DNA of 64,000 nt, from positions 2,232,001 through 2,296,000 of the forward strand of contig NZ_CP046654.1 of the NCBI RefSeq assembly GCF_009759685.1, given 5' to 3'. Positions within the stretch are counted from its first letter, which is position 1; every line of letters begins with the position of its first letter. The translations under genes were made by a program, and so were the position numbers. The notes below the pieces were generated by a model. It did not search any database. It worked only from the letters and a program-made list of their open reading frames with translations, and was not told where the DNA came from. Shown here one piece after another: positions 1-64,000 of the stretch. Source of the DNA: Acinetobacter baumannii (GTDB taxonomy: Bacteria; Pseudomonadota; Gammaproteobacteria; Pseudomonadales; Moraxellaceae).

Positions 1-2
1 TG

Positions 3-620
<618 letters not shown>

Positions 621-639
621 ACCTCATTATTTTTTATTA

Positions 640-667
640 AAAGATCACGCTAAGTGGTCTTTTTTTA
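640..667 (+). terminator. Intrinsic terminator after argB
   Basis: GATCAC / GTGGTC stem with a 5-base loop followed by seven T residues, 20 bases after the argB stop codon. Confidence 0.8.
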
Positions 668-740
668 TGCCATTTAATTTTGGTCATTTTTTTGTCATGA
701 GCTTTGACTAGTGTAGTGGGTGTCACTAGGAGCGTTCATT

Positions 741-1523
741 ATGCTGGAAAAATTTAATCAATATCGCCAAACCTGGACTTTACCTTTAAATCGCCATAAG
801 GCTAACAATCAAACACAATTCCGCTTTGAATGGGTTGATAATTTAAAAGAATTACAAGATGTACAACGGTTTCGTGCACAACAATTTAGTAAACAATTCG
901 GCATTCAATTTGAAGATAATTTAGATCAAGATATTTACGATTTTGGCTGTGAGCATGCTGTATTAAGAGAAAAATGGACAGGAGAGATTGTTGCTTATAC
1001 ACGACTTAAGCTCTTTCAAGGCCACGAAATAGGGCAAAGTTACAGTGCTAATGAGTTTGACATTGTTCCACACTTGTCGCATTTGCCAAATGTATTAGAG
1101 ATAGGGCGTACTTGTGTACATCCACGTTTTCGTAATGGTAAGGCACTTTCAACATTATGGCTGAATCTTGCACCTAAAGTATTGTGGTCAATGCGTGCTA
1201 AATATTTGATGGGATGTGTCAGTATTCATCTGCAAGATAATTTGGCTAGAGCGTACTATACACACCGTCAAATTCAGCAATTACCGGACACTAAAACCAT
1301 CGATATTCGTTCTAAGAAAATCTATGAACCTGAATATCCGGAGTTTAGTTTCCCTCAAGATGAGCGGATGCCGAAACTATTCCAAATGTATTTGAGTATG
1401 CAGTCTAAATTATCTAAAGATGCCTTCTTTGATGCTGAATTTAACTGTCTCGATTACTTTGTATTTTTAGAAGTGAATAAAATTGCCACTTCGTTTGTAA
1501 TGAACAAAATGGCTCAGCGATAA
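741..1523 (+). CDS. GNAT-type N-acyltransferase, OlsB-like
   Basis: A 260-residue protein with the GNAT/OlsB hallmark EIGRTCVHPRFRNG at about residues 120-133, followed by the hydrophobic stretch of the acyl-donor pocket and MGCVSIH. Family members use acyl-ACP to acylate an amino group; OlsB makes lyso-ornithine lipid. The start at 741 is preferred over a GTG at 720 because AGGAG (728-732) lies 8 bases before this ATG. The gene stands alone between argB and a glutamine amidotransferase, with no olsA-like partner beside it, so the exact acceptor is inferred. Older annotations call such proteins hemolysin-like. Confidence 0.72.
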   Translation: MLEKFNQYRQTWTLPLNRHKANNQTQFRFEWVDNLKELQDVQRFRAQQFSKQFGIQFEDNLDQDIYDFGCEHAVLREKWTGEIVAYTRLKLFQGHEIGQSYSANEFDIVPHLSHLPNVLEIGRTCVHPRFRNGKALSTLWLNLAPKVLWSMRAKYLMGCVSIHLQDNLARAYYTHRQIQQLPDTKTIDIRSKKIYEPEYPEFSFPQDERMPKLFQMYLSMQSKLSKDAFFDAEFNCLDYFVFLEVNKIATSFVMNKMAQR

Positions 1524-1631
1524 AGTTATCTTATATTTTGTAATAGCGAGCGCATATTGGGATTTACAAGCCAATTTACTCTCATGCACAATAGTACGCA
1601 TGGGGTAATGAAGTGAAAGTTTAAAAACAAT

Positions 1632-2480
1632 ATGTGCCAGCTATTAGGAATGAATTGTGCAACACCAACGGATATCACTTTTTCTTTCCGTGGTTTTTCA
1701 CAACGCGCAGGAATTACCTCTGACCATAGTGATGGTTTTGGTATTGCCTTTTTTGAAGATAAGGCATGCCGTTTATTTGTAGATAACCAGTCTGCAGTTG
1801 AATCACCAATTGCTGATCTTATTCGTAATTATCCCATTAAATCCCGTAATGTAATCGCACATATTCGTAAGGCGACTCAAGGCAAAATTACGCTTGAGAA
1901 CTCACATCCTTTTATTCGGGAGTTATGGGGACGTCACTGGATTTTTGCCCATAATGGCGATTTACATGATTTTAATCCACCCTTAAGCGGACGTTTTACG
2001 CCGGTAGGGAATACCGATAGCGAAAGAGCATTTTGTTATTTATTAGATCAACTGGTAGAAGTATTTGGTTATGAAGAACCAACGCTTGAGCAGATATTTG
2101 AAGTATTAGAAAAGATTTCCCCTCAAATTGCAGAATATGGGACATTTAATTTCTGTTTATCGAATGGGCAAGCCTTATTTAGTTATGCGATTACTAAATT
2201 ACATTGGTTAGTTCGAGAATATCCATTCAATAATGCACATTTAATTGATTTAGATGTTGAGGTTGATTTTAGTCAGGTAACCACTCCTGAAGATCGAGTT
2301 GCTGTAATTACCACTGAGCCTTTAACTCATAATGAAACATGGATTGCTTATCAACCTGGTGAAATGATTTTATTTCAACATGGTAAACCTATAAAGAAAG
2401 CGATTACTCAAGTTGAAAGATTAATACGTGAAGAGAAAAATCCTGAACTTAAGCGTATTACTCGTGCTGACCAATATTAA
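1632..2480 (+). CDS. Class II glutamine amidotransferase, YafJ type
   Basis: A 282-residue protein beginning Met-Cys-Gln-Leu-Leu-Gly. After Met removal Cys2 becomes the N-terminal nucleophile of class II (Ntn) glutaminases. Further motifs are HIRKATQG, FAHNGDLHDF and GNTDSERAFCYLLD, which form the glutamine pocket. The protein is a stand-alone glutaminase domain of the YafJ family; the ammonia acceptor is unknown. No strong Shine-Dalgarno sequence precedes the ATG, but the Cys2 requirement fixes the start. An AT-rich hairpin follows the gene. Confidence 0.85.
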   Translation: MCQLLGMNCATPTDITFSFRGFSQRAGITSDHSDGFGIAFFEDKACRLFVDNQSAVESPIADLIRNYPIKSRNVIAHIRKATQGKITLENSHPFIRELWGRHWIFAHNGDLHDFNPPLSGRFTPVGNTDSERAFCYLLDQLVEVFGYEEPTLEQIFEVLEKISPQIAEYGTFNFCLSNGQALFSYAITKLHWLVREYPFNNAHLIDLDVEVDFSQVTTPEDRVAVITTEPLTHNETWIAYQPGEMILFQHGKPIKKAITQVERLIREEKNPELKRITRADQY

Positions 2481-2540
2481 TTTTTTATTGAAAGAAATGT
2501 AATTTCTTAAGAAATATATATTTTTGTTTATTTAATAATA

Positions 2541-2577
2541 AAGTATTTTGTTTAAAAAATACTTTATCTTTTTAGTT
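2541..2577 (+). terminator. AT-rich terminator hairpin after the YafJ-type gene
   Basis: AAAGTATTTT / AAAAATACTTT stem with a GTTT-type loop and a following T run. The remaining 252-base AT-rich gap before the hemerythrin gene shows no other feature I can support. Confidence 0.55.
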
Positions 2578-2732
2578 GGTTAATATTAATTAATTTTTTA
2601 AAAATCAAAAACTTATTTGTTTATTCATTTTTATTTATTTAAAGCCGACAAAATAGCTTTGTTTTTATTTATACCCTTTAAAGATAAGATGCAGTTTATG
2701 CAACAGTCATTGAACATCATTGGGGGTGATGT

Positions 2733-3188
2733 ATGAAAATGAAATGGGCTTCAGAATATAATACTGGTATTGACGTTATTGATGAGCAGCATAAACGAAT
2801 ACTGGATTATATTAATGAGATTGATGATGTAAAAGATGATGAGGATAGACGTCGTATTAAAGATGTTTTAGACAATATTATTGATTATACGCAATCACAT
2901 TTTACCTTTGAAGAAAGTTTACAAGAGGAAGCGGATTATAAATATAGAGTGCCTCATAAACGTGTACATGACTTGTTTATTAAAAAAATAGAATTATATC
3001 GTGAACGTTTTGAAATGGGCCATACGATTGAAGCAGAATTACAAGAGATCTTGGCTAAATGGTTAATTAACCATATTCAACATGATGATGCCGATTATGT
3101 GGGGGCAGTAAAAGAAAATATGATGGGGATTATTAGAGAAAAAGAAAAGAAGAAAGGAAAGAACTGGTTCGCCCGTTTTTTCTCATAA
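2733..3188 (+). CDS. Bacteriohemerythrin
   Basis: A 151-residue single-domain hemerythrin with the full di-iron ligand set in order: His20, His56 and Glu60 (HFTFEE), His75 and His79 (HKRVH), His114 and Asp119 (HIQHDD). Such proteins bind O2 reversibly at a non-heme di-iron centre in the cytoplasm; sensing, storage or delivery roles are proposed in other bacteria. The C-terminus is very lysine-rich (residues about 135-146). GGGGGTGAT just before the ATG serves as ribosome binding site. Monocistronic, with a terminator downstream. Confidence 0.9.
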   Translation: MKMKWASEYNTGIDVIDEQHKRILDYINEIDDVKDDEDRRRIKDVLDNIIDYTQSHFTFEESLQEEADYKYRVPHKRVHDLFIKKIELYRERFEMGHTIEAELQEILAKWLINHIQHDDADYVGAVKENMMGIIREKEKKKGKNWFARFFS

Positions 3189-3226
3189 CCTTAACTAAAA
3201 AAACTCTAATATACAGTTAGCGCGGC

Positions 3227-3258
3227 AAACTATCGTTTCGGTGGTTTGCTTTTTTTAT
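3227..3258 (+). terminator. Intrinsic terminator after hemerythrin
   Basis: GCAAAC / GTTTGC stem with a 13-base loop and a run of seven T residues, 39 bases after the stop codon. Confidence 0.8.
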
Positions 3259-3325
3259 TGTGCAAACTTTGATTTTCATGCATGAGACGGGCAAAATATC
3301 TATAGACTTTTTCAAGGAATGCATA

Positions 3326-4408
3326 ATGCAGGACATACCTATGTCACGATGGTTATCGCCTCTTATGGCGTTTTGCTTATCTTTTGTCATCATGGCCACT
3401 TTGGCACCCACCATGGGAATCCAGATTGATCGTCAAATCGATTTCTGGTTATTGTGGTTTGGCACTATGTTGTTATTGGCATTACCAGTTTGTTATTTGG
3501 AAATTGCTTTAGCAAAACGATCAAAAACAACCGCTTTAAATGCGTTATCGAGTTTAACTCGTGAAGCTGATAGTTCCCCTAAATGGCGTGTGGTTGGCTG
3601 GCTTGCTGTTGTTTTTATTCCTTTCTTAGCGGGTAACGTTCTAAGTACTGCGAGCAATATATTAGTTGCACAGTTTGCCCCAAGCATTTCCGGTCAAATT
3701 ATTTTTGCAGGCCTTGCAGTTGCTGCCTTGGTATTATCTTTTATTCCACGCCAAATACTCATTTTATTAATGACCTTAGGAGTAATCGCTTCTATTGTGT
3801 TGGCAAATATGATGGGCTCGACTTTACAACCTTGGCATTGGACCAGTGTTGAGTTTAAGGAGTGGGGTAATGCAACTGTACTTGCACTTGTCGCGAGCGG
3901 GTTAGGGTTAGGGCTTTACTGGCAAAATAGTGTAGGTGCTGTTCAGGCGCAAGAAGGCGCAACAAAAACTGTTCTTCCAATTTGGTTAGCTCAGCTCATT
4001 GCTGTGGTTGCTTTTGGCTTTTTCTCGCTTCAGGCTCAATTACCCGTTTTAACGTGGATATTTACCAGAGTAATGACATCCGCGTTATTTGTGCAGTTGG
4101 CTAGAGAACAACTTGCTCAGCGACAACTTATGCCTGTTTTACAATGGGTGATTATTGTTGTAGCAATTGCAGTTTGGGCGGTGTCGGAAGTTCATAATTT
4201 ATTCACGCTCATTCTTATGCTTTGGGGCTTACTTATTTGCTTAATCTATGCAATTTTTGCAGGTTGGATTATGAAAATTAGCCACTTGCGTAAATCGATG
4301 AATTTCAGCAATGAGCTTTTTTATAACTTATGGCGTATTGCTGTACGTATCGTATTGCCGCTTTCAATTATTGTGGCAATGATTGCTGTAATTGGACAAA
4401 GTATCTAA
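3326..4408 (+). CDS. Multi-spanning inner-membrane protein, transporter-like
   Basis: A 360-residue, very hydrophobic protein with about ten predicted membrane segments. The N-terminal stretch with LPVCYLEIALAKRSKTTALNAL is reminiscent of the sodium:neurotransmitter symporter superfamily, but I cannot assign a substrate. The start at 3326 has AAGGA 8 bases upstream; longer in-frame starts at 3260 lack this. The stop codon overlaps the start of rnfH by one base (TAATG), so the two are translationally coupled. Confidence 0.6.
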   Translation: MQDIPMSRWLSPLMAFCLSFVIMATLAPTMGIQIDRQIDFWLLWFGTMLLLALPVCYLEIALAKRSKTTALNALSSLTREADSSPKWRVVGWLAVVFIPFLAGNVLSTASNILVAQFAPSISGQIIFAGLAVAALVLSFIPRQILILLMTLGVIASIVLANMMGSTLQPWHWTSVEFKEWGNATVLALVASGLGLGLYWQNSVGAVQAQEGATKTVLPIWLAQLIAVVAFGFFSLQAQLPVLTWIFTRVMTSALFVQLAREQLAQRQLMPVLQWVIIVVAIAVWAVSEVHNLFTLILMLWGLLICLIYAIFAGWIMKISHLRKSMNFSNELFYNLWRIAVRIVLPLSIIVAMIAVIGQSI

Positions 4409-4731
4409 TGGAACGTACACAACAAGTTTGGGTCGCTTTTGCAGTACCGGAACAACAGTTTTTAATTTCTGTTCCATTTGAAGAGGGAATGACTGCTGCA
4501 CAGGCAGTTCAAGCAAGTGGTTTATCAAATCAAGTTGATTTGCCTGAACCACTTCAGCTCGGCATTTTTGGAGTAAAAGTAGAAATTGATGCGGTATTAC
4601 ATGCAGGCGATCGAGTTGAGGTTTATCGACCATTAACGATTAATCCAAAAGATATTCGCCGGAAACGTGCTGCGAAAAACCCTGTAGGCAGATACATTAA
4701 AGGCAATCGCTTTAAGCAATCAGCTCAATAA
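4408..4731 (+). CDS. rnfH: RnfH family protein (ubiquitin-like fold)
   Basis: A 107-residue protein with the RnfH/UPF0125 signature: an N-terminal VWVAFAVPEQQ strand, LGIFGVKVEIDAVLHAGDRVEVYRPL near residues 52-76, and NPKDIRRKRA. The fold is beta-grasp, related to ThiS/MoaD, without the terminal GG. Its biochemical role is not established; in many genomes it sits between ratA and bamE. Here bamE follows convergently, which agrees, while ratA is absent from the window. Confidence 0.85.
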   Translation: MERTQQVWVAFAVPEQQFLISVPFEEGMTAAQAVQASGLSNQVDLPEPLQLGIFGVKVEIDAVLHAGDRVEVYRPLTINPKDIRRKRAAKNPVGRYIKGNRFKQSAQ

Positions 4732-4734
4732 GCA

Positions 4735-4773
4735 AAACCCCTCAAGTATTTCACTAGAGGGGTTTCTTTTTAT
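4735..4773. terminator. Bidirectional terminator between rnfH and bamE
   Basis: AAACCCCTC / GAGGGGTTT stem with T-rich plus-strand tail (TTTCTTTTTATT) and A-rich opposite flank, placed between convergent genes. Confidence 0.85.
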
Positions 4774-4785
4774 TAGAAAAAACGA

Positions 4786-5184
4786 TTATAGTGGTGGGGC
4801 AGTTAAAATTGCTTCTTTGGAAGCAGGTAAACCTGGTTGCGATTCTGGAATAGTCTCTAAACCTTCAATTTTAGTTACGGTTCCAGTTCCATCAAAGTAA
4901 ATTTTTAAATGCTGACCATGTGCTGCGGGGATTTTCGCTTTTTTAGCATATGTTCCCGGGATATAGTTGTAGATATAGTCCCAACGTTGTGGATTGAGGG
5001 GATCAGTCACTGTTGGGCTACCAAGCAAAAAGCGCACTTGCTGGAAATTCATGCCGACCTGTACTTGAGAGGCTTGAGCTTTAGTCAATGGAGTCCCTTG
5101 AGGAATATCAACCTTATATACACCAAAGATTGAACAACCAGCTAGGAGTGAAGTGACGAATAACGTCAGCACGAGTTTTTGCAT
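4786..5184 (-). CDS. bamE: Outer membrane protein assembly factor BamE (lipoprotein)
   Basis: A 132-residue lipoprotein of the SmpA/OmlA family. The signal peptide ends in the lipobox LLAGC, so the mature protein starts at Cys16. The BamE core follows: GTPLTKAQASQVQVGMNFQQVRFLLGSP, PQRWDYIYNYIPG and LKIYFDGTGTVTKIEG. BamE is the small lipoprotein of the BAM complex that inserts beta-barrel proteins into the outer membrane. Divergent from fur, with about 110 bases between the starts. Confidence 0.93.
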   Translation of the reverse strand: MQKLVLTLFVTSLLAGCSIFGVYKVDIPQGTPLTKAQASQVQVGMNFQQVRFLLGSPTVTDPLNPQRWDYIYNYIPGTYAKKAKIPAAHGQHLKIYFDGTGTVTKIEGLETIPESQPGLPASKEAILTAPPL

Positions 5185-5295
5185 TTTGCTACACTATCCC
5201 AATAAATTATGATGCATTTGATCAAAGGATAGATCATACTTCATCTAAATTCTATTGCCTATTCCAACTTGAGATTTGTTGAGAGACCTTTTTTC

Positions 5296-5733
5296 ATGCC
5301 TATTTCCAATCAAGATTTGCGCAAAGCTGGACTTAAAGTTACCCTTCCACGAATTAAGATTTTGGAATTATTAGAAAATTCAAAACAACATCATCTTAGC
5401 GCCGAAGATATTTACAAGACTTTGTTAGAGCAAGGGGAAGATGTCGGACTTGCGACAGTTTACCGTGTGTTAACACAATTTGAAGCTGCGGGTATTATTC
5501 AACGTCATCATTTTGAAAATAACCATTCTGTTTTCGAAATCATGCAAGAAGATCATCACGATCACTTAGTATGCCAAAACTGTAACAAAGTCATTGAATT
5601 TACTAATGATGTTATCGAGAAAGAACAGCATTCTGTAGCAGAACAACATGGGTTTACCTTAACGGGTCACTCATTAAATCTCTATGGTTACTGTAATGAA
5701 CCTGAATGTCAGGAAGCATTGCGCAAGAAATAA
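5296..5733 (+). CDS. fur: Ferric uptake regulator
   Basis: A 145-residue Fur protein: winged helix (LGLATVYRVLTQFE-type recognition helix at about residues 50-65), the HHDH metal site at 87-90, Cys93/Cys96 and Cys133/Cys138 structural zinc ligands. With Fe(II) bound it represses iron-uptake genes. The start at 5296 gives the standard N-terminus MPISNQDLRKAGLKVTLPR; the upstream extension from 5269 is not conserved in the family. Confidence 0.96.
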   Translation: MPISNQDLRKAGLKVTLPRIKILELLENSKQHHLSAEDIYKTLLEQGEDVGLATVYRVLTQFEAAGIIQRHHFENNHSVFEIMQEDHHDHLVCQNCNKVIEFTNDVIEKEQHSVAEQHGFTLTGHSLNLYGYCNEPECQEALRKK

Positions 5734-5757
5734 TCGTTTTCACATAAAGAAAACAAA

Positions 5758-5794
5758 TAAAAAAGGAAGGTTACGTTTAACCTTCCTTTTTTTA
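5758..5794. terminator. Terminator between fur and pilU
   Basis: AAGGAAGGTTA / TAACCTTCCTT stem with a CGTT loop and seven T residues; serves fur and, read the other way, pilU. Confidence 0.85.
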
Positions 5795-5802
5795 TGAAGA
5801 AA

Positions 5803-6921
5803 TTACTGGCGGTCAAAAGTTAAATGCTGTTTCCCGTCTGATAATTGATCAGGACCTTCATCAGCAAGTTTAATGGTTAAACGTAAATCGTTCGGTGAGT
5901 CAGCATGTTTAAGTGCATCTTTGTAGGTAATTTGACCAGCTTTATATAAATCAAATAAAGCTTGGTCAAAGGTCTGCATACCAAGTTCACGTGAGCGTTT
6001 CATCAAATCTTTAATTTCATGAATTTCACCTTTACGGATGTAGTCTGAAATTAATGGTGAGTTAATTAAAATCTCAATTGCTGCACGGCGTGAATTACCA
6101 TCTGGTGTTGGAATGAGCTGCTGCGCAATCATTGCCTTTAAGTTAAGTGACAAGTCCATGTAAAGCTGACTATGACGGTCACTTTCAAAAAAGTGAATAA
6201 TACGGTCGAGCGCTTGGTTGGCGTTGTTGGCGTGCATGGTAGCTAATACAAGATGGCCTGTTTCAGCAAAGCCAATCGCGTAGTCCATGACTTCACGAGA
6301 ACGGATCTCACCAATTAAGATCACATCCGGCGCTTGTCGTAGTGTATTTTTCAAGGCAATTTCAAATGAGTCGGTATCGATCCCGACTTCACGCTGAGTA
6401 ATGATGCAACCTGCATGTTCGTGAATAAACTCAATCGGGTCTTCAATGGTAATGATATGGCCCTTAGAGTTATGGTTACGATGGCTGATCATTGAAGCCA
6501 ATGAAGTGGATTTACCTGTACCTGTCGCGCCTACGAAAATAATAATGCCGCGTTTGGTCATCGATAAATCTTTAAGTACAGGCGGTAACTGCAAGTCATC
6601 AATTGAAGGAATCTTGGTTTCAATACGACGTAGTACCATGCCCGGCATGTCGCGCTGCTGAAAAGCACTGACACGAAAACGCGCCGTTTTTTCACGGTTC
6701 ATAATGGCAAAGTTACATTCACGAGTTTCTGCAAATTCTTTGCGTTGTTTTTCACTCATGATGGAATGTAATAGTTGACCAATTACTTCGCCTGAAAGAC
6801 TATTTTTTGAAATTGGAACAATTTGCCCGTTAATCTTCATAGAGGGCGCAACGCCATCTGTAATAAAGAGATCGGAAGATTTTTTTTCAACCATCAGGTT
6901 GAGCAAGTCATTAAAATCCAT
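5803..6921 (-). CDS. pilU: Type IV pilus retraction ATPase PilU
   Basis: A 372-residue GspE/PilT-family ATPase. Walker A GATGTGKST at about 131-139, Asp box TIEDPIEFIHEH, Walker B VILIGEIRSREVM, His box THATMHANNANQALDR-like. The distinctive PilU C-terminus (SPNDLRLTIKLADEGPDQLSDG) separates it from PilT. PilU is an accessory retraction motor that works with PilT at the inner-membrane base of the type IV pilus, supporting twitching and DNA uptake. It lies 27 bases downstream of pilT in the usual pilTU operon. Confidence 0.95.
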   Translation of the reverse strand: MDFNDLLNLMVEKKSSDLFITDGVAPSMKINGQIVPISKNSLSGEVIGQLLHSIMSEKQRKEFAETRECNFAIMNREKTARFRVSAFQQRDMPGMVLRRIETKIPSIDDLQLPPVLKDLSMTKRGIIIFVGATGTGKSTSLASMISHRNHNSKGHIITIEDPIEFIHEHAGCIITQREVGIDTDSFEIALKNTLRQAPDVILIGEIRSREVMDYAIGFAETGHLVLATMHANNANQALDRIIHFFESDRHSQLYMDLSLNLKAMIAQQLIPTPDGNSRRAAIEILINSPLISDYIRKGEIHEIKDLMKRSRELGMQTFDQALFDLYKAGQITYKDALKHADSPNDLRLTIKLADEGPDQLSDGKQHLTFDRQ

Positions 6922-6948
6922 AATTGTATTCTCGCTATTTTGTTGTTT

Positions 6949-7986
6949 TTATAAGAATGATTCAGGCTGTTTTGCTGCAGTACGAGCCGTTTGCGGGCTA
7001 ATTACACCGCGAGCGACTAAGCCTTTTAAGCTTTGGTCGAGTGTGGTCATGCCATGATTGGCACCAGTTTGAATGGCTGAGTACATTTGCGCGACTTTGT
7101 TTTCACGAATTAAGTTACGAATAGCCGGAATACCAATCATGATCTCATGCGCTGCGACACGGCCACCGCCATTCTTTTTAAGCAGGGTTTGTGAAATAAC
7201 CGCTTGTAAAGATTCTGACAGCATGGCACGAACCATGTCTTTTTCTTCGGCAGGGAATACGTCAATCACACGGTCAATGGTTTTTGCAGCTGACGTGGTG
7301 TGGAGTGTACCAAACACCAAGTGACCTGTTTCGGCAGCGGTTAATGCCAAGCGAATGGTTTCAAGGTCACGCATCTCACCGACCAAAATAATATCAGGGT
7401 CTTCACGCAGTGCTGAGCGAAGTGCTTCATTAAAGCCGTGTGTGTCACGATGCACTTCACGCTGGTTAATGAGACATTTCTTAGACTGATGTACAAATTC
7501 GATTGGATCTTCCACCGTTAAAATATGGTCATAGCGGTTTTCGTTAATATAATCGAGCATCGCTGCAAGCGTAGTTGATTTACCCGAACCTGTTGGCCCC
7601 GTCACCAGTACAATGCCACGAGGATAGTCGCAAATATCTTTAAAGATTTGACCTAGACCTAGATCTTCCATGGTGAGGACTTTAGATGGAATGGTACGAA
7701 AGACTGCACCAGCACCACGGTTTTGGTTAAATGCGTTAACACGGAAACGCGCAACATTAGGTACTTCAAAAGAAAAGTCAGTTTCGAGTTTTTCCTCATA
7801 GTCACGGCGCTGTTTATCATTCATGATGTCGTAAACAAGACGGTGGACATCTTTATGTTCTAGAGCTGGTAAGTTAATACGACGAACTTCACCGTCAACA
7901 CGAATCATTGGTGGCATGCCAGCAGAAAGATGTAAATCGGACGCGCCATTTTTCACAGAGAAGGCGAGTAGCTCTGTAATATCCAT
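6949..7986 (-). CDS. pilT: Type IV pilus retraction ATPase PilT
   Basis: A 345-residue hexameric ATPase with Walker A GPTGSGKSTT at about 130-139, Asp box VEDPIEFVHQ, Walker B IILVGEMRDLET (with the PilT AIRNLIRE motif near residue 290). It depolymerises pilin during pilus retraction. The start at 7986 gives the canonical MDITELLAFSVKNGASDLHLSAG and has a GGGGAAATT ribosome site; an upstream TTG at 8061 adds a non-family extension. First gene of pilTU, divergent from yggS. Confidence 0.96.
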   Translation of the reverse strand: MDITELLAFSVKNGASDLHLSAGMPPMIRVDGEVRRINLPALEHKDVHRLVYDIMNDKQRRDYEEKLETDFSFEVPNVARFRVNAFNQNRGAGAVFRTIPSKVLTMEDLGLGQIFKDICDYPRGIVLVTGPTGSGKSTTLAAMLDYINENRYDHILTVEDPIEFVHQSKKCLINQREVHRDTHGFNEALRSALREDPDIILVGEMRDLETIRLALTAAETGHLVFGTLHTTSAAKTIDRVIDVFPAEEKDMVRAMLSESLQAVISQTLLKKNGGGRVAAHEIMIGIPAIRNLIRENKVAQMYSAIQTGANHGMTTLDQSLKGLVARGVISPQTARTAAKQPESFL

Positions 7987-8112
7987 AATTTCCCCAAGTA
8001 AATCAAAATATGTCATTATTTTGTAGAATAATATACGGCTTTCACCGAGGCTTACCAACACCCCGCTTTAGGTGAAAAGCAAAAAAGTTTTTTGAAAATG
8101 AGAACCTTGTCA

Positions 8113-8805
8113 ATGAATTACCTGCAAGATGCGCGACAGCACGTATTACAGCAAATCAGAACAGCTTGTGAACTTGCTCAGCGTGCGCCTGAAACTGTGC
8201 AACTTTTAGCCGTATCGAAAACTCATCCGAGTGAAAGATTGCGTGAAATGTATGCAGCAGGGCAAAGGGCATTCGGCGAAAATTATTTGCAAGAAGCTTT
8301 AGATAAAATTGATGCTTTACAGGATTTGGATATTGAATGGCATTTCATTGGTCATGTTCAGCGGAATAAAACTAAGCATTTGGCCGAGCAGTTTGATTGG
8401 GTTCATGGGGTAGATCGTTTAATTATTGCAGAACGCCTATCTAACCAACGTGGTGATGACCAAGCTGCACTTAATATTTGTTTGCAAGTCAATATTGATG
8501 GGCAAGAGAGTAAGGATGGTTGTGCACCGGAAGACGTTGCCGAGTTGGTTGCTCAAATGAGTCAACTACCGAAAATCAGGTTACGTGGTTTAATGGTGAT
8601 TCCGGCTCCTGACAATACAGCTGCTTTTGCAGATGCCAAAAAATTATTTGATGCGGTAAAAGTCCAACATGCTCATCCAGAAGACTGGGATACATTGAGT
8701 ATGGGAATGTCAGGGGATTTAGAAGCCGCAATTGCCGCTGGTTCAACAATGGTACGTGTAGGTACAGCTTTATTTGGAGCTAGAGACTATTCGCAAAAAG
8801 GCTGA
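8113..8805 (+). CDS. PLP homeostasis protein YggS/PLPBP
   Basis: A 230-residue fold-type III PLP protein: LLAVSKTHP with the PLP-binding Lys36, FGENYLQEALDKI, EWHFIGHVQRNK, and the phosphate-binding SMGMSGDLEAAIAAGSTMVRVGTALFG at the C-terminus. It has no known catalytic activity and maintains B6 vitamer balance. Located divergently from pilT, the common YggS/pilT pairing. Starts at 8098 and 8113 are both possible; 8113 matches family length, neither has a strong Shine-Dalgarno. Confidence 0.93.
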   Translation: MNYLQDARQHVLQQIRTACELAQRAPETVQLLAVSKTHPSERLREMYAAGQRAFGENYLQEALDKIDALQDLDIEWHFIGHVQRNKTKHLAEQFDWVHGVDRLIIAERLSNQRGDDQAALNICLQVNIDGQESKDGCAPEDVAELVAQMSQLPKIRLRGLMVIPAPDNTAAFADAKKLFDAVKVQHAHPEDWDTLSMGMSGDLEAAIAAGSTMVRVGTALFGARDYSQKG

Positions 8806-8971
8806 TGTAAGCGATTTCTTACAGAAATTGCGGCCTTTTGCGGCTATGGCAGACCACGCTTTTTTTGTACTATGAACTCATCAGGAAACAGGATGTTTCT
8901 AAGAATAACAATAAAAAGTCATGAATGGATGCAGACAGGTACGACAGGAGTCATACCAACGCAGAATCTAA

Positions 8972-9004
8972 AAAAGCCCCGACAGGATGTCGGGGCTTTT
9001 TAGT
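8972..9004. terminator. Terminator after yggS / after sbcC
   Basis: AAAAGCCCCGACA / TGTCGGGGCTTTTT perfect stem with a GGA-type loop; bidirectional between convergent genes. The rest of the 8806-9005 gap shows nothing I can support. Confidence 0.88.
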
Positions 9005-9005
9005 T

Positions 9006-12000
9006 TTAACCCACTATTTCAATGGTACTTGCACCAGCGCCAAGTGGTTTCACTTGAATTTGTACAGGAATGCGTTCATGCATTTCTTGAATGTGTGAGA
9101 TGAGAATGACCTGACGTCCCTGATTTTGCAGTTGGTCTAAAGCATTCATGACCATGTGCAAAGATGAGGCATCTAAAGTACCAAAACCTTCATCAATAAA
9201 CAGTGATTCAATTTTCATTGAACCCGATGCCATATTGGCAATCGCTAAAGACAAGGCAAGGGCAGTTAAGAACGACTCACCGCCAGATAAAGAGGCAACT
9301 GAGCGGGTTTCTCCATCCATGTCGTGGTCAATAATGGCAAGACTTAAGGACTGATCAAGACGTTTTAGCGTATAACGCTGAGAAAGCATCGCCAGTTGTT
9401 GGTTGGCATGTTCAACTAAAATATCTAGGTGATATTGCTGAGCATAGTCACGGAACTCTTTACCTTTGGCATCACCAATCAAGCCTGAAATTTTGCTCCA
9501 GCGATGTTCTTCTTGTTGAATGTTTTGAATTTGTTCAGCGTATTTTTGCTGTTTGGCAAGGTTTTGCTGATGTAATTCAAGCTTCAGCTTTAGTCCATCA
9601 CGCACTTCAAGCTGTGCTTTGAGCTTTGCAATATTGTCTTGAATGAGAGTAACGAGCTTTTCGTATTCAATATCTGGCTGAGTTTGTAAGTGCTCGCTTA
9701 ATTGCTCTTGCATCGTTTTAAGGGCAGAAGAGGCTTCACTTAATAAACGCTCGGCATGATTAAGACGGTTACGAATGTCTTGCTCTTGTGCTGAATTAAT
9801 CTGTATGAGTGCCGTAAGATCAGATGCCTGAAAATCAGTATGGGCTTTTAACCAGTTTTGAATTTGCCCATCAATCTGCTGTTGATGTTGTTCTGTGTGT
9901 TGATGCTGATGTTTAAGTTGATCGAGCGCCTGTTTTTGCTGTTCAAAGTGTTGTCTAGTTTGTTCGAAACGCTGTTTAGCCTCATGATACGCCGTTTGTT
10001 GGTGCTGACGTTTAGCGTCATGCTCAATTAACCATTCATGTGGCTTAATATCCGAACGGCCCGTCATTTGCTGAATGAGCGATACCGCTTTTTCATTATT
10101 TTGTTGACCTTTAAGCGTAATCTCTTGGAGATTTTGTTCGATCTCATCAATTTGCTTGATCATTTGCTCAAGATTGGCAGCTAACATTTTAAGATCTTGT
10201 TGCTGCTGTTCAAAACGCTGTGCAAGCTGTTCTTGTAGTTCAAGTTGCTTAGCGCGTGCATCAAGAATAGCCCAAGTCTGCTTAGCTGTTTGGCTACTTG
10301 CTTGCTGCCATGCGTGCTGTTCGGTTTCCGACAAACACTCAACAATATGTTGAACTTGTTGTTGCCATTGCTGTGCTGTATTAAGCAAACTTTCATTACG
10401 TTGAATCGTTTGAACAAGCTGATTGTGTTGTTTAATGGCTTGGGTTAAACGCACATTTTCTGAGTCAAATAAACTTATGGCAGTTTGTGTCGCTTGTCTC
10501 AGCTCATTAAGTGTTTGTAAGATTTGTTCAGGAGCTTGATTAAGCTCAATGTGTAATTGATTGAGGTTAAACGCTTGCTCAAGTTCTTGCTGTAAGTGCG
10601 TCTGTTTTACTTGCAGTTGAGCTAGATATTTCTGAACTTGTTCAAGCTCGGCCCGGCACTGAGTAAGTGCATGTTGCTGGGTTTGCCATGCATTAAACTT
10701 AGTTTGTTCGAGTGCAATAGCTTGTTGCTCTTGCTGTTGCTGTAAATCGAACAAGGCCTTGGAGACTGCACTGTCATCAATACGATAAGGATGGTGGGTG
10801 CTTCCACAGACCAAACACGCTTCACCTTCTTTAAGATTGGCACGTAACTGTTCAATATTTTCGGTGTGTAGTAAACGTTGCTGTTGCAGGATGTGCTGTA
10901 ACTTTTCACGTTCAGTTTTTGCTGTTTGGTAGTCTTGTTCAGCTAACTGGCAAACGGTTTTAAGTTGGTCTTCTTGCGCGGAGGCTTGAGTATGTTTTTC
11001 GGTGAATTGCTGAAGCTCAGCATATAGCTCATGATAAATTTTTATTTTCTGTTGAATCAGATCTAACTGCGTGACTTGAGCAAGTTTCTGATCTTTATCT
11101 TTACGCTGTTGTTCAAGCTTTAACTCAATCTGTTCAACGGTGCCTAGTGAAACTGTGAGTTGTTCGAGTTCATTTTTAGCTTCCGATAGCTTTTGGCGAG
11201 CAAGGGTAGGGTTACCGAGCTGTTCTTCAATTGCTTGGTAATTTTGAATAAATTGCCCAAGTTGATGAAGATGCGCTGAAAGGCCCTTATCTAATACAGC
11301 ATATTGCTGAGTCTGGATCAGCTGCTGTTGTAGATGAATTTTGTTCTGCTCAAGCTGTGCAATATGCTGTTGTACAGCGTTTTGCTGCTGTTGTAGTGGG
11401 CTTAGGTTTTGCTCAAGTACCTGTCTTTTTTCTTTGCACTTTTTATATTCATCGGCAATAAAAGCACGTTCTTGAATGGACTGCCGAACTTGATTTAAGG
11501 CTTGTTGATGCTGTTGCTCAAAATCGAGGGTCTGTTTGAGCTGTTGTTCTGCAAGTTGATATTGTTTTTGTCCCGTTTCAAAAATTTGTACCAACTCATT
11601 AAACTTGGTTTGAGCTTGCTGAATTTGCGGTTCAAGTTGTTGTAGGGTCTGTAAATTTTGAGCTTGCTGAAAAACTTGTGGGCGTATTTCAGAGAAAACT
11701 TCGAGTCGTTTTAATTGCTCACGTTCACTAGCCAGTTGTTGATGGTGATTTTGCTGGGTTTGAAACTGTTGCTGTTTCGATTGAACTTCTTGCTCAAGTT
11801 TTGCTTTGCGTTCAAACCATTGTTGCTGTTTGTCTAAGACATGTTTTTGTTGTTCTAACTGTTGATAGTTTTGTTCGGCTTGCTGGTATTGCTCGGTAAA
11901 TGCAGCAATCTCTTCATCAGACAAAATTTCAATATGGCCTAAAAACTCTTCCAGCTGTTTACGCTGCTTTGCAATATCGGCTGTTTTACGAAAAGCCAGT

Positions 12001-12602
12001 TCACCGATTTTGGCGAAAATGCTGGAGTTGGTCAGGTACTCAAGTAATTCACCACGTTCGCTGTCTCGAGCTTTTAAAAATGCGGTTACTTCGGACTGGG
12101 CAAGTAGCACCGCACGAGTAAATTGTTCAAAAGAAAGCTGGGTAATTTGTTTAACTTTTTCATCAACCGCTTTGGCTTTATCGGCAAGTACTACACCATC
12201 GGTCAAGCATTTTAAGTGGCGCTGCACACTTTGTAATTTACCATTTGGGTTTTCACGTGCACGTTTAATTTCCCAACGAGCCAAATAACGCTTTTGATCT
12301 TGCGCAATAAAGCAAAGCTCAGCAAAACCATGTCCTGTACCACGGCGTAAAACAGTTAAAGGAGAGTTGGTTAGTAACTCGGAACCATCGACATCTTTTA
12401 ATTTGCCATCGCTGTCTTTAAGGCGAGGAACCCGATTAAATAAGGCCAGACACATGGCATCTAAAATGGTCGATTTACCTGCGCCAGTTTTCCCCACAAT
12501 CGCAATAAGACCTGCATGGGCCAGAGGTGCGCTTTCAAAATCAATAAAATGTTCATCAGCAAGCGATGCCAGATTTTTTATTCGAATGGATAAAATTTTC
12601 AT
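9006..12602 (-). CDS. sbcC: Nuclease subunit SbcC (SMC-like ATPase)
   Basis: A 1198-residue ABC ATPase of the Rad50/SbcC class. Walker A GKTGAGKST at about 37-45; long glutamine-rich coiled coil; zinc-hook CLVC near residue 598; signature SLSGGESFLTALALSLA and Walker B SLFIDEGFGTLD near the C-terminus. With SbcD it forms the complex that cleaves hairpins and processes DNA ends at palindromes and collapsed forks. It lies 9 bases downstream of sbcD. The coiled coil is unusually glutamine-rich, as is common in Acinetobacter SbcC. Confidence 0.95.
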   Translation of the reverse strand: MKILSIRIKNLASLADEHFIDFESAPLAHAGLIAIVGKTGAGKSTILDAMCLALFNRVPRLKDSDGKLKDVDGSELLTNSPLTVLRRGTGHGFAELCFIAQDQKRYLARWEIKRARENPNGKLQSVQRHLKCLTDGVVLADKAKAVDEKVKQITQLSFEQFTRAVLLAQSEVTAFLKARDSERGELLEYLTNSSIFAKIGELAFRKTADIAKQRKQLEEFLGHIEILSDEEIAAFTEQYQQAEQNYQQLEQQKHVLDKQQQWFERKAKLEQEVQSKQQQFQTQQNHHQQLASEREQLKRLEVFSEIRPQVFQQAQNLQTLQQLEPQIQQAQTKFNELVQIFETGQKQYQLAEQQLKQTLDFEQQHQQALNQVRQSIQERAFIADEYKKCKEKRQVLEQNLSPLQQQQNAVQQHIAQLEQNKIHLQQQLIQTQQYAVLDKGLSAHLHQLGQFIQNYQAIEEQLGNPTLARQKLSEAKNELEQLTVSLGTVEQIELKLEQQRKDKDQKLAQVTQLDLIQQKIKIYHELYAELQQFTEKHTQASAQEDQLKTVCQLAEQDYQTAKTEREKLQHILQQQRLLHTENIEQLRANLKEGEACLVCGSTHHPYRIDDSAVSKALFDLQQQQEQQAIALEQTKFNAWQTQQHALTQCRAELEQVQKYLAQLQVKQTHLQQELEQAFNLNQLHIELNQAPEQILQTLNELRQATQTAISLFDSENVRLTQAIKQHNQLVQTIQRNESLLNTAQQWQQQVQHIVECLSETEQHAWQQASSQTAKQTWAILDARAKQLELQEQLAQRFEQQQQDLKMLAANLEQMIKQIDEIEQNLQEITLKGQQNNEKAVSLIQQMTGRSDIKPHEWLIEHDAKRQHQQTAYHEAKQRFEQTRQHFEQQKQALDQLKHQHQHTEQHQQQIDGQIQNWLKAHTDFQASDLTALIQINSAQEQDIRNRLNHAERLLSEASSALKTMQEQLSEHLQTQPDIEYEKLVTLIQDNIAKLKAQLEVRDGLKLKLELHQQNLAKQQKYAEQIQNIQQEEHRWSKISGLIGDAKGKEFRDYAQQYHLDILVEHANQQLAMLSQRYTLKRLDQSLSLAIIDHDMDGETRSVASLSGGESFLTALALSLAIANMASGSMKIESLFIDEGFGTLDASSLHMVMNALDQLQNQGRQVILISHIQEMHERIPVQIQVKPLGAGASTIEIVG

Positions 12603-12611
12603 GACATATCC

Positions 12612-13868
12612 TTAATGGCTTGCATCATTTTCAAGATGTTTTTGTGCTTCTTGTACCAGACTCAGAAAATCTTTTAAGACCGCATCATCGGCGCTGTAAC
12701 CTTGTTTTTCCCAGATATTTTGAAAGAGTTTTTCTGGTGTTGGTGGCTCAAGAGCAATGTGCTGGGTAGTATTTGAATTAGTCGCGTCTTTGTTTACGTA
12801 TTGACGTGAAATACGCACTAAACGATAGCGGTCAGGTGGTAGAGCAGCTTCAAACTGCTGACGTAAATTCGGCTGTGGTGGCGTTAAACTATAATATTCA
12901 ATATCGACATATTCACGGTGGTCAATATTTTCAATCACGCCGTGAGGCAAGGCTTGGAGTTGTTGCAGTACTTCGTTTAGCTCACCACGAATGCGGTGCA
13001 ATTGTATGCAGCGCGGAATTTCCACAGCTTCAAATTGCAAACGGCTGTCCGTATCTTGAGAAGGGTCGATTTTGACCTCAACTACTTGGTGCTTATAGTT
13101 AATTTCGCTAAAAGAAAGCGGAATGGGTGAACCGCTATAACGAATGTGCGGCTGACCTACTTTTTGTGGTTTATGTAAGTGCCCTAAAGCGACATAGTCG
13201 ACCGCATCTTCAAATAACGTCGTTGAAAGCGCCTCTTCATTACCAATAATAATGGGGCGTTCAGAGTCGGATGTTTCCCCACCTTGCATATGCGCATGCG
13301 ACATCAAAATCAGGGCTTGGTCCGGTGTCTTGCGACGTTTGGCTTCGGCAATGAGTTGCTGGTGCAAATAGGCAATCGCATTTTTGCTATTGGTGGTATG
13401 TTCGTTAAAGCCCGTAATTTCAGCCGAACGTAAAAAAGGCAGGGCAAGGCACCACGCCACAATATCTTGATTTTGGTTATAGATAGGTAAAAGCAGTCGA
13501 TCGAGATCTAGGGTTTTATCTTCATTCCAGCGAACCACACCTACGGTTTTTGCATTGTATTTTTCTAAAAGCGGTTCGACCTGTTCAATACGGTAGCCTG
13601 AGTCATGGTTACCCGCAATCATGAGTGTTTGCATGTGCGGTGCAATACGATGGGCATCTGCTAAAAATTGGTAGAGTTGTTTTTGTGCTTGTGAACCCGG
13701 GTTAATGACATCAAAAATATCGCCAGCAATAAGCAGGGCATGTGGTTGTTTTTCTTGAATTTGAGTGAGCAACCAGCTTAAAAATTGTTGGTGTTCGTAG
13801 TGTCGTGAATGATTATAAAAAAACTGCCCCAAATGCCAGTCAGAAGTATGTAGAAAATGTACGGACAT
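12612..13868 (-). CDS. sbcD: Nuclease subunit SbcD
   Basis: A 418-residue Mre11-type metallophosphoesterase: HTSDWHLGQ (residues about 6-14), LIAGDIFD, MIAGNHDS, SHAHMQGG and ALGHLHKPQ, giving the two-metal site. It supplies the ATP-dependent exonuclease and ssDNA endonuclease of SbcCD. The start at 13868 gives MSVHFLHTSDWHLGQ; an ATG at 13880 is an alternative. First gene of sbcDC. Confidence 0.94.
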   Translation of the reverse strand: MSVHFLHTSDWHLGQFFYNHSRHYEHQQFLSWLLTQIQEKQPHALLIAGDIFDVINPGSQAQKQLYQFLADAHRIAPHMQTLMIAGNHDSGYRIEQVEPLLEKYNAKTVGVVRWNEDKTLDLDRLLLPIYNQNQDIVAWCLALPFLRSAEITGFNEHTTNSKNAIAYLHQQLIAEAKRRKTPDQALILMSHAHMQGGETSDSERPIIIGNEEALSTTLFEDAVDYVALGHLHKPQKVGQPHIRYSGSPIPLSFSEINYKHQVVEVKIDPSQDTDSRLQFEAVEIPRCIQLHRIRGELNEVLQQLQALPHGVIENIDHREYVDIEYYSLTPPQPNLRQQFEAALPPDRYRLVRISRQYVNKDATNSNTTQHIALEPPTPEKLFQNIWEKQGYSADDAVLKDFLSLVQEAQKHLENDASH

Positions 13869-14044
13869 AGAAACAGACATCAAGCCAAAATAAACACAGA
13901 TACGTTAGCATAAATTGGCAGGAGATTTTATCAAGACATTTTAAAGTGCTCGTTATTTAAGCTCGCAATGAAACCTGAATTAAATTGTTCACTTTAAATG
14001 CTGCTTTGTTACTATCAGGTCAAACCATGAACTTTGAGAACAAA

Positions 14045-14518
14045 ATGGCTATTCATAAATACGAAGTAAAAATACAGTGGGAAGGCAATACGGGTACAGG
14101 CACTTCCTCTTATCGTTCATATAAACGCGATTTTAGTATTCAGCATCCTCAAAAGACGACTATTCAAGGTTCTTCAGACCCTGCCTATTTGGGCGATGTG
14201 ACCAGATGGAACCCAGAAGATTTATTGGTCGTGTCAGCTTCTGCTTGTCATAAGCTTTGGTATTTACACCTATGTGCAGTCAATCATATTCACGTTGTGA
14301 GTTATGTCGATCATGCACTTGGTTTTATGGAAGATACAGATCCGGTCAAACGTGGTCATTTTACCCAAATTATTTTAAGGCCCGAGGTTGTTTTAGAAAA
14401 AGGGGCTGACCAAGAGCTTGCAGCAAAACTGCATGAAGAAGCACATCACGAATGTATGATTGCCAATTCGGTAAATTTTCCAATTACATGTGAAGCCAGC
14501 TTTAGCTTTGCTGAATAA
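14045..14518 (+). CDS. OsmC family peroxiredoxin-like protein
   Basis: A 157-residue OsmC/Ohr-fold protein: N-terminal YEVKIQWEGNTGTGTSSYRSYKRDF, then ADPAYLGD-like segment, NPEDLLVVSASACHKLWYLHLC containing the first redox cysteine (Cys in SACH), and EAHHECMIANSVNF with the second. Family members reduce organic hydroperoxides with paired cysteines. The start at 14045 matches related proteins; ATG 14027 with AGG upstream is an alternative. Monocistronic. Confidence 0.85.
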   Translation: MAIHKYEVKIQWEGNTGTGTSSYRSYKRDFSIQHPQKTTIQGSSDPAYLGDVTRWNPEDLLVVSASACHKLWYLHLCAVNHIHVVSYVDHALGFMEDTDPVKRGHFTQIILRPEVVLEKGADQELAAKLHEEAHHECMIANSVNFPITCEASFSFAE

Positions 14519-14529
14519 TTCATATGAAA

Positions 14530-14557
14530 TAGCCACCGATAAAAGGCGGTGGCTATA
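14530..14557. terminator. Bidirectional terminator
   Basis: TAGCCACCG / CGGTGGCTA perfect stem with a 9-base loop between the convergent OsmC-like and VOC genes. Confidence 0.75.
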
Positions 14558-14591
14558 AATTAAAAATAATTAAAGTCGTTAAATAAAATCT

Positions 14592-14969
14592 TTAAGCTGC
14601 ATTTTCATCGACTTGAAAAATACCAAAAACGTTGTGGTCTAAATCGACAAAGTAACCATGCCAAGCGCGGCCTGGAATAGCGAATTTATCCATTGCCACA
14701 ATGCCACCTTGCGCTAAAATTTTTGCAGCCACTTCATCGAAGTTTTCCACCTGAACCGAACAGGTAAATGCATTGGTGCCATATTCCATTGGAGGTGTTT
14801 GAGCAGGGCGTTTTAATAGTCCACCCATAATTGAAGGTGTCTCTATGCGGTAATATTCAATAGGTAAGCTTTCATCGAGTTTAAATTGCCAACCAAACAC
14901 AGCTTGATAAAACTGCGCATCGCGGGCAGGGTTTGAAGACTGGATTTCAAAATAGGCAATATTGTTCAT
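14592..14969 (-). CDS. VOC (glyoxalase/bleomycin-resistance fold) protein
   Basis: A 125-residue protein with a single VOC module pair: FEIQSSNPARDAQFYQAVFGWQF at the N-terminus and YFVDLDHNVFGIFQ at the C-terminus. VOC proteins bind a divalent metal and act on small molecules; the substrate cannot be told. The second half (GRAWHGYFVDLDHN) matches stand-alone predicted lactoylglutathione lyase relatives. A small RNA gene with its own terminator lies upstream on the same strand. Confidence 0.8.
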   Translation of the reverse strand: MNNIAYFEIQSSNPARDAQFYQAVFGWQFKLDESLPIEYYRIETPSIMGGLLKRPAQTPPMEYGTNAFTCSVQVENFDEVAAKILAQGGIVAMDKFAIPGRAWHGYFVDLDHNVFGIFQVDENAA

Positions 14970-15073
14970 ATTATTTAAATCATATTTTTATGGTGTAAAA
15001 AGTATACGCATAGCCTTTATAGCCACGAAAGCACTATTGTGTATGGTGAGCGTAAAATAAATGAAAGTGCTAG

Positions 15074-15250
15074 AAAATAAAAACCGACGATTCGAGTGAT
15101 GAGAGAATCGTCGGTCAAAAACTTCATCAAGGGTTTCGGCTGCTAACAAAACCTAATCCGAAGGAAGAAAGAGTCGTAATGAAAGGTCACCGAAACAATT
15201 TTGCGGATGCCGTGCAAAGGAAGTATTCGGTTGCTGCGACCTTGTTACCC
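15074..15250 (-). ncRNA. Predicted intergenic small RNA with strong terminator
   Basis: A 379-base gap without a protein gene. On the minus strand it ends in a perfect 10-bp hairpin (CCGACGATTC / GAATCGTCGG, 15084-15114) followed by TTTTTATTTT. The upstream ~130 bases are far richer in C and G than the flanks, with pyrimidine-rich stretches such as CTTCCTTTGC and CTTTCTTCCTTCGG that suit single-stranded target-binding loops. TTATATAGGG at its head could be a -10 region and start. The terminator lies upstream of the VOC gene on the same strand, so it ends a separate short transcript. Acinetobacter Aar RNA is of similar size, but identity is not claimed. Confidence 0.55.
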
Positions 15251-15348
15251 TATATAACGTCAAGAGATCAGGATTGGTTGACAGAAAAATGAAAAAAAAT
15301 CGAAAAAAATTTATAATTATTTTTTGAACCCATAAATTAGGCAAAAAT

Positions 15349-15801
15349 ATGACCAAATTACGTTCTTACTTTCTCTGGTTTTTTGCTTTATGCATCGTGC
15401 TTACTTTAATTGTCGGTGTGATTGCAGCACTATTACCAGCGAGTGTAGGCGGTATTTTAACAGCCGTTCCATATTTAGGCGCAATGATTTTTGTCTTATT
15501 TAGATTTTTAAAGAAAGAACGCCGTGCACCGACAGTACCAGAAAAAAAGAAATTTACGTTAGGTTTTACCCTCATATTTTGGGGCTATAACTTGTGTGGT
15601 GTTTTATTTGGTCTGTTTTTATTTTCAAGACAAGACCCTGAGATTTTGCAAAACTTTATGCTTTACCTCAAACAGCCTCAGTTCTTAAGCATTATGGTGA
15701 TTATGCTTTTAATGTTAGCTATTCCGCTTTATTTAATTACCTACTGGTTTTATGGCAAACAAGCCCAGCGCATGGCAAACAAAATGTTTAATGCGTCATA
15801 A
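15349..15801 (+). CDS. Small inner-membrane protein, ABZJ_00895-like family
   Basis: A 150-residue protein with four hydrophobic segments (about residues 8-28, 34-50, 73-92, 113-133) and a basic loop KKERRAPTVPEKKK between the second and third. I associate this architecture with an Acinetobacter-restricted family of unknown function (ABZJ_00895 family). No operon partner. Function unknown. Confidence 0.65.
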   Translation: MTKLRSYFLWFFALCIVLTLIVGVIAALLPASVGGILTAVPYLGAMIFVLFRFLKKERRAPTVPEKKKFTLGFTLIFWGYNLCGVLFGLFLFSRQDPEILQNFMLYLKQPQFLSIMVIMLLMLAIPLYLITYWFYGKQAQRMANKMFNAS

Positions 15802-15889
15802 CTCACCACAAAAACTGATACGATTAGATCGTTATTAAATTTTATAACTATATTAATTAAAAACTGCTGTCCTCGGTTTTGGAGGAAAT

Positions 15890-16795
15890 ATGAATAAGAA
15901 TGTATTAATCACAGGTGCCAGTGGCTTTATTGGAACGCATTTAATTAGGTTCCTGCTACAAAAAAATTATAACGTGATTGCGGTGACACGGCAGGCTGGA
16001 AAGAAATCTGACCATCCTGCCTTGCAGTGGGTACAAAAGTTCGAAGATATTTCGACCCGTCAAATTGATTATGTGGTGAATTTGGCCGGTGCAAATATTG
16101 GTGAGAAACGCTGGACCGAGTCACGTAAAAAACACCTCATTGAAAGCCGTGTAAATACGACCCAAAAACTGTATGCATGGCTCAAGCAATCTCAAATTTT
16201 TCCTGAAGTGATTGTCTCTGGTTCTGCAATTGGTTATTACGGTATAGATAATCAAGAAAAGTGGACAGAGGTGTGCACTGAACAAAGTTCGCCACAGCCC
16301 ATTTTCATGTCTCAGCTTTGCCAAGAGTGGGAACGCGCAGCGTTAGCAGACTCTCAGCAAAATACTAAAATTATTCGTTTAGGCGTTGTGTTCGGGCAGG
16401 GTGGCGGCATCTTGCCTAAAATGTTGCTTTCTATTCGACTCAATTTAGTCGGTCAAATTGGTCACGGACGTCAGCCTGTAGTATGGGTACATATTGAAGA
16501 CGTATTAAACGCAATTGAGTTTATATTCAAGCATCCTCAATCTGCTCAAATTCACAATGTCGTGGCCCCAGAAAACGTGACCCAAAAGGTATTTGTTGAA
16601 CAAGCTGCCAAAGTTTTGAATAAGAAACCAATGTTGTCGGCGCCTAGTACAGTTTTTCGCTGTTTGTTAGGAGAGCAGTCGCAATTGATCTTAAATGGGC
16701 AATACGTCAAACCCGCTGCCTTACAAGCAGAAGGATTTGAGTTTGCTTATCCTCAATTAAAAATGGCTTTAGAGAATATACTCGCCTCAGGCTAA
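15890..16795 (+). CDS. TIGR01777-type epimerase/oxidoreductase (YfcH-like)
   Basis: A 301-residue extended SDR protein: NAD(P)-binding GASGFIG at 9-15, VVNLAGANIGEKRWTESRK, SGSAIGYYG with the active-site Tyr, and QPVVWVHIEDVLNAIEF, which are hallmarks of the SDR39U1/YfcH group. The substrate is unknown. GGAGGAAAT directly before the ATG is a strong ribosome site. Its 3' end overlaps the convergent thiO by 9 bases. Confidence 0.85.
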   Translation: MNKNVLITGASGFIGTHLIRFLLQKNYNVIAVTRQAGKKSDHPALQWVQKFEDISTRQIDYVVNLAGANIGEKRWTESRKKHLIESRVNTTQKLYAWLKQSQIFPEVIVSGSAIGYYGIDNQEKWTEVCTEQSSPQPIFMSQLCQEWERAALADSQQNTKIIRLGVVFGQGGGILPKMLLSIRLNLVGQIGHGRQPVVWVHIEDVLNAIEFIFKHPQSAQIHNVVAPENVTQKVFVEQAAKVLNKKPMLSAPSTVFRCLLGEQSQLILNGQYVKPAALQAEGFEFAYPQLKMALENILASG

Positions 16796-17902
16796 GATTT
16801 TATTTTGCAAACGCTCTGGGGAATATGCTTTGGCATCAACTAATGTTGGTTGTCCTAGCATAAGCTGACGGAGCAATTGCGCAGAACCTGCGCCCATACA
16901 CAAACCATTTCTAAAGTGCCCAAAGTTTGCCCATAGGTTGTCCATTTCAGGCATTCTACCAATGTATGGAACACCGTTTGGTGAACTTGGTCTGAGACCT
17001 GCCCATCGATGTACAATCGGGAAATCGGCCAGTTCAGGCACCATTTCTAAACATGCTTCTAAAATATTGTGCTGTGTAGTTTCATCGGTAGAGGTGTCAA
17101 AGCCGCGATGTGCCATGCTAGACCCGCACACAATATGACCGTCCATACGTGGAATCAAATACATGACTCGATTCATACACATGGTCGGTAGCCAGTGAGC
17201 AGGGGTTTTAAATAACAGCATCTGACCTTGCACAGGTTCGACTGGAATGTCGAGTTGTAATTGTGAGTTCCAGTAATGGCTCCAAGCGCCCGAAGTTATT
17301 ACAAAATGGTCTGCTGTATGTTTGCGGCCATCTTCGGTTTGGAGTGCTTGTATGGCATCACCTTGTTGAATCAGTTTTTTAACAGGAGTGTGTTCGAAAA
17401 ACTCAACATTTGGATGTTGCTTTAAATAGCTAATCAGGGACTGTAATACGCGTGGATTGCGAATATTAGACAGTTCAGGGAAATAAATCGCTTCTTGAAA
17501 TTGTTCGGAAATGTGCGGATTAACTTGTTCTAAGGCATCTCTTTGTAAATATTCACAGCGCTGCATCGGCTCTTGATGCTGCTCGGCGTAGGAAAGTCCA
17601 ACGTCAAAATCTTCTTCATCAAAAATCAGCATGCCTGTGTCATGTATTTCAAAATCAATCCCTGTAACAGGGTAGAGCTTTTGGTTCCATGCTTGATAAG
17701 AGGCTTTGCCAAATTGAGCGAGTTGGTTCACTGCATGCACATAACGCCACGGGTACATCGGAGAGAGAATACCTCCGCCAGCCCAAGAGGCTGCTTGTCC
17801 CGCTTGTTGTTGATCAAAAATGCTGATCGTACAGCCTTGTTCAACCAACTCCAGCGCAGACATTAATCCACTTATGCCCGCGCCAATGATTGCAATATGC
17901 AT
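16787..17902 (-). CDS. thiO: FAD-dependent oxidoreductase, glycine oxidase ThiO-like
   Basis: A 371-residue DAO-family flavoprotein: N-terminal dinucleotide motif GAGISG at 7-12, QAGQAASWAGGGILSPMYPWRY, VTSGAWSHYW-type segment, and C-terminal RPSSPNGVPYIGRMPEMDNLWANFGHFRNGLCMG. ThiO oxidises glycine to the iminoacetate used for thiazole synthesis in thiamine production. No other thi gene is adjacent, so a broader D-amino-acid oxidase role cannot be excluded. Located 25 bases downstream of hemB and probably co-transcribed. Confidence 0.75.
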   Translation of the reverse strand: MHIAIIGAGISGLMSALELVEQGCTISIFDQQQAGQAASWAGGGILSPMYPWRYVHAVNQLAQFGKASYQAWNQKLYPVTGIDFEIHDTGMLIFDEEDFDVGLSYAEQHQEPMQRCEYLQRDALEQVNPHISEQFQEAIYFPELSNIRNPRVLQSLISYLKQHPNVEFFEHTPVKKLIQQGDAIQALQTEDGRKHTADHFVITSGAWSHYWNSQLQLDIPVEPVQGQMLLFKTPAHWLPTMCMNRVMYLIPRMDGHIVCGSSMAHRGFDTSTDETTQHNILEACLEMVPELADFPIVHRWAGLRPSSPNGVPYIGRMPEMDNLWANFGHFRNGLCMGAGSAQLLRQLMLGQPTLVDAKAYSPERLQNKILA

Positions 17903-17927
17903 GCAGTGTTATCCTTTCTCTGCGAAC

Positions 17928-19055
<1,128 letters not shown>

Positions 19056-19083
19056 TTATCATGCTTTTAAATTTAGGCAACGT

Positions 19084-19581
19084 ATGAGTGATGAAAAGAA
19101 AAATTGGACGGGGAACATACAATTAGGCGCCAAAACTGACCTAAATGTGGTTCTCAACCAATTGTGTAAGGCGTTTAATAGCTGTCCATTTTTTAAGCAT
19201 AGTGGAATGATTATGCGTGTGGTAGATGGGCACATTGAAGGCTATGTTGAAATGCAACCTGACCTCATTGGCAATTTGGCTTTTCAGGTTTTGCATGGTG
19301 GTGTGGCTGCAACTTTGCTCGATAGCATTGGTGGAATTGTGGCAATGGAACATCTCTATCGCCGTTCAACTCCCGAAACCCTGCCTGAAACCATTAAACA
19401 GGTTACACGCTTGGCAACTGTCGATATGCGTGTAGATTATTTGGCACCGGGGCGTGGTAAATATTTTATTGCACGTGCCGAAGTCCTACGTTTAGGCCGT
19501 AAGGGCTGTACCATGCGCATGACCATGGTCAATGATGAAGATAAAGCCATTGCTGCCGGTATTGCCTCATATGCCTATTAA
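19084..19581 (+). CDS. Thioesterase superfamily protein (PaaI/YigI-type hotdog)
   Basis: A 165-residue hotdog-fold protein with the PaaI signature LHGGVAATLLDSIGG at about residues 77-91 and VDMRVDYLAPGRGKYFIARAEVLRLGRKG. Members hydrolyse acyl-CoA thioesters; substrate unknown. The ATG at 19084 fits family length, and an extended ATG at 19048 is possible. Divergent from hemB; a terminator follows. Confidence 0.82.
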   Translation: MSDEKKNWTGNIQLGAKTDLNVVLNQLCKAFNSCPFFKHSGMIMRVVDGHIEGYVEMQPDLIGNLAFQVLHGGVAATLLDSIGGIVAMEHLYRRSTPETLPETIKQVTRLATVDMRVDYLAPGRGKYFIARAEVLRLGRKGCTMRMTMVNDEDKAIAAGIASYAY

Positions 19582-19599
19582 TCTAGGCATTTAAAGCAT

Positions 19600-19627
19600 T
19601 TAAAAAGCGCTCAGGGCGCTTTTTTTC
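19600..19627 (+). terminator. Intrinsic terminator
   Basis: AAAGCGC / GCGCTTT stem with a TCAGG-type loop and a T7 tract after the thioesterase gene. Confidence 0.85.
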
Positions 19628-19850
19628 ATATTAAAAAAGATAAAAATTTTACAAAAACTTTGAGATAAACATTAATTTAATTAGAACGAACGCATTAGTT
19701 ATATTTTTTTATTCTCATATCATGAGGTTTTAGCGTTAAAATTATCTCCTTTGACAATGCGGTATGTCTTGTTTATAGAAAAATAAAAACTCTATAACAA
19801 GGTGTAGTGCGAGATTGATGGCAAAGCCAACTCATCTTTAGGAACATACC

Positions 19851-21002
19851 ATGACTGATGCACAAAGCAATGTACAAGAAACAGTGCCAACAACATCTGC
19901 CTCGGATGACAACATGCAAAACAAGCGCAAAAAATTTCTTGGTTTCTTTGCGCTGATTTTATTGATCGCCGCTATTTTATATGCAATCTGGGCATTATTT
20001 TTAAATCACTCGGTGAGTACGGATAATGCTTATGTCGGTGCAGAAACCGCGCAAATTACCTCAATGGTTAGCGGACAGGTCGCTCAGGTTTTGGTAAAAG
20101 ATACTCAAACAGTACACCGCGGTGATGTGCTGGTTCGTATTGATGACCGTGATGCCAAAATCGCGTTGGCACAAGCCGAGGCAGAGCTTGCCAAAGCAAA
20201 ACGCCAATATAAACAAACTGCGGCAAACAGTAGTTCTTTAAACTCTCAAGTGGTGGTTCGTGCTGACGAAATTAACAGTGCTAAAGCACAGGTTGCTCAA
20301 GCACAGGCCGACTATGACAAAGCTGCTTTAGAACTGAACCGTCGTGCACAGCTTGCTGCCTCTGGCGCTGTGTCTAAAGAAGAACTCACCAAAGCACAAA
20401 GTGCGGTTGAAACTGCTAAAGCCGGACTAGAGCTTGCTAAAGCTGGCCTTGCACAAGCGACTTCTAGTCGTAAGGCAGCCGAAAGCACCTTAGCTGCAAA
20501 CGAAGCGTTAATTCAGGGTGTAAGCGAAACCTCGACTCCGGATGTACAAGTTGCACAAGCGCATGTAGAACAAGCTCAGCTTGACTTGGAACGTACCGTG
20601 ATTCGTGCACCAGTTGATGGTGTGATTACACGCCGTAATATTCAAGTTGGTCAACGCGTTGCACCGGGTACAAGCATGATGATGATTGTGCCGCTTAACG
20701 ATTTATATGTAGATGCTAACTTCAAAGAAAGTCAGTTGAAAAAAGTCCGCCCAGGTCAGCCAGTCACATTAACATCAGATTTATATGGTGATGATGTTGA
20801 ATACCACGGCAAAGTGGTGGGCTTCTCTGGTGGTACAGGCTCTGCCTTTGCCTTAATTCCGGCTCAAAACGCAACAGGTAACTGGATTAAAGTGGTTCAA
20901 CGCTTACCGGTTCGTATTGCACTTGACCCGAAAGAACTTGCTGAACACCCATTACGTGTTGGCTTGTCGATGGAAGCAAAAGTCGACTTATCTGCGAAGT
21001 AA
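19851..21002 (+). CDS. emrA: EmrA-type membrane fusion protein of MFS efflux pump
   Basis: A 383-residue HlyD-family protein: one membrane anchor at about 29-51, barrel-sandwich strand SVSTDNAYVGAETAQITS, long alanine/glutamine-rich coiled-coil hairpin (residues about 100-230), then LERTVIRAPVDGVITRRNIQVGQRV. It links the EmrB transporter to an outer-membrane channel for drug export. AGGAACATACC precedes the ATG. Operon with emrB, 6 bases apart. The 269 bases upstream contain no regulator gene. Confidence 0.88.
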   Translation: MTDAQSNVQETVPTTSASDDNMQNKRKKFLGFFALILLIAAILYAIWALFLNHSVSTDNAYVGAETAQITSMVSGQVAQVLVKDTQTVHRGDVLVRIDDRDAKIALAQAEAELAKAKRQYKQTAANSSSLNSQVVVRADEINSAKAQVAQAQADYDKAALELNRRAQLAASGAVSKEELTKAQSAVETAKAGLELAKAGLAQATSSRKAAESTLAANEALIQGVSETSTPDVQVAQAHVEQAQLDLERTVIRAPVDGVITRRNIQVGQRVAPGTSMMMIVPLNDLYVDANFKESQLKKVRPGQPVTLTSDLYGDDVEYHGKVVGFSGGTGSAFALIPAQNATGNWIKVVQRLPVRIALDPKELAEHPLRVGLSMEAKVDLSAK

Positions 21003-21008
21003 ACGCTT

Positions 21009-22532
21009 ATGAAAACGCAAACACCTTTTGCCGAGTTAAGCGGTGGCCGTTTACTACTGGCAGCGTTTGTTATTGCCTTGTCGAACTTTATGGTCGTACT
21101 TGATACGACCATTGCCAACGTCTCTGTACCGCATATTACCGGTAACCTTGCTGTTTCAAGCACACAAGGGACATGGGTCGTTACTTCATATGCAGTTGCA
21201 GAAGCGATTTGTGTACCTTTAACGGGTTGGTTAGCAGGCCGCTTTGGAACGGTGCGGGTCTTTATCTTTGGTTTAATTGGCTTTACGGTCTTTTCTTTCC
21301 TATGCGGTTTGGCAACATCGTTAGAAATGTTGGTGTTTTTCCGTATTGGGCAGGGCCTTTGTGGTGGTCCACTTATGCCACTCAGCCAAACCTTGCTTAT
21401 GCGTATTTTCCCTCAAGAAAAGCATGCGCAGGCAATGGGCCTATGGGCAATGACCACAGTCGTCGGGCCAATTTTAGGACCAATTTTGGGTGGTCTGATT
21501 AGTGATAACCTGTCTTGGCACTGGATCTTCTTTATTAACTTACCTGTTGGTATTGTCTGTGTATTAGCAGCAATGCGCTTGTTAAGAGTAGCCGAAACAG
21601 AAACTATTTCTTTAAGAATCGACACTGTTGGTTTAGGCCTGTTAATTCTGTGGATTGGTGCGTTACAGCTTATGCTTGACTTGGGGCATGAGCGCGACTG
21701 GTTTAACAGCACGAGCATTGTGGTTTTAGCTTTAACTGCCGCCATTGGCTTTGTGGTGTTCCTGATATGGGAACTCACCGACAAACACCCCGTGGTGGAT
21801 GTCAAAGTCTTTAGGCATAGGGGCTTTGCCATTTCGGTACTGGCCTTGTCGCTCGGCTTTGGCGCATTCTTTGGCAGTATTGTACTGATTCCGCAGTGGC
21901 TGCAAATGAACCTTTCTTATACCGCGACGTGGGCCGGCTATTTAACTGCAACCATGGGCTTTGGTAGTTTGACCATGTCACCGATTGTGGCAAAGCTCTC
22001 GACCAAACATGACCCGCGTGCACTGGCGAGCTTTGGTCTAATTTTGCTGGGTATTGTGACTTTAATGCGGGCATTCTGGACCACAGATGCCGACTTTATG
22101 GCACTGGCTTGGCCACAAATCCTGCAAGGTTTTGCAGTACCGTTCTTCTTTATTCCACTGTCTAACATTGCACTTGGTTCGGTACTCCAGCAAGAAATTG
22201 CATCTGCTGCGGGTCTCATGAACTTCTTAAGAACCATGGCAGGGGCGATTGGCGCTTCAATTGCGGTGACCGTGTGGGACGACCACGCCAAAGTTGCCCG
22301 TAGTGAAATGGTGTCAAACCTTCATACCACCGAAGTACAAAACACACTTTTGCAAAATGGTTTTACGGCTGACTCGACGCTTGGAATTATTTCAAATCTA
22401 GTTGATAAAGAAGCAATTACCATGTCGGCAAACCATGTGTTTTTGCTATTTGCGATTGTGTTTGTCTTTGCAGGACTGGTCATTTGGCTCTGTCCAAAAC
22501 CCAAACAGGTCAGCGGTATGCCTTCTCACTAA
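21009..22532 (+). CDS. emrB: EmrB-type DHA2 family drug:H+ antiporter
   Basis: A 507-residue, 14-helix MFS transporter of the DHA2 family. Visible signatures: FMVVLDTTIANVSVPHI (motif D1), GWLAGRFGTVRVF (motif A), GLCGGPLMPLSQTLL (motif B) and GPILGPILGG (motif C). It is the inner-membrane pump of the EmrAB pair. Terminator immediately downstream, so the operon is two genes. Confidence 0.9.
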   Translation: MKTQTPFAELSGGRLLLAAFVIALSNFMVVLDTTIANVSVPHITGNLAVSSTQGTWVVTSYAVAEAICVPLTGWLAGRFGTVRVFIFGLIGFTVFSFLCGLATSLEMLVFFRIGQGLCGGPLMPLSQTLLMRIFPQEKHAQAMGLWAMTTVVGPILGPILGGLISDNLSWHWIFFINLPVGIVCVLAAMRLLRVAETETISLRIDTVGLGLLILWIGALQLMLDLGHERDWFNSTSIVVLALTAAIGFVVFLIWELTDKHPVVDVKVFRHRGFAISVLALSLGFGAFFGSIVLIPQWLQMNLSYTATWAGYLTATMGFGSLTMSPIVAKLSTKHDPRALASFGLILLGIVTLMRAFWTTDADFMALAWPQILQGFAVPFFFIPLSNIALGSVLQQEIASAAGLMNFLRTMAGAIGASIAVTVWDDHAKVARSEMVSNLHTTEVQNTLLQNGFTADSTLGIISNLVDKEAITMSANHVFLLFAIVFVFAGLVIWLCPKPKQVSGMPSH

Positions 22533-22538
22533 ACATCA

Positions 22539-22568
22539 AAAAGCATCTCTTCGGAGGTGCTTTTTTTA
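22539..22568 (+). terminator. Intrinsic terminator after emrAB
   Basis: AAAGCATCTC / GAGGTGCTTT stem with TTCG tetraloop and T7 tract. Confidence 0.9.
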
Positions 22569-22835
22569 GGCCTACTACAAAATGAGTGAGTTAATAAATA
22601 GGAAATTTTGCCTGTATTTAAAGAAATAAAGCATGCCAGAATTGGGCAAATCAGTTATAAAAGAGTGTGATAACAAACAAGGAGACATCACATAGAGCAC
22701 AAAATAAACACCCTTAATCATTTAATATTATTAAAACTTTATTTTTATCAAAGATTAAAAAACTGAAGACCTGAAAACAAAGAAGCTTGCATGACAATTG
22801 CATGGATAGGCAGGCGTATATATTGGAGTTATCAC

Positions 22836-24821
22836 GTGAATAAAAGATATTCATTTTTGTTCAGTAGTTTATTAGCAGTCGGTTTATTACAAGGATGTGG
22901 AGATGACTCCTCGTCAGATCAGCCCAAGGATGATTCAAATACAACCCCACCCAATTTAATTGTAGATAATGACCCAACCAGTTGTAGCAAACTGGCACAA
23001 GACGGTTCAAGCGTGGTGGTCGGTTCAAACCAAAATGGTGACCCTGCCGCGCCAGAGGGTGCTTCGGGTTATAGACTCGGTAACACGGTTAAATACGCAG
23101 ATAAATATATGGTGGTGGCAAACACGCCACTTGCGGTAAAAGCAGGTTGTGATGTGTTAAAAGCAGGCGGTAGTGCAGTTGATGCAGCCGTAGCAGTGCA
23201 AGCCGTACTTGGTTTGGTCGAGCCACAGTCGAGTACCATTGCCGGTAGTGGTTTTATGATGTATTACGATGCCAAAACCAAACAGGTCACCGCTTATGAT
23301 GGCCGTGAAACCGCACCAGCAGCAGCCAACGAATTTTATTTAATTCGCCAAAATATATATGACCCAAATTCACCTCCGCCAGTACCAAGTGCGCGCCGTA
23401 GTGGTCGCTCGATTGGTGTGCCGGGTGTGATGCGTTTATTGGAACAAGCACAAAAAGAGCATGGCAAACTTAAGTGGAACCAACTTTTTGGTGAAGCGAT
23501 TGTTTTGGCTGATAACGGTTTTCGCATTCCGGGGCGTTTGGCAGATGCCATTGCAAGTAATGCAAGCAATTTAGCACTCGATGCAAATGCAATGGCGACT
23601 TATTTCTACCCAGATGGATCACCACGTAAAGTCGGCGAGACCATGACCAATAAAGCCTATGCCAGAACACTTGAAGCACTCGCTTCACAAGGGGCAAACG
23701 CACTGCACACTGGTCCAATTGCGCAAGCCATTGTGGCAAAAGCAGGGCAAACCGTGGGTGATGACCCAGCACGGACTCCAATTACTCCAAGTTTGATGAC
23801 CTTGCAGGATTTATCGAACTATCAGGTGAAAAAACGCGACCCGATTTGTACGACGTACCGTGACCGTTACTATGTATGTACCATGCCACCTCCATCTTCG
23901 GGAGGGATTGCGGTTGCACAGACGTTGGGTATTTTAGAAAACTTTGATATGTCGCTTTACCCACCTAAAAACCCTGAAAATGAAGGCGGTGTGCCCGATG
24001 TCATGGGCGTGCATTTAGTGTCTGAAGCAGAGCGTTTGGCCTACGCCGACCGTGATAAATATGTGGCAGATACCGACTTTGTTCGTTTGCCGGCACAGGG
24101 TATTCCAAGTTTTATTGATAAAAACTACTTGAAGCAGCGTGCAGCACTGATTAACCCGAACCAAAGTATGGGTGTAGCACCAGCAGGTAATTTCAATACA
24201 GCGGCAGGAGTGGATACCACTGTTGAACATGGCACAACTCAGTTCACGATAGTAGATGCCTATGGCAATGTGGTTTCAATGACATCGACTGTTGAATCGA
24301 GCATGGGTTCATTCCACATGGTGGATGGTTTCTTGCTGTCAAACCAGTTAACTGACTTTAGCGCAAACCCTTATGACAGCACTGGGGCACCAGTTGCCAA
24401 CCGTGTAGAAGGCGGCAAACGCCCACGTAGTACTATGGCACCAACTTTAGTATTTAAGGGCACCACGCCAGATGAATTTTATATGGCAACAGGTTCACCA
24501 GGCGGCGGTACGATCATTCAATATGTGGTTAAAACTTTGGTGGGAGCGCTGGACTGGAACTTAAATGCACAGCAGGCCACTTCGCTTGTAAACTTTGGCG
24601 CGACCAATAGCAAAAACACCAATGTAGATAGCTCGAATGTACAGCTTTCTTTAGTTGACCTAATTGAAGGCTTAAAAGCAAAAGGGCATGGCATATCGAA
24701 CACTGCGCAAACCAGTGGTATTTCAACGATTATGAAAGTAAATATAAATAATCAAAGTAAATACGCAGGTGGAGTAGACCCACGCCGTGAAGGGATCGTG
24801 CTAGGCAATGGTGCTTTATAG
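22836..24821 (+). CDS. ggt: Gamma-glutamyltransferase, lipoprotein form
   Basis: A 661-residue Ntn hydrolase. The GTG at 22836 has TTGGAG 8 bases upstream and starts a lipoprotein signal (VNKRYSFLFSSLLAVGLLQGC), so the enzyme is probably anchored by Cys21. GGT motifs: GGSAVDAAVAVQAVLGLVEPQSS, ETAPAAA, and HGTTQFTIVDAYGNVVSMTST, where autoproteolysis before Thr (about residue 466) yields the small subunit; RPRSTMAPTLVF and GSPGGGTI follow. It cleaves glutathione gamma-glutamyl bonds in the periplasm. The Ser/Asp/Pro-rich linker after Cys21 is a typical tether. Confidence 0.92.
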   Translation: MNKRYSFLFSSLLAVGLLQGCGDDSSSDQPKDDSNTTPPNLIVDNDPTSCSKLAQDGSSVVVGSNQNGDPAAPEGASGYRLGNTVKYADKYMVVANTPLAVKAGCDVLKAGGSAVDAAVAVQAVLGLVEPQSSTIAGSGFMMYYDAKTKQVTAYDGRETAPAAANEFYLIRQNIYDPNSPPPVPSARRSGRSIGVPGVMRLLEQAQKEHGKLKWNQLFGEAIVLADNGFRIPGRLADAIASNASNLALDANAMATYFYPDGSPRKVGETMTNKAYARTLEALASQGANALHTGPIAQAIVAKAGQTVGDDPARTPITPSLMTLQDLSNYQVKKRDPICTTYRDRYYVCTMPPPSSGGIAVAQTLGILENFDMSLYPPKNPENEGGVPDVMGVHLVSEAERLAYADRDKYVADTDFVRLPAQGIPSFIDKNYLKQRAALINPNQSMGVAPAGNFNTAAGVDTTVEHGTTQFTIVDAYGNVVSMTSTVESSMGSFHMVDGFLLSNQLTDFSANPYDSTGAPVANRVEGGKRPRSTMAPTLVFKGTTPDEFYMATGSPGGGTIIQYVVKTLVGALDWNLNAQQATSLVNFGATNSKNTNVDSSNVQLSLVDLIEGLKAKGHGISNTAQTSGISTIMKVNINNQSKYAGGVDPRREGIVLGNGAL

Positions 24822-24832
24822 AGCAAACTTTA

Positions 24833-24863
24833 AAAAAGCTGTCATTTTTGGCAGCTTTTTTTA
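24833..24863 (+). terminator. Intrinsic terminator after ggt
   Basis: AAAAGCTG / CAGCTTTT stem with a T-rich 9-base loop and T7 tract. Confidence 0.85.
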
Positions 24864-24982
24864 TAAGGGGCCTTGAAAAAAACAAAAGGCACTCAATTAT
24901 GTAAGTATGTTCATCAGTGGCAGACTGTTGATAAAATGCACAGCATTTTATTTTAGTTATGCTATGATGTGCAGACATTCAT

Positions 24983-25342
24983 GGGGATGTTATTGGCTTC
25001 GACGCCGGTGATGAAACTCATAGATGCATGCCGAGAGCGCATTTTCTCTCGTAAATAAAATTTGCATTTAAATAGTCGCAAACGACGAAACTTACGCTCT
25101 AGCTGCCTAAGGGCCGCTTGTCCGCTTCCTAGAATACTTGTGGTCTGGGAACCCGACTGAAGCGCACGCACACAAGTCCGTATAGAGTCAAGCCTCGGGG
25201 CTTTATACCAAACTTAGAGGATCGCACCTTGTACCCTGTTCGTCGGGTCACTTGGTGTTAAAACAATAGACGATATCTAAGCATGTAGTATTCTCGAGCG
25301 TAGTGCTGGCGGACGCGGGTTCAACTCCCGCCATCTCCACCA
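24983..25342 (+). ncRNA. ssrA: Transfer-messenger RNA (tmRNA)
   Basis: About 360 bases. The 5' GGGGATG pairs with the 3' CATCTCC, followed by ACCA, making the tRNA-like acceptor stem; GGTTCAACTCCCGCC is the T arm. The tag frame at 25078-25110 reads ANDETYALAA then stop, a standard C-terminal proteolysis tag. tmRNA rescues stalled ribosomes together with SmpB. TATGAT at about 24964 may be the -10 box. An integrase gene 180 bases downstream shows that the 3' end serves as an attachment site. Confidence 0.97.
25078..25110 (+). CDS. tmRNA proteolysis tag reading frame
   Basis: Resume codon GCA then AAC GAC GAA ACT TAC GCT CTA GCT GCC TAA, encoding ANDETYALAA. Part of ssrA, not an independent gene. 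Confidence 0.92.
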   Translation, partial: ANDETYALAA

Positions 25343-25346
25343 AATA
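25324..25346. other. Probable attL in the 3' end of ssrA
   Basis: The tmRNA 3' end CGCCATCTCCACCAAA is the junction with the integrase-bearing element. A related CGCCATCCCACCAAG occurs at 41602-41616 just before what looks like the original ssrA terminator. The match is imperfect (one base missing, a few differences), so the crossover point is inferred. Confidence 0.6.
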
Positions 25347-25385
25347 CCTAACAAAACATGGCAAAATATGCCAAGTTTTAAAACG

Positions 25386-25423
25386 AAAAGGCTTGATTCT
25401 AAAGGGATTGGGCCTTTTTTCTT
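25386..25423 (+). terminator. Terminator downstream of tmRNA (element-borne)
   Basis: AAAAGGC ... GCCTTTTTTC arrangement 45-80 bases after the tmRNA; the stem is short and the loop long. Confidence 0.4.
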
Positions 25424-25453
25424 GCCTGAACATAACTAAATATAACTAGCCAT

Positions 25454-25494
25454 AGTGTACATGCACCGTGTACACTGCCTTGTACATTGCACAT
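25454..25494. repeat. GTGTACA motifs at the left end of the element (integrase arm-type sites?)
   Basis: AGTGTACATGC, CGTGTACACTG and TTGTACATTGC lie in tandem at 12-14 base spacing just upstream of the integrase gene. Similar TTGTACACT and TGTGTACACTG occur at the other end (41526-41551), which fits arm-type integrase or excisionase sites. Confidence 0.5.
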
Positions 25495-25521
25495 TTTGTT
25501 GAACTCGCTGGTGTACAAGCC

Positions 25522-26751
25522 ATGAAAAGAACAGAAATCAAACGTAGACCGTTATCAGATACCGTACTAGCTAACCTTGAACCGGAATCAAAAGAATATC
25601 GGGAGCTGGACGGCGAAGGCTTATATTTCCGTGTAAAGCCTGATGGTAAAAAAGCATGGCTATTCAGATATAAAAAAGCAGATGGTAAATGGTCATGGCT
25701 GGGTATCGGTACTTATCCTGAATTATCAGGAGCAGGCGCAAGGAAGAAGGCTAGAGAGATAATCAAGGATATATCACAAGGTGATAATCCAATCATTTCC
25801 AAGCAAGAACGTAAACGCCAAGAGCTTGAGCAAAATAATGCCACCTTTGAAGTATTGGCCCGTGAATGGCTGGATACCAAAGCAAATACTTGGGTAAAGG
25901 ACACCATGACCCGAAACAAGGGTGCATTGGAAAAACATATATTTCCCATTTTTGGTAAACGCTTGTACACCAGCATTAAGCCGATTGAATGGATGAATCA
26001 TTTAAAAGGTATTCAGCAACATCAAGGAATATATGAACAGGTAAACCGAGTTCGGGCCATGTGTCGTGATATATACGATTTTGCAAAGGTGACAGGCCGT
26101 ATTGATTACAACCCATTAGAGGGGCTGCAAAAGTTCCTACAGCAGGGCGTAAAACAAAATATGTCACATGTGAGTGAACAGGAGTTACCAGCACTATTGA
26201 GGGCCATTAATAGCTACCCAACTATGGACGTTCGGATGGGCTTGCAGCTTTTGGCCATGTTGTTCTGTCGACCTACCGAGCTAAGGGAAGCCAAGTGGCA
26301 GGAGTTCGACTTGAATCAAGGGATATGGAATATACCAGCCGAGCGCATGAAGAAACGCCGTGAGCATGTAGTGCCTTTACCTAGGCAAGCTATTGCCATA
26401 CTAAATGAGTTAAAAACTTACGAAACCAATTCTGAGTATTTATTTCCGAGCAGATCAGACAAGAGCAAGCCAAAGTCGGACACAGTTTTTATTATGGCCT
26501 TGCGCCGTATGGGGTATGAAGGTAGACAAACACCGCACGGATTTAGGCACATTGCCAGCACCTTGTTAAACAATCGTGGTTTTGATGAACGTCATATTGA
26601 AGCAGCACTGGCACACGTAAAGGATGGCGTGGCAGGCGTATATAACAAGGCTCAATATTTAGATGATAGAAAAATCATGCTGCAATGGTATGCGAATCAT
26701 TTAGAAGAAATTGCAGATCAAAGCATTATTCAGTTTAAAAAGGCTAAATGA
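25522..26751 (+). CDS. int: Tyrosine integrase, P4 type
   Basis: A 409-residue tyrosine recombinase: N-terminal DUF4102 arm-binding domain (ELDGEGLYFRVKPDGKKAWLFRYKK), SAM-like core-binding domain, and catalytic domain with Arg in FCRPTELREAKW, TPHGFRHIASTLL (His-x-x-Arg), His in ALAHVKDG and the nucleophile Tyr in GVYNKAQYLD. The start at 25522 is chosen by family N-terminus. It lies directly next to its ssrA attachment site, as P4-like integrases do. Confidence 0.94.
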   Translation: MKRTEIKRRPLSDTVLANLEPESKEYRELDGEGLYFRVKPDGKKAWLFRYKKADGKWSWLGIGTYPELSGAGARKKAREIIKDISQGDNPIISKQERKRQELEQNNATFEVLAREWLDTKANTWVKDTMTRNKGALEKHIFPIFGKRLYTSIKPIEWMNHLKGIQQHQGIYEQVNRVRAMCRDIYDFAKVTGRIDYNPLEGLQKFLQQGVKQNMSHVSEQELPALLRAINSYPTMDVRMGLQLLAMLFCRPTELREAKWQEFDLNQGIWNIPAERMKKRREHVVPLPRQAIAILNELKTYETNSEYLFPSRSDKSKPKSDTVFIMALRRMGYEGRQTPHGFRHIASTLLNNRGFDERHIEAALAHVKDGVAGVYNKAQYLDDRKIMLQWYANHLEEIADQSIIQFKKAK

Positions 26752-26900
26752 CAATATATGTCGCACTACTAGCCAATAAATGCACAAATATAGGTAAATA
26801 TAGATTATATATAGATTGCTAAGTCTAGGTTAGCTCCCGAAAGTTGGACACCCAATCCGATTGACTTAGCATCATTTTGGGGATGCTGTGGGAGGTATAC

Positions 26901-27527
26901 ATGACTATAGAATATGATGAATTTGATTATGAACTTAGCCGCTACTTTAGAGAAACGTACAAGTCAGATAGTAGAATAGCAAATGATATTCTTAATCTTG
27001 TTGATTTGATAGGTATTCAAGATATACAACTATTTCATGAATGTATGACTAATATTTATGAAAATAAAATAACCCCTCAAGTGGTAAGTATTTTTGAAAA
27101 GAATGAAAATGAAATTATAGAAAAAATTAGAGATGCATCTAAGATAAAAATGGAAGATTACGCCTATATTTCCTTATCCGATGCTTATACGACGTATCAA
27201 GTATGTTCTTATATTTTTAATAAAGAAACACCGCCAACGAATGAAGATATAGGCTTTGCAATGGATTCGTTTGATAGAATTTATAAAGATATAGGGATAG
27301 TTTATTCTCATATAGTAAGTGACCTTAATGTTTTTAACAAAATACAATCGTTAGGCGGAAGAACTAGAGCCAAAAAATATGATACTTATAAAAGTGAAAT
27401 TTTTAGAGAATGGGAGAAAGGTGCATTTCACAGTTATTCTAGGTGTGCGAGAGATTTTTCTAGCAAATTTGATTTAAACCCAAAAACAATAGAGCTATGG
27501 CTATCAAAAAAATATAGCAAATCTTAA
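26901..27527 (+). CDS. Hypothetical protein of the element
   Basis: A 208-residue, acidic, helix-rich protein with no family I recognise. The C-terminal part (RTRAKKYDTYKSEIFREWEKGAFHSYSRCARDFSSKFDLNPKTIELWLSKK) reads like a helix-turn-helix DNA-binding region: lysine/arginine-rich, with TIELWL as possible recognition helix. GGAGG lies 5 bases before the ATG. It sits between the integrase and the AlpA-like regulator; a role in control of the element is a guess. Confidence 0.55.
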   Translation: MTIEYDEFDYELSRYFRETYKSDSRIANDILNLVDLIGIQDIQLFHECMTNIYENKITPQVVSIFEKNENEIIEKIRDASKIKMEDYAYISLSDAYTTYQVCSYIFNKETPPTNEDIGFAMDSFDRIYKDIGIVYSHIVSDLNVFNKIQSLGGRTRAKKYDTYKSEIFREWEKGAFHSYSRCARDFSSKFDLNPKTIELWLSKKYSKS

Positions 27528-27560
27528 AAGTCACCCAAGATGGAAGCACAATTCCCATTG

Positions 27561-27588
27561 TTCTAGCATAATGGGTATTATGCTAGAA
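27561..27588. promoter_or_regulatory. Perfect 12-bp inverted repeat upstream of alpA-like gene
   Basis: TTCTAGCATAAT / ATTATGCTAGAA with a GGGT loop, in the intergenic space before the AlpA-like gene. There is no T tract, so an operator is more likely than a terminator. Confidence 0.55.
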
Positions 27589-27622
27589 CAAATATTTTCA
27601 ATATAAAAATCAATATCATAAT

Positions 27623-27654
27623 AAGCCCATATTCTTTCATATATGGGCTTTTTT
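27623..27654 (+). terminator. Terminator abutting the alpA-like start codon
   Basis: AAGCCCATAT / ATATGGGCTT stem with a TCTTTC loop and a T6 tract that ends at the ATG at 27655. It may end the 26901 transcript or attenuate the downstream genes. Confidence 0.7.
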
Positions 27655-27870
27655 ATGACTATTAAACCTATCCGCGTTCAATTTAAAACCGCTTGTGAAC
27701 TATTGGACATAAGCCGCGAATCATTGCGTCACATTCAGCGTACAGATGAAACTTTCCCGAAAGCAATAAAAATAGGTACTACCAAACAGGCTCCAGTCTA
27801 TTTCGACTATGCCGAGCTTGTAGAGTGGCATAACAACCAAAAACAAAGCCTTGCAGCTATGGAGGCATAA
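27655..27870 (+). CDS. AlpA-like / excisionase-type DNA-binding regulator
   Basis: A 71-residue MerR-like helix-turn-helix protein: FKTACELLDISRESLRHIQRTDETFPKAIKIG..APVYFDYAELVEWHNNQ, the AlpA layout with a wing ending in an aromatic-acid motif. AlpA proteins activate integrase or act as excision factors in P4-like elements. An in-frame ATG at 27643 lies inside the terminator stem, and neither start has a clear Shine-Dalgarno sequence. First of a tight gene run. Confidence 0.7.
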   Translation: MTIKPIRVQFKTACELLDISRESLRHIQRTDETFPKAIKIGTTKQAPVYFDYAELVEWHNNQKQSLAAMEA

Positions 27871-27872
27871 CC

Positions 27873-28082
27873 ATGAACCATCAAACCGTCATCCTAGATT
27901 ATCTCAAACAAGGCAAGACCCTAAGCCAAGCCGAAGCCATAGAGTTATGCGATTGTTACCGCCTAAGTGCTGTTATTCAGCGTTTACGCCTATTAGGTCA
28001 TAACATTGTGACCCATCAAGAGCCAAACCTAAACAGCAAAGGCACTCATGCCCGATACGAATTAAAAGAGGTGACAGCATGA
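27873..28082 (+). CDS. Small winged-helix DNA-binding protein
   Basis: A 69-residue protein: VILDYLKQGKTLSQAEAIELCDCYRLSAVIQRLRLLGHNIVTHQEPN..RYELKEV, the winged-helix layout common in small phage and satellite proteins. It starts 2 bases after the previous stop and its stop overlaps the Bro-N start by 4 bases, so translation is coupled. Confidence 0.65.
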   Translation: MNHQTVILDYLKQGKTLSQAEAIELCDCYRLSAVIQRLRLLGHNIVTHQEPNLNSKGTHARYELKEVTA

Positions 28083-28633
28083 ACGCCATAACCCATTTCG
28101 ATTTTAAATCCAGATCTGTTCGTATTGTCCTAGATGATAATCAAGAACCGTGGTTTTGTTTAACCGATGTATGTAAGGCTTTAGACATTTCAAGATCATC
28201 TGATTTATTACAGATTCAAAGGGGGGACGTTAAAAACGAAACCCCTAAGCGAAATGGCGCATTAGATTCAAAGGGTGTGGCGGATTACCACACCCCTACA
28301 AATGGCGGTATTCAAAAACTCAAATTTATTAATGAGCCGAATTTATATCGCATCATCTTTCGATCTAATAAAACCGAAGCGTTGAATTTCCAAAACTGGG
28401 TATTTGCTGAGGTATTGCCGTCAATTAGAAAAACCGGTTCATATTCTGCTAGACAGTCAGCTTATGAAGAATTGAACCGTTTATGTATGCAAGAGAAAGT
28501 ATCTAAGGATAAAGGTACATTTCATAGTTTAGGTATGCACCGCCGTAAATATGAAAAGCATTTAAACGCCAAGCGTATCCAAACATGCAAAGCAAATTTA
28601 CAGATTGCTTTTGAGGGGGTACACCATGAATAA
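28079..28633 (+). CDS. Bro-N domain antirepressor-like protein
   Basis: A 184-residue protein with an N-terminal Bro-N domain: FDFKSRSVRIVLDDNQEPWFCLTDVCKALDIS..., then INEPNLYRIIFRSNKTEALNFQNWVFAEVLPSIRKTGSY. Bro-N proteins are DNA-binding antirepressors in phages. The short C-terminal extension is basic and unclassified. Coupled on both sides by overlaps. Confidence 0.82.
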   Translation: MNAITHFDFKSRSVRIVLDDNQEPWFCLTDVCKALDISRSSDLLQIQRGDVKNETPKRNGALDSKGVADYHTPTNGGIQKLKFINEPNLYRIIFRSNKTEALNFQNWVFAEVLPSIRKTGSYSARQSAYEELNRLCMQEKVSKDKGTFHSLGMHRRKYEKHLNAKRIQTCKANLQIAFEGVHHE

Positions 28634-28994
28634 GTATGTAAACCCTGAATTTTTCAAAGCCTTTGACCATTACAAAGCAATGCTGGCCCAGTATGGGGAA
28701 CATCACCCCATCACTGAGCAGGCCCTCATTTTGACAATACACTACACGCCTGAGCATATCAAAGCGGAAATGCACCAAAAGGCAAAAGAGTTAAACCTAT
28801 TGCCACCGCCAAGCGGTTACACGGATGACGGCGAACCCATGTACCAGTTAGAGGACATTGCCAAACATTTTGGTATCAGTTTTGAAGAAGCTGAACAGCG
28901 TTTATTGCAGATGATGGATAACCGCCAGCAAGTCGGATTATCAAATGACGGCGTTTTGATTGATTCAAATATTCATATCAACCGTGTGCAGTGA
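28626..28994 (+). CDS. Hypothetical protein of the element
   Basis: A 122-residue protein preceded by GAGGGGGT. No known domain recognised. It contains PEFFKAFDHYKAMLAQYGEHHPITEQALILTIHYTPEHI and an acidic C-terminus that may form a short helix-turn-helix (LEDIAKHFGISFEEAEQRLLQMM). Embedded in the early gene run. Confidence 0.6.
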   Translation: MNKYVNPEFFKAFDHYKAMLAQYGEHHPITEQALILTIHYTPEHIKAEMHQKAKELNLLPPPSGYTDDGEPMYQLEDIAKHFGISFEEAEQRLLQMMDNRQQVGLSNDGVLIDSNIHINRVQ

Positions 28995-29003
28995 GGGCCA
29001 ATA

Positions 29004-29315
29004 ATGAAAAATGAATCATTCGATATTGCTAACATGCCCAAGTATGGTTATATTAATCGGGCTTTGAGCAAAATCTCAAAGTTAGCTTTGGTCGGCTATG
29101 AATACTCAGCGCATACAGTCCGCTTAAAGGGCTTTTTTTGTATGCGTCATTTCTCTATGCGTTCGCATGTTATGGCGAAGCTGGAGGGGGAAGCGTTCGC
29201 GCTTGCCAGTCACCTGAGTTACTGGTCGACCAACCCCTTTCAGCTTTGCCACCTAAATTATTTGGTCGTAATTGGCAAAGCTCCTACAAACTCAGGAGCG
29301 CATTATCATGCCTAA
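29004..29315 (+). CDS. Ash/Icd-like protein of P4-like satellites
   Basis: A 103-residue reading frame in the position of the ash or icd gene of P4-like elements, before the primase-helicase gene. The middle segment (VRLKGFFCMRHFSMRSHVMAKLEGEAFALASHLS) resembles Icd-like proteins, but similarity in this family is weak and the frame may partly reflect an overlapping regulatory RNA. GAGGGCCAATA precedes the ATG. The CGCTTAAAGGGCTTTTTTTG stretch inside it could be a transcription termination site, as known for P4 immunity control. Confidence 0.45.
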   Translation: MKNESFDIANMPKYGYINRALSKISKLALVGYEYSAHTVRLKGFFCMRHFSMRSHVMAKLEGEAFALASHLSYWSTNPFQLCHLNYLVVIGKAPTNSGAHYHA

Positions 29316-29424
29316 AAATATCCATCAAATTACACGCCAGCGTATCCAGTCAGCAGCATTTGCACAAAAGCAGGGATTGGTTAAACGCATTTCTTTAATG
29401 CTTAAAAAAGTATGGGGAGTGTAA
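29308..29424 (+). CDS. Small basic peptide gene (38 aa)
   Basis: ATG with CAGGAG 9 bases upstream encodes 38 residues, very basic (MPKNIHQITRQRIQSAAF... then KQGLVKRISLMLKKVWGV). It overlaps the end of the Ash-like frame by 8 bases and ends 5 bases before the next gene, so its place in the gene run supports translation. Function unknown. Confidence 0.5.
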   Translation: MPKNIHQITRQRIQSAAFAQKQGLVKRISLMLKKVWGV

Positions 29425-29429
29425 TTACT

Positions 29430-29708
29430 ATGAATAACCAAAACGCTAAAAACACGCCTAAAACTTATGATGCAGGCGATTTATTGGACATTCAATCATT
29501 AGCTGAATTTGATATGAACTGGATGGAAGTAGCAATTTCAGATATTAAAAATCGTTTAAAAGAAATAAAAGCCGAACTTGGTGGTAAGGATGTTTTGGGC
29601 TTTTATGCTTTGGAAAATGTTATTGATATGTACCAGTATATTGCTGAAAAACGTCACAGCTATCATGCAGAGCAGGCAGAGAAATATAAAAAAGAATGGC
29701 ATGGGTAA
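29430..29708 (+). CDS. Hypothetical protein of the element
   Basis: A 92-residue, mostly helical protein (LLDIQSLAEFDMNWMEVAISDIKNRLKEIKAELGG, then a heptad-like C-terminal helix). The start at 29430 follows GGGGAGTGTAATT. No family recognised. Its stop lies 11 bases before the DUF927 start, whose ribosome site AAGGAGGGGG it overlaps. Confidence 0.6.
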   Translation: MNNQNAKNTPKTYDAGDLLDIQSLAEFDMNWMEVAISDIKNRLKEIKAELGGKDVLGFYALENVIDMYQYIAEKRHSYHAEQAEKYKKEWHG

Positions 29709-29719
29709 GGAGGGGGACA

Positions 29720-32185
29720 ATGAACATTAAACCCACTTGGGATACCAAGCCTGATATGTTTGAGGGCAGCATTTCAAATATTACCCCGCAAACACAACAA
29801 AGCCCACTGGAGGAAGTGGGCAATGGTGCAAGTCATTCAATAATTGAAGCACTTGAAGAACATACAGTCCCATTATTTAACAATAATCCACTACACGGTG
29901 CAATGGCTGAAATGGTGGGTGGTTGTCCTGTAGAAATCCGCCGTTCAGTGATTGAGAAAGCCACCCAATATGGAGAAGCTGATGATAATGCCCTATATGG
30001 TTTAGCCGTATTTGATCTATACAACGAGCATTTACAGCCTACAGGTGCAGTATTCACTAACCCAACTATTAAAGGTTTTAAGGATATTGTTTTCGGCCAT
30101 GGCGGTTTGTATTTCAACCGGTCAAAGTTGAATGAATTACCTTTGATTGTGACGGATGACATTCATCTTGCATTTAAAACAGCGTATCCAATCTATGCAC
30201 CGTATCAATCAGATAAGATTAATGCTTATACCCTCAAGATATTGATGCAAGCACATGCTGATCTATGTGTGATAGCCCCAGTCCATCAGCAAGATGCCAT
30301 ACAACGGCGTTACAGTGGTATGGATGTCAAAATGGCATTTATTCCTGAACCTCCAAACATTGCTATGCTTCAAGATGAGCTAGACAGCATGATTAAGGTG
30401 GCGATAGATCAAGCCAAGAGCCTGGCAAAAGGACACTTAGCTAAACCATTTAAGATCAAGGAAGGCGAATATTTAAATATCCTTATGGATGGCTTATATC
30501 TAGTGAAGGAACATGATGATGGAGAAGGCGGTATTAAACGTACTAGAACCAGAATATCTGATTCAGCAATTATATTAGGTGAAGCCAGAAGCTTGAATAA
30601 TAATAACTGGAAGCGTGTAATTCAGTTTAATGATAAAGACAATGTTCAGCATACGTTACTCATTCCCTATGAGCATTTCATGGGTGAAGCACAAGAAGCA
30701 TTAAAGATCATTGCCAATCATGGATTAATGCCACCACGACAACCAAATAAGAAGAATGTATTTATTAACTACATTCAGGACTATCCAATAGAAAAGCGTT
30801 TTCGATGTGTTGACCGTACCGGATGGCATGGTCATTCATACGTTACGCCAAGCAAAACATATGGCGATTCTAGCGGAGAAGAACTTTTATTTAATAGTGA
30901 AATGAAAAACCCCTACGCCGTGCATGGCAGCCTTGCAGGATGGCAAGAACTAAGCCGCTTGATAGAGCCTCATGCACTGGGTGTACTGGCGTTTTCTTGT
31001 GCATTTTCGGGACAATTGGTTGCGCCATTAAACTTAGAGAGTGGTGGCTTTCATATCTATGGCTCATCTACCGATGGAAAAAGTACCATTACAAAAGCAG
31101 CGTGTAGCGTGTGGGGCAATCCTAGAGAAGTATCGAAACAATGGCGCACCACAGACAATGCCCTGGAGAACGAAGCCGAATTAAGAAACGATAGCTTTCT
31201 AAATCTTGATGAATTGCGACAGGCGCCCCCTAAGGCCGTGTCGGATATTGTTTATATGCTTACTGGTGGGCAAGGTAAATCACGAAGCAGCAAGACAGGC
31301 AAAAATAGGGATTCTAAGCAATTCAACTTGATGTATACGTCCACTGGCGAAGTCACCCTCGAGGAACATTTACGGCGTGGCGGTATCGAGCTAGATGCAG
31401 GTTTATTGCTTAGGTTCGCCCATATCCCTAGTGATGCAGGCAAAGGATACGGCGTATTTGAATGTGTCAACTATGGCAGCAATTCAAGCGATTTGGGCAA
31501 CCGCATTAATGAGCTTGCTGCGAAGCATTACGGACATGCTGGCATCAAATGGCTTGAGTATCTGACCAGTGATAAAGATGTAGTAATGCAGCAGGCCCAG
31601 AAATTACTAGACAGCTTTATTGAGCAGCACACCCAAGCAAAGAACGGACAAGCTAACCGCGTTTTACGCCGTTTTGCATTGGTGGCGGTGGCTGGAGAGC
31701 TGGCAACACTGGCAGGCATTACAAGCTGGCAGCAAGGACGCGCATTTGAAGCCGTAGCGCAATGTTTTAATACTTGGCTAAATAGTCTAGGCGGTGGCGA
31801 GAATATGGAAGAAACAAAGATTCTTGAACATATCAAAGCCTTTTTTGAATCCAACGGAACGAGCCGTTTTGAAGACTTAACTGTAATCAGACAGGCAGAC
31901 GGCGAAGTAATCCGTCCGCGCACTCATAACCGCGTTGGGTATTACGATCCTGATGATAAAGTCTATCTTGTATCGCCGACCATGTTTAAAAAGGAAATGT
32001 GCATAGGCATGAACGAGGCGAATGTTAAAAAAGTCTTAATCAAACATGGCTGGATTAAAGAGTTTATCGAGGGAGGCAAGAAACTATATGTGAAAAAGTC
32101 TAGCGTCAATCTACCTGACGGCACACGGCCGAGAATGATGCACTTTAGCACTGAGGCCATGCAGAACTCAGATAGTGAAATCTGA
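29720..32185 (+). CDS. DUF927-type helicase / replication protein
   Basis: An 821-residue protein. The C-terminal half is a DUF927 superfamily 3-like helicase: FHIYGSSTDGKSTITKAACSVWG (Walker A at about residue 448) and FLNLDELRQAPPKAVSDIVYMLTGGQGKSR (Walker B/sensor). The N-terminal part (residues about 150-240) has no clear primase zinc motif. In P4-like elements this type of gene supplies helicase, and often primase, for autonomous replication. Strong ribosome site AAGGAGGGGGAC. An array of GGTGGACAT iterons follows directly. Confidence 0.85.
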   Translation: MNIKPTWDTKPDMFEGSISNITPQTQQSPLEEVGNGASHSIIEALEEHTVPLFNNNPLHGAMAEMVGGCPVEIRRSVIEKATQYGEADDNALYGLAVFDLYNEHLQPTGAVFTNPTIKGFKDIVFGHGGLYFNRSKLNELPLIVTDDIHLAFKTAYPIYAPYQSDKINAYTLKILMQAHADLCVIAPVHQQDAIQRRYSGMDVKMAFIPEPPNIAMLQDELDSMIKVAIDQAKSLAKGHLAKPFKIKEGEYLNILMDGLYLVKEHDDGEGGIKRTRTRISDSAIILGEARSLNNNNWKRVIQFNDKDNVQHTLLIPYEHFMGEAQEALKIIANHGLMPPRQPNKKNVFINYIQDYPIEKRFRCVDRTGWHGHSYVTPSKTYGDSSGEELLFNSEMKNPYAVHGSLAGWQELSRLIEPHALGVLAFSCAFSGQLVAPLNLESGGFHIYGSSTDGKSTITKAACSVWGNPREVSKQWRTTDNALENEAELRNDSFLNLDELRQAPPKAVSDIVYMLTGGQGKSRSSKTGKNRDSKQFNLMYTSTGEVTLEEHLRRGGIELDAGLLLRFAHIPSDAGKGYGVFECVNYGSNSSDLGNRINELAAKHYGHAGIKWLEYLTSDKDVVMQQAQKLLDSFIEQHTQAKNGQANRVLRRFALVAVAGELATLAGITSWQQGRAFEAVAQCFNTWLNSLGGGENMEETKILEHIKAFFESNGTSRFEDLTVIRQADGEVIRPRTHNRVGYYDPDDKVYLVSPTMFKKEMCIGMNEANVKKVLIKHGWIKEFIEGGKKLYVKKSSVNLPDGTRPRMMHFSTEAMQNSDSEI

Positions 32186-32200
32186 AAATAGATTTTATAG

Positions 32201-32463
32201 GGTGGACGATGTGGACATAGTGGACATAAAGAAAATATTTATAGTTAATGTATTGCTATATATAGATATTATTATGTCCACTTTATATAAATATACATAT
32301 TTTAATAGGTGGACATAAGGTGGACATGATTCAAGGTAAATATATCTTGTCCACCTACTATGATTTTAATGTCCACTTTTTTTATATGTTGTTTTTCCTA
32401 TGGGTGGACAGATTTAATTATTTAAAATCATGTATATAGAAGTGAATGTCCACCATGTCCACC
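32201..32463. other. Iteron cluster, probable replication origin of the element
   Basis: Eleven 9-base sites close to GGTGGACAT occur within 263 bases, six on the plus strand (32201, 32210, 32219, 32308, 32319, 32403) and five inverted (32274, 32347, 32369, 32446, 32455), separated by very AT-rich DNA. Phage P4 origin iterons (GGTGAACAG type) look alike and are bound by the P4 alpha protein. The position beside the helicase gene supports origin function. Confidence 0.65.
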
Positions 32464-32508
32464 TAAAATTACACATATACAAGTACAAGCATATTAAGAG
32501 ATTGAACA

Positions 32509-32755
32509 ATGCCAAACGTAAAGAAAGTTACTGTCATGGGTGTGTTAGGTCTTAACCCTGAAACTAAACAATTTTCCAACGGTGGCAGCGTTACGACATT
32601 CAGCGTTGCAACTACTGAGTTTTGGAAAGACAAGACCACAGGTGAGCGTAAAGAGGCTAATAGCATAAATCTGTATCAACAATCGTTTAAAGAGTGTTGC
32701 CAAAGGCCGTAAGGTTTATATTAAGGGAAGGGGCAGGCTAATTTCTTACAAATGA
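32509..32755 (+). pseudogene. ssb: Single-stranded DNA-binding protein, broken
   Basis: The frame from 32509 encodes an SSB N-terminus (KKVTVMGVLGLNPETKQFSNGGSVTTFSVATTEFWKDKTTGERKEAN), then loses frame and stops at 32712. The next SSB strand AKGRKVYIKGR continues in another frame from 32699 to a stop at 32755. The WHR-type core and the C-terminal half are missing here. Later SSB 3' fragments at 34359 and 36658 suggest that the gene was split by cargo insertion. Confidence 0.8.
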
Positions 32756-32848
32756 AAGTTAAGGGGGTAAAGTTGAAGTGCTATTCTTAAATTCAATTAG
32801 TAGGTTTAGCTTAAATTAATAAACTCAACTTTTATATCAAGGTTAGTT

Positions 32849-34291
32849 ATGTCAGAACAGCAATTAAGAAAAGTTAAGGGAATTTGGTGTAAATTTAACA
32901 ATCAAAATAGAATGTCAACGGTTACCCTTGATGAGATGCGTATATGTTGTATAAAAAGGGGGATAGAGATTATTGAGATTGAAGAATGTACTTTTGGTTT
33001 TAACCAAAGCATTCCAGCAATTAAGATTTCAATTGTAAACAATGTAACGGCTTTATTACCTCGACAGAAACTATCAGAAATTCAAATTTATCAGAACAAT
33101 ATTATACCATTCCAAAAACAAGAAGAATTCTGGGCTAAAGTAGACTGGTTCCCACCAGTCTTTATGAATCGAGAACAAATAGGTGAAGGCTTTAAAGTAG
33201 CTAATTTGAAAATTGGTTACCACGAGTTTTTGCCTAAAGAGGAGTTACAAAAACGTTTTCAAGAGTTTTTCCCGACTGTATATAATTTCTCCAACATTAT
33301 TCCCATCACTGTACAAACTTTTTCAGACTCAATAGCTATATCAAAGCATGTACCATTAATTAAAGAATCAATTTTAGCTTTTTATAGCGGAATGAGAGTA
33401 GCTTCTATAGCATCCTTAATTCCGATGATCGAAGATATTTTAAATACTATCATTGAGGATTCCTTTGAGAATCTTGATTTAAAAACTAAAGTTGATCGAT
33501 GCATAAAACGTGCTAAACACAATATAAAACATGATCATATATTAGGTGCAGATTGGATTCCCGAAGAGTATGTTCAAGATGATGTGCTGAAAGTAATGAA
33601 TGTGCGTATTAGAATTATTGAACTAATAGGTAATTGGCTTAAAAATAGTTTTTATGAGAATACCGAAAACTACCAAAATACTTCAGGATTTAATCGACAT
33701 TTTTTTGCTCATGCTAAATCTGAAATTTGGCAAAATCAGTCTAATTTTTTTCGCGCCATGGGTCTAATTCAAGCATTGGCATTTATTGAATGTTTTGCCA
33801 TGAAAGAGTCTAAGTTATCAATTTTCCCACCAACTCCAGATATAAGATCAGAATCTTTTCGTAACGATGTTTTTGCTTGCTTAAATTTACAAGTCATCAA
33901 AAATACTCTTTTGCAGCAATTACAAATCGATGGGTGCTTACCTTTCAACCCAACAGCTTCAGATGATGGTTGGTTAGGTCGCTCTGCAACTTTATCAACT
34001 AAAATGAATGATGAAATAGTTAAAAGACTTAGAGATAATGGATGGCAATGTCATTCTTTTGGGCAACCTGTTAAATCTGGTGGATATATAACAGTAAGAG
34101 CATCAAAGCTTGGTAAAGAAATTGGTATAGCTCTATTGTATAGTTGTGCTACAGATAATAAAGTTTATAAAGAGTTGGAAGTAACAAATGATTATATTCT
34201 CTATCAAGGAGCACCTTATCAACAAGAATCATTTGCATATGGAATCAACAAGTATGTGGGTCCATTGAATGCTTGGTTAGCTCCGGATTAG
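32849..34291 (+). CDS. Putative HEPN-type cargo protein (possible anti-phage RNase)
   Basis: A 480-residue protein without a named family that I can assign. Residues about 180-300 are helical and contain FNRHFFAHA, an R-x4-H motif with a polar residue after Arg, typical of HEPN ribonucleases. The C-terminal quarter (WLGRSATLSTKMNDEIVKRLRDNGWQCHSFGQPVKSGGYITVRASKLGKEIGIALLYS) looks like a separate alpha/beta domain. It lies alone between ssb fragments in a mobile element, the usual place for defence cargo. AAGGTTAGTT precedes the ATG. Base use is more AT-rich than the replication genes. Confidence 0.55.
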   Translation: MSEQQLRKVKGIWCKFNNQNRMSTVTLDEMRICCIKRGIEIIEIEECTFGFNQSIPAIKISIVNNVTALLPRQKLSEIQIYQNNIIPFQKQEEFWAKVDWFPPVFMNREQIGEGFKVANLKIGYHEFLPKEELQKRFQEFFPTVYNFSNIIPITVQTFSDSIAISKHVPLIKESILAFYSGMRVASIASLIPMIEDILNTIIEDSFENLDLKTKVDRCIKRAKHNIKHDHILGADWIPEEYVQDDVLKVMNVRIRIIELIGNWLKNSFYENTENYQNTSGFNRHFFAHAKSEIWQNQSNFFRAMGLIQALAFIECFAMKESKLSIFPPTPDIRSESFRNDVFACLNLQVIKNTLLQQLQIDGCLPFNPTASDDGWLGRSATLSTKMNDEIVKRLRDNGWQCHSFGQPVKSGGYITVRASKLGKEIGIALLYSCATDNKVYKELEVTNDYILYQGAPYQQESFAYGINKYVGPLNAWLAPD

Positions 34292-34355
34292 AGAAATTCT
34301 CACGAGAAAAATTGTATTTGGATATTAATATTGTACTTAAGCACCAGATTGGTAA

Positions 34356-34446
34356 GTAACAGAGATTAGGGCAGATGTGTTGCAGTTGCTTTGATTAGTC
34401 CGTATAAGTCCGTATTAGTCTATATCAGTGCATATTTTTGTATCAT
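34356..34446 (+). repeat. ssb 3' remnant plus 10-base tandem repeats, copy 1
   Basis: Bases 34359-34394 encode TEIRADVLQLL and a stop, the tail of an SSB-like protein. They are followed by four tandem ~10-base words (AGTCCGTATA, AGTCCGTATT, AGTCTATATC, AGTGCATATT). A homologous block occurs at 36779-36866. The 342-base gap 34292-34633 otherwise holds only a terminator. Confidence 0.7.
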
Positions 34447-34594
34447 CCAATTGCAAATAAGCCCCATATGATTAATAATATGCTTGTAGTAACGGAGATG
34501 TTATAAATAATCAGCCTAGAGCAATTGCGATAAATGCCGTTATGATCGTAAGCGTTCTGTAAGTTCGCCAATACTAGGTTACACGCCGTATCTT

Positions 34595-34617
34595 AAAGCC
34601 CATTCGTGGGCTTTTTG
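34595..34617 (+). terminator. Terminator just upstream of the DUF3800 gene
   Basis: AAAGCCCA / TGGGCTTT stem with TTCG loop and T5, ending 17 bases before the ATG, the same layout as before the alpA-like gene. Confidence 0.65.
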
Positions 34618-34633
34618 TCTTTCTGGGGATTAT

Positions 34634-35308
34634 ATGATTGCCATCTATTTAGATGAAAGCGGTGATTTAGGTTGGACTTTTACAGCCCCATACGGGAAAG
34701 GTGGGTCAAGTAGAACTCTCACAATAGCATGTGTGATTTGCCCAAGAGATAAGACAAAGCATCTTAATCGAATTGTGACTGGATTTTATAAAGCTAGAAA
34801 ACGCCCTCTCAATAATGAATTAAAATCATATGATCTTAGCTCAAAAGAAAAAGAACAATTTGTTCAACAAATTATCAAATTGCATTCAAACCACCCAGAT
34901 ATAAAATTGCTATCCATAACCGTAAACAAAAAACGGGTAAAAACAAAATTAAGAAATGACCCTAATGCCCTATATAACTATATGGTTAAAAATATGCTCT
35001 TAAACCATTTATGCAATCATAAGCATATAGACTTCATTCCTGATTCTCGATGTGAAAAAGTCAATGTAGGCTGGAATTTAGAAATATATTTAAAACAGAT
35101 GATTGCAGAGCGTTCGCAATTAGATGATGTTCTAAATGAAACTTTGAATGTTAAACCATTCGATAGCCGAGTAACGAAAGAACTTCAATTCATAGACTTC
35201 TATGCGGGGCTTGTTTGGAGTAAATATGAGTTTAAAGACGAGCGTGTAGATCAATATTTTGATGTCGCAAATCCATCTAATCAATTGATGTTCTTTGAGT
35301 ATCAATAA
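34634..35308 (+). CDS. DUF3800 domain protein
   Basis: A 224-residue protein with the DUF3800 signature: IAIYLDESGDLGW at the N-terminus, then FIPDSRCEK and an acidic FIDFYAGLVWSKYE near residues 178-192. The DES and later Asp/Glu suggest an RNase H-like metal site. DUF3800 genes are frequent in phage and defence islands; the activity is not settled. Its stop overlaps the next start by one base. First gene of cargo module 2. Confidence 0.8.
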   Translation: MIAIYLDESGDLGWTFTAPYGKGGSSRTLTIACVICPRDKTKHLNRIVTGFYKARKRPLNNELKSYDLSSKEKEQFVQQIIKLHSNHPDIKLLSITVNKKRVKTKLRNDPNALYNYMVKNMLLNHLCNHKHIDFIPDSRCEKVNVGWNLEIYLKQMIAERSQLDDVLNETLNVKPFDSRVTKELQFIDFYAGLVWSKYEFKDERVDQYFDVANPSNQLMFFEYQ

Positions 35309-35496
35309 TGAAAGCATTTTTTAGAAGTGTGAGCCTTGCCCCTATCCGTAAAGCAAATCAGAACATGATTGATGGGAAAAGGGCGGATGTATTGAGCCTA
35401 CCAACAAGTATCCAGCAAGATATCTTGAATCGCCGTTATTCTGCGGATGAGATTAATAGTGCTTATGCTAGAGCTATTAGTAAAAGAGAAAATTAA
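35308..35496 (+). CDS. Small partner of the DUF3800 protein
   Basis: A 62-residue basic protein with no known domain, translationally coupled to DUF3800 (TAATG overlap). The C-terminal SADEINSAYARAISKREN is helical. Possible antitoxin or cofactor; this is inference from the arrangement only. Confidence 0.55.
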   Translation: MKAFFRSVSLAPIRKANQNMIDGKRADVLSLPTSIQQDILNRRYSADEINSAYARAISKREN

Positions 35497-35551
35497 CCCT
35501 CCAAACAAAATCAACAAATAGCAAATTAAGAAAATCACTTAGAAGGTATCT

Positions 35552-35641
35552 ATGGGCAAAATAGAAAAAATTTATGAAAATTTAAAAACTAATAATGAAA
35601 ACCTGCCGCAAGAGGTTCATTTTTTTTCAATTGGCTATTAA
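35552..35641 (+). CDS. Short coupled upstream reading frame (29 aa)
   Basis: ATG with GAAGG 7 bases upstream encodes 29 residues (MGKIEKIYENLKTNNENL...), and its TAA overlaps the start of the 35641 gene by one base. The good ribosome site belongs to this frame, and the downstream gene has none of its own. It may be a leader peptide or a coupled small protein. Confidence 0.45.
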   Translation: MGKIEKIYENLKTNNENLPQEVHFFSIGY

Positions 35642-36216
35642 TGAGCAATTTAGAAATAATTACAGAATCAAGATTCACAACTGTTTTTATCATAAAAATG
35701 TTATATGCATTTATGTGTGGAGCTCACCTAGATAGTATTATTAATGAAATTAGGGAATTAGAAAAACCAAGTAAAAATTATAAACGAATGAAGCCTGCAA
35801 CGAAATTCATTAAACAGCCCCTAGAAGGGTTATGGCATAAGCATTATGAGCAGGTCGGGCTTAAATCTATGGCAATGAATATTAAGCAGCAGATGGGATT
35901 GAATAATAAGCAGCAGAAGATATTCAATAATACTTTTTTTAAAGAATTTTGCGATATATTCAATAACTCTGAAATTCCTCAGGATAAAAGAATTGAAGCC
36001 TTAGGATACTTGTGTTCTGGGAAGCAATATATAGATAGAATTAATGATGGAAAGTTAACTGGTGAGTGGATTATTTACCATCATTGCAATGGGAAAAATT
36101 ATTACTTAAATGTTGGGAATCATAGCGATGGCGATGATGCTTTGGCACAAGAAATAAGAGAAATAGCACTTTTTGAATTCCCTTTTTTTAAAGGGAGTTT
36201 ACCTATCTTCGATTAA
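35641..36216 (+). CDS. Hypothetical cargo protein
   Basis: A 191-residue basic protein without recognised family. It has an N-terminal hydrophobic helix (VFIIKMLYAFMCGAHLDSIINEIREL), a lysine-rich middle and a C-terminal EWIIYHHCNGKNYYLNVGNHSDGDDALAQEIREIALFEFPFF. His/Asp residues near 150-166 could bind metal. Last gene of cargo module 2; function unknown. Confidence 0.55.
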   Translation: MSNLEIITESRFTTVFIIKMLYAFMCGAHLDSIINEIRELEKPSKNYKRMKPATKFIKQPLEGLWHKHYEQVGLKSMAMNIKQQMGLNNKQQKIFNNTFFKEFCDIFNNSEIPQDKRIEALGYLCSGKQYIDRINDGKLTGEWIIYHHCNGKNYYLNVGNHSDGDDALAQEIREIALFEFPFFKGSLPIFD

Positions 36217-36262
36217 TAGTGTCTGATTAAAGGCTATTGAATAATTAAGTTTCAGGCACCTT

Positions 36263-36384
36263 GAATTTAGGTTGACGGCATACGATAGAAATTAGGCAAT
36301 AAATACCACTCAAACCTATGTATAGAAAGGCTTTAGCCCTTTTTGATAAATCCCCATTCTGTCAACCTACGTCAACCTAAATTC
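36263..36384. repeat. Unit A of the covarying repeat family (word GTCAACC)
   Basis: Left arm GAATTTAGGTTGAC (36263-36276) is the exact reverse complement of the right-arm end GTCAACCTAAATTC (36371-36384), and the right arm carries the word twice, GTCAACC-TAC-GTCAACC. The inner 84 bases share TATGTATAG.AAGGCTTTAGC and TTTGATAAATCCCC with unit C at 39.6 kb. Confidence 0.85.
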
Positions 36385-36413
36385 ATCTTAAATGGTGTAA
36401 AAACACTGTATGA

Positions 36414-36566
36414 TTTTGCTAGACAGCCTATCTTCAATTTACCTTGACGCCCCCTACAGAAAGCAACTTTATCTTTGAACAAAGGTGAAATAGGTTCTAA
36501 CCTATATAGCACAAGCTTTACGACTTTTTTGGCAAATACTATCTCGTAAGACTACGTAAGAGTAAA
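36414..36566. repeat. Unit B, mismatched unit of the family
   Basis: Left arms TTTTGCTAGAC (36414-36424) and TTTACCTTGAC (36438-36448) are 13 bases apart. The right arm is GTAAGAC-TAC-GTAAGAG-TAAA (36546-36566), which does not match either. The partner of GCTAGAC is found 3.3 kb away in unit C (39740-39756), so the unit appears split by the cargo module between them. Confidence 0.6.
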
Positions 36567-36657
36567 TGTCTTTAAATTCTCCTTTGAAGGCTGACTAAAT
36601 TTTTCCATTCATTTTTTAATTTTGTATGACCATGTATAACAAAAAGAGATAACTTTA

Positions 36658-36849
36658 ATGGCACAGAATCAGCAGCAACGGACGTTTAGCAAATATCTCA
36701 AGAATGGCAGTAAGGCATATATTGAGGGTTCATTGTGTACTGGGAAGTGGAAAGACTAAAAATGGCATAGTTCGAGAGGTAACAGAGATTCGGGCGGATG
36801 TATTGCAATTGTTTGGATTATTTTTATTAGACCATATTGGTGCATATTA
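36658..36849 (+). pseudogene. SSB-like 3' fragment, copy 2
   Basis: The frame from 36658 reads FSKYLKNGSKAYIEGSL...GKWKD then stop. In another frame NGIVREVTEIRADVLQLF continues. Both match the C-terminal OB-fold strands of SSB (AKYLKKGSKVYIEGSL, TEI.AD..Q.L). It is a decayed remnant between cargo modules 2 and 3. Confidence 0.75.
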
Positions 36850-36866
36850 GTTCATATTTTTGTATT
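36779..36866 (+). repeat. ssb 3' remnant plus 10-base tandem repeats, copy 2
   Basis: Homologue of 34356-34446: GTAACAGAGATT.GGGC.GATGT.TTGCA then ~10-base words (AGACCATATT, GGTGCATATT, AGTTCATATT) and TTTGTAT. It marks the boundary between cargo modules. Confidence 0.7.
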
Positions 36867-36880
36867 CACTAATTGAAATA

Positions 36881-36932
36881 TATTCACAAGTGAATACAAT
36901 AGGATAAAAAGTTAACACTCTTATAGTGTTAA
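36881..36932. promoter_or_regulatory. Two palindromes upstream of the NdpA-like operon
   Basis: TATTCACAAGTGAATA (36881-36896) and TTAACACT / AGTGTTAA with a CTTAT loop (36912-36932). Possible operators. The following 36933-37189 stretch shows only a short AGCCC/GGGCT hairpin. Confidence 0.45.
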
Positions 36933-37189
36933 ACCTTATTTAGCCCTAGTGAATGGGCTTTATAGCTTCTGAAGAATATTGGAGTACTCCTTTAAAGAGG
37001 CCTTATAAGAATTATTTAAGATCAAACATATGAGGGGGCTCATGAATGGTTGAACATCTAAAGATATATCGAGTTTCTATTAAAGCATGTAATACCTATG
37101 GCTGAATTCCCTATAGGGTAGGGGGGTTATTCCATCTATTGATTTAAAGAACTTTCACTGAATCTAATTATTTACTCTAGAGATGTATC

Positions 37190-38236
37190 ATGTCTATCCA
37201 ACATATTATTGTTCACGAAATTCGACGCGTTAAAGAAGAAAAAAAAAGTACAGAAACATTAATTGCTAAGATCAAAGATACAGAGAATGATTTAAGATCA
37301 TTAAATGGTGAATTAGCAGCAAAATTATTAAAACTTTTTTCTAGTTCTAGTTTAATGGTAGGACAGTTTTCTATTGGGAATGATACAGAAAAGAAACCAG
37401 CCTTTGAACAAGGGTTAGATAATTTTTATTCTGGTGAAAATTGTCTAGACTTTGTTGAAATGACAAGAGAGTTGGCAGAATACTTTAAAACTTTTCTTGT
37501 TGAAAATAAAAGTATTACTGGTGGTTTTCTTGTTTTTTTTGAGTTTAAAGGTGATGAACATACCAAGTTAGCAGTTGCTGTAATTAATAAATCGAATGCG
37601 ACTGACATTAATCCTGATCTTAATTTTATTGCCAAAGAAATTCTGGATCTAGATAAATTGCATTTGGGTGCAACAATCAATATTACAGAGTGGCGTGATG
37701 AGTTTTCGGAACGATATATTCGTTTTAAAAATGGTCAGTCAGAACAGGTAACTGATTATTTTCAAAAATTTATTGGTTGTGAAGTCGATAAACAAGCTGC
37801 AAATGAAGAAACAAAGAAATTAAAAGAAGCTATTGAATCCTTTGCTACTGAGAAACTTAAACTATCCCAAACTGCTGCAGATGACTATCTTGCTTTAGCC
37901 CACTCATATATTAATGATTGTATAACCAAAGGTGACGATGTTGTTTTGTCGAATGTAGCAAAACATGTTTTTCCTGCTGATAGTAATGAGTTTTTTGAAT
38001 ATGCAAGCGAAGGGCATAATTTGTCAGGAATTTTGCAAATAAGTAAAACAGAATTAAAGGGATTTAAGAAATTTAGTAGTAGCCGAAAGGACCTTTCAAT
38101 TACTTTTGCAAAAGCTTTGCTGAACGATAAAATTAAATTTGAAAATGATATACTCAAGATCGACAGCTCATTACTGTCGGATAGTTTGGTAGCAGAACTT
38201 AAAGCAGCTACAACAGCAAGCAATTCAGATGAATAG
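37190..38236 (+). CDS. NdpA/YejK-family nucleoid-associated-like protein
   Basis: A 348-residue protein with the NdpA layout: IIVHEIRRVKEEKKS at the N-terminus, SSSLMVGQFSIG, FFEFKGDEHTKLAVAVINKSNATDINPDLNFIAKEILDLDKLHLGATINI..W and the typical C-terminal YF..F.GC region. Chromosomal YejK binds DNA and topoisomerase IV. Here it is paired, 2 bases apart, with a membrane protein in a mobile element, which suggests a sensor or DNA-binding component of a defence-like system. First gene of cargo module 3. Confidence 0.75.
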   Translation: MSIQHIIVHEIRRVKEEKKSTETLIAKIKDTENDLRSLNGELAAKLLKLFSSSSLMVGQFSIGNDTEKKPAFEQGLDNFYSGENCLDFVEMTRELAEYFKTFLVENKSITGGFLVFFEFKGDEHTKLAVAVINKSNATDINPDLNFIAKEILDLDKLHLGATINITEWRDEFSERYIRFKNGQSEQVTDYFQKFIGCEVDKQAANEETKKLKEAIESFATEKLKLSQTAADDYLALAHSYINDCITKGDDVVLSNVAKHVFPADSNEFFEYASEGHNLSGILQISKTELKGFKKFSSSRKDLSITFAKALLNDKIKFENDILKIDSSLLSDSLVAELKAATTASNSDE

Positions 38237-38238
38237 AA

Positions 38239-39444
38239 ATGACTATGAATCCAGTACAAATTTATCGTGACATCTTTCTGTCTATGCAAGACAGACAGGA
38301 AAGTTGTGACCAATTTGTAAGCTGGATGGAACTAGATGCAGACAAACTTGCTTCTCTAAAAGCTTTAAATGCATACTCATTGGCTGCTGGCAGCCTTGAT
38401 GTAAAAGTTGAAGGGAAGCAACGTGGATCAGGCGTAGATTTAGAGAGAATTCAAAGCAGTCAATTTAATAGTAAATACATTTTTGAAGTTAAATTAAATA
38501 AAACTAATATTAATTTGGGACACGATTTCATTGTTTGTGATAGCTGGAATACAGTTCTTAAATACGAACATTATATAAAGAATCCTATAAAGAAAATTTT
38601 TTTAACAGATGTCGAAGATTATTTTGATATTGACTCTAGTGATAGTAAATATAAAAATTATCTTGCCATGGGTGAACTATATTCATTCATTAAATTTTTG
38701 TCTGAGGAGTCTAATGCAGACAAAGATTGTATTTTTTATAATCGTAGTTATAAGTTTAAAATTAAAGCTTGTGAAGATGATTTAAATTATCCGATTGATA
38801 CTAAAAGCTTAGGTAAGTTCAAACATCAAGATATGCACCGAGAGGCTATTATTAATCTGATGTGCAAAGAATTAACGTCTTTTGTTAAAGACGAAATTGA
38901 AGATGTTAGATTTAGCTATCTTATTCGTAACTTGAATCCCTTGATTACGAATATCAATCATAGTTATCAAAGCTATGTAGAGGATTATACCTTTGATAAG
39001 GTGAGAAAAGAGTATAAAGAAAAGAAAACTGAATACATCAAAAAATTGAATGATACTTTCGATTCTGTCGCTACAAAAATGTTTGCAATACCAGCAGGTA
39101 TTTGGTTCGCTACAGCCCAAATGACTACCATGAAAACTATTAGTAGTTTTATATATACCAAAAACTTCATTGTATTAATGACCGTTTTATCAATGATATT
39201 TATTATGATTCTTAATGTACATGGGCAACGTAATACACTTAATCAAGTGAAAGAAGAGTATTTAGATATTTTTGATGAATTAGAAAAAAAATTTGAAGAT
39301 GTAGATGCAGAAATTAGAAAAATAAAAGGTGAAGTAAATGATAAGTTCGATAGAGTAATGTCTTACATTTATGTGGCGATTATTATTTGTGTTGCATTAG
39401 GTGTGTATACGGCATACCTTTTTTATCAAAGTAGTATTCTCTAG
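38239..39444 (+). CDS. Membrane protein partner of the NdpA-like protein
   Basis: A 401-residue protein. The N-terminal ~270 residues are soluble with no recognised domain (KYIFEVKLNKTNINLGHDFIVCDSW may be a nuclease-like or beta-rich core). The C-terminal third has hydrophobic segments at about 282-297, 314-334 and 377-397, with a charged coiled coil (NQVKEEYLDIFDELEKKFEDVDAEIRKIKGEVNDKF) between the last two. Such a soluble-domain-plus-membrane design is typical of abortive-infection effectors. The short spacing to the NdpA-like gene implies a two-gene unit. Confidence 0.6.
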   Translation: MTMNPVQIYRDIFLSMQDRQESCDQFVSWMELDADKLASLKALNAYSLAAGSLDVKVEGKQRGSGVDLERIQSSQFNSKYIFEVKLNKTNINLGHDFIVCDSWNTVLKYEHYIKNPIKKIFLTDVEDYFDIDSSDSKYKNYLAMGELYSFIKFLSEESNADKDCIFYNRSYKFKIKACEDDLNYPIDTKSLGKFKHQDMHREAIINLMCKELTSFVKDEIEDVRFSYLIRNLNPLITNINHSYQSYVEDYTFDKVRKEYKEKKTEYIKKLNDTFDSVATKMFAIPAGIWFATAQMTTMKTISSFIYTKNFIVLMTVLSMIFIMILNVHGQRNTLNQVKEEYLDIFDELEKKFEDVDAEIRKIKGEVNDKFDRVMSYIYVAIIICVALGVYTAYLFYQSSIL

Positions 39445-39448
39445 AAAT

Positions 39449-39474
39449 AAAAAAGCCCTGAAAGGGCTTTTTTA
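39449..39474 (+). terminator. Terminator of cargo module 3
   Basis: AAAAAGCCCT / AGGGCTTTTT stem with GAA loop and T6, right after the membrane protein gene. Confidence 0.88.
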
Positions 39475-39620
39475 TAGATCAGTATTTATAAAAAGAGAAA
39501 TCCACTATTTGAAAATTAAAATATGATGTAACCAGATTGTGAAACTAGAATTTTCCCTCTAAATGCCACTTTTAAAGTGTAAACAAGTGACAATTTTAGC
39601 GATAAAAAGTGTGGCTATTT

Positions 39621-39760
39621 AAATTTAGATAGACGGCCTTTGGTAGTAATTAGACTTTAAATTTCAATCAAACCCATGTATAGCAAGGCTTTAGCTAATT
39701 TTGATAAATCCCCGTTCTGTCAACCTAAAAAATGATTTCGTCTAGCTACGTCTAGCAAAA
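39621..39760. repeat. Unit C of the covarying repeat family (word GTCTAGC)
   Basis: Left arm AAATTTAGATAGAC (39621-39634). The inner part is homologous to unit A and ends with a single GTCAACCTAAA (39719-39729), then GTCTAGC-TAC-GTCTAGC-AAAA (39740-39760). The latter pairs exactly with TTTTGCTAGAC of unit B rather than with its own left arm (one mismatch, GATAGAC). Confidence 0.7.
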
Positions 39761-39841
39761 CTTGGCCACATTTTAAATTGCTTCAAGTTGTGTGCCATTT
39801 CCACCAATCCGTCTAAAAATAATAGTAAAAATAGCCATGTA

Positions 39842-40014
39842 TTTTGTTGTACAAGACAGGTGCAATTTACTTGGACAACTTTATGTTTTAAACCACATCC
39901 AAATTTAGTGGAAAGCCTTATAGACCGAGCATCAAGGGGATTTTAGAGAGGGCTATAAAATGAAGTTTTGTCCAAGTACGTCCAAGTAAATCCGTACAGC
40001 TACGTACAGCAAGA
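39842..40014. repeat. Unit D, nested double unit (words GTCCAAG and GTACAGC)
   Basis: Left arms TTTTGTTGTAC (39842-39852) and TTTACTTGGAC (39866-39876). Right arms GTCCAAG-TAC-GTCCAAG-TAAA (39970-39990), TCC, then GTACAGC-TAC-GTACAGC-AAGA (39994-40014). Inner pair exact over 11 bases; outer pair has one mismatch within the 7-base word. Confidence 0.82.
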
Positions 40015-40033
40015 TAGGAAAAAAGAGATTAAA

Positions 40034-40206
40034 TCTTGTTATACAAGATACAAGCAATTTACCTTGACAGACCGATATTTAAAACAGCCTGCCTATTCAG
40101 CTAAAGGCCTTATCAATAATGAAGCACAGTCAATTTTAGTAAAGTTTTAAAAGTGATATTTCGTCAAGGTACGTCAAGGTAAATCCGTATAACTACGTAT
40201 AACAAA
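40034..40206. repeat. Unit E, nested double unit (words GTCAAGG and GTATAAC)
   Basis: Left arms TCTTGTTATAC (40034-40044) and TTTACCTTGAC (40058-40068), again 13 bases apart. Right arms GTCAAGG-TAC-GTCAAGG-TAAA (40163-40183) then TCC then GTATAAC-TAC-GTATAAC (40187-40203). Both 7-base words match their inverted partners perfectly. Confidence 0.85.
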
Positions 40207-40312
40207 TTTAGATTGTTGAATCGGAAATTCACCCTTATAGATTTGAAATCTAATAGGGAGATTTCTATATCTCTTAATCTATAGCATTACGTATCACAAA
40301 ATAGCCTTAAAT

Positions 40313-40425
40313 CTTGTTGGACAAGGCAAACTAAAAAGCCCTTAAAAAACCAACTCAAATCTAAGCTATATAGGGAGTATAGCGATTCAAATAGAACCTT
40401 GTTTTGTCCAACTACGTCCAACAAG
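40313..40425. repeat. Unit F (word GTCCAAC)
   Basis: Left arm CTTGTTGGAC (40313-40322). Right arm GTCCAAC-TAC-GTCCAAC-AAG (40406-40425). Exact 10-base inverted match. Confidence 0.82.
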
Positions 40426-40546
40426 TAAAGCGGATTTGTCGTTCTAGGGGCATGCAATATTCCCCAGTAATCAATTAAAAAACATGCCTAAAAACATGGA
40501 TAGTTTTCTATTCCATCAACGTGAATGGCTTATTTCATCTAATTAA

Positions 40547-40650
40547 TTTTTGCTTTACGGCGTATTTATGAAAAATGCCATCTATGCCAGTCATAGCAAG
40601 GCATACAGGAATTTAATGAAATTGATTTCGTAAAACTACGTAAAACAAAA
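40547..40650. repeat. Unit G (word GTAAAAC)
   Basis: Left arm TTTTTGCTTTAC (40547-40558). Right arm GTAAAAC-TAC-GTAAAAC-AAAA (40630-40650). One mismatch between the arms. Confidence 0.7.
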
Positions 40651-40688
40651 CGGCCTTAAATTATTCTTTACAACGTTTATTCAGCTAT

Positions 40689-40798
40689 CCTTGATAGGAC
40701 ACCAGTAGAAAGACCATTAAAATGGCCTTGAAGCTATATACAACAAGGTTTATCGCTATTTTAAGGAATCTCATTTCATCAAGGTACATCAAGGGAAA
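40689..40798. repeat. Unit H (word ATCAAGG)
   Basis: Left arm CCTTGAT (40689-40695). Right arm ATCAAGG-TAC-ATCAAGG (40778-40794). Exact word match, with both right copies carrying the same A-for-G change seen in the left partner. Confidence 0.75.
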
Positions 40799-41590
40799 CA
40801 TGTCTATAAAGCTTCATCACTGGCGAAAGTTAAAAAACAATTCCACGTTTTAAATACAGTGCCTTACTACGAGAAATTCGTAGTAGCTACCTAGATAAAA
40901 GATTACGTTTTATTAAGAGCAAATGATAAGAAATGATAAGGTTTTATCGGGTTTTAGGTGCGTCCAATGCCGGATTAACATTTAAAACCAAAGGTGAGCG
41001 CAAAATTGCGTTGGCTAATCCATGTTTTAAAAGCAAAGCTCAAAATTGAGCAACGGTATTCAACAAAGCGCAAAATCGCGTTTTGCAACAAACACGCGCG
41101 CGCGAGAGGGATGCTTCAAATATGGTTTTAAGGCTTAAAATCCCAATAGAACTACAGTGCGATTATTCGGGCGGTTTACTTCTGCAAATAACCTGAACAT
41201 AGGGATACCCCCCACCATCTAAATCCTCAACTTCGGCAATGTACACGCGACTGGATGCACGTATCTGCAATCGAAAGTATTTCGTGATTTTTATAACTTG
41301 CTCACACTTAAAACGCGACCAAGCTACTTAATCAGCCACTTGAACGGCTAAGTTAATTCAAGATTTAAAATCCAATCACCAAATATGGTTTTGCGCTCAA
41401 TAAATTTATTGAAGCCAAATAACGAGCCTCATAATCCGATCCACTAAAAGGAGTGTTTTTAACTCCTGAGTTCGTCACCCAGCATGACAACTAAACTCAG
41501 AGAAATGCCCTAGTAACAAATAATTTGTACACTATTGTGTACACTGTTATTTTTTGAATTGAAATTAACTTTAAAAAACAATTATTTGTT
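40799..41590. other. Non-coding right part of the element
   Basis: No supported gene. It contains a hairpin CTACGA/TCGTAG (40868-40884), three short palindromes CGCAAAATTGCG (40999), GCTCAAAATTGAGC (41038) and GCAAAA-TCGCG-TTTTGC (41070), a CGCGCGCGCG run near 41096, and a GGAGT/ACTCC hairpin near 41450. Confidence 0.5.
41526..41551. repeat. GTGTACAC motifs at the right end of the element
   Basis: TTGTACACTATTG and TGTGTACACTG in tandem mirror the motifs at 25454-25494 by the integrase, supporting this as the other end of the element. Confidence 0.5.
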
Positions 41591-41596
41591 TTATCA

Positions 41597-41616
41597 GTTC
41601 AATTGACGCCATCCCA
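41597..41616. other. Probable attR
   Basis: CGCCATCCCACCAAG resembles the tmRNA 3' end CGCCATCTCCACCAA. It is followed within 15 bases by a strong terminator that would fit the original ssrA downstream region. Confidence 0.5.
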
Positions 41617-41628
41617 CCAAGATTCGAA

Positions 41629-41664
41629 AAAGCCCTGAAACGTAAGTTTCGGGGTTTTTTCTTT
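41629..41664 (+). terminator. Terminator, probably the displaced ssrA terminator
   Basis: CCCTGAAAC / GTTTCGGGG stem with GTAA loop and T6CTTTTT. No gene precedes it closely on the plus strand. Confidence 0.75.
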
Positions 41665-41676
41665 TTAAGATTCAAA

Positions 41677-44600
41677 TTATTAAATCATTTGTGCAATGAC
41701 GAACATAAAGACTATTGGGGCTGCAAATCCTACTTGTTTCTAAATCATCTGAGCAATGAGCAACCTTCCGATAACAAACACACGGCGTCGTCGTTGTTTC
41801 TAAATCATCTACACGATGAGCAACAAAAACCGTTTATTCAATCACTGTAGATGATCTTTCTAAATCATCTATGCGATGACGAACCCACTTTGTAGATATG
41901 GTTTTATCTGGATAATTTTCTAAATCATCTAGGCGATGAGCAACTTAAATAGAGTCATGGTCACGCTCATAGAATCTTTCTAAATCATCTGGACGATGAG
42001 AAACAAGACCGTATTGGTGATTTTCAGCAAACTGGTTTCCTAAATCATCTGTGCGATGACGAACGAGCGCCAAATTCTGAATGCCCTGAATGTCAATATC
42101 AATACTCAGCGTACATTTCTAAGTCATCTATGCGATGAAGAACCGCAAGATGCGTGTAAAAGGCTACGTGATGAATTTCTAAATCATCTAGGCGATGACG
42201 AACAAATTAAATGCTCAGATAGCTAAAACTATTTGTTGCTAAATCATCTGGGTGATGAACAACAATATGTTAGCCAATATCTCGTTTGATGCTGCTTTCT
42301 AAATCATCTGAGCGATGACGAACATTGGCTGGATTGTCCATATTATTCAAACGATTTTCTAAATCATCTAGGCGATGAGAAACCAGTAGACACCGCCTAC
42401 AGGTAACACCGTCTATTTCTAAATCATCTGGGCGATGAAGAACCTTGCAGATAGATCAATTGATAATTTGCTCATTTTCTAAATCATCTATGCGATGAAG
42501 AACCCGCACAAGAGATTATTAACGATGTGTCTCTTTTTCTAAATCATCTATGCGATGAAGAACATTTGTAGATGCTGGGCCGATAGAATTTCCTATTTCT
42601 AAATCATCTATGCGATGAAGAACGCTATGTGACGCTTTATCAAAGTAAATGGCTTTTTCTAAATCATCTGGGCGATGAGCGACGAAGAAAGTGATGGTCA
42701 TATCTTCAGTGAGATTTTCTAAATCATCTGAGCGATGATCAATATATTGGATTAAAGTCCATCATTAGAAGACGTTTTCTAAATCATCTAAGCGATGAGC
42801 AACAAAATGGCTACAAGCTCATTAAATCATTTGAATTTCTAAATCATCTTGCAATGAGCAACTCCATTAGCTACAGAAATAGTTGAGCATTTAATTTCTA
42901 AATCATCTACGCGATGAGGAACGCGTGGGCTAAAAGCCAATTCGCACTAATACCTTTCTAAATCATCTGGGCGATGAGCAACTGTAACGTAAATCTTCTG
43001 AACTTGACCCCTGTTTTCTAAATCATCTATGCGATGAGTAACGTGAAAATCGATATTGATAAATTAGCAAAACATTTCTAAATCATCTATGCGATGAAGA
43101 ACTTGCTGTAATTAATTTTATGGCTTGGTGTTTTTTTCTAAATCATCTATGCGATGAAGAACAGAAGTTAAAGCAGAAAGTAAGGAGGGGTAATTTTCTA
43201 AATCATCTATGCGATGAAGAACTGGACGTTGACCCCGAAGGGGAATGCTGAACTTTTCTAAATCATCTATGCGATGAAGAACGTAGGTAGTTTCAACCCA
43301 TTCAACATTATCTATTTCTAAATCATCTATGCGATGAAGAACCTGTTTCTCACCCGGATTAAATGAGCTGTCTATTTCTAAATCATCTATGCGATGAAGA
43401 ACCTGAAGCTGAACGTCAAAAACATTTAGATGAATTTCTAAATCATCTATGCGATGAAGAACTACGAAGATGGCTTTTAAGTTTTTCCACGAGGTTTCTA
43501 AATCATCTATGCGATGAAGAACAAAGAACACTTTCATTGCCATGCCTGTGTAATTTTCTAAATCATCTATGCGATGAAGAACATTGTACTGATTTATTAA
43601 CCGTATAAACAAAATTTCTAAATCATCTGTGCGATGAAGAACTAGCAGTTGATTTAGCGATTAAGGCTTTGATTTTTCTAAATCATCTATGCGATGAAGA
43701 ACCACAAGTTTAGCAGGTAACTTAATTTTACCGTTTTCTAAATCATCTATGCGATGAAGAACGGGCTTTAGTTGCATTATCACGTCGTATTGTATTTCTA
43801 AATCATCTATGCGATGAAGAACGCCCAAGCAATTACTTCTTGATCTCGGTTAAATTTCTAAATCATCTATGCGATGAAGAACAATCATGGCTTGAGTGGG
43901 CGCAGGCACACCAATTTCTAAATCATCTATGCGATGAAGAACCTTGGCTGGGGTAATTCTTTTGAATTTTGCTTTTTCTAAATCATCTATGCGATGAAGA
44001 ACAGGAGCATCAAGTCTAGCCGAGGCTGGTGAATTTTCTAAATCATCTATGCGATGAAGAACGCAGCAAAAGCAGAGTCTTCAATCCAAAGGGTTTTCTA
44101 AATCATCTATGCGATGAAGAACGTACCTCATCAATAAAAATAACAGATGTTTCTTTTCTAAATCATCTATGCGATGAAGAACATTACAGTCACCTTTGTT
44201 TTCCAAGCTTTCTATTTCTAAATCATCTATGCGATGAAGAACTGTTCCAGATGTGCAGTCAAATGTTTGTATTGTTTCTAAATCATCTATGCGATGAAGA
44301 ACAAACTCAGACTATTAAACAAGATCGCCGTGTATTTCTAAATCATCTATGCGATGAAGAACAAAGAAACGAGCGAATTTCTTTGGGTCTTTTTTTTCTA
44401 AATCATCTATGCGATGAAGAACTCAACGTTACTCGATTGAAATGATACTACTGTTTTCTAAATCATCTATGCGATGAAGAACTAACAATCATTTTACTGA
44501 CTTGGGAAGCAGTATTTCTAAATCATCTATGCGATGAAGAACACTTGCAATGAATTTCTATGTGAAGCATGGAATTTCTAAATCATCTATGCGATGAAGA

Positions 44601-45614
44601 ACTTGCTCATATGGCTAACGTTCAATGGGTGGTATTTCTAAATCATCTATGCGATGAAGAACATTCTAATTCTGGCAAGCATGGCAAGGGTAAATTTCTA
44701 AATCATCTATGCGATGAAGAACGGGAGTCTGCATTGCTTGGTGCCTCTGATCTTTTTCTAAATCATCTATGCGATGAAGAACTCCAAGACCAAAATGATT
44801 TCTTTAATGGGATTTTTCTAAATCATCTATGCGATGAAGAACATAGGCAAAGCAGGCAATTGCTCAGCTTTCTTTTTCTAAATCATCTATGCGATGAAGA
44901 ACTTGTTCAGACATTTGCTACTCCCTCACTCATATTTCTAAATCATCTATGCGATGAAGAACCCTATTTAAAACTAGATGTAGAGCTTCCTACTTTTCTA
45001 AATCATCTATGCGATGAAGAACGAACTCTGATAGCTTCATTGGCGTATCGATACTTTCTAAATCATCTATGCGATGAAGAACCATTTGAACCATCTGGCA
45101 TGTGTTTTTCTAAATCATCTATGCGATGAAGAACTGAACTAGCAGATACATGTGATGGCTTGTACCTTTCTAAATCATCTATGCGATGAAGAACCGTAGT
45201 TATTAGCCTGATATCGTTCCAATTGATTTCTAAATCATCTATGCGATGAAGAACGAACTCTGATAGCTTCATTGGCGTATCGATACTTTCTAAATCATCT
45301 ATGCGATGAAGAACAAAAACCGTAGACTACGCCTTGTGACCGAGTTTTTCTAAATCATCTATGCGATGAAGAACATTTTTGAAGTATCTACCTCATAAGG
45401 CTTATTTTTCTAAATCATCTATGCGATGAAGAACTTCAGGAAGGCTTAGAACGTAATCCAGTGAATTTTCTAAATCATCTATGCGATGAAGAACAGATAC
45501 ACGAACACTATAAAACTTCTCTTGATTTTCTAAATCATCTATGCGATGAAGAACTTAACGTAGAACGTACAGAGTACCAGCGTTACTTTCTAAATCATCT
45601 ATGCGATGAAGAAC
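41677..45614 (-). CRISPR. Type I-F CRISPR array, 66 repeats / 65 spacers
   Basis: 28-base repeats at 60-base period. The transcribed (minus) orientation begins GTTCTTCATCGCAT and ends GATGATTTAGAAA, with the TCATC/GATGA hairpin cut by Cas6f. Repeats from about 43075 to 45614 are nearly identical. Those at 41677-43000 carry many changes, so the leader is at the high-coordinate end beside cas1. Most spacers are 32 bases. Exceptions are 51 bases (42065-42115), 24 bases (45083-45106) and one repeat shortened to 27 bases (42836). One spacer occurs twice. Confidence 0.97.
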
Positions 45615-45711
45615 TAGAGTTAAGTTAAAACAAAACTCTTAAAATCAATTATATAAGTTTTTAATGAGTGAAAATACTTCGTTATAAGGTATTTGGGTTA
45701 AATGTATGATT
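45615..45711 (-). promoter_or_regulatory. CRISPR leader
   Basis: A 97-base AT-rich segment between the newest repeat and the cas1 stop codon. It should hold the array promoter and integration-factor sites. The array may also be read through from the cas operon, since no terminator is visible. Confidence 0.65.
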
Positions 45712-46665
45712 TTATTTGATTTTACTACATATGTCAGTAATGAAGCTAAACATGTAATCTAAAATATCTTGGTCTTGGCATGTTTCAATAAGCTGCATTC
45801 GGAATTCTTTTTGATTTAATCCTTTTGCTGCACATGTAAAAGCGACTGGCATAACAAAAGCATCTTTAACTAGGTCCGCTAGGTCAAAGACTAGACCTCC
45901 ACGACGTGTTTTACCGTGCAAAATAGGGAGGGCAAAACTAATTCCCATTCCATTTAAAGCAACTGCTGCATAGCCATAGGCAATATAGTTTCCATGATCA
46001 AGGTAGCTGTTGGCTATATCCGCAATAGAGTCTTGAGAGTTTTTTCCTTCATCACGAATAAATTCAACTCCAAAGCCTTTAGCAAGTTGTTTGTATAACG
46101 TTTTAGCCCAACGTCCCTCGGCTGCAAGTAATTCCTGTAGATTTTCGGAGCGATCAATATCTTGTTTGAATGTGTTTAAAGCATTTTCATCAATATAAAT
46201 ACCAGATTGAATCAAATCAAAATTCTTTTTCCATGATTGTGATACGAGGGCAATACGTTCAAGTAATAATATTTTTGCCATGAGTAAGCGTGCGTCATCT
46301 TCTAACCATGCTCTCATCCAGATTTGCATATATTCAGTGGGGCGATATTCACTTTGGGGCGCTAAAAATGTTAAATCTAATGATGAAAATAAAGGGGAAC
46401 CGCCGGAACCGCAAAACCCAACCATGACATTAGATTCCGCTAAACGTCTGGCAGCCGCATCTGTTAATGAGCTGCCTTTGCCAAGTAGTAAAAAGGCGGT
46501 GTTTTTCTCTGGAATATTATAAAAATATTCCACAGGTTGTGAGTTCTCCGTCAAGTAAACAATTCGATCATCTTTTAAAACGACACGAACTTTTTCTAGG
46601 TAAAATACGCAGGCACGCTTTGAAAGCATAAGTGGGCGGCTGCGTTCTTGACGGAGTTGACTCAT
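45712..46665 (-). CDS. cas1: Cas1, type I-F adaptation integrase
   Basis: A 317-residue Cas1f: RPLMLSKRACVFYLEKVRVVLKDDRIVY, LLLGKGSSLTDAAARRLAESNVMVGFCGSGGSPLF and the helical catalytic part with VEFIRDEGKNSQDSIADIANSYLDHGNYIAYG and LPILHGKTRRGGLVFDLADLVKD (His and Asp/Glu metal ligands). It integrates spacers with Cas2-3. AAGGAAAT is its ribosome site, 11 bases after cas6f. In most I-F loci cas1 precedes cas2-3; here it is last in the effector operon, next to the leader. Confidence 0.95.
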   Translation of the reverse strand: MSQLRQERSRPLMLSKRACVFYLEKVRVVLKDDRIVYLTENSQPVEYFYNIPEKNTAFLLLGKGSSLTDAAARRLAESNVMVGFCGSGGSPLFSSLDLTFLAPQSEYRPTEYMQIWMRAWLEDDARLLMAKILLLERIALVSQSWKKNFDLIQSGIYIDENALNTFKQDIDRSENLQELLAAEGRWAKTLYKQLAKGFGVEFIRDEGKNSQDSIADIANSYLDHGNYIAYGYAAVALNGMGISFALPILHGKTRRGGLVFDLADLVKDAFVMPVAFTCAAKGLNQKEFRMQLIETCQDQDILDYMFSFITDICSKIK

Positions 46666-46676
46666 ATTATATTTCC

Positions 46677-47285
46677 TTAAAAGACGGGTAGGGCAAAAGG
46701 ACTTTCCTTACGGGCAAGCCCATAGCTATCTGGCAGCCCGTATCCCGCGTTTTCACTCTCCTGAACATCAATAATGACTGTAAAACCATGACCTGTACTA
46801 CTGACCACCTGAAAGAAGGGCATTCCTTTGGCCGTTTTTAAGCGTCTATCTCTTAAAGGTTCATTTTGGTGGGAAAGCTTAGTACGTTCAGATTTCAGAG
46901 TTGGAATACGAAACTTTCGATAACTTTTCCAACCAGAAATTTTGGCAGTAGGAACAGGAATTGCGGCACCTAAAACGGTATAGTCGCGAATTTTCCAGTG
47001 TCCTTTAATTGCCTCGATTAACTCATCTAACTCATCCTGTTTTTCAGCAAAAATTCGCAAAATATCAAAGTTAGGTTTAGCCGAACGACCATGTTTTTTT
47101 TCAAATTGTTCCTGCTTCGCTTTCAATTTATCAGATATCTCTAGTGCAAGAGCGTAATGCGCAGGCAGTTTCCGAAAAGCACCATGAATGACGGTGTAAA
47201 TTTGATTACGAATATGACCAAGTTTTAAATCCGTATCGTCTGATGACTCAAGAACACGGATATCCAGATAGTAATTGGCATCCAT
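46677..47285 (-). CDS. cas6f: Cas6f (Csy4) crRNA endonuclease
   Basis: A 202-residue Cas6f: MDANYYLDIRVLESSDDTDLKLGHIRNQIYTVIHGAFRKL with the probable catalytic His34, then RDRRLKTAKGMPFFQVVSSTGHGFTVIIDVQE and an arginine-rich helix. It cleaves each repeat 3' of the TCATC/GATGA hairpin and stays bound. It lies 2 bases downstream of cas7f. Confidence 0.95.
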   Translation of the reverse strand: MDANYYLDIRVLESSDDTDLKLGHIRNQIYTVIHGAFRKLPAHYALALEISDKLKAKQEQFEKKHGRSAKPNFDILRIFAEKQDELDELIEAIKGHWKIRDYTVLGAAIPVPTAKISGWKSYRKFRIPTLKSERTKLSHQNEPLRDRRLKTAKGMPFFQVVSSTGHGFTVIIDVQESENAGYGLPDSYGLARKESPFALPVF

Positions 47286-47287
47286 GA

Positions 47288-48349
47288 TTATTCACCCTCG
47301 GAGTACACGCCACCACGAATTAAACAGGCAATTAGGAACATACCTTTTTCGCTGTTTGGATCAAGCTCATCAATTTCTTTTAAAATATCGAATGCAGAAA
47401 CTTTGTCTTTACCTACGCGATAGAAAATCTGACCTTCTAGGTTTGCACCGTTAGGCTCTACCGCAATTGGTTTCTCATCGTTTTCTTTAAACAATGGATA
47501 CCAGGTATCAATTGTTCTTAGAGCATTTCCAATTTTTTGGTCACGTAAAGCAGCTTGCCCCAGATATTGGTTGTCGTTTGCTTGGTGGTCTGGTTTTTTC
47601 GGTGTTAATTGATACAGAGATCGAGAGAAACCTTTTGGTTTATCTTCTAAGTAATTTTGAGAAGGGAAAACTTCTACACCACCCATTCCGAAGTCAACAA
47701 TCGCTTCAATATGTAGTGCTGCACTTGTGGATTCACCTGTAATTCCTTTTAATAAAATTTCTGCTAGTTTTTGTTCTTGTTCAGACGGTTGATCAAAACT
47801 TTTAAGGTTATAAGAAAGAGCATCAAAGCTAAATATTTCAGGGTAGTCTTGAGCAGTCACTTGAATGGTAATGCTTTCAGCAACAATACGGTTACGCCAT
47901 AACCAGCGACCATTCACGATATTACGTACATAACGACGCACAACTTCTTTTAGTCCATCGCTTTCTTTGGCACGATTTACAAAATTTAAGAACGCTTGGC
48001 GGAAATTATATTCTTCGGTTTTGTCAGCACCAGCTTTAGACGCACTTGCAAACAGTACATAGCTCAAGTCAATAAAACGAAAGTCCCATTTCACCAAAAG
48101 TTTAGCTTTAGGTTGTAATTTCGCAGATTCGGTAAGCTGAATATTGGTGACTTCACGAGCAAGAGAGTTGCCTGTTGCAGCACCTTTTTCTTTATTACCT
48201 GCTACGTTTTGAGTCCCTCGAATTCCGTGATACATCACATGTAACGGCTCTTGTTTACCATCTTCAAATAAATTAAAAAAAGCCCCATCACTCACCACTG
48301 TACCGCGTTGTAAAGAAAGGCTGCCCGGTAATTTCTTAAAAATTGTCAT
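47288..48349 (-). CDS. cas7f: Cas7f (Csy3) backbone subunit
   Basis: A 353-residue Csy3: LPGSLSLQRGTVVSDGAFFNLFED..EPLHVMYHGIRGTQNVA, RNIVNGRWLWRNRIVAES and the C-terminal FDILKEIDELDPNSEKGMFLIACLIRGGVYSEGE. Six copies coat the crRNA in the Csy surveillance complex. In the minus-strand effector operon. Confidence 0.95.
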   Translation of the reverse strand: MTIFKKLPGSLSLQRGTVVSDGAFFNLFEDGKQEPLHVMYHGIRGTQNVAGNKEKGAATGNSLAREVTNIQLTESAKLQPKAKLLVKWDFRFIDLSYVLFASASKAGADKTEEYNFRQAFLNFVNRAKESDGLKEVVRRYVRNIVNGRWLWRNRIVAESITIQVTAQDYPEIFSFDALSYNLKSFDQPSEQEQKLAEILLKGITGESTSAALHIEAIVDFGMGGVEVFPSQNYLEDKPKGFSRSLYQLTPKKPDHQANDNQYLGQAALRDQKIGNALRTIDTWYPLFKENDEKPIAVEPNGANLEGQIFYRVGKDKVSAFDILKEIDELDPNSEKGMFLIACLIRGGVYSEGE

Positions 48350-48378
48350 GTGAAAAATTCCTTATGTTTAAAAGCGAG

Positions 48379-49263
48379 TTATGCATTGATGCAATTTTGT
48401 TTTAAAAGAAAAATGTCGTCTTGCGGCCAGTGGTAGGTCCACAATAATTTTTGCAAGTTATGCCAAGTGTCATCCTCAGCCTCAGTATTTCTCCTTAGAA
48501 TCTCACCTAAAGAAAAATACTGAATAATGCCGGTAAGCGGTTCTGCATAGGCGTGTGCTGTATTTTCCTGATCTTGTGCTTGGCGAATACCAGCTCGTTG
48601 GTCTGTGAGTGGCTCAAGTAGGGCATAACCCAAATTAGTTGCCGATATCCAACTTAAATTTTGGTCATTAAAGAAAGCTCTAAGTGCATCTGCTTTTAAC
48701 GCCAACAGTTGGGTAAATGCCTGAACTCGATTAATTTGTTTACGTTGCTGATATTCAATAAGCAAATCTTGTCGATCTAAAATGGCAAATCCAGTTTTGA
48801 TTTTCTTTAGGGCTGTTTCTAGTTCATTTTCAGAATGTGTCGTAATTTCTAAAAACTCGATAATTTGTCCACCAGCAAAACGGCTACATTTAAGTATGTT
48901 TGTTAGTTTTTCTGGACTAATCCGAGAGCTAGAAAATTTGATAACAAGGCTAAACTCTAAATGACAAGATGCGGTTGGTTGTAAAGACAACGCGTATTTA
49001 TTTTTAGAAGAATAGTCCTTTTTACCAATAAACACGGCACCACGACGTTGAGCAGGCGTAAAGCGGCCATAGGCTTGTCCACCTAAACGCTGTTGGTCAT
49101 GATGAATATAAATAATGCCTTCTTCTTGAGTGCCTAATTGTCTTGCCAAATGATGTGCAAACATATTGGCTGCAAACAAAGGCACACCACCTAATAAGAA
49201 GCCATTAGTTTGCATATTTGCATTTTGTACTCGCATACGAGGAATAACGACATAACGACTCAT
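48379..49263 (-). CDS. cas5f: Cas5f (Csy2) subunit
   Basis: A 294-residue Csy2: VVIPRMRVQNANMQTNGFLLGGVPLFAANMFAHHLARQLG and RRGAVFIGKKDYSSKNKYALSLQPTASCHLEFSLVIKF. It caps the 5' end of the crRNA with Cas8f. Its start overlaps the cas8f stop by 4 bases (ATGA). Confidence 0.93.
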   Translation of the reverse strand: MSRYVVIPRMRVQNANMQTNGFLLGGVPLFAANMFAHHLARQLGTQEEGIIYIHHDQQRLGGQAYGRFTPAQRRGAVFIGKKDYSSKNKYALSLQPTASCHLEFSLVIKFSSSRISPEKLTNILKCSRFAGGQIIEFLEITTHSENELETALKKIKTGFAILDRQDLLIEYQQRKQINRVQAFTQLLALKADALRAFFNDQNLSWISATNLGYALLEPLTDQRAGIRQAQDQENTAHAYAEPLTGIIQYFSLGEILRRNTEAEDDTWHNLQKLLWTYHWPQDDIFLLKQNCINA

Positions 49264-50426
49264 CGAATAATCTCCCGTAAGCGGCGGGTGATATAACCTT
49301 CTGAATTGCTATCTAGGCTAATCGTTACAGTTTCATTATTTATTTCTATATCAAAGGTTTCATTGGTGATTTTTCTAGCAAGATAATCTGAGAACTTTAT
49401 TCTCCAGTGATCATCTCGTAGTTCTGGGTCAATCAAACCTTGTAAAACAAACGAAAGGCTCGGATGAACCCAGAATGAAGGACGCTCAATTTCTTCCATA
49501 CTTGGTAAAATTGATTCAGCCTCTTCTAAAATATTTTTTTGAAAAGTCGCCTGTCTTAATACATCTTTAGCAAGGATATTCAGGAAAATAACTTCCTGAT
49601 CTCGAACATCCCGATTGGTAGAGGGAGCGAAAATCTCGAGGTCATGCCAATTTTGAATGGTATTCGTCGCGGTGATAATAAGTTGGCGATTTAAAATTTC
49701 TGACCACTCTTTAATTGCTTCTTTTGCCCGTTTAGTTCCATTAAGCAGTTTTATTTTGCGGGATAGACGTATCGTAAATCCGTTATAGAAAATCGCTAAT
49801 GCTTGGCGTACTTTTTCACTTGCTTGAGGAGCATCCACTGTAATAGGGCGTTGCATTGAACGAACGAGGCTTCCCACATTTTGTGGATTGGCTCCACCTA
49901 TGCCAAAAACAGCAGTTTGAATGCGGTTAAATTCACTGTCTTTTTCTTTGCGTAATTCATTTACAGCATCAACTTCTTGGTTCACCAGATAATTTACGCC
50001 AGCAGCAGTAAGTGGGCTAACTGAAACGTATTCACCATTTTTGGGAATTAAAAGCTGGCGCATACGTATATCAATGTTTTCTGTACCGGCTTGATACGGC
50101 TCATTAAAAATAGATGAAATGGATGGCTTGAGCTGTTCCACTTGTTGTTGAAACTCAGCTTCTTCTGAACTGATATCATCATTAATCATGGCTGCTTTTA
50201 CGACTTTAAAAATAGAAGCCGTTTTACCTGCATTTGCCTGATAATCGGTTGGAATAAGGAAGTCTTCATTTAATAAGGTTCGAGCACTAAGATAGGGTAA
50301 ATCAAGTGCTTGCCGTTTACTTAAACGAATCCCACCTTTTTCAATATTGGAATTAATCGTCTTTAAACTAAAGTGTACCGATTCTTCTAAAGCGTTTATA
50401 AAAATATCTGCTTGTGGTTCAGGCAT
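49260..50426 (-). CDS. cas8f: Cas8f (Csy1) large subunit
   Basis: A 388-residue Csy1, somewhat shorter than the roughly 430-residue family type. FGIGGANPQNVGSLV matches the conserved GGxxPQNI motif near residue 175. The C-terminal PSFWVHPSLSFVLQGLIDPELRDDHWRIKFSDYLARKI follows. It recognises the PAM as part of the Csy complex. First gene of the minus-strand operon; its promoter region contains a 14-bp palindrome. Confidence 0.9.
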   Translation of the reverse strand: MPEPQADIFINALEESVHFSLKTINSNIEKGGIRLSKRQALDLPYLSARTLLNEDFLIPTDYQANAGKTASIFKVVKAAMINDDISSEEAEFQQQVEQLKPSISSIFNEPYQAGTENIDIRMRQLLIPKNGEYVSVSPLTAAGVNYLVNQEVDAVNELRKEKDSEFNRIQTAVFGIGGANPQNVGSLVRSMQRPITVDAPQASEKVRQALAIFYNGFTIRLSRKIKLLNGTKRAKEAIKEWSEILNRQLIITATNTIQNWHDLEIFAPSTNRDVRDQEVIFLNILAKDVLRQATFQKNILEEAESILPSMEEIERPSFWVHPSLSFVLQGLIDPELRDDHWRIKFSDYLARKITNETFDIEINNETVTISLDSNSEGYITRRLREIIR

Positions 50427-50493
50427 TATCTTCCCCGTTTTTGTTATCTAGCCAATTTTTAACACATTATTTGAAAAATGAAAGTGTTGGAGA

Positions 50494-50526
50494 AACACTT
50501 GACGTCATAAATTGACGCCAAGTGTT
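50494..50526. promoter_or_regulatory. 14-bp palindrome upstream of cas8f
   Basis: AACACTTGACGTCA (50494-50507) and TGACGCCAAGTGTT (50513-50526) are reverse complements except one position, with a TAAAT centre. Another AAGTGTT at 50482 could pair alternatively. Located 70-100 bases before the cas8f start; no T tract. Confidence 0.55.
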
Positions 50527-50560
50527 TTGAATATTAAAGTGATTGGTAATTAATTTAAGT

Positions 50561-50594
50561 AAAGCCGACATTATTCATAAATATCGGCTTTAAA
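50561..50594 (-). terminator. Weak hairpin after the 72-aa gene
   Basis: AAAGCCGA / TCGGCTTT stem with a 15-base loop right after the stop codon at 50602; no long T run, so only a possible terminator. Confidence 0.4.
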
Positions 50595-50601
50595 TAGAGT
50601 C

Positions 50602-50820
50602 CTAGCTGGTATGACATGCATTACAGCAGTAATAACATCCATTAATTCGAGCGTTAGGCCATCTTCGTTTTGCTGCTAAAACTGCGCTAAAGCAATTCAA
50701 ATGCTCACCTAAATCTACTCTATTTTGAGGATATGGCATGAATGAGCAACCTGTTGTTAGGTTGTGAACTTCATAATCGCCATTTGCTTGGACATTTTGA
50801 TTGATAATGAATTTAGACAT
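50602..50820 (-). CDS. Small cysteine-rich protein between the cas operons
   Basis: A 72-residue protein: MSKFIINQNVQANGDYEVHN, CSFMPYPQNRVDLGEHLNCFSAVLAAKRRWPNARINGCYYCC, then NACHTS. Six cysteines include CYYCC and ACH, which suggests zinc binding. I recall similar small proteins in mobile and defence regions but know no function. Start chosen because GGGGAGGG lies 8 bases before the ATG. It precedes cas8f on the same strand; it could be a regulator or merely a passenger. Confidence 0.75.
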   Translation of the reverse strand: MSKFIINQNVQANGDYEVHNLTTGCSFMPYPQNRVDLGEHLNCFSAVLAAKRRWPNARINGCYYCCNACHTS

Positions 50821-50958
50821 AGTTCTTACCCTCCCCAGATCATAAGGATTGAAGGTAGATCTACGCCTCGCTGTATAGCAGGATGAGACAAAAGTTTGAA
50901 ATGTTGTGCTATCATTTGGATAGTCCTTCTTTAAGTTATAGAGCTTTGGAAACGGACA

Positions 50959-51001
50959 AAAGCAGATATGAAGTTTCTCAGGCCGAATATCTGCTTTTTT
51001 T
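50959..51001 (+). terminator. Orphan plus-strand terminator
   Basis: AAAGCAGATAT / ATATCTGCTTT stem with an 18-base loop and T7. No protein gene precedes it on the plus strand, so it probably ends a small or antisense RNA opposite the 72-aa gene. Confidence 0.65.
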
Positions 51002-51124
51002 ATGACCATTTACATTGTGAGTATTGTTTAATAGTTTTAAAATGTCAATTTTTTATTTTTAAAAATTAAAGTAATAAACGGGCTCTAAGTATTAAGGGTT
51101 GAATTTTTAATGTAAGCAAGAAAT

Positions 51125-51152
51125 GACACCTCAGTATTAAGGTGTTTTTTTT
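51125..51152 (+). terminator. Second orphan terminator upstream of cas2-3
   Basis: ACACCT / AGGTGT stem with CAGTATTA loop and T8. It lies 270 bases before cas2-3 with no plus-strand gene upstream. Confidence 0.65.
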
Positions 51153-51153
51153 A

Positions 51154-51189
51154 AAGTTCGTAATCCATCTAAACGATGGCAAATAATCA
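51154..51189. other. Degenerate CRISPR-repeat-like hairpin upstream of cas2-3
   Basis: Begins GTTCG and contains CCATC-TAAAC-GATGG: 5-bp stem and 5-base loop, the same geometry as the array repeat hairpin TCATC-GCATA-GATGA. With one gap it matches the array repeat at about 19 of 28 positions. It may be a Cas6f-recognised element of a cas-regulating RNA; unproven. Confidence 0.45.
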
Positions 51190-51425
51190 TTCTAAGAATT
51201 GGACTCTAAGAATTAATTTCTCAACTACTTATACAGTAGTGAACAAAAAAGATTATACAGAAATGACTGCAACCACCTGCAACTATTTGTTAAGTACAGA
51301 TAAGCTAAAATATACTTTTAAAACGACATAAGATGTCGCTCTAAGATTATATCTTTTTATTAAAACTTTCTCTTTTTAAAACAAAAGATTATATTTTTAT
51401 GATATTTAAACTTTAACAATAAATT

Positions 51426-54400
51426 ATGCATGTCATTCTCATCTCGGCTTGTGAAAAAAGAGCTTTAAAGAAAACTCGAGCGATTTTGGATAGCTATGCT
51501 ATTCGTACAGGACATTCATCTTGGCAAGCACCAATGACAATGGACGGCTTAAAAGAAATCCGTAGTTCATTAAAAAAAGTAGCCACCCGACAAACTGCGG
51601 TGGCCGCTTACATTAATTTTGGTGTGCGAAGAATGAAGCTTGCATGGGTTGTAGGAGCAAAACATAAATTTGCCCATGACGGTGCATATCCAGTTGCATC
51701 GACCAAGAAACAGCAAAAGTTATTGATGCTAGATGAATGGGTCAAAGCAAGTAGCTTGTTGGCGGGTGCAGCAGGGGACATGCATGATATTGGTAAGGCA
51801 TCCCAACATTTTCAGAAAAAATTAAGTCCAGAAATGGGGGGACAAAAAATTAGAGATGACATTCGACATGAATGGTTGTCTTTAAAACTATTACAACAAC
51901 TCAGAAAAAATGGATGGGACTGGCAGCTTGCTTGGAAGAATTTAGGTAAAGGTTTAGAGAAATTTACTTTAGGTGATCGACATGAAATTGAACAGGGAAT
52001 CCAAAACGAATTAGAAGCAGTCGATTATTTGGTTGTTACGCATCATGGATTGTTAGGGGTGGAAGAAGCTTTAAAAAATGATCCATTAGCCTTACCTCAC
52101 TATGAAAATCATGTCCGGACATTGGTTCCAAGCCTTGAACAAATGAGCTGTGCAGGTGAGTTGGCAGACTCTATTTTTAAAAGTCATCAAAAACGTATGC
52201 AGCGTTTAACTGCATTAATACCAAAACAAAAAATAGACCAGCTTTTATATTGGAAAGCTTTAGCACTGCATTCGCGAGCAGCTCTGATTCATGCCGATCA
52301 TATTGTCTCAGCACAACAATATTCTTTGCAAAAACCTGAAAATGTATCGTTATTTGCAAATACAAAGCTTAAAACTATAGACCAAGACAAAAAAGCCAAA
52401 TTACAAGATCAACCACTAGAATGGCATTTACACCAAGTCGGAGATCGGGCTTCACGCATTGCAGTTCAAATGATGACTGATTTGAGTTTATCTGGCCTAT
52501 CTGAACAAACAGTTGAATATATTTGTCAGCCAACAACTCACCCACGTTTCCAATGGCAAAATATTGCAGCAAATGCATTGCAAAAAAATATACAGAAGCA
52601 TCCTGAAACACCAGCGTTGGTATTCAATATTGCAGGGACTGGAAGTGGTAAAACCCGCATGAATTTGCGCGCCGCTTGTACTTTACGACCAGATGATCCA
52701 AGACTAGCGATTGCGCTTAATTTGCGTTCTTTAACTTTGCAGACTGGGCATGCACTTAAAACGTCGATGAATCTATCGGAAGATGAAATCGCCGTAATTA
52801 TTGGAGATACGGTTACCCAGACTTTATTCGATCAAAGTAAAGAGAAAATTGAGTTTGTTGATGAAGATGAAAATCATCCAGAACCTATTTTTGATGCTTG
52901 GGGTGAGGACTGTGATTTACCTGAGTGGTTACATCCATTATTTACGGTTGAAAAAAATGGACATAAAGTTTTAGATCAAAAGGAAACTACAATCCTTGCT
53001 TCGCCATTATTAGTTTCAACCATTGATTATCTGATTGCAGCGGGTGAACCACATAGACAAGGACATCACGTTAAAGCATTACTTAGAGTGGTGAGTAGCG
53101 ACTTGATTTTAGATGAAGTTGATGGCTATGAACCTAAAGCATTGATCGCTGTTTTACGTTTAGTTCAGTTAGCTGCAATGTATGGTCGAAACGTTATTTG
53201 TTCGTCGGCAACCTTATCACTTACAGTTGCCAAAACAATTCATCGGGCTTTTGAGTCGGGTATGCAAATGCGGGCAGCCCTTTATGGTACCGAGAAAAAA
53301 TCAATCATTGCGATTATTGATAATGAGCTTAAACCACAGGTTTGGTTAGAACGATCAAGTCAAAAATCAGAATTTAATACCAACTACCAAAAGCATTTAG
53401 ATAATTTACAAGTTCACTTACTCTCTAAGCCTACTCATCGACTGGCTCAGTTGCTTTCATTACCTGAAACTACAGTTTTATCGTGGAAACAGTCAGTATT
53501 AGAAGCAGTGAAGCAACTTCATCAAGAGCATGCATGGAATTTTAAAAAGACTGAAAAAAAAATTTCTTTGGGGCTTATACGGGTTGCCAATATTAAACAT
53601 GCAATTCGACTTGCCCAATTTTTATCAGATCATTTACCTGAGGCAAAAATAGCTTGTTATCATGCAAACGACTGGCTTATTTCAAGATTTTATAAAGAGC
53701 AACGTTTAGATCAGCTTTTAACACGTCATAAAGACGGCAAGAAAAGAAAAACGGGTAATGAGCAGATCGAACAAGATGATGAAATTATTAACCTCATTCA
53801 GAAATCTAGCTCCTTAAATATTCCATTTATTGTAATTGCAACACCAGTGGAAGAAGTTGGGCGAGATCATGATTTTGATTGGGCTATTATTGATGCATCA
53901 AGTGTACAATCAATTGTACAAACAGCAGGCCGAGTTAATCGTCACCGGTTAGAAAAAGTACAACAACCCAATATTATGATTCCCCAGTGGAATTATCGTT
54001 ATTGTGAACAACGTGATATTGAAAAACTTAAGCAGCAAAGTAAGCAGCGTCGACCTGTATTTGTATACCCTGGTTATGAAGGATATGGTTTATCTGTAAC
54101 ATCAACTTATTCATCTCAAGATTTAAAAGAGCTTTTACCATGGGATCATCAATCTCAATTAGTCATTAATGCCCGTTTGCGTTTTGATCAAGTAAATTGT
54201 TTATTTGCAAAACATGATGATCAACAAATAGGAGATTTTTGCCAAAATTATTTTAATGATCAAGGGGAGCAGTTATTTTCTCGGTCGGATGTAGATGCAA
54301 GTATCATGACAGAGAATATTTATAATTTAACGCCTTTACGAGAACGTAACTATCAAGAAACCTATATGTTTGAGTGGACTAATAGCTTGATTGTTAAAAA

Positions 54401-54662
54401 ACAAGTTTATGGTTTTGATGAAAAAGCGACTAAAACTTTAAAATATCCAAAATATGGTTTGGTATGGGATCTAGTGAAGTTCGAAGAAATTCCTGCTAAG
54501 CCACAAGCATGGTTAGCTCTCGATCCACAACAAATGAAAGATTACTGTTATGAGTACCAAATTGCCAATGAGCAAGGCTGCCGTATATCTTTAACACCTT
54601 ACAATAGAGATGAAGTGCCTACTTGGTCTTATGATTATGGCTTTGGCGTGATGCAAAAATAG
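51426..54662 (+). CDS. cas3f: Cas2-3 fusion (Cas3f) nuclease-helicase
   Basis: A 1078-residue type I-F fusion. N-terminal Cas2 domain (MHVILISACEKRALKKTRAILDSYAIRTGHSSW, residues 1-90), HD nuclease motif GDMHDIGKASQHF at about 117-130 and VVTHHGL, Walker A GTGSGKTR at about 404-411, DEVD at about 561-565 and helicase VI QTAGRVNRHR. It degrades Csy-bound target DNA and joins Cas1 in adaptation. It is divergent from the other cas genes with a 600-base intergenic space, unlike the usual single operon. Confidence 0.96.
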   Translation: MHVILISACEKRALKKTRAILDSYAIRTGHSSWQAPMTMDGLKEIRSSLKKVATRQTAVAAYINFGVRRMKLAWVVGAKHKFAHDGAYPVASTKKQQKLLMLDEWVKASSLLAGAAGDMHDIGKASQHFQKKLSPEMGGQKIRDDIRHEWLSLKLLQQLRKNGWDWQLAWKNLGKGLEKFTLGDRHEIEQGIQNELEAVDYLVVTHHGLLGVEEALKNDPLALPHYENHVRTLVPSLEQMSCAGELADSIFKSHQKRMQRLTALIPKQKIDQLLYWKALALHSRAALIHADHIVSAQQYSLQKPENVSLFANTKLKTIDQDKKAKLQDQPLEWHLHQVGDRASRIAVQMMTDLSLSGLSEQTVEYICQPTTHPRFQWQNIAANALQKNIQKHPETPALVFNIAGTGSGKTRMNLRAACTLRPDDPRLAIALNLRSLTLQTGHALKTSMNLSEDEIAVIIGDTVTQTLFDQSKEKIEFVDEDENHPEPIFDAWGEDCDLPEWLHPLFTVEKNGHKVLDQKETTILASPLLVSTIDYLIAAGEPHRQGHHVKALLRVVSSDLILDEVDGYEPKALIAVLRLVQLAAMYGRNVICSSATLSLTVAKTIHRAFESGMQMRAALYGTEKKSIIAIIDNELKPQVWLERSSQKSEFNTNYQKHLDNLQVHLLSKPTHRLAQLLSLPETTVLSWKQSVLEAVKQLHQEHAWNFKKTEKKISLGLIRVANIKHAIRLAQFLSDHLPEAKIACYHANDWLISRFYKEQRLDQLLTRHKDGKKRKTGNEQIEQDDEIINLIQKSSSLNIPFIVIATPVEEVGRDHDFDWAIIDASSVQSIVQTAGRVNRHRLEKVQQPNIMIPQWNYRYCEQRDIEKLKQQSKQRRPVFVYPGYEGYGLSVTSTYSSQDLKELLPWDHQSQLVINARLRFDQVNCLFAKHDDQQIGDFCQNYFNDQGEQLFSRSDVDASIMTENIYNLTPLRERNYQETYMFEWTNSLIVKKQVYGFDEKATKTLKYPKYGLVWDLVKFEEIPAKPQAWLALDPQQMKDYCYEYQIANEQGCRISLTPYNRDEVPTWSYDYGFGVMQK

Positions 54663-54832
54663 ATTACTAAAAATAAGGTTCTCGTACGCAACAGAAGCTT
54701 AATTTTTATATCGACTTAGAGTAGCCTTCCATCGCAGCTAATTTTATTTTTTATAGTATCGCTGTTTCTTCCTTAGAATTTTGTTTCTTGATTCGTTAGA
54801 AATACCTCAAAATGATATGTAGGTTAAGTGAA

Positions 54833-55225
54833 ATGACTTTTTTATCGTGTAATGAAATTTATGAACTCATGACAGATCTAGGGTATACACAAACTAATAC
54901 TCGTAAATATGCTCATGAATTTAAATTAAAAAATGGTCAATATATTTATGTTAAGCGATTGGAAGATAATCAAAAAAGAGTATCTGAGCCGTCTAGACTG
55001 ATGATCCACCCTAAATATATTGATCATAAAGATGAGCTGAGAAAATTAGAAAAAGTAGAATTCAATTTTGAGCAAAAAGGAAATATGAATTCTGCCTTTG
55101 CTAAATTTCCAAAATGTGATCTATCGAAGTGTGATGGAAATCCTACACGGTATGGAATAGGAGTTAACTTTAAAGATAAATTAGCATTAATTAATTTTCT
55201 AAAATTTATAGAAAGTAATAAGTAA
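54833..55225 (+). CDS. Hypothetical protein
   Basis: A 130-residue protein with no recognised family. Its basic N-terminal half (TRKYAHEFKLKNGQYIYVKRLEDNQKRVSEPSRLMIHPKYI) and a C-terminal FPKCDLSKCDGNPTRYGIGVNFKDKLALINFLKFI suggest a compact alpha/beta domain. ATG 54833 has AGG 9-10 bases upstream. It lies between cas2-3 and the T6SS cargo; a toxin, immunity or defence role is unsupported. Confidence 0.5.
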   Translation: MTFLSCNEIYELMTDLGYTQTNTRKYAHEFKLKNGQYIYVKRLEDNQKRVSEPSRLMIHPKYIDHKDELRKLEKVEFNFEQKGNMNSAFAKFPKCDLSKCDGNPTRYGIGVNFKDKLALINFLKFIESNK

Positions 55226-55228
55226 AAA

Positions 55229-55253
55229 GAGCTCTAATGAGCTCTTTTTTATT
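55229..55253 (+). terminator. Intrinsic terminator
   Basis: AAGAGCTC / GAGCTCTT stem with TAAT loop and T6. Confidence 0.85.
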
Positions 55254-55350
55254 TAATTAGATATCAGTTTTTGAATAGTGAATCTTTCAATTGCTTCAGC
55301 TTCTATAAATATAATTCGTTAATTAAGAAAAACTCTTTAAACATTTGAAT

Positions 55351-55391
55351 CCCCCAAGACCCCCGTGCTACAACAGAATTTTAATTGTTTG
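55351..55391. repeat. 41-bp direct repeat, left copy
   Basis: CCCCAAGACCCCCGTGC and TACAACAGAATTTTAATT match 60117-60157 at about 36 of 41 positions. The two copies flank the 4.7-kb T6SS cargo module. Confidence 0.7.
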
Positions 55392-55427
55392 TAGAAAAAG
55401 CTTTGAACAATTAGGGCCTTTTCTAGC

Positions 55428-55955
55428 TTAGATTAATTTTTTACATTCAATATCATTTAGAGGTGAATCAGTTTTCATAATGATTTTTTCAATTTTGGGT
55501 TGAAGTATCAAAGCCTCCTTTGAAAGTTCTTTCGCTTTAGCTGATATCTCACTTCCGTTTTTTTCTTTAAGTTTTATATATTTTTCGATGTATTTATTAC
55601 TTACACATAATGAATCTAAAGCATCAATTGACATCTTACTTTTTTGACCCGAAGCTATTAAATCTAGATCATCATTAAGCTTTATGTCTAAAGAATCGTA
55701 AGTTGTATTGACTGCATACATTAAAAAAGTGGCATAACTTAGCAACTGATCATTAGTTTGAGTTACCTTGTTAACTTCATTGTATGCTGCTTTATATAAG
55801 GATTTTGTGTAATAAAGCTGATTAAACTGGGCATAGAGTGATGCTTCATATGCTTGGGTTATATCAGCTTCAGTAATTCCATGTTTCTGAGGACGGACTT
55901 GACTACACGCTACCGTTAAAAGAGACAATAAAATAATACAAAGTTTAGATTTCAC
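55428..55955 (-). CDS. Putative lipoprotein
   Basis: A 175-residue protein with signal MKSKLCIILLSLLTVAC, lipobox LTVAC giving mature Cys17, then a mostly helical region (ITQAYEASLYAQFNQLYYTKSLYKAAYNEVNKV). No known domain. Opposite in direction to the PAAR genes; it could be an immunity lipoprotein of the neighbouring effector module. Confidence 0.55.
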   Translation of the reverse strand: MKSKLCIILLSLLTVACSQVRPQKHGITEADITQAYEASLYAQFNQLYYTKSLYKAAYNEVNKVTQTNDQLLSYATFLMYAVNTTYDSLDIKLNDDLDLIASGQKSKMSIDALDSLCVSNKYIEKYIKLKEKNGSEISAKAKELSKEALILQPKIEKIIMKTDSPLNDIECKKLI

Positions 55956-56058
55956 AATTAATTAACCATTTTTTATTCAGGCAGAGGAATATATAACTAG
56001 ATTCAACTATAACTAATTTATAAAATTAGTTATACAAAGTTCCTTATACATTATTAAC

Positions 56059-56178
56059 ATGAATAAGGCTAAGCTAATTAAAAGATATCTCTTAGAAGGA
56101 GAGTCTTTTATAAAGGAATCTTCTATTAACATAGGAATGGCTCTCTTTGAAATTTTAAATAATTTTCTAAGTTATTAA
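56059..56178 (+). CDS. Possible small remnant reading frame (39 aa)
   Basis: ATG-initiated 39-residue frame (MNKAKLIKRYLLEGESFIKE...) in the 304-base gap before the PAAR-like gene. No clear ribosome site or family; possibly the tail of a deleted gene. Confidence 0.2.
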   Translation: MNKAKLIKRYLLEGESFIKESSINIGMALFEILNNFLSY

Positions 56179-56259
56179 TTCTATATAATTACATATAACT
56201 TATTTTTAGTTTAAGTAAGTTTTGATATTATTGTATTAGAAATGATAGCTGGAATCATA

Positions 56260-56700
56260 ATGACAAGTCCTATTTTTTTACAAGACCTACCTATTGAACA
56301 ATTAGAAAAACTTTCAGAAAATGATATTCAAAAGATTTCTAATGCTGAAAAAATTTATTGGAATAATAAACCACATGTCATCTACTACGTAGCTGTACAT
56401 GGAGCTAAAACTCAGAACGATGGTTTAGTTAATGCATCTTCTACTAATACGAAAATAAAAGGATTATCTATTGCTCGTGTAGGTGATGAAGTTATTTATG
56501 CAGATGGTACAACCTCTAAGATTATCTCTGGTGCGGGTACAGCATGTGTTGTTGAAGGCTTGCCAGTAGCATTAGTAGGTAGTCGCTTAGAAAATGGTGA
56601 TGAAATTATTGATAGTCCTAATACTTCAGTCGCTATCAGAATCTATAAAGATCAACCAAAGCCTAAAAACTTTTTAGTCATGACTAATTTTAAGGAGTAA
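56260..56700 (+). CDS. PAAR-like T6SS spike-tip protein
   Basis: A 146-residue protein. Residues about 40-135 (VAVHGAKTQNDGLVNASSTNTKIKGLSIARVGDEVIYADGTTSKIISGAGTACVVEGLPVALVGSRLENGDEIIDSP) show the PAAR repeat pattern of beta strands with A.VGD and G.PVALVGS turns. PAAR proteins sharpen the VgrG tip and carry effectors. It ends 3 bases before a second PAAR gene. Confidence 0.7.
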   Translation: MTSPIFLQDLPIEQLEKLSENDIQKISNAEKIYWNNKPHVIYYVAVHGAKTQNDGLVNASSTNTKIKGLSIARVGDEVIYADGTTSKIISGAGTACVVEGLPVALVGSRLENGDEIIDSPNTSVAIRIYKDQPKPKNFLVMTNFKE

Positions 56701-56703
56701 ATC

Positions 56704-57222
56704 ATGGCTAAAGGTTTTGCAATTCATAATGCTATTACAGATCATGGTGGAGTTATTCCATCTACGCAAGCAATAAGCTCTCAAATGGGAAACTTGTTTG
56801 TTAGAGCTGGCGATGGTCATATGTGCCCTAAATGCAGGTGTTGGTCTGTAGTTATTAAAAGTCATGACCATGTGATTTTTGATGGTAAACCAGTAGCATA
56901 TGTGGGTGATAAGTTATCATGTGGTGCAACGATTCAACCACAACAGTCTCATGTTGTAGGGGAAAGTGGTAGTCCTTATAGCCGATCATCAGATAATACA
57001 AATAATTCTAGTTTTGTTCCTACTCTTCAATATGGCCAAAGATTCTTATTGCAAGATGAGCTAACAGGAGAACCTTTAAGCAATATATGTTATGAAATAG
57101 AGAAAGGTGGAAATATTATTCATGGGAAAACGGATGAAAATGGCTTTACAGATTTAATTACTAGCGAAAATAAAGAAGAAATCCAAATTCATATCATTTA
57201 TGAGGAACATGACCATGGCTGA
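56704..57222 (+). CDS. PAAR domain protein with C-terminal extension
   Basis: A 172-residue protein: PAAR domain (AKGFAIHNAITDHGGVIPSTQ..GDGHMCPKCRCWSVVIKSHDHVIFDGKPVAYVGDKLSCGATIQ, with Cys/His zinc ligands), then a serine/asparagine linker and a small beta domain (LQDELTGEPLSNICYEIEKGGNIIHGKTDENGFTDLI) typical of effector-loading regions. Its stop overlaps the metallopeptidase start by 8 bases. Confidence 0.85.
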   Translation: MAKGFAIHNAITDHGGVIPSTQAISSQMGNLFVRAGDGHMCPKCRCWSVVIKSHDHVIFDGKPVAYVGDKLSCGATIQPQQSHVVGESGSPYSRSSDNTNNSSFVPTLQYGQRFLLQDELTGEPLSNICYEIEKGGNIIHGKTDENGFTDLITSENKEEIQIHIIYEEHDHG

Positions 57223-57919
57223 TATTTTTACAAATAAGAATGAAATTGATACTCGTGAAAAAATATTTTCAATGAGTGAAACACTCGAAGAACTGAAAAA
57301 GAAAGGACCAGCACCAACAAAAACAATAAATATTGTGACAAGAAGAAGGTTAACTGATAGAGAAATTATAATGTGTAAATCAGTCTTTAAAGATTCGATT
57401 GATTATAAAAAAATTTGGATCGTTATGGGAGGTTTTGTACAGAGTTTATCTGGTAATGCTATCACTCCCTTTGGTCATATTATTACTCTTCCACGAAAAG
57501 ATTATATAGACAATCCTGATTTTACAACAGCAGATCCATCATTGAAACATTGGTTCATGCATGAGGTAACACATGTCTGGCAGAATGCATTAGGCTTTCA
57601 AGGTATGAATAAAGTAAAACGTGTCTGCCGTGGTGAATATTTCAAAACAGTTGGCTCTCCTGATGCAAGTAGAGGTGAAGATATATCACCATATGCAACA
57701 GATTTAAGAGGTAGAGACTTATATAAAAAATTTAATGAATTTAATTATGAACAACAGGGTCGTATTATAGAACTTTATTTTGATGCTAAGTTTCTAAGAT
57801 ATGCAAAACCTACTAGAAGACATCATCAACTTAGTCTTAAATTAGAACCTTATGTTTTATATACTTTAAAAGAATTTTTAGAGAACCCTAGTGATAAATC
57901 ACTATTGCCGAAGAGTTAA
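57215..57919 (+). CDS. Putative T6SS zinc-metallopeptidase effector
   Basis: A 234-residue protein with HEVTHVWQ (HExxH at 116-120) and a downstream NYEQQGRIIELYFD whose Glu may be the third ligand. The basic N-terminal region precedes. There is no signal peptide, so delivery would be by the PAAR protein just upstream, to whose gene it is coupled (AGGA 8 bases before this ATG). The target could be peptidoglycan or a periplasmic protein, since the following genes encode exported proteins. Confidence 0.75.
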   Translation: MADIFTNKNEIDTREKIFSMSETLEELKKKGPAPTKTINIVTRRRLTDREIIMCKSVFKDSIDYKKIWIVMGGFVQSLSGNAITPFGHIITLPRKDYIDNPDFTTADPSLKHWFMHEVTHVWQNALGFQGMNKVKRVCRGEYFKTVGSPDASRGEDISPYATDLRGRDLYKKFNEFNYEQQGRIIELYFDAKFLRYAKPTRRHHQLSLKLEPYVLYTLKEFLENPSDKSLLPKS

Positions 57920-57925
57920 AATTCT

Positions 57926-58408
57926 ATGAAATTATTATATTTATTACTTTTTATTAGTAGTGCTGTTAACGCCTCTCCATATGCCACCCTATATGTAAAA
58001 ATTAAAGACAATGATGTCTGTGTATTTACAAAAGGAGATTACGATAAAACACCAGATGACAAAACTTTGATTTACATGGGAAAAGTGGATGGAATTAATA
58101 CCTTTCATGATTCTTATTCAAAGACTTATTTGAATCTTAAAATGCCTATTATTGAAGAGAACTGTATTAAAATTAATAAATCAGAGTTTAAAGAGAATTT
58201 GCCCTATTCCATTTGGCTTGAAACTGATCAAGAGTATAATCAACGAATATGTGTAAATCAAAATTCCGAAGGAAAAACTGTATTATTAGAGGCTAAAGCA
58301 GATCTAGAAAAAGGTACATATTGTGGCACTAACCAATATGATTACTCTAGCAATAGCCTTTGGACTAAATTAAAAAATCTTTGTTATTGGTTAGTTAGCT
58401 TATTTTAG
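57926..58408 (+). CDS. Secreted protein, probable T6SS immunity protein (copy 1)
   Basis: A 160-residue protein with signal peptide MKLLYLLLFISSAVNA, then a beta-rich domain with cysteine pairs (NDVCVF, EENCIKI, QRICV, GTYCG) and a hydrophobic C-terminus (LCYWLVSLF). It starts 6 bases after the effector gene, the usual place for its immunity gene. A diverged second copy lies at 58.9-59.4 kb. Confidence 0.65.
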   Translation: MKLLYLLLFISSAVNASPYATLYVKIKDNDVCVFTKGDYDKTPDDKTLIYMGKVDGINTFHDSYSKTYLNLKMPIIEENCIKINKSEFKENLPYSIWLETDQEYNQRICVNQNSEGKTVLLEAKADLEKGTYCGTNQYDYSSNSLWTKLKNLCYWLVSLF

Positions 58409-58433
58409 AGCTTTAAATTCCAAAGTGTTTTAT

Positions 58434-58878
58434 ATGGAATCACTTAATAAGTTTCTTATTTTATTTATCCCTTTTCTAGTTATGGGTTGTACAAGCTATA
58501 ACAGAACAAGAACCGATATTGTTATTTATAAATAATGAAGGAAATCTCTATTTCTTATTCCCTAAAGATAAAAAAGTTTTGGTATATCATTGTGAAATTA
58601 ATGACTATGAAAACTTTGAATAAGATGGTATGACTTACAAACGACTATTTGTTTCTCAAGAAATTGACAAAGAAATGAAAGAGATTATTTTGGAGAACTA
58701 TAAATCAAATGAAATTGTAGAAAAACATGCTTACTATATGTTGCTAGGAGAACAAGGATTAAATAACACTGGTGTTGGATTCACTACTATAGGTTTTTGT
58801 TTGTATAAAGATAAAATTCTTACTGAGCAGAAAAGTGAGAACACTAATACATTTATTCAAAAATGCCATGATTTATAA
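58434..58878 (+). pseudogene. Immunity-type lipoprotein, broken copy
   Basis: The first part (MESLNKFLILFIPFLVMGC...) encodes a lipoprotein signal, then the frame is lost near 58536. NNEGNLYFLFPKDKKVLVYHC...NDYENFE continues in another frame and meets a TAA at 58621 where the intact paralogue at 59520 has Lys. The rest (DGMTYKRLFVSQ...QKCHDL) is open from 58630. Decayed paralogue. Confidence 0.75.
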
Positions 58879-59437
58879 TGTTGTAAATAAAACTACGCAG
58901 ATGCTTAACCTCAGACCTAGTATTTGGGGGATTACATTAAAAGTACTTTGCATTAAATTATTGTATTTACTGCTTTTTATGAGTGGTTCTGTTGGTGCTT
59001 CTCCAGGTTCAATATTATATGTAAAAATTAAAGACAATGATGCGTGTGTATTTACAAAAGGAGGCTATGATAAAGCATATGGAAACCAGACTTTAATTTA
59101 TATGGGTAAAGTAGATGGAATTAATGCCTTTCATTCTTCATATTCAAAAATTTATTTGAATCTTAAAATGCCTATTACTGAAGAAAACTGCATTAGGATA
59201 AATAGTTTAGAATTTAAAGAAAATTTTCCTTACTCTATTACGCTTGAAGTAGATAGAGAATATAATCAAAGGATATGCGTAAAACAAAATTCTGAAGGAA
59301 AAACGGTATTATTAGAAGCTAAAGCAGACCTAGAGAAAGGGACATATTGTGGCACTAACCAATATAATTACTCTAGCAATAGTCTTTTGGCTAAATTAAA
59401 AAATCTTTATTATTGGGTGGTTGGCTTATTAATCTAG
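58868..59437 (+). CDS. Secreted protein, probable immunity copy 2 (start uncertain)
   Basis: Closely similar to the 57926 gene (KLLYLLLFMSGSVGASPGSILYVKIKDNDACVFTKGGYDKAYG, same Cys positions). The paralogue's ATG corresponds to ATT here, so the natural start seems lost. Translation could use ATG 58868, which adds a non-homologous leader, or an internal TTG. Function may be impaired. Confidence 0.55.
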   Translation: MIYNVVNKTTQMLNLRPSIWGITLKVLCIKLLYLLLFMSGSVGASPGSILYVKIKDNDACVFTKGGYDKAYGNQTLIYMGKVDGINAFHSSYSKIYLNLKMPITEENCIRINSLEFKENFPYSITLEVDREYNQRICVKQNSEGKTVLLEAKADLEKGTYCGTNQYNYSSNSLLAKLKNLYYWVVGLLI

Positions 59438-59519
59438 GTTGAGTTTGATAAAATATAATTTTACTAAATATATTTATTTTATGGTTTTTTAAAGTTTTTG
59501 ATGAATTTTAAGGCAGGAT

Positions 59520-59954
59520 ATGAATGTGGATATTATAAATAGTATTAAGTTGATTTTTATTTCATCTTTAATTTTACTCAGCTCAGGATGTTCTATCTTA
59601 AAAAGAGAACCTCAGCTAATTGGTTCAATTGAGTCAAAAAATCTACTATTCAGTTTCAAAAATAAAGATACAGTAATCTTAGCCTATCAAGTTAATAGTT
59701 TAGAAGAGTTTGAGAAAGATGGTTTAAATTATAAAAATATTCTTAAATATCAAGATTATGAAGGTTTTAAGAAAATCTCAATTGAAGATTATAAAAAGAA
59801 AAATATTCTAGATAATCATGCCTATTATTTAATAGTGACAAAAGAAGGAACAGTCTTACAAACCTTTGGGTTTTGTATTAAAGATAAAACTGTTTATCTT
59901 CAAGAAGACAAAAAGGATGATCAAGGTTTTACAAACAAATGCCACAATTTATAA
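59520..59954 (+). CDS. Probable T6SS immunity periplasmic lipoprotein
   Basis: A 144-residue lipoprotein: signal MNVDIINSIKLIFISSLILLSSGC with lipobox LSSGC, then LIGSIESKNLLFSFKNKDTVILAYQVNSLEEFEKDGLNYK and C-terminal LQTFGFCIKDKTVYLQEDKKDD.GFTNKCHNL. Intact paralogue of the broken gene at 58434. GGCAGGAT precedes the ATG closely. Confidence 0.65.
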   Translation: MNVDIINSIKLIFISSLILLSSGCSILKREPQLIGSIESKNLLFSFKNKDTVILAYQVNSLEEFEKDGLNYKNILKYQDYEGFKKISIEDYKKKNILDNHAYYLIVTKEGTVLQTFGFCIKDKTVYLQEDKKDDQGFTNKCHNL

Positions 59955-60116
59955 AGATATTTTCTAGTTCATCAAATACTCTTTTATCTTTTTGAAAAGT
60001 CTAAGCTTCAGTATTTTTTAAATTTATTTTCTATCATTACAAGAGAAGTAAATAAGAATGAAAATTCACATAAGATATTGATTTTTTGATATTTTTAAAT
60101 ATAAATAATATAACTT

Positions 60117-60157
60117 TCCCCAAGGCCCCCATGCCACAACAGAACTTTAATTTTTTG
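60117..60157. repeat. 41-bp direct repeat, right copy
   Basis: CCCCAAGGCCCCCATGCC and ACAACAGAACTTTAATT, partner of 55351-55391. Confidence 0.7.
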
Positions 60158-60215
60158 CGCTGATTTAAAGTCATCCACCATTGCGACACAGAGATAAGGG
60201 AGCTAAGCCAAACGC

Positions 60216-60500
60216 TTAGCCCATGTCATTTTTATCGCACCGCCGCATCACACTAAAAAAAGTAGGGGCAAAGTCCTGTGGGAGAGCAGGACTTTGCAAA
60301 CTGACATGTTCTAGGCGTTGCATGAGCTGAGGCGAATAAACTTGTTCAAGCCGTTGGTATATACAGTCGCAACTGGCTTGGGTGTGCCCACCCGACAGGC
60401 AAATTTTTTCAAACTCCTGCTGCGTGCGGAGGTCACAACCCGAAACGCTGTAATCGACGACAACGAGGCCTAAAACTAAAATAGTTTTATAAAATTTCAT
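60216..60500 (-). CDS. Small secreted/lipoprotein-like hypothetical
   Basis: A 94-residue protein with a hydrophobic N-terminus and a possible lipobox VSGC, followed by CDLRTQQEFEKICLSGGHTQASCDCIYQRLEQVY with five cysteines, then VMRRCDK. The GGHTQASCDCI..LE motif resembles small Acinetobacter proteins of unknown function. Monocistronic. Confidence 0.6.
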   Translation of the reverse strand: MKFYKTILVLGLVVVDYSVSGCDLRTQQEFEKICLSGGHTQASCDCIYQRLEQVYSPQLMQRLEHVSLQSPALPQDFAPTFFSVMRRCDKNDMG

Positions 60501-60764
60501 ATTATTCTCGTGATGATTTGGGGATATCTCAATGAGAAAAAATAAACCGCTATATTTTAAGTTTTAAAATCATTTTTAAAGGCAATAGTTAACCAGCCTA
60601 TAAAAGCAATAAAATAAAATGACTTAAATTTTAAAATAAAAATAATTTATAGATTTAAAACTTTAGATAATAGAAAACCTAAATTTTAAATAAATAAAAA
60701 GTTTATAAGGGAGAGGGGGGAAGTTTATATAGTGGCATGGTCAACTCCTAGAATTTATGGAGCT

Positions 60765-60975
60765 CTACCACCAAAAATCACCGTCAATTGATTAGGGTGG
60801 TAGAACGAAAGGGGGTTAGCAGACTGGGATCCAAGGGACCAGCACGCACGAGGGCGTCCCCCTCCCGTCCTACCGCAAAGAAAAGGGACGCAAGGGTCTA
60901 ACGACTTATAGTGAAACTATAACCCGCCATGGATCTACGGTCTGCTAAAACCGACTGGCAATGTAGGCCAGCGGG
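60765..60975. ncRNA. Highly structured non-coding region
   Basis: In a 636-base gap, a GC-rich island stands in very AT-rich DNA. It can fold as a CTACCACC/GGTGGTAG hairpin (60765-60803), then a long-range stem TTAGCAGAC/GTCTGCTAA (60816-60948) enclosing GATCCA/TGGATC, GCGTCCC/GGGACGC and a TTATAGT-GAA-ACTATAA hairpin, and a CTGGC/GCCAG hairpin (60955-60971). Strand and family unknown; no reading frame spans it. Confidence 0.5.
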
Positions 60976-61136
60976 ACCATAATAATCATAAGTTTTTAAT
61001 AGGTCAATTCAATTTAAATAAAATATTATAAAAATTTTAAATATAAATTTATATTTTAATTAAACTCAAAAGTTAATCGATTTAAATCATTAAATTAATA
61101 AAAATAATAAAGCTAAACTAAACGTTTAGCCTGCTC

Positions 61137-62483
61137 TTAAAATGTATAACGGTAATTAATAAATACGCGGTGCTGGTCCCAATCTTTCCGAGACATGCCA
61201 TTTATTTTTTCACCTAGGTTTGCATTTTCAATCTTCGATTCATAATGCAAAAATGAATAACGCACATCTAAGTTTTTTACCCACGGCAAGGCATAACTCA
61301 CCGTAAAGTCAAAGTAACGCTCTTTACCCTCAATATCACTGCTGATGTTACTTTGGTGAGCGCCAAAGCCATAAATATACTTCGCCTCGGTTTTTAAACC
61401 TTTCACATAGTCTTTCCAGTTATATTTCAAGCGAAGGGCAATAGCGGTTTCATCGTTATTGGTAAAGTCGGGGCCAATGGTCGCAGAGGTCGGAAACGGG
61501 TTAGTGCCGTGGTCTTGCGTTAAAATCGAGTTGCGGGCGGAGTGCACAGCAAAGTTATCTTCAATCCAAAAACCATCAAACTTTGAAACGGCAATGCCGC
61601 CTTCGAGGTTATTTTTGGCTACATTTACATCTACAAAGTAACCATTGCCACGGTTGTTAATGTCTTGGCCTTTGACACAGTCCAGCTCGGTTTCGGCACC
61701 GCATTTAAACAGCTTGCCATCGTCACGTGAGAAAAAAGCACCTGTGTTAAATGTCCACACCAAGCCATGCAAGGGAAATTTATATTGAGCAATCGCCCCA
61801 TACTTTTTTAAATAATCTTTGCTATTTAAATATTCGGCATTCACGCTCCAGTTTTTGTATTGATACTTGGCACCAAGCAAACCGACATAATCAATGCGCT
61901 CGTCATTTTCAGTCACCAGTTTTTCAAAAGAGTCCATGCTGCGCGGTTTCCAGCGATCATAGTAAGCAATGTAGGTTTGTAGCTGATCATTTAGTTGAAA
62001 CTGACCACTCGCACCAGAAAAAGTGTCGGGTACTGCGCGGTTATTGGTGCTTTTAAGCAACAGCGAATCTTGCAACTGGCGGCCTAATTTAATTTCGCCT
62101 TTATCGCCCAGTTTTGCTTTGATGTAGAGCTGACCTAAAGTCGCAAAGTTTTGGTCAAGCTTGCCGTTATTTTCGACTTCTAAAAGCTGAGCGCTCGGCT
62201 TGCCAGAGTCAAATAACTTGGTGACTGCATAGAGTGAGCCATCTACTCCAAGCCAGTCCCACAAGTAAGGTGACTGATAATTTAACTCAAGTCCTAACGC
62301 ACTTTGTTCATATTCACTCGACGAAGGCGAAGGGTTGGCAAGCGTGGGGTGGGCAGTGCCTTCATCGTTCCAGTAACGGGTGTTAAGTTTTAATTCTAAC
62401 TTGCCAAATTCTTGAGGAAGCTCTGCATATGCATTGCTCACGCTGCTTAAACCAATACAGCCCCATAGCAAATATTTATTCAT
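61137..62483 (-). CDS. OprD-family outer membrane porin
   Basis: A 448-residue protein with signal MNKYLLWGCIGLSSVSNAYA and a porin body: LELKLNTRYWNDEG, GRQLQDSLLLKSTNNRAVPDTFSGASG, AYYDRWKPRSMDSF and terminal HRVFINYRYTF ending in Phe. The OprD family takes up small carboxylates or basic amino acids. AGGAATTT lies before the ATG at 62483. It is 78 bases downstream of the MFS gene and probably co-transcribed, so both should handle the same substrate. Confidence 0.85.
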   Translation of the reverse strand: MNKYLLWGCIGLSSVSNAYAELPQEFGKLELKLNTRYWNDEGTAHPTLANPSPSSSEYEQSALGLELNYQSPYLWDWLGVDGSLYAVTKLFDSGKPSAQLLEVENNGKLDQNFATLGQLYIKAKLGDKGEIKLGRQLQDSLLLKSTNNRAVPDTFSGASGQFQLNDQLQTYIAYYDRWKPRSMDSFEKLVTENDERIDYVGLLGAKYQYKNWSVNAEYLNSKDYLKKYGAIAQYKFPLHGLVWTFNTGAFFSRDDGKLFKCGAETELDCVKGQDINNRGNGYFVDVNVAKNNLEGGIAVSKFDGFWIEDNFAVHSARNSILTQDHGTNPFPTSATIGPDFTNNDETAIALRLKYNWKDYVKGLKTEAKYIYGFGAHQSNISSDIEGKERYFDFTVSYALPWVKNLDVRYSFLHYESKIENANLGEKINGMSRKDWDQHRVFINYRYTF

Positions 62484-62561
62484 TTTAAATTCCTTTTTTA
62501 AGCATGAATAAGCCCTTTGCCTAACGCTGAGGTTAGGCAAGCTTTTTATGAAATGGATGAA

Positions 62562-63947
62562 TTAAGGAGAGAGTTTTTCGAGCACTTGGCCTTTGGTTTC
62601 AATGGCAAACAAGAAGGTCACAAGGCCACCAATGAGCGCCACAACAGCCAACACACTAAACACATATTGAATGCCGTAACCACCAACAACCAGACCCACC
62701 ATAACAGGCCCAATTGCAGAACCGGCACGGAGCCAAGCGGTACTAAAACCAATGCCCATCGCACGTAGGCGAGTAGGGTAAAGTTCGGCAGCGTAAAGGT
62801 ATAAAGAGAATGAAATAGTTTGCAAAATGGCATAGCTCAGCGTTGCTAAAATCACAACTTGCATGGCCGATTTTGCGCCTAAAATCGAAAGGCTCATGAG
62901 TGGAATAATTGCCAAGAAAAACGCTGCACTGTACCAAGGACGGCGGCCGACTTTATCAATCATTAACGCACAGATAATAGAGGCAATCACACCCACGCCC
63001 GACGTAATCCAGCCATAACCTAAACTGGTTTGCAGCGATAGACCAAAGTGTTGTTTGTAGAGAGATGGCAGCCAAGTCACCATGGCATTGTTCACCATAT
63101 ACACGCAAAACCACATGCCCCACAGGGTAAAGGTACGTTTGCGGTAAATGCCACGGAACAGTTCGCGCCAGTCGGTTTTTGCCAAGCCTTGCGGGTTAAT
63201 TTCTTTAACCACAGGTTCAGCCAAAGTTTTACCGCTTTTAATGGCACCGTCTTCAAAGCTTTTAACCACTTGATCGGCTTCTTTAAAACGACCTTTTGAA
63301 GCAAGCCAACGTGGTGACTCAGGCAAGAAAAACCGTAAAGGAATGACCAGTAAAGAGGGAACGAGACCCACAATAAACATGACTTTCCAGCCGTAAATTG
63401 GCATCAGGAAAAATGCCGCCATGCCAGCAAACATAAGACCGAGTGGGAATAAAACTTCATAGAGCAAGAAAAACTTACCGCGCTTTTCTGCACCAATAAA
63501 CTCATTAATATAAGCACTTGCAACAGGCACTTCACCACCTGTGCCAACACCTTGTAAGAAACGGAAAATTAACAGCGACATTCCGCTCCAAGCAAACAGA
63601 CAAGAAATGTCCATTGCCACAAACAGTAAAATAGTAAAAGACAGCACTTTTAAACGACCGACTTTTTCGGCAAGAGAACCAAAAAAGATCGCACCGACCA
63701 GTTGCCCGACATAGCCCGCAGCAATGATCGCACCGACATAGGCAGGCGTCAGGTGCCATTCGGTTATGAGTTGAGGTAAAGCAAAGGCAATCGCAAGAAC
63801 AGTATAAGCGTCAAAAAAGGTCGCGATACCGATGGTAATTCGCATAAATTGCAATCGTCCAGTGACGGGTAGCCGTTCGAGCCTTGCAATAATTTCCGCA
63901 TTTTTTTGATGATGACTAATTTGTTCTACATCCGCTAGATTTGTCAT
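62562..63947 (-). CDS. MFS transporter (12-helix, sugar/aromatic acid porter type)
   Basis: A 461-residue MFS permease: GIATFFDAYTVLAIAFALPQL with the Asp of helix 1, GQLVGAIFFGSLAEKVGRLKV (motif A), RFLQGVGTGGEVPVASAYINEF, PESPRWLASKGRFKEAD and YAAELYPTRLRAMGIG. The PESPRWL and E.YPTRLR motifs fit the sugar-porter/NiaP/AAHS group. Substrate inferred to be an aromatic or organic acid because of the OprD-type partner. AAGGAGATAT precedes the ATG at 63947. The regulator would lie beyond the window. Confidence 0.85.
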   Translation of the reverse strand: MTNLADVEQISHHQKNAEIIARLERLPVTGRLQFMRITIGIATFFDAYTVLAIAFALPQLITEWHLTPAYVGAIIAAGYVGQLVGAIFFGSLAEKVGRLKVLSFTILLFVAMDISCLFAWSGMSLLIFRFLQGVGTGGEVPVASAYINEFIGAEKRGKFFLLYEVLFPLGLMFAGMAAFFLMPIYGWKVMFIVGLVPSLLVIPLRFFLPESPRWLASKGRFKEADQVVKSFEDGAIKSGKTLAEPVVKEINPQGLAKTDWRELFRGIYRKRTFTLWGMWFCVYMVNNAMVTWLPSLYKQHFGLSLQTSLGYGWITSGVGVIASIICALMIDKVGRRPWYSAAFFLAIIPLMSLSILGAKSAMQVVILATLSYAILQTISFSLYLYAAELYPTRLRAMGIGFSTAWLRAGSAIGPVMVGLVVGGYGIQYVFSVLAVVALIGGLVTFLFAIETKGQVLEKLSP

Positions 63948-64000
63948 CTTATATCTCCTTATCACTACATTCCTCGTAGTTTTGTTGTTCTATTTCGCAC

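Follow-up and report, generated by a model that had tools for sequence, protein, structure and literature searches.

A directional row of putative small-terminase recognition sites in a satellite-like element of Acinetobacter baumannii

Phage satellites are known to carry the packaging site of their helper, P4 having the cos site of P2 and the SaPI and PICI elements having pac or cos sites. To our knowledge, the satellites described so far have a single packaging site that matches one helper or a few. In the phages themselves, the cosB site of the lambda-like group is composed of three gpNu1 boxes (R1 to R3) placed around a bend. The locus described here, found in a stretch of 64,000 nucleotides from the A. 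baumannii contig NZ_CP046654.1 that was analysed as a whole (the window), contains units made of two direct seven-base boxes separated by TAC plus an inverted box, whose words belong to the set found at the start of phage small-terminase (terS) genes. We put at roughly three in four the probability that these units are TerS recognition sites and that the array is a row of packaging sites for many helper phages. The basis for this lies at the level of sequence, namely the sites themselves, the match of layout and words to terS, a code linking TerS residues to words, the orientation of the sites and their gene context.

The repeat family and the element that carries it

The first-pass annotation had described a repeat family in which an inverted word is followed by the same word in the form word-TAC-word, and the arms were indeed found at the positions it gave. 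A strict site was defined as two identical seven-base words around TAC, with the inverted word 40–190 bp upstream at no more than one mismatch. A scan with this definition returned nine sites on the plus strand of positions 36263–40798, compared with none in 200 dinucleotide shuffles and none on either strand in the rest of the window; when any three-base spacer was allowed, 20 sites were counted against a shuffle mean of 0.19 and a maximum of 3. The nine strict words are all different, left and right words are identical in six of the nine sites and one base apart in the other three, and the arms do not vary independently. Units D and E proved to be two nested pairs each, as had been claimed. 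Two corrections apply (Table 1): unit B is degenerate, and the unit at 39619–39761 (A') looks like a fused relic of two units. None of the searches performed turned up an insertion sequence or MITE.

Table 1. Units of the array and genes of the carrying element, in window coordinates
Feature	Position	Strand	Details	Same word at terS
tmRNA gene adjoining integrase	24983..25342	+	probable integration site, left end of element	
Tyrosine integrase	25468..26751	+		
BRO-N anti-repressor-like protein	28079..28633	+		
Two small proteins	29004-29315; 29412-29708	+	103 aa; 98 aa; homologues near arrays in other genomes	
DUF927 primase/helicase-like protein	29696..32185	+	829 aa	
Unit A, GTCAACC	36265..36382	+	left arm ATTTAGGTTGAC, word 36270-36276; tandem 36361-36367 and 36371-36377, flank TAAAT	own prophage L035; phage 5W
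Unit B, degenerate nested	36413..36639	+	left arms 36413-36424 and 36437-36448, inner left word GTCAAGG; right arms GTAAGAC-TAC-GTAAGAG 36546-36562 and GTATGAC-CAT-GTATAAC near 36623-36639	
Unit A', GTCTAGC	39623..39761	+	left word GATAGAC 39628-39634; tandem 39740-39746 and 39750-39756, after one leftover GTCAACC	own prophage L034 (tandem word)
Unit D, nested	39841..40015	+	outer GTACAGC, left 39846-39852, tandem 39994-40010; inner GTCCAAG, left 39870-39876, tandem 39970-39986	phages PhabP_R1 (tandem) and Ab105-1phi
Unit E, nested	40033..40208	+	outer GTATAAC, left 40038-40044, tandem 40187-40203; inner GTCAAGG, left 40062-40068, tandem 40163-40179	phages B1251 (tandem) and Ab105-2phi
Unit F, GTCCAAC	40311..40427	+	left 40316-40322; tandem 40406-40412 and 40416-40422	L159 (inverted box and second tandem copy)
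Unit G, GTAAAAC	40547..40651	+	left word GCTTTAC 40552-40558, one mismatch; tandem 40630-40636 and 40640-40646	L088, L102, L128
Unit H, ATCAAGG	40684..40799	+	left 40689-40695; tandem 40778-40784 and 40788-40794	L170, L172

The element has the composition of a phage satellite, as it combines an integrase with a replication gene of its own (the DUF927 protein), and no terminase was found. Specifically, a search of 15 sequences, mostly partial elements, that took in the window and 14 loci gave no TerS homologue, and the search for large terminase and capsid genes covered the ORFs scanned. Psu, Delta, Epsilon and AlpA are markers of P4, and none of these names occurred among the chosen set of ORFs scanned. 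The 103-aa and 98-aa proteins gave no Pfam or PHROG match. An NA37 gene pair lies between the unit clusters. As for the right attachment site, no second copy of the tmRNA gene end is present in the window. Some 880 bp past the array are common to the window, VB1190 (L001), G062 (L181) and L202, and beyond this stretch the neighbours differ, with a CRISPR-Cas I-F locus in the window and a KAP NTPase in VB1190. Because the right end of the element was not found, the CRISPR-Cas locus may or may not belong to it. PtuA (Septu), Dsr1 and a type I methyltransferase are encoded near other arrays.

The same layout at phage terS starts and a residue–word code

The first-pass remark that the design matches no described element has to be qualified, since the starts of phage terS genes share it. 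Some of the matches found were single units, and in the same genome two such units mark the beginning of a prophage gene located just before the large terminase gene. This gene encodes a DUF2280 (PF10045) protein, annotated as small terminase in some phage records; of 149 Acinetobacter genomes, 88 were found to have DUF2280. The terS genes of Acinetobacter and Klebsiella phages have the tandem at positions -29 to -13 before the ATG and the inverted word 96 bp further on, within the terS ORF, where it covers a Val or Ile codon near TerS residue 29, which would explain why the words begin with GT or AT. The arrangement was scored at 107 terS starts, comprising 90 loci (90 of the 125 DUF2280 matches, mostly the best-scoring), 15 phage records and two prophages of the same genome, one of which, L034, is also present as L085. 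The tandem and the inverted box together, with no more than three mismatches in all, were found at 94 of the 107 starts, compared with 2 of 642 shifted control positions. The mismatch sum was 0 in 37 starts, 1 in 28, 2 in 18 and 3 in 11, and the 13 poorly scoring starts had 4 (eight cases) or at least 7 (five cases). Among the 94 good starts the tandem is at -29 in 81 and the arm distance is 96 in 80. Among phages from outside Acinetobacter, two Klebsiella phages have a clear site, ZF40 and one Pseudomonas phage have a weak one, and none was seen in a further two Pseudomonas phages or in a Vibrio, a Burkholderia and a Salinibacter phage. A third DUF2280 prophage of the genome (L121) has the tandem GTATCAT/GTATCAG, the second word of which is also the tandem word of a unit in locus L002.

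The words change together with the protein. Among 88 non-redundant TerS, some six of them with the word read in a shifted register, 34 distinct words were found, and TerS distance correlated with word distance (Mantel r 0.41, with none of 2000 permutations as high) when TerS residues 27–34 were left out. Four residue–letter pairs emerged: residue 39 with letter 1, 43 with letter 3, 44 with letter 6 and 54 with letter 7. Letter 6 is G in 34/34 cases with L, N, C, V or G at residue 44 and C in 10/11 with K or R there; likewise, Asn at residue 54 goes with C at letter 7 in all 54 cases, and Asp with G in 20 of 23. By eye, TerS that have a recognition stretch in common but differ in backbone share the word as well, as in L034 and L137 (GTCTAGC) or L071 and L171 (GTCAAGG). 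A prediction table trained on 82 of the 88 TerS was applied to 36 unseen ones, relatives of the training set, of which 35 were scored (L355 was skipped owing to a register slip): letters 1, 6 and 7 were predicted in 35/35 each, against baselines of 30, 8 and 14, while letter 3 reached 32/35, which is its baseline.

An AlphaFold2 model of TerS built with 35 sequences (block pLDDT 79–92 for residues 1–110) contains helices at residues 6–17, 22–33 and 39–43, which are read as a predicted helix-turn-helix. In the model, residues 39 and 43 are located in the third helix, 44 just after it and 54 in the following loop. Matches of the TerS fold to solved small terminases were weak, and a sequence search of solved structures with TerS found nothing. 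Since the tandem lies outside the terS ORF, the link joins a protein and a separate DNA site, and it is mainly for this reason that protein binding is preferred over nucleic-acid pairing. Both had been offered initially as causes of the covariation; the option of unit-specific protein sites fits, and pairing is neither needed nor supported. Judging from the sequences, the words most likely covary because each unit would serve as the site of a different TerS.

Relatives of the array and their geometry

A DNA search gave matches in 18 of 99 Acinetobacter genomes. In a plasmid collection four records matched, and the three from A. baumannii have parts of the region in common with the window. In loci L002 and L003 some of the unit cluster is retained, next to different genes and to further units with the new words GTCATGC, GTCAAAC and GTATCAG; a matching left arm accompanies the first two, and none was found for GTATCAG at one mismatch or fewer. 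The unit at position 6574 of L003 has, as judged by eye, the interior of unit G with a different word, indicating that words can switch on a kept frame. Eight further genomes carry one or more units each in satellite-like loci (L174–L181), and all eight have, upstream of the units and on their strand, at least one homologue of a core gene of the element described here, the 103-aa protein being the only one in L177. One more locus, L182, has core genes and no unit called. Genes for primase-helicase-like proteins with DUF927 or DUF3987 occur in several satellite loci. A pattern match was present in 72 of 175 genomes, sorted into clusters by eye only.

A broader picture was obtained by scanning IMG/VR for four tandem words. 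Of the 247 stretches among the matches listed, 236 have the tandem at a terS start, four are arrays (three with satellite genes, and L404 without any in the part covered), one (L403) is a single unit beside satellite genes, and six are unsupported singles, of which two sit at the end of a contig and the other four lack a good left arm.

The satellite set comprised 57 units, degenerate ones left out, and 42 after removal of near-copies. Fifteen of its 19 words are equal to terS words and the other four are one letter off, compared with a mean overlap of 7.3 and a maximum of 14 in 5000 draws from a shuffled-column null. The arm spacings of the 42 units fall into groups of 71–72 (8 units), 82–84 (19), 92–94 (4), 105 (1), 132 (1) and 138–142 bp (9), none of them at the 96 bp of the phages. 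The best-fitting period was about 11.25–11.5 bp (R 0.84 over the 42 units, shared ancestry uncorrected), which is consistent with arms that have to lie on the same face of the double helix. Neither IHF sites nor phased A/T tracts account for a bend, and no IHF site is enriched between the satellite arms. The interiors of satellite units have weak conserved stretches in common, and these differ from the interiors of phage units. It seems likely that the elements form an Acinetobacter-wide satellite lineage with a keyring, a directional array of packaging-start sites for some nine terminase specificities, some of them nested in pairs within a unit, which would open one element to packaging by many helpers; the simple code from TerS residue to DNA letter would tell which helper a given unit serves.

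Competing readings and comparison with known systems

The main rival proposes that the array is a terminase decoy, which titrates the TerS of competing phages and lowers their packaging, and would thus add to the anti-phage traits of the element. This would account for the many specificities on one element and for the defence genes near arrays, and binding alone would suffice. However, a decoy would profit from carrying the same word several times over, and words are seldom repeated within one element (1/41, with a shuffled mean of 4.7 and 2% of shuffles as low, in a soft test that included related elements). Nor does a decoy require the kept arm geometry or a common orientation, and the 55 strict satellite sites are all oriented as the core genes (55/55), although several of the elements are close relatives and the sites hence not independent. 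We regard the decoy as unlikely. Two opposite-strand matches were ATCAACG sites read on the other strand. In phages, terS runs from the tandem into the gene; transferred to the element, this direction would run from the array toward the primase and the integrase.

A considerably less probable reading makes the terS boxes an autoregulatory site that works with a looping auxiliary operator, and has the copies in the array control transcription in the element. The position of the phage tandem just before the terS start codon would agree with such a role, but the satellite units stand in rows between genes, several in succession without an intervening gene. Integron-like recombination sites delimiting mobile gene cassettes were suggested by the location of unit clusters between exchangeable cargo (the window versus L001–L003), and are quite improbable: the attC core is RYYYAAC ... 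GTTRRRY, which GTCAAGG, GTCAACC and ATCAAGG do not fit, the same sites occur at phage terS starts, and ordinary homologous recombination between arrays would account for the cargo swaps. Least credible is pairing of left and right words in a folded strand of structured RNA or single-stranded DNA, in keeping with the complementary arms and covarying words, given that the protein code explains the covariation in phages, that pairing needs one word copy and the tandem has two, that arm spacings step by about 11 bp, that the mismatches GTAAAAC/GCTTTAC and GTACAGC/GTTGTAC are, by eye, not wobble on one common strand, and that no Rfam 15 family fits (window positions 34000–45000 gave one match, far below the gathering score and outside the units).

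The preferred explanation, a row of packaging sites, would work as follows. Each unit would be the recognition site of the TerS (DUF2280/PF10045) of one Acinetobacter phage group, a protein that would bind two head-to-tail seven-base boxes 10 bp apart and an inverted box roughly 70–140 bp away, probably bridging both arms. The phages carry one such site at their own terS start. On the satellite-like element many of these sites stand in a row, with each specificity mostly represented once and all sites pointing the same way, and the TerS of any active helper could thus begin packaging on satellite DNA. If this is true, the helper range of a satellite could be predicted from its sequence, read letter by letter against the resident terminases, and the array would reveal a route by which many phages could carry defence cargo along. 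Furthermore, the link between TerS and word provides a natural data set on how terminases change DNA specificity, and a concrete role is offered for DUF2280/phrog_546, listed as of unknown function.

With cosB and with the pac sites of headful phages, the units share repeated TerS boxes at terS, of which one is inverted relative to the other two, and a site that lies partly inside or beside the terS ORF; the cleavage site was not identified here, and the words differ from phage to phage along with the TerS recognition helix. The DUF2280/phrog_546 phages (Vieuvirus and others) have the same layout and words at their terS starts. However, each of them has one site fused to the terS start, with the inverted box in the coding sequence and 96 bp between arms in most, whereas the satellites have many sites with other interiors and spacings. 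As regards P4, SaPIs and PICIs, no hallmark genes of P4 or PICIs beyond integrase and primase were identified here. The likeness to these satellites lies in a small integrative element that has an integrase and a primase-helicase as well as a phage packaging site, putative in our case, with defence cargo in the vicinity; the difference is that, instead of a single site, the element has a directional row of at least nine different ones.

Genes beside the unit clusters

Two clusters of the units, in which a word-TAC-word tandem forms the right arm and the inverted word the left, flank in the window a gene pair encoding the nucleoid-associated protein NA37 and a 401-aa protein, and this pair is also carried by VB1190, a record sharing parts of the unit region. 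No Pfam match was found for the 401-aa partner, nor any PADLOC match for the pair. Immediately downstream of the unit array lies a Type I-F CRISPR-Cas locus, whose array (near 41.7-43 kb) contains many variant repeats and is followed by cas1, cas6f, cas7f, cas8f and cas2-3. A 480-aa protein of the window lacked matches in Pfam, PHROG and PADLOC; its homologues in VB1190 and in L182, a locus of core genes with no called unit, adjoin the same kind of element. Three large adjacent genes lie near a unit in L175, a satellite-like locus of another genome; PADLOC matched none of them, and a Pfam scan covering the first two gave no match.

Features and their coordinates
Feature	Location	Strand
NA37 (37-kD) and 401-aa protein genes	window 37190-39444	
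Type I-F CRISPR array and cas genes	window 41677-54662	cas1, cas6f, cas7f, cas8f -; cas2-3 +
480-aa protein	window 32849-34291	
Genes for 663, 876 and 842 aa	L175:721-7875	

Second copy of the tmRNA end

CCCGCCATCTCCACC, from the end of the tmRNA gene, occurs a second time as an exact copy at G000 C1:86577, far from the window; this copy is perhaps an attachment site of another element.

Unit interiors

Weakly conserved A/T stretches adjoin the right arm and are common to the satellite unit interiors (L174-L181), whereas the phage sites, which share the layout at terS starts, lack them.
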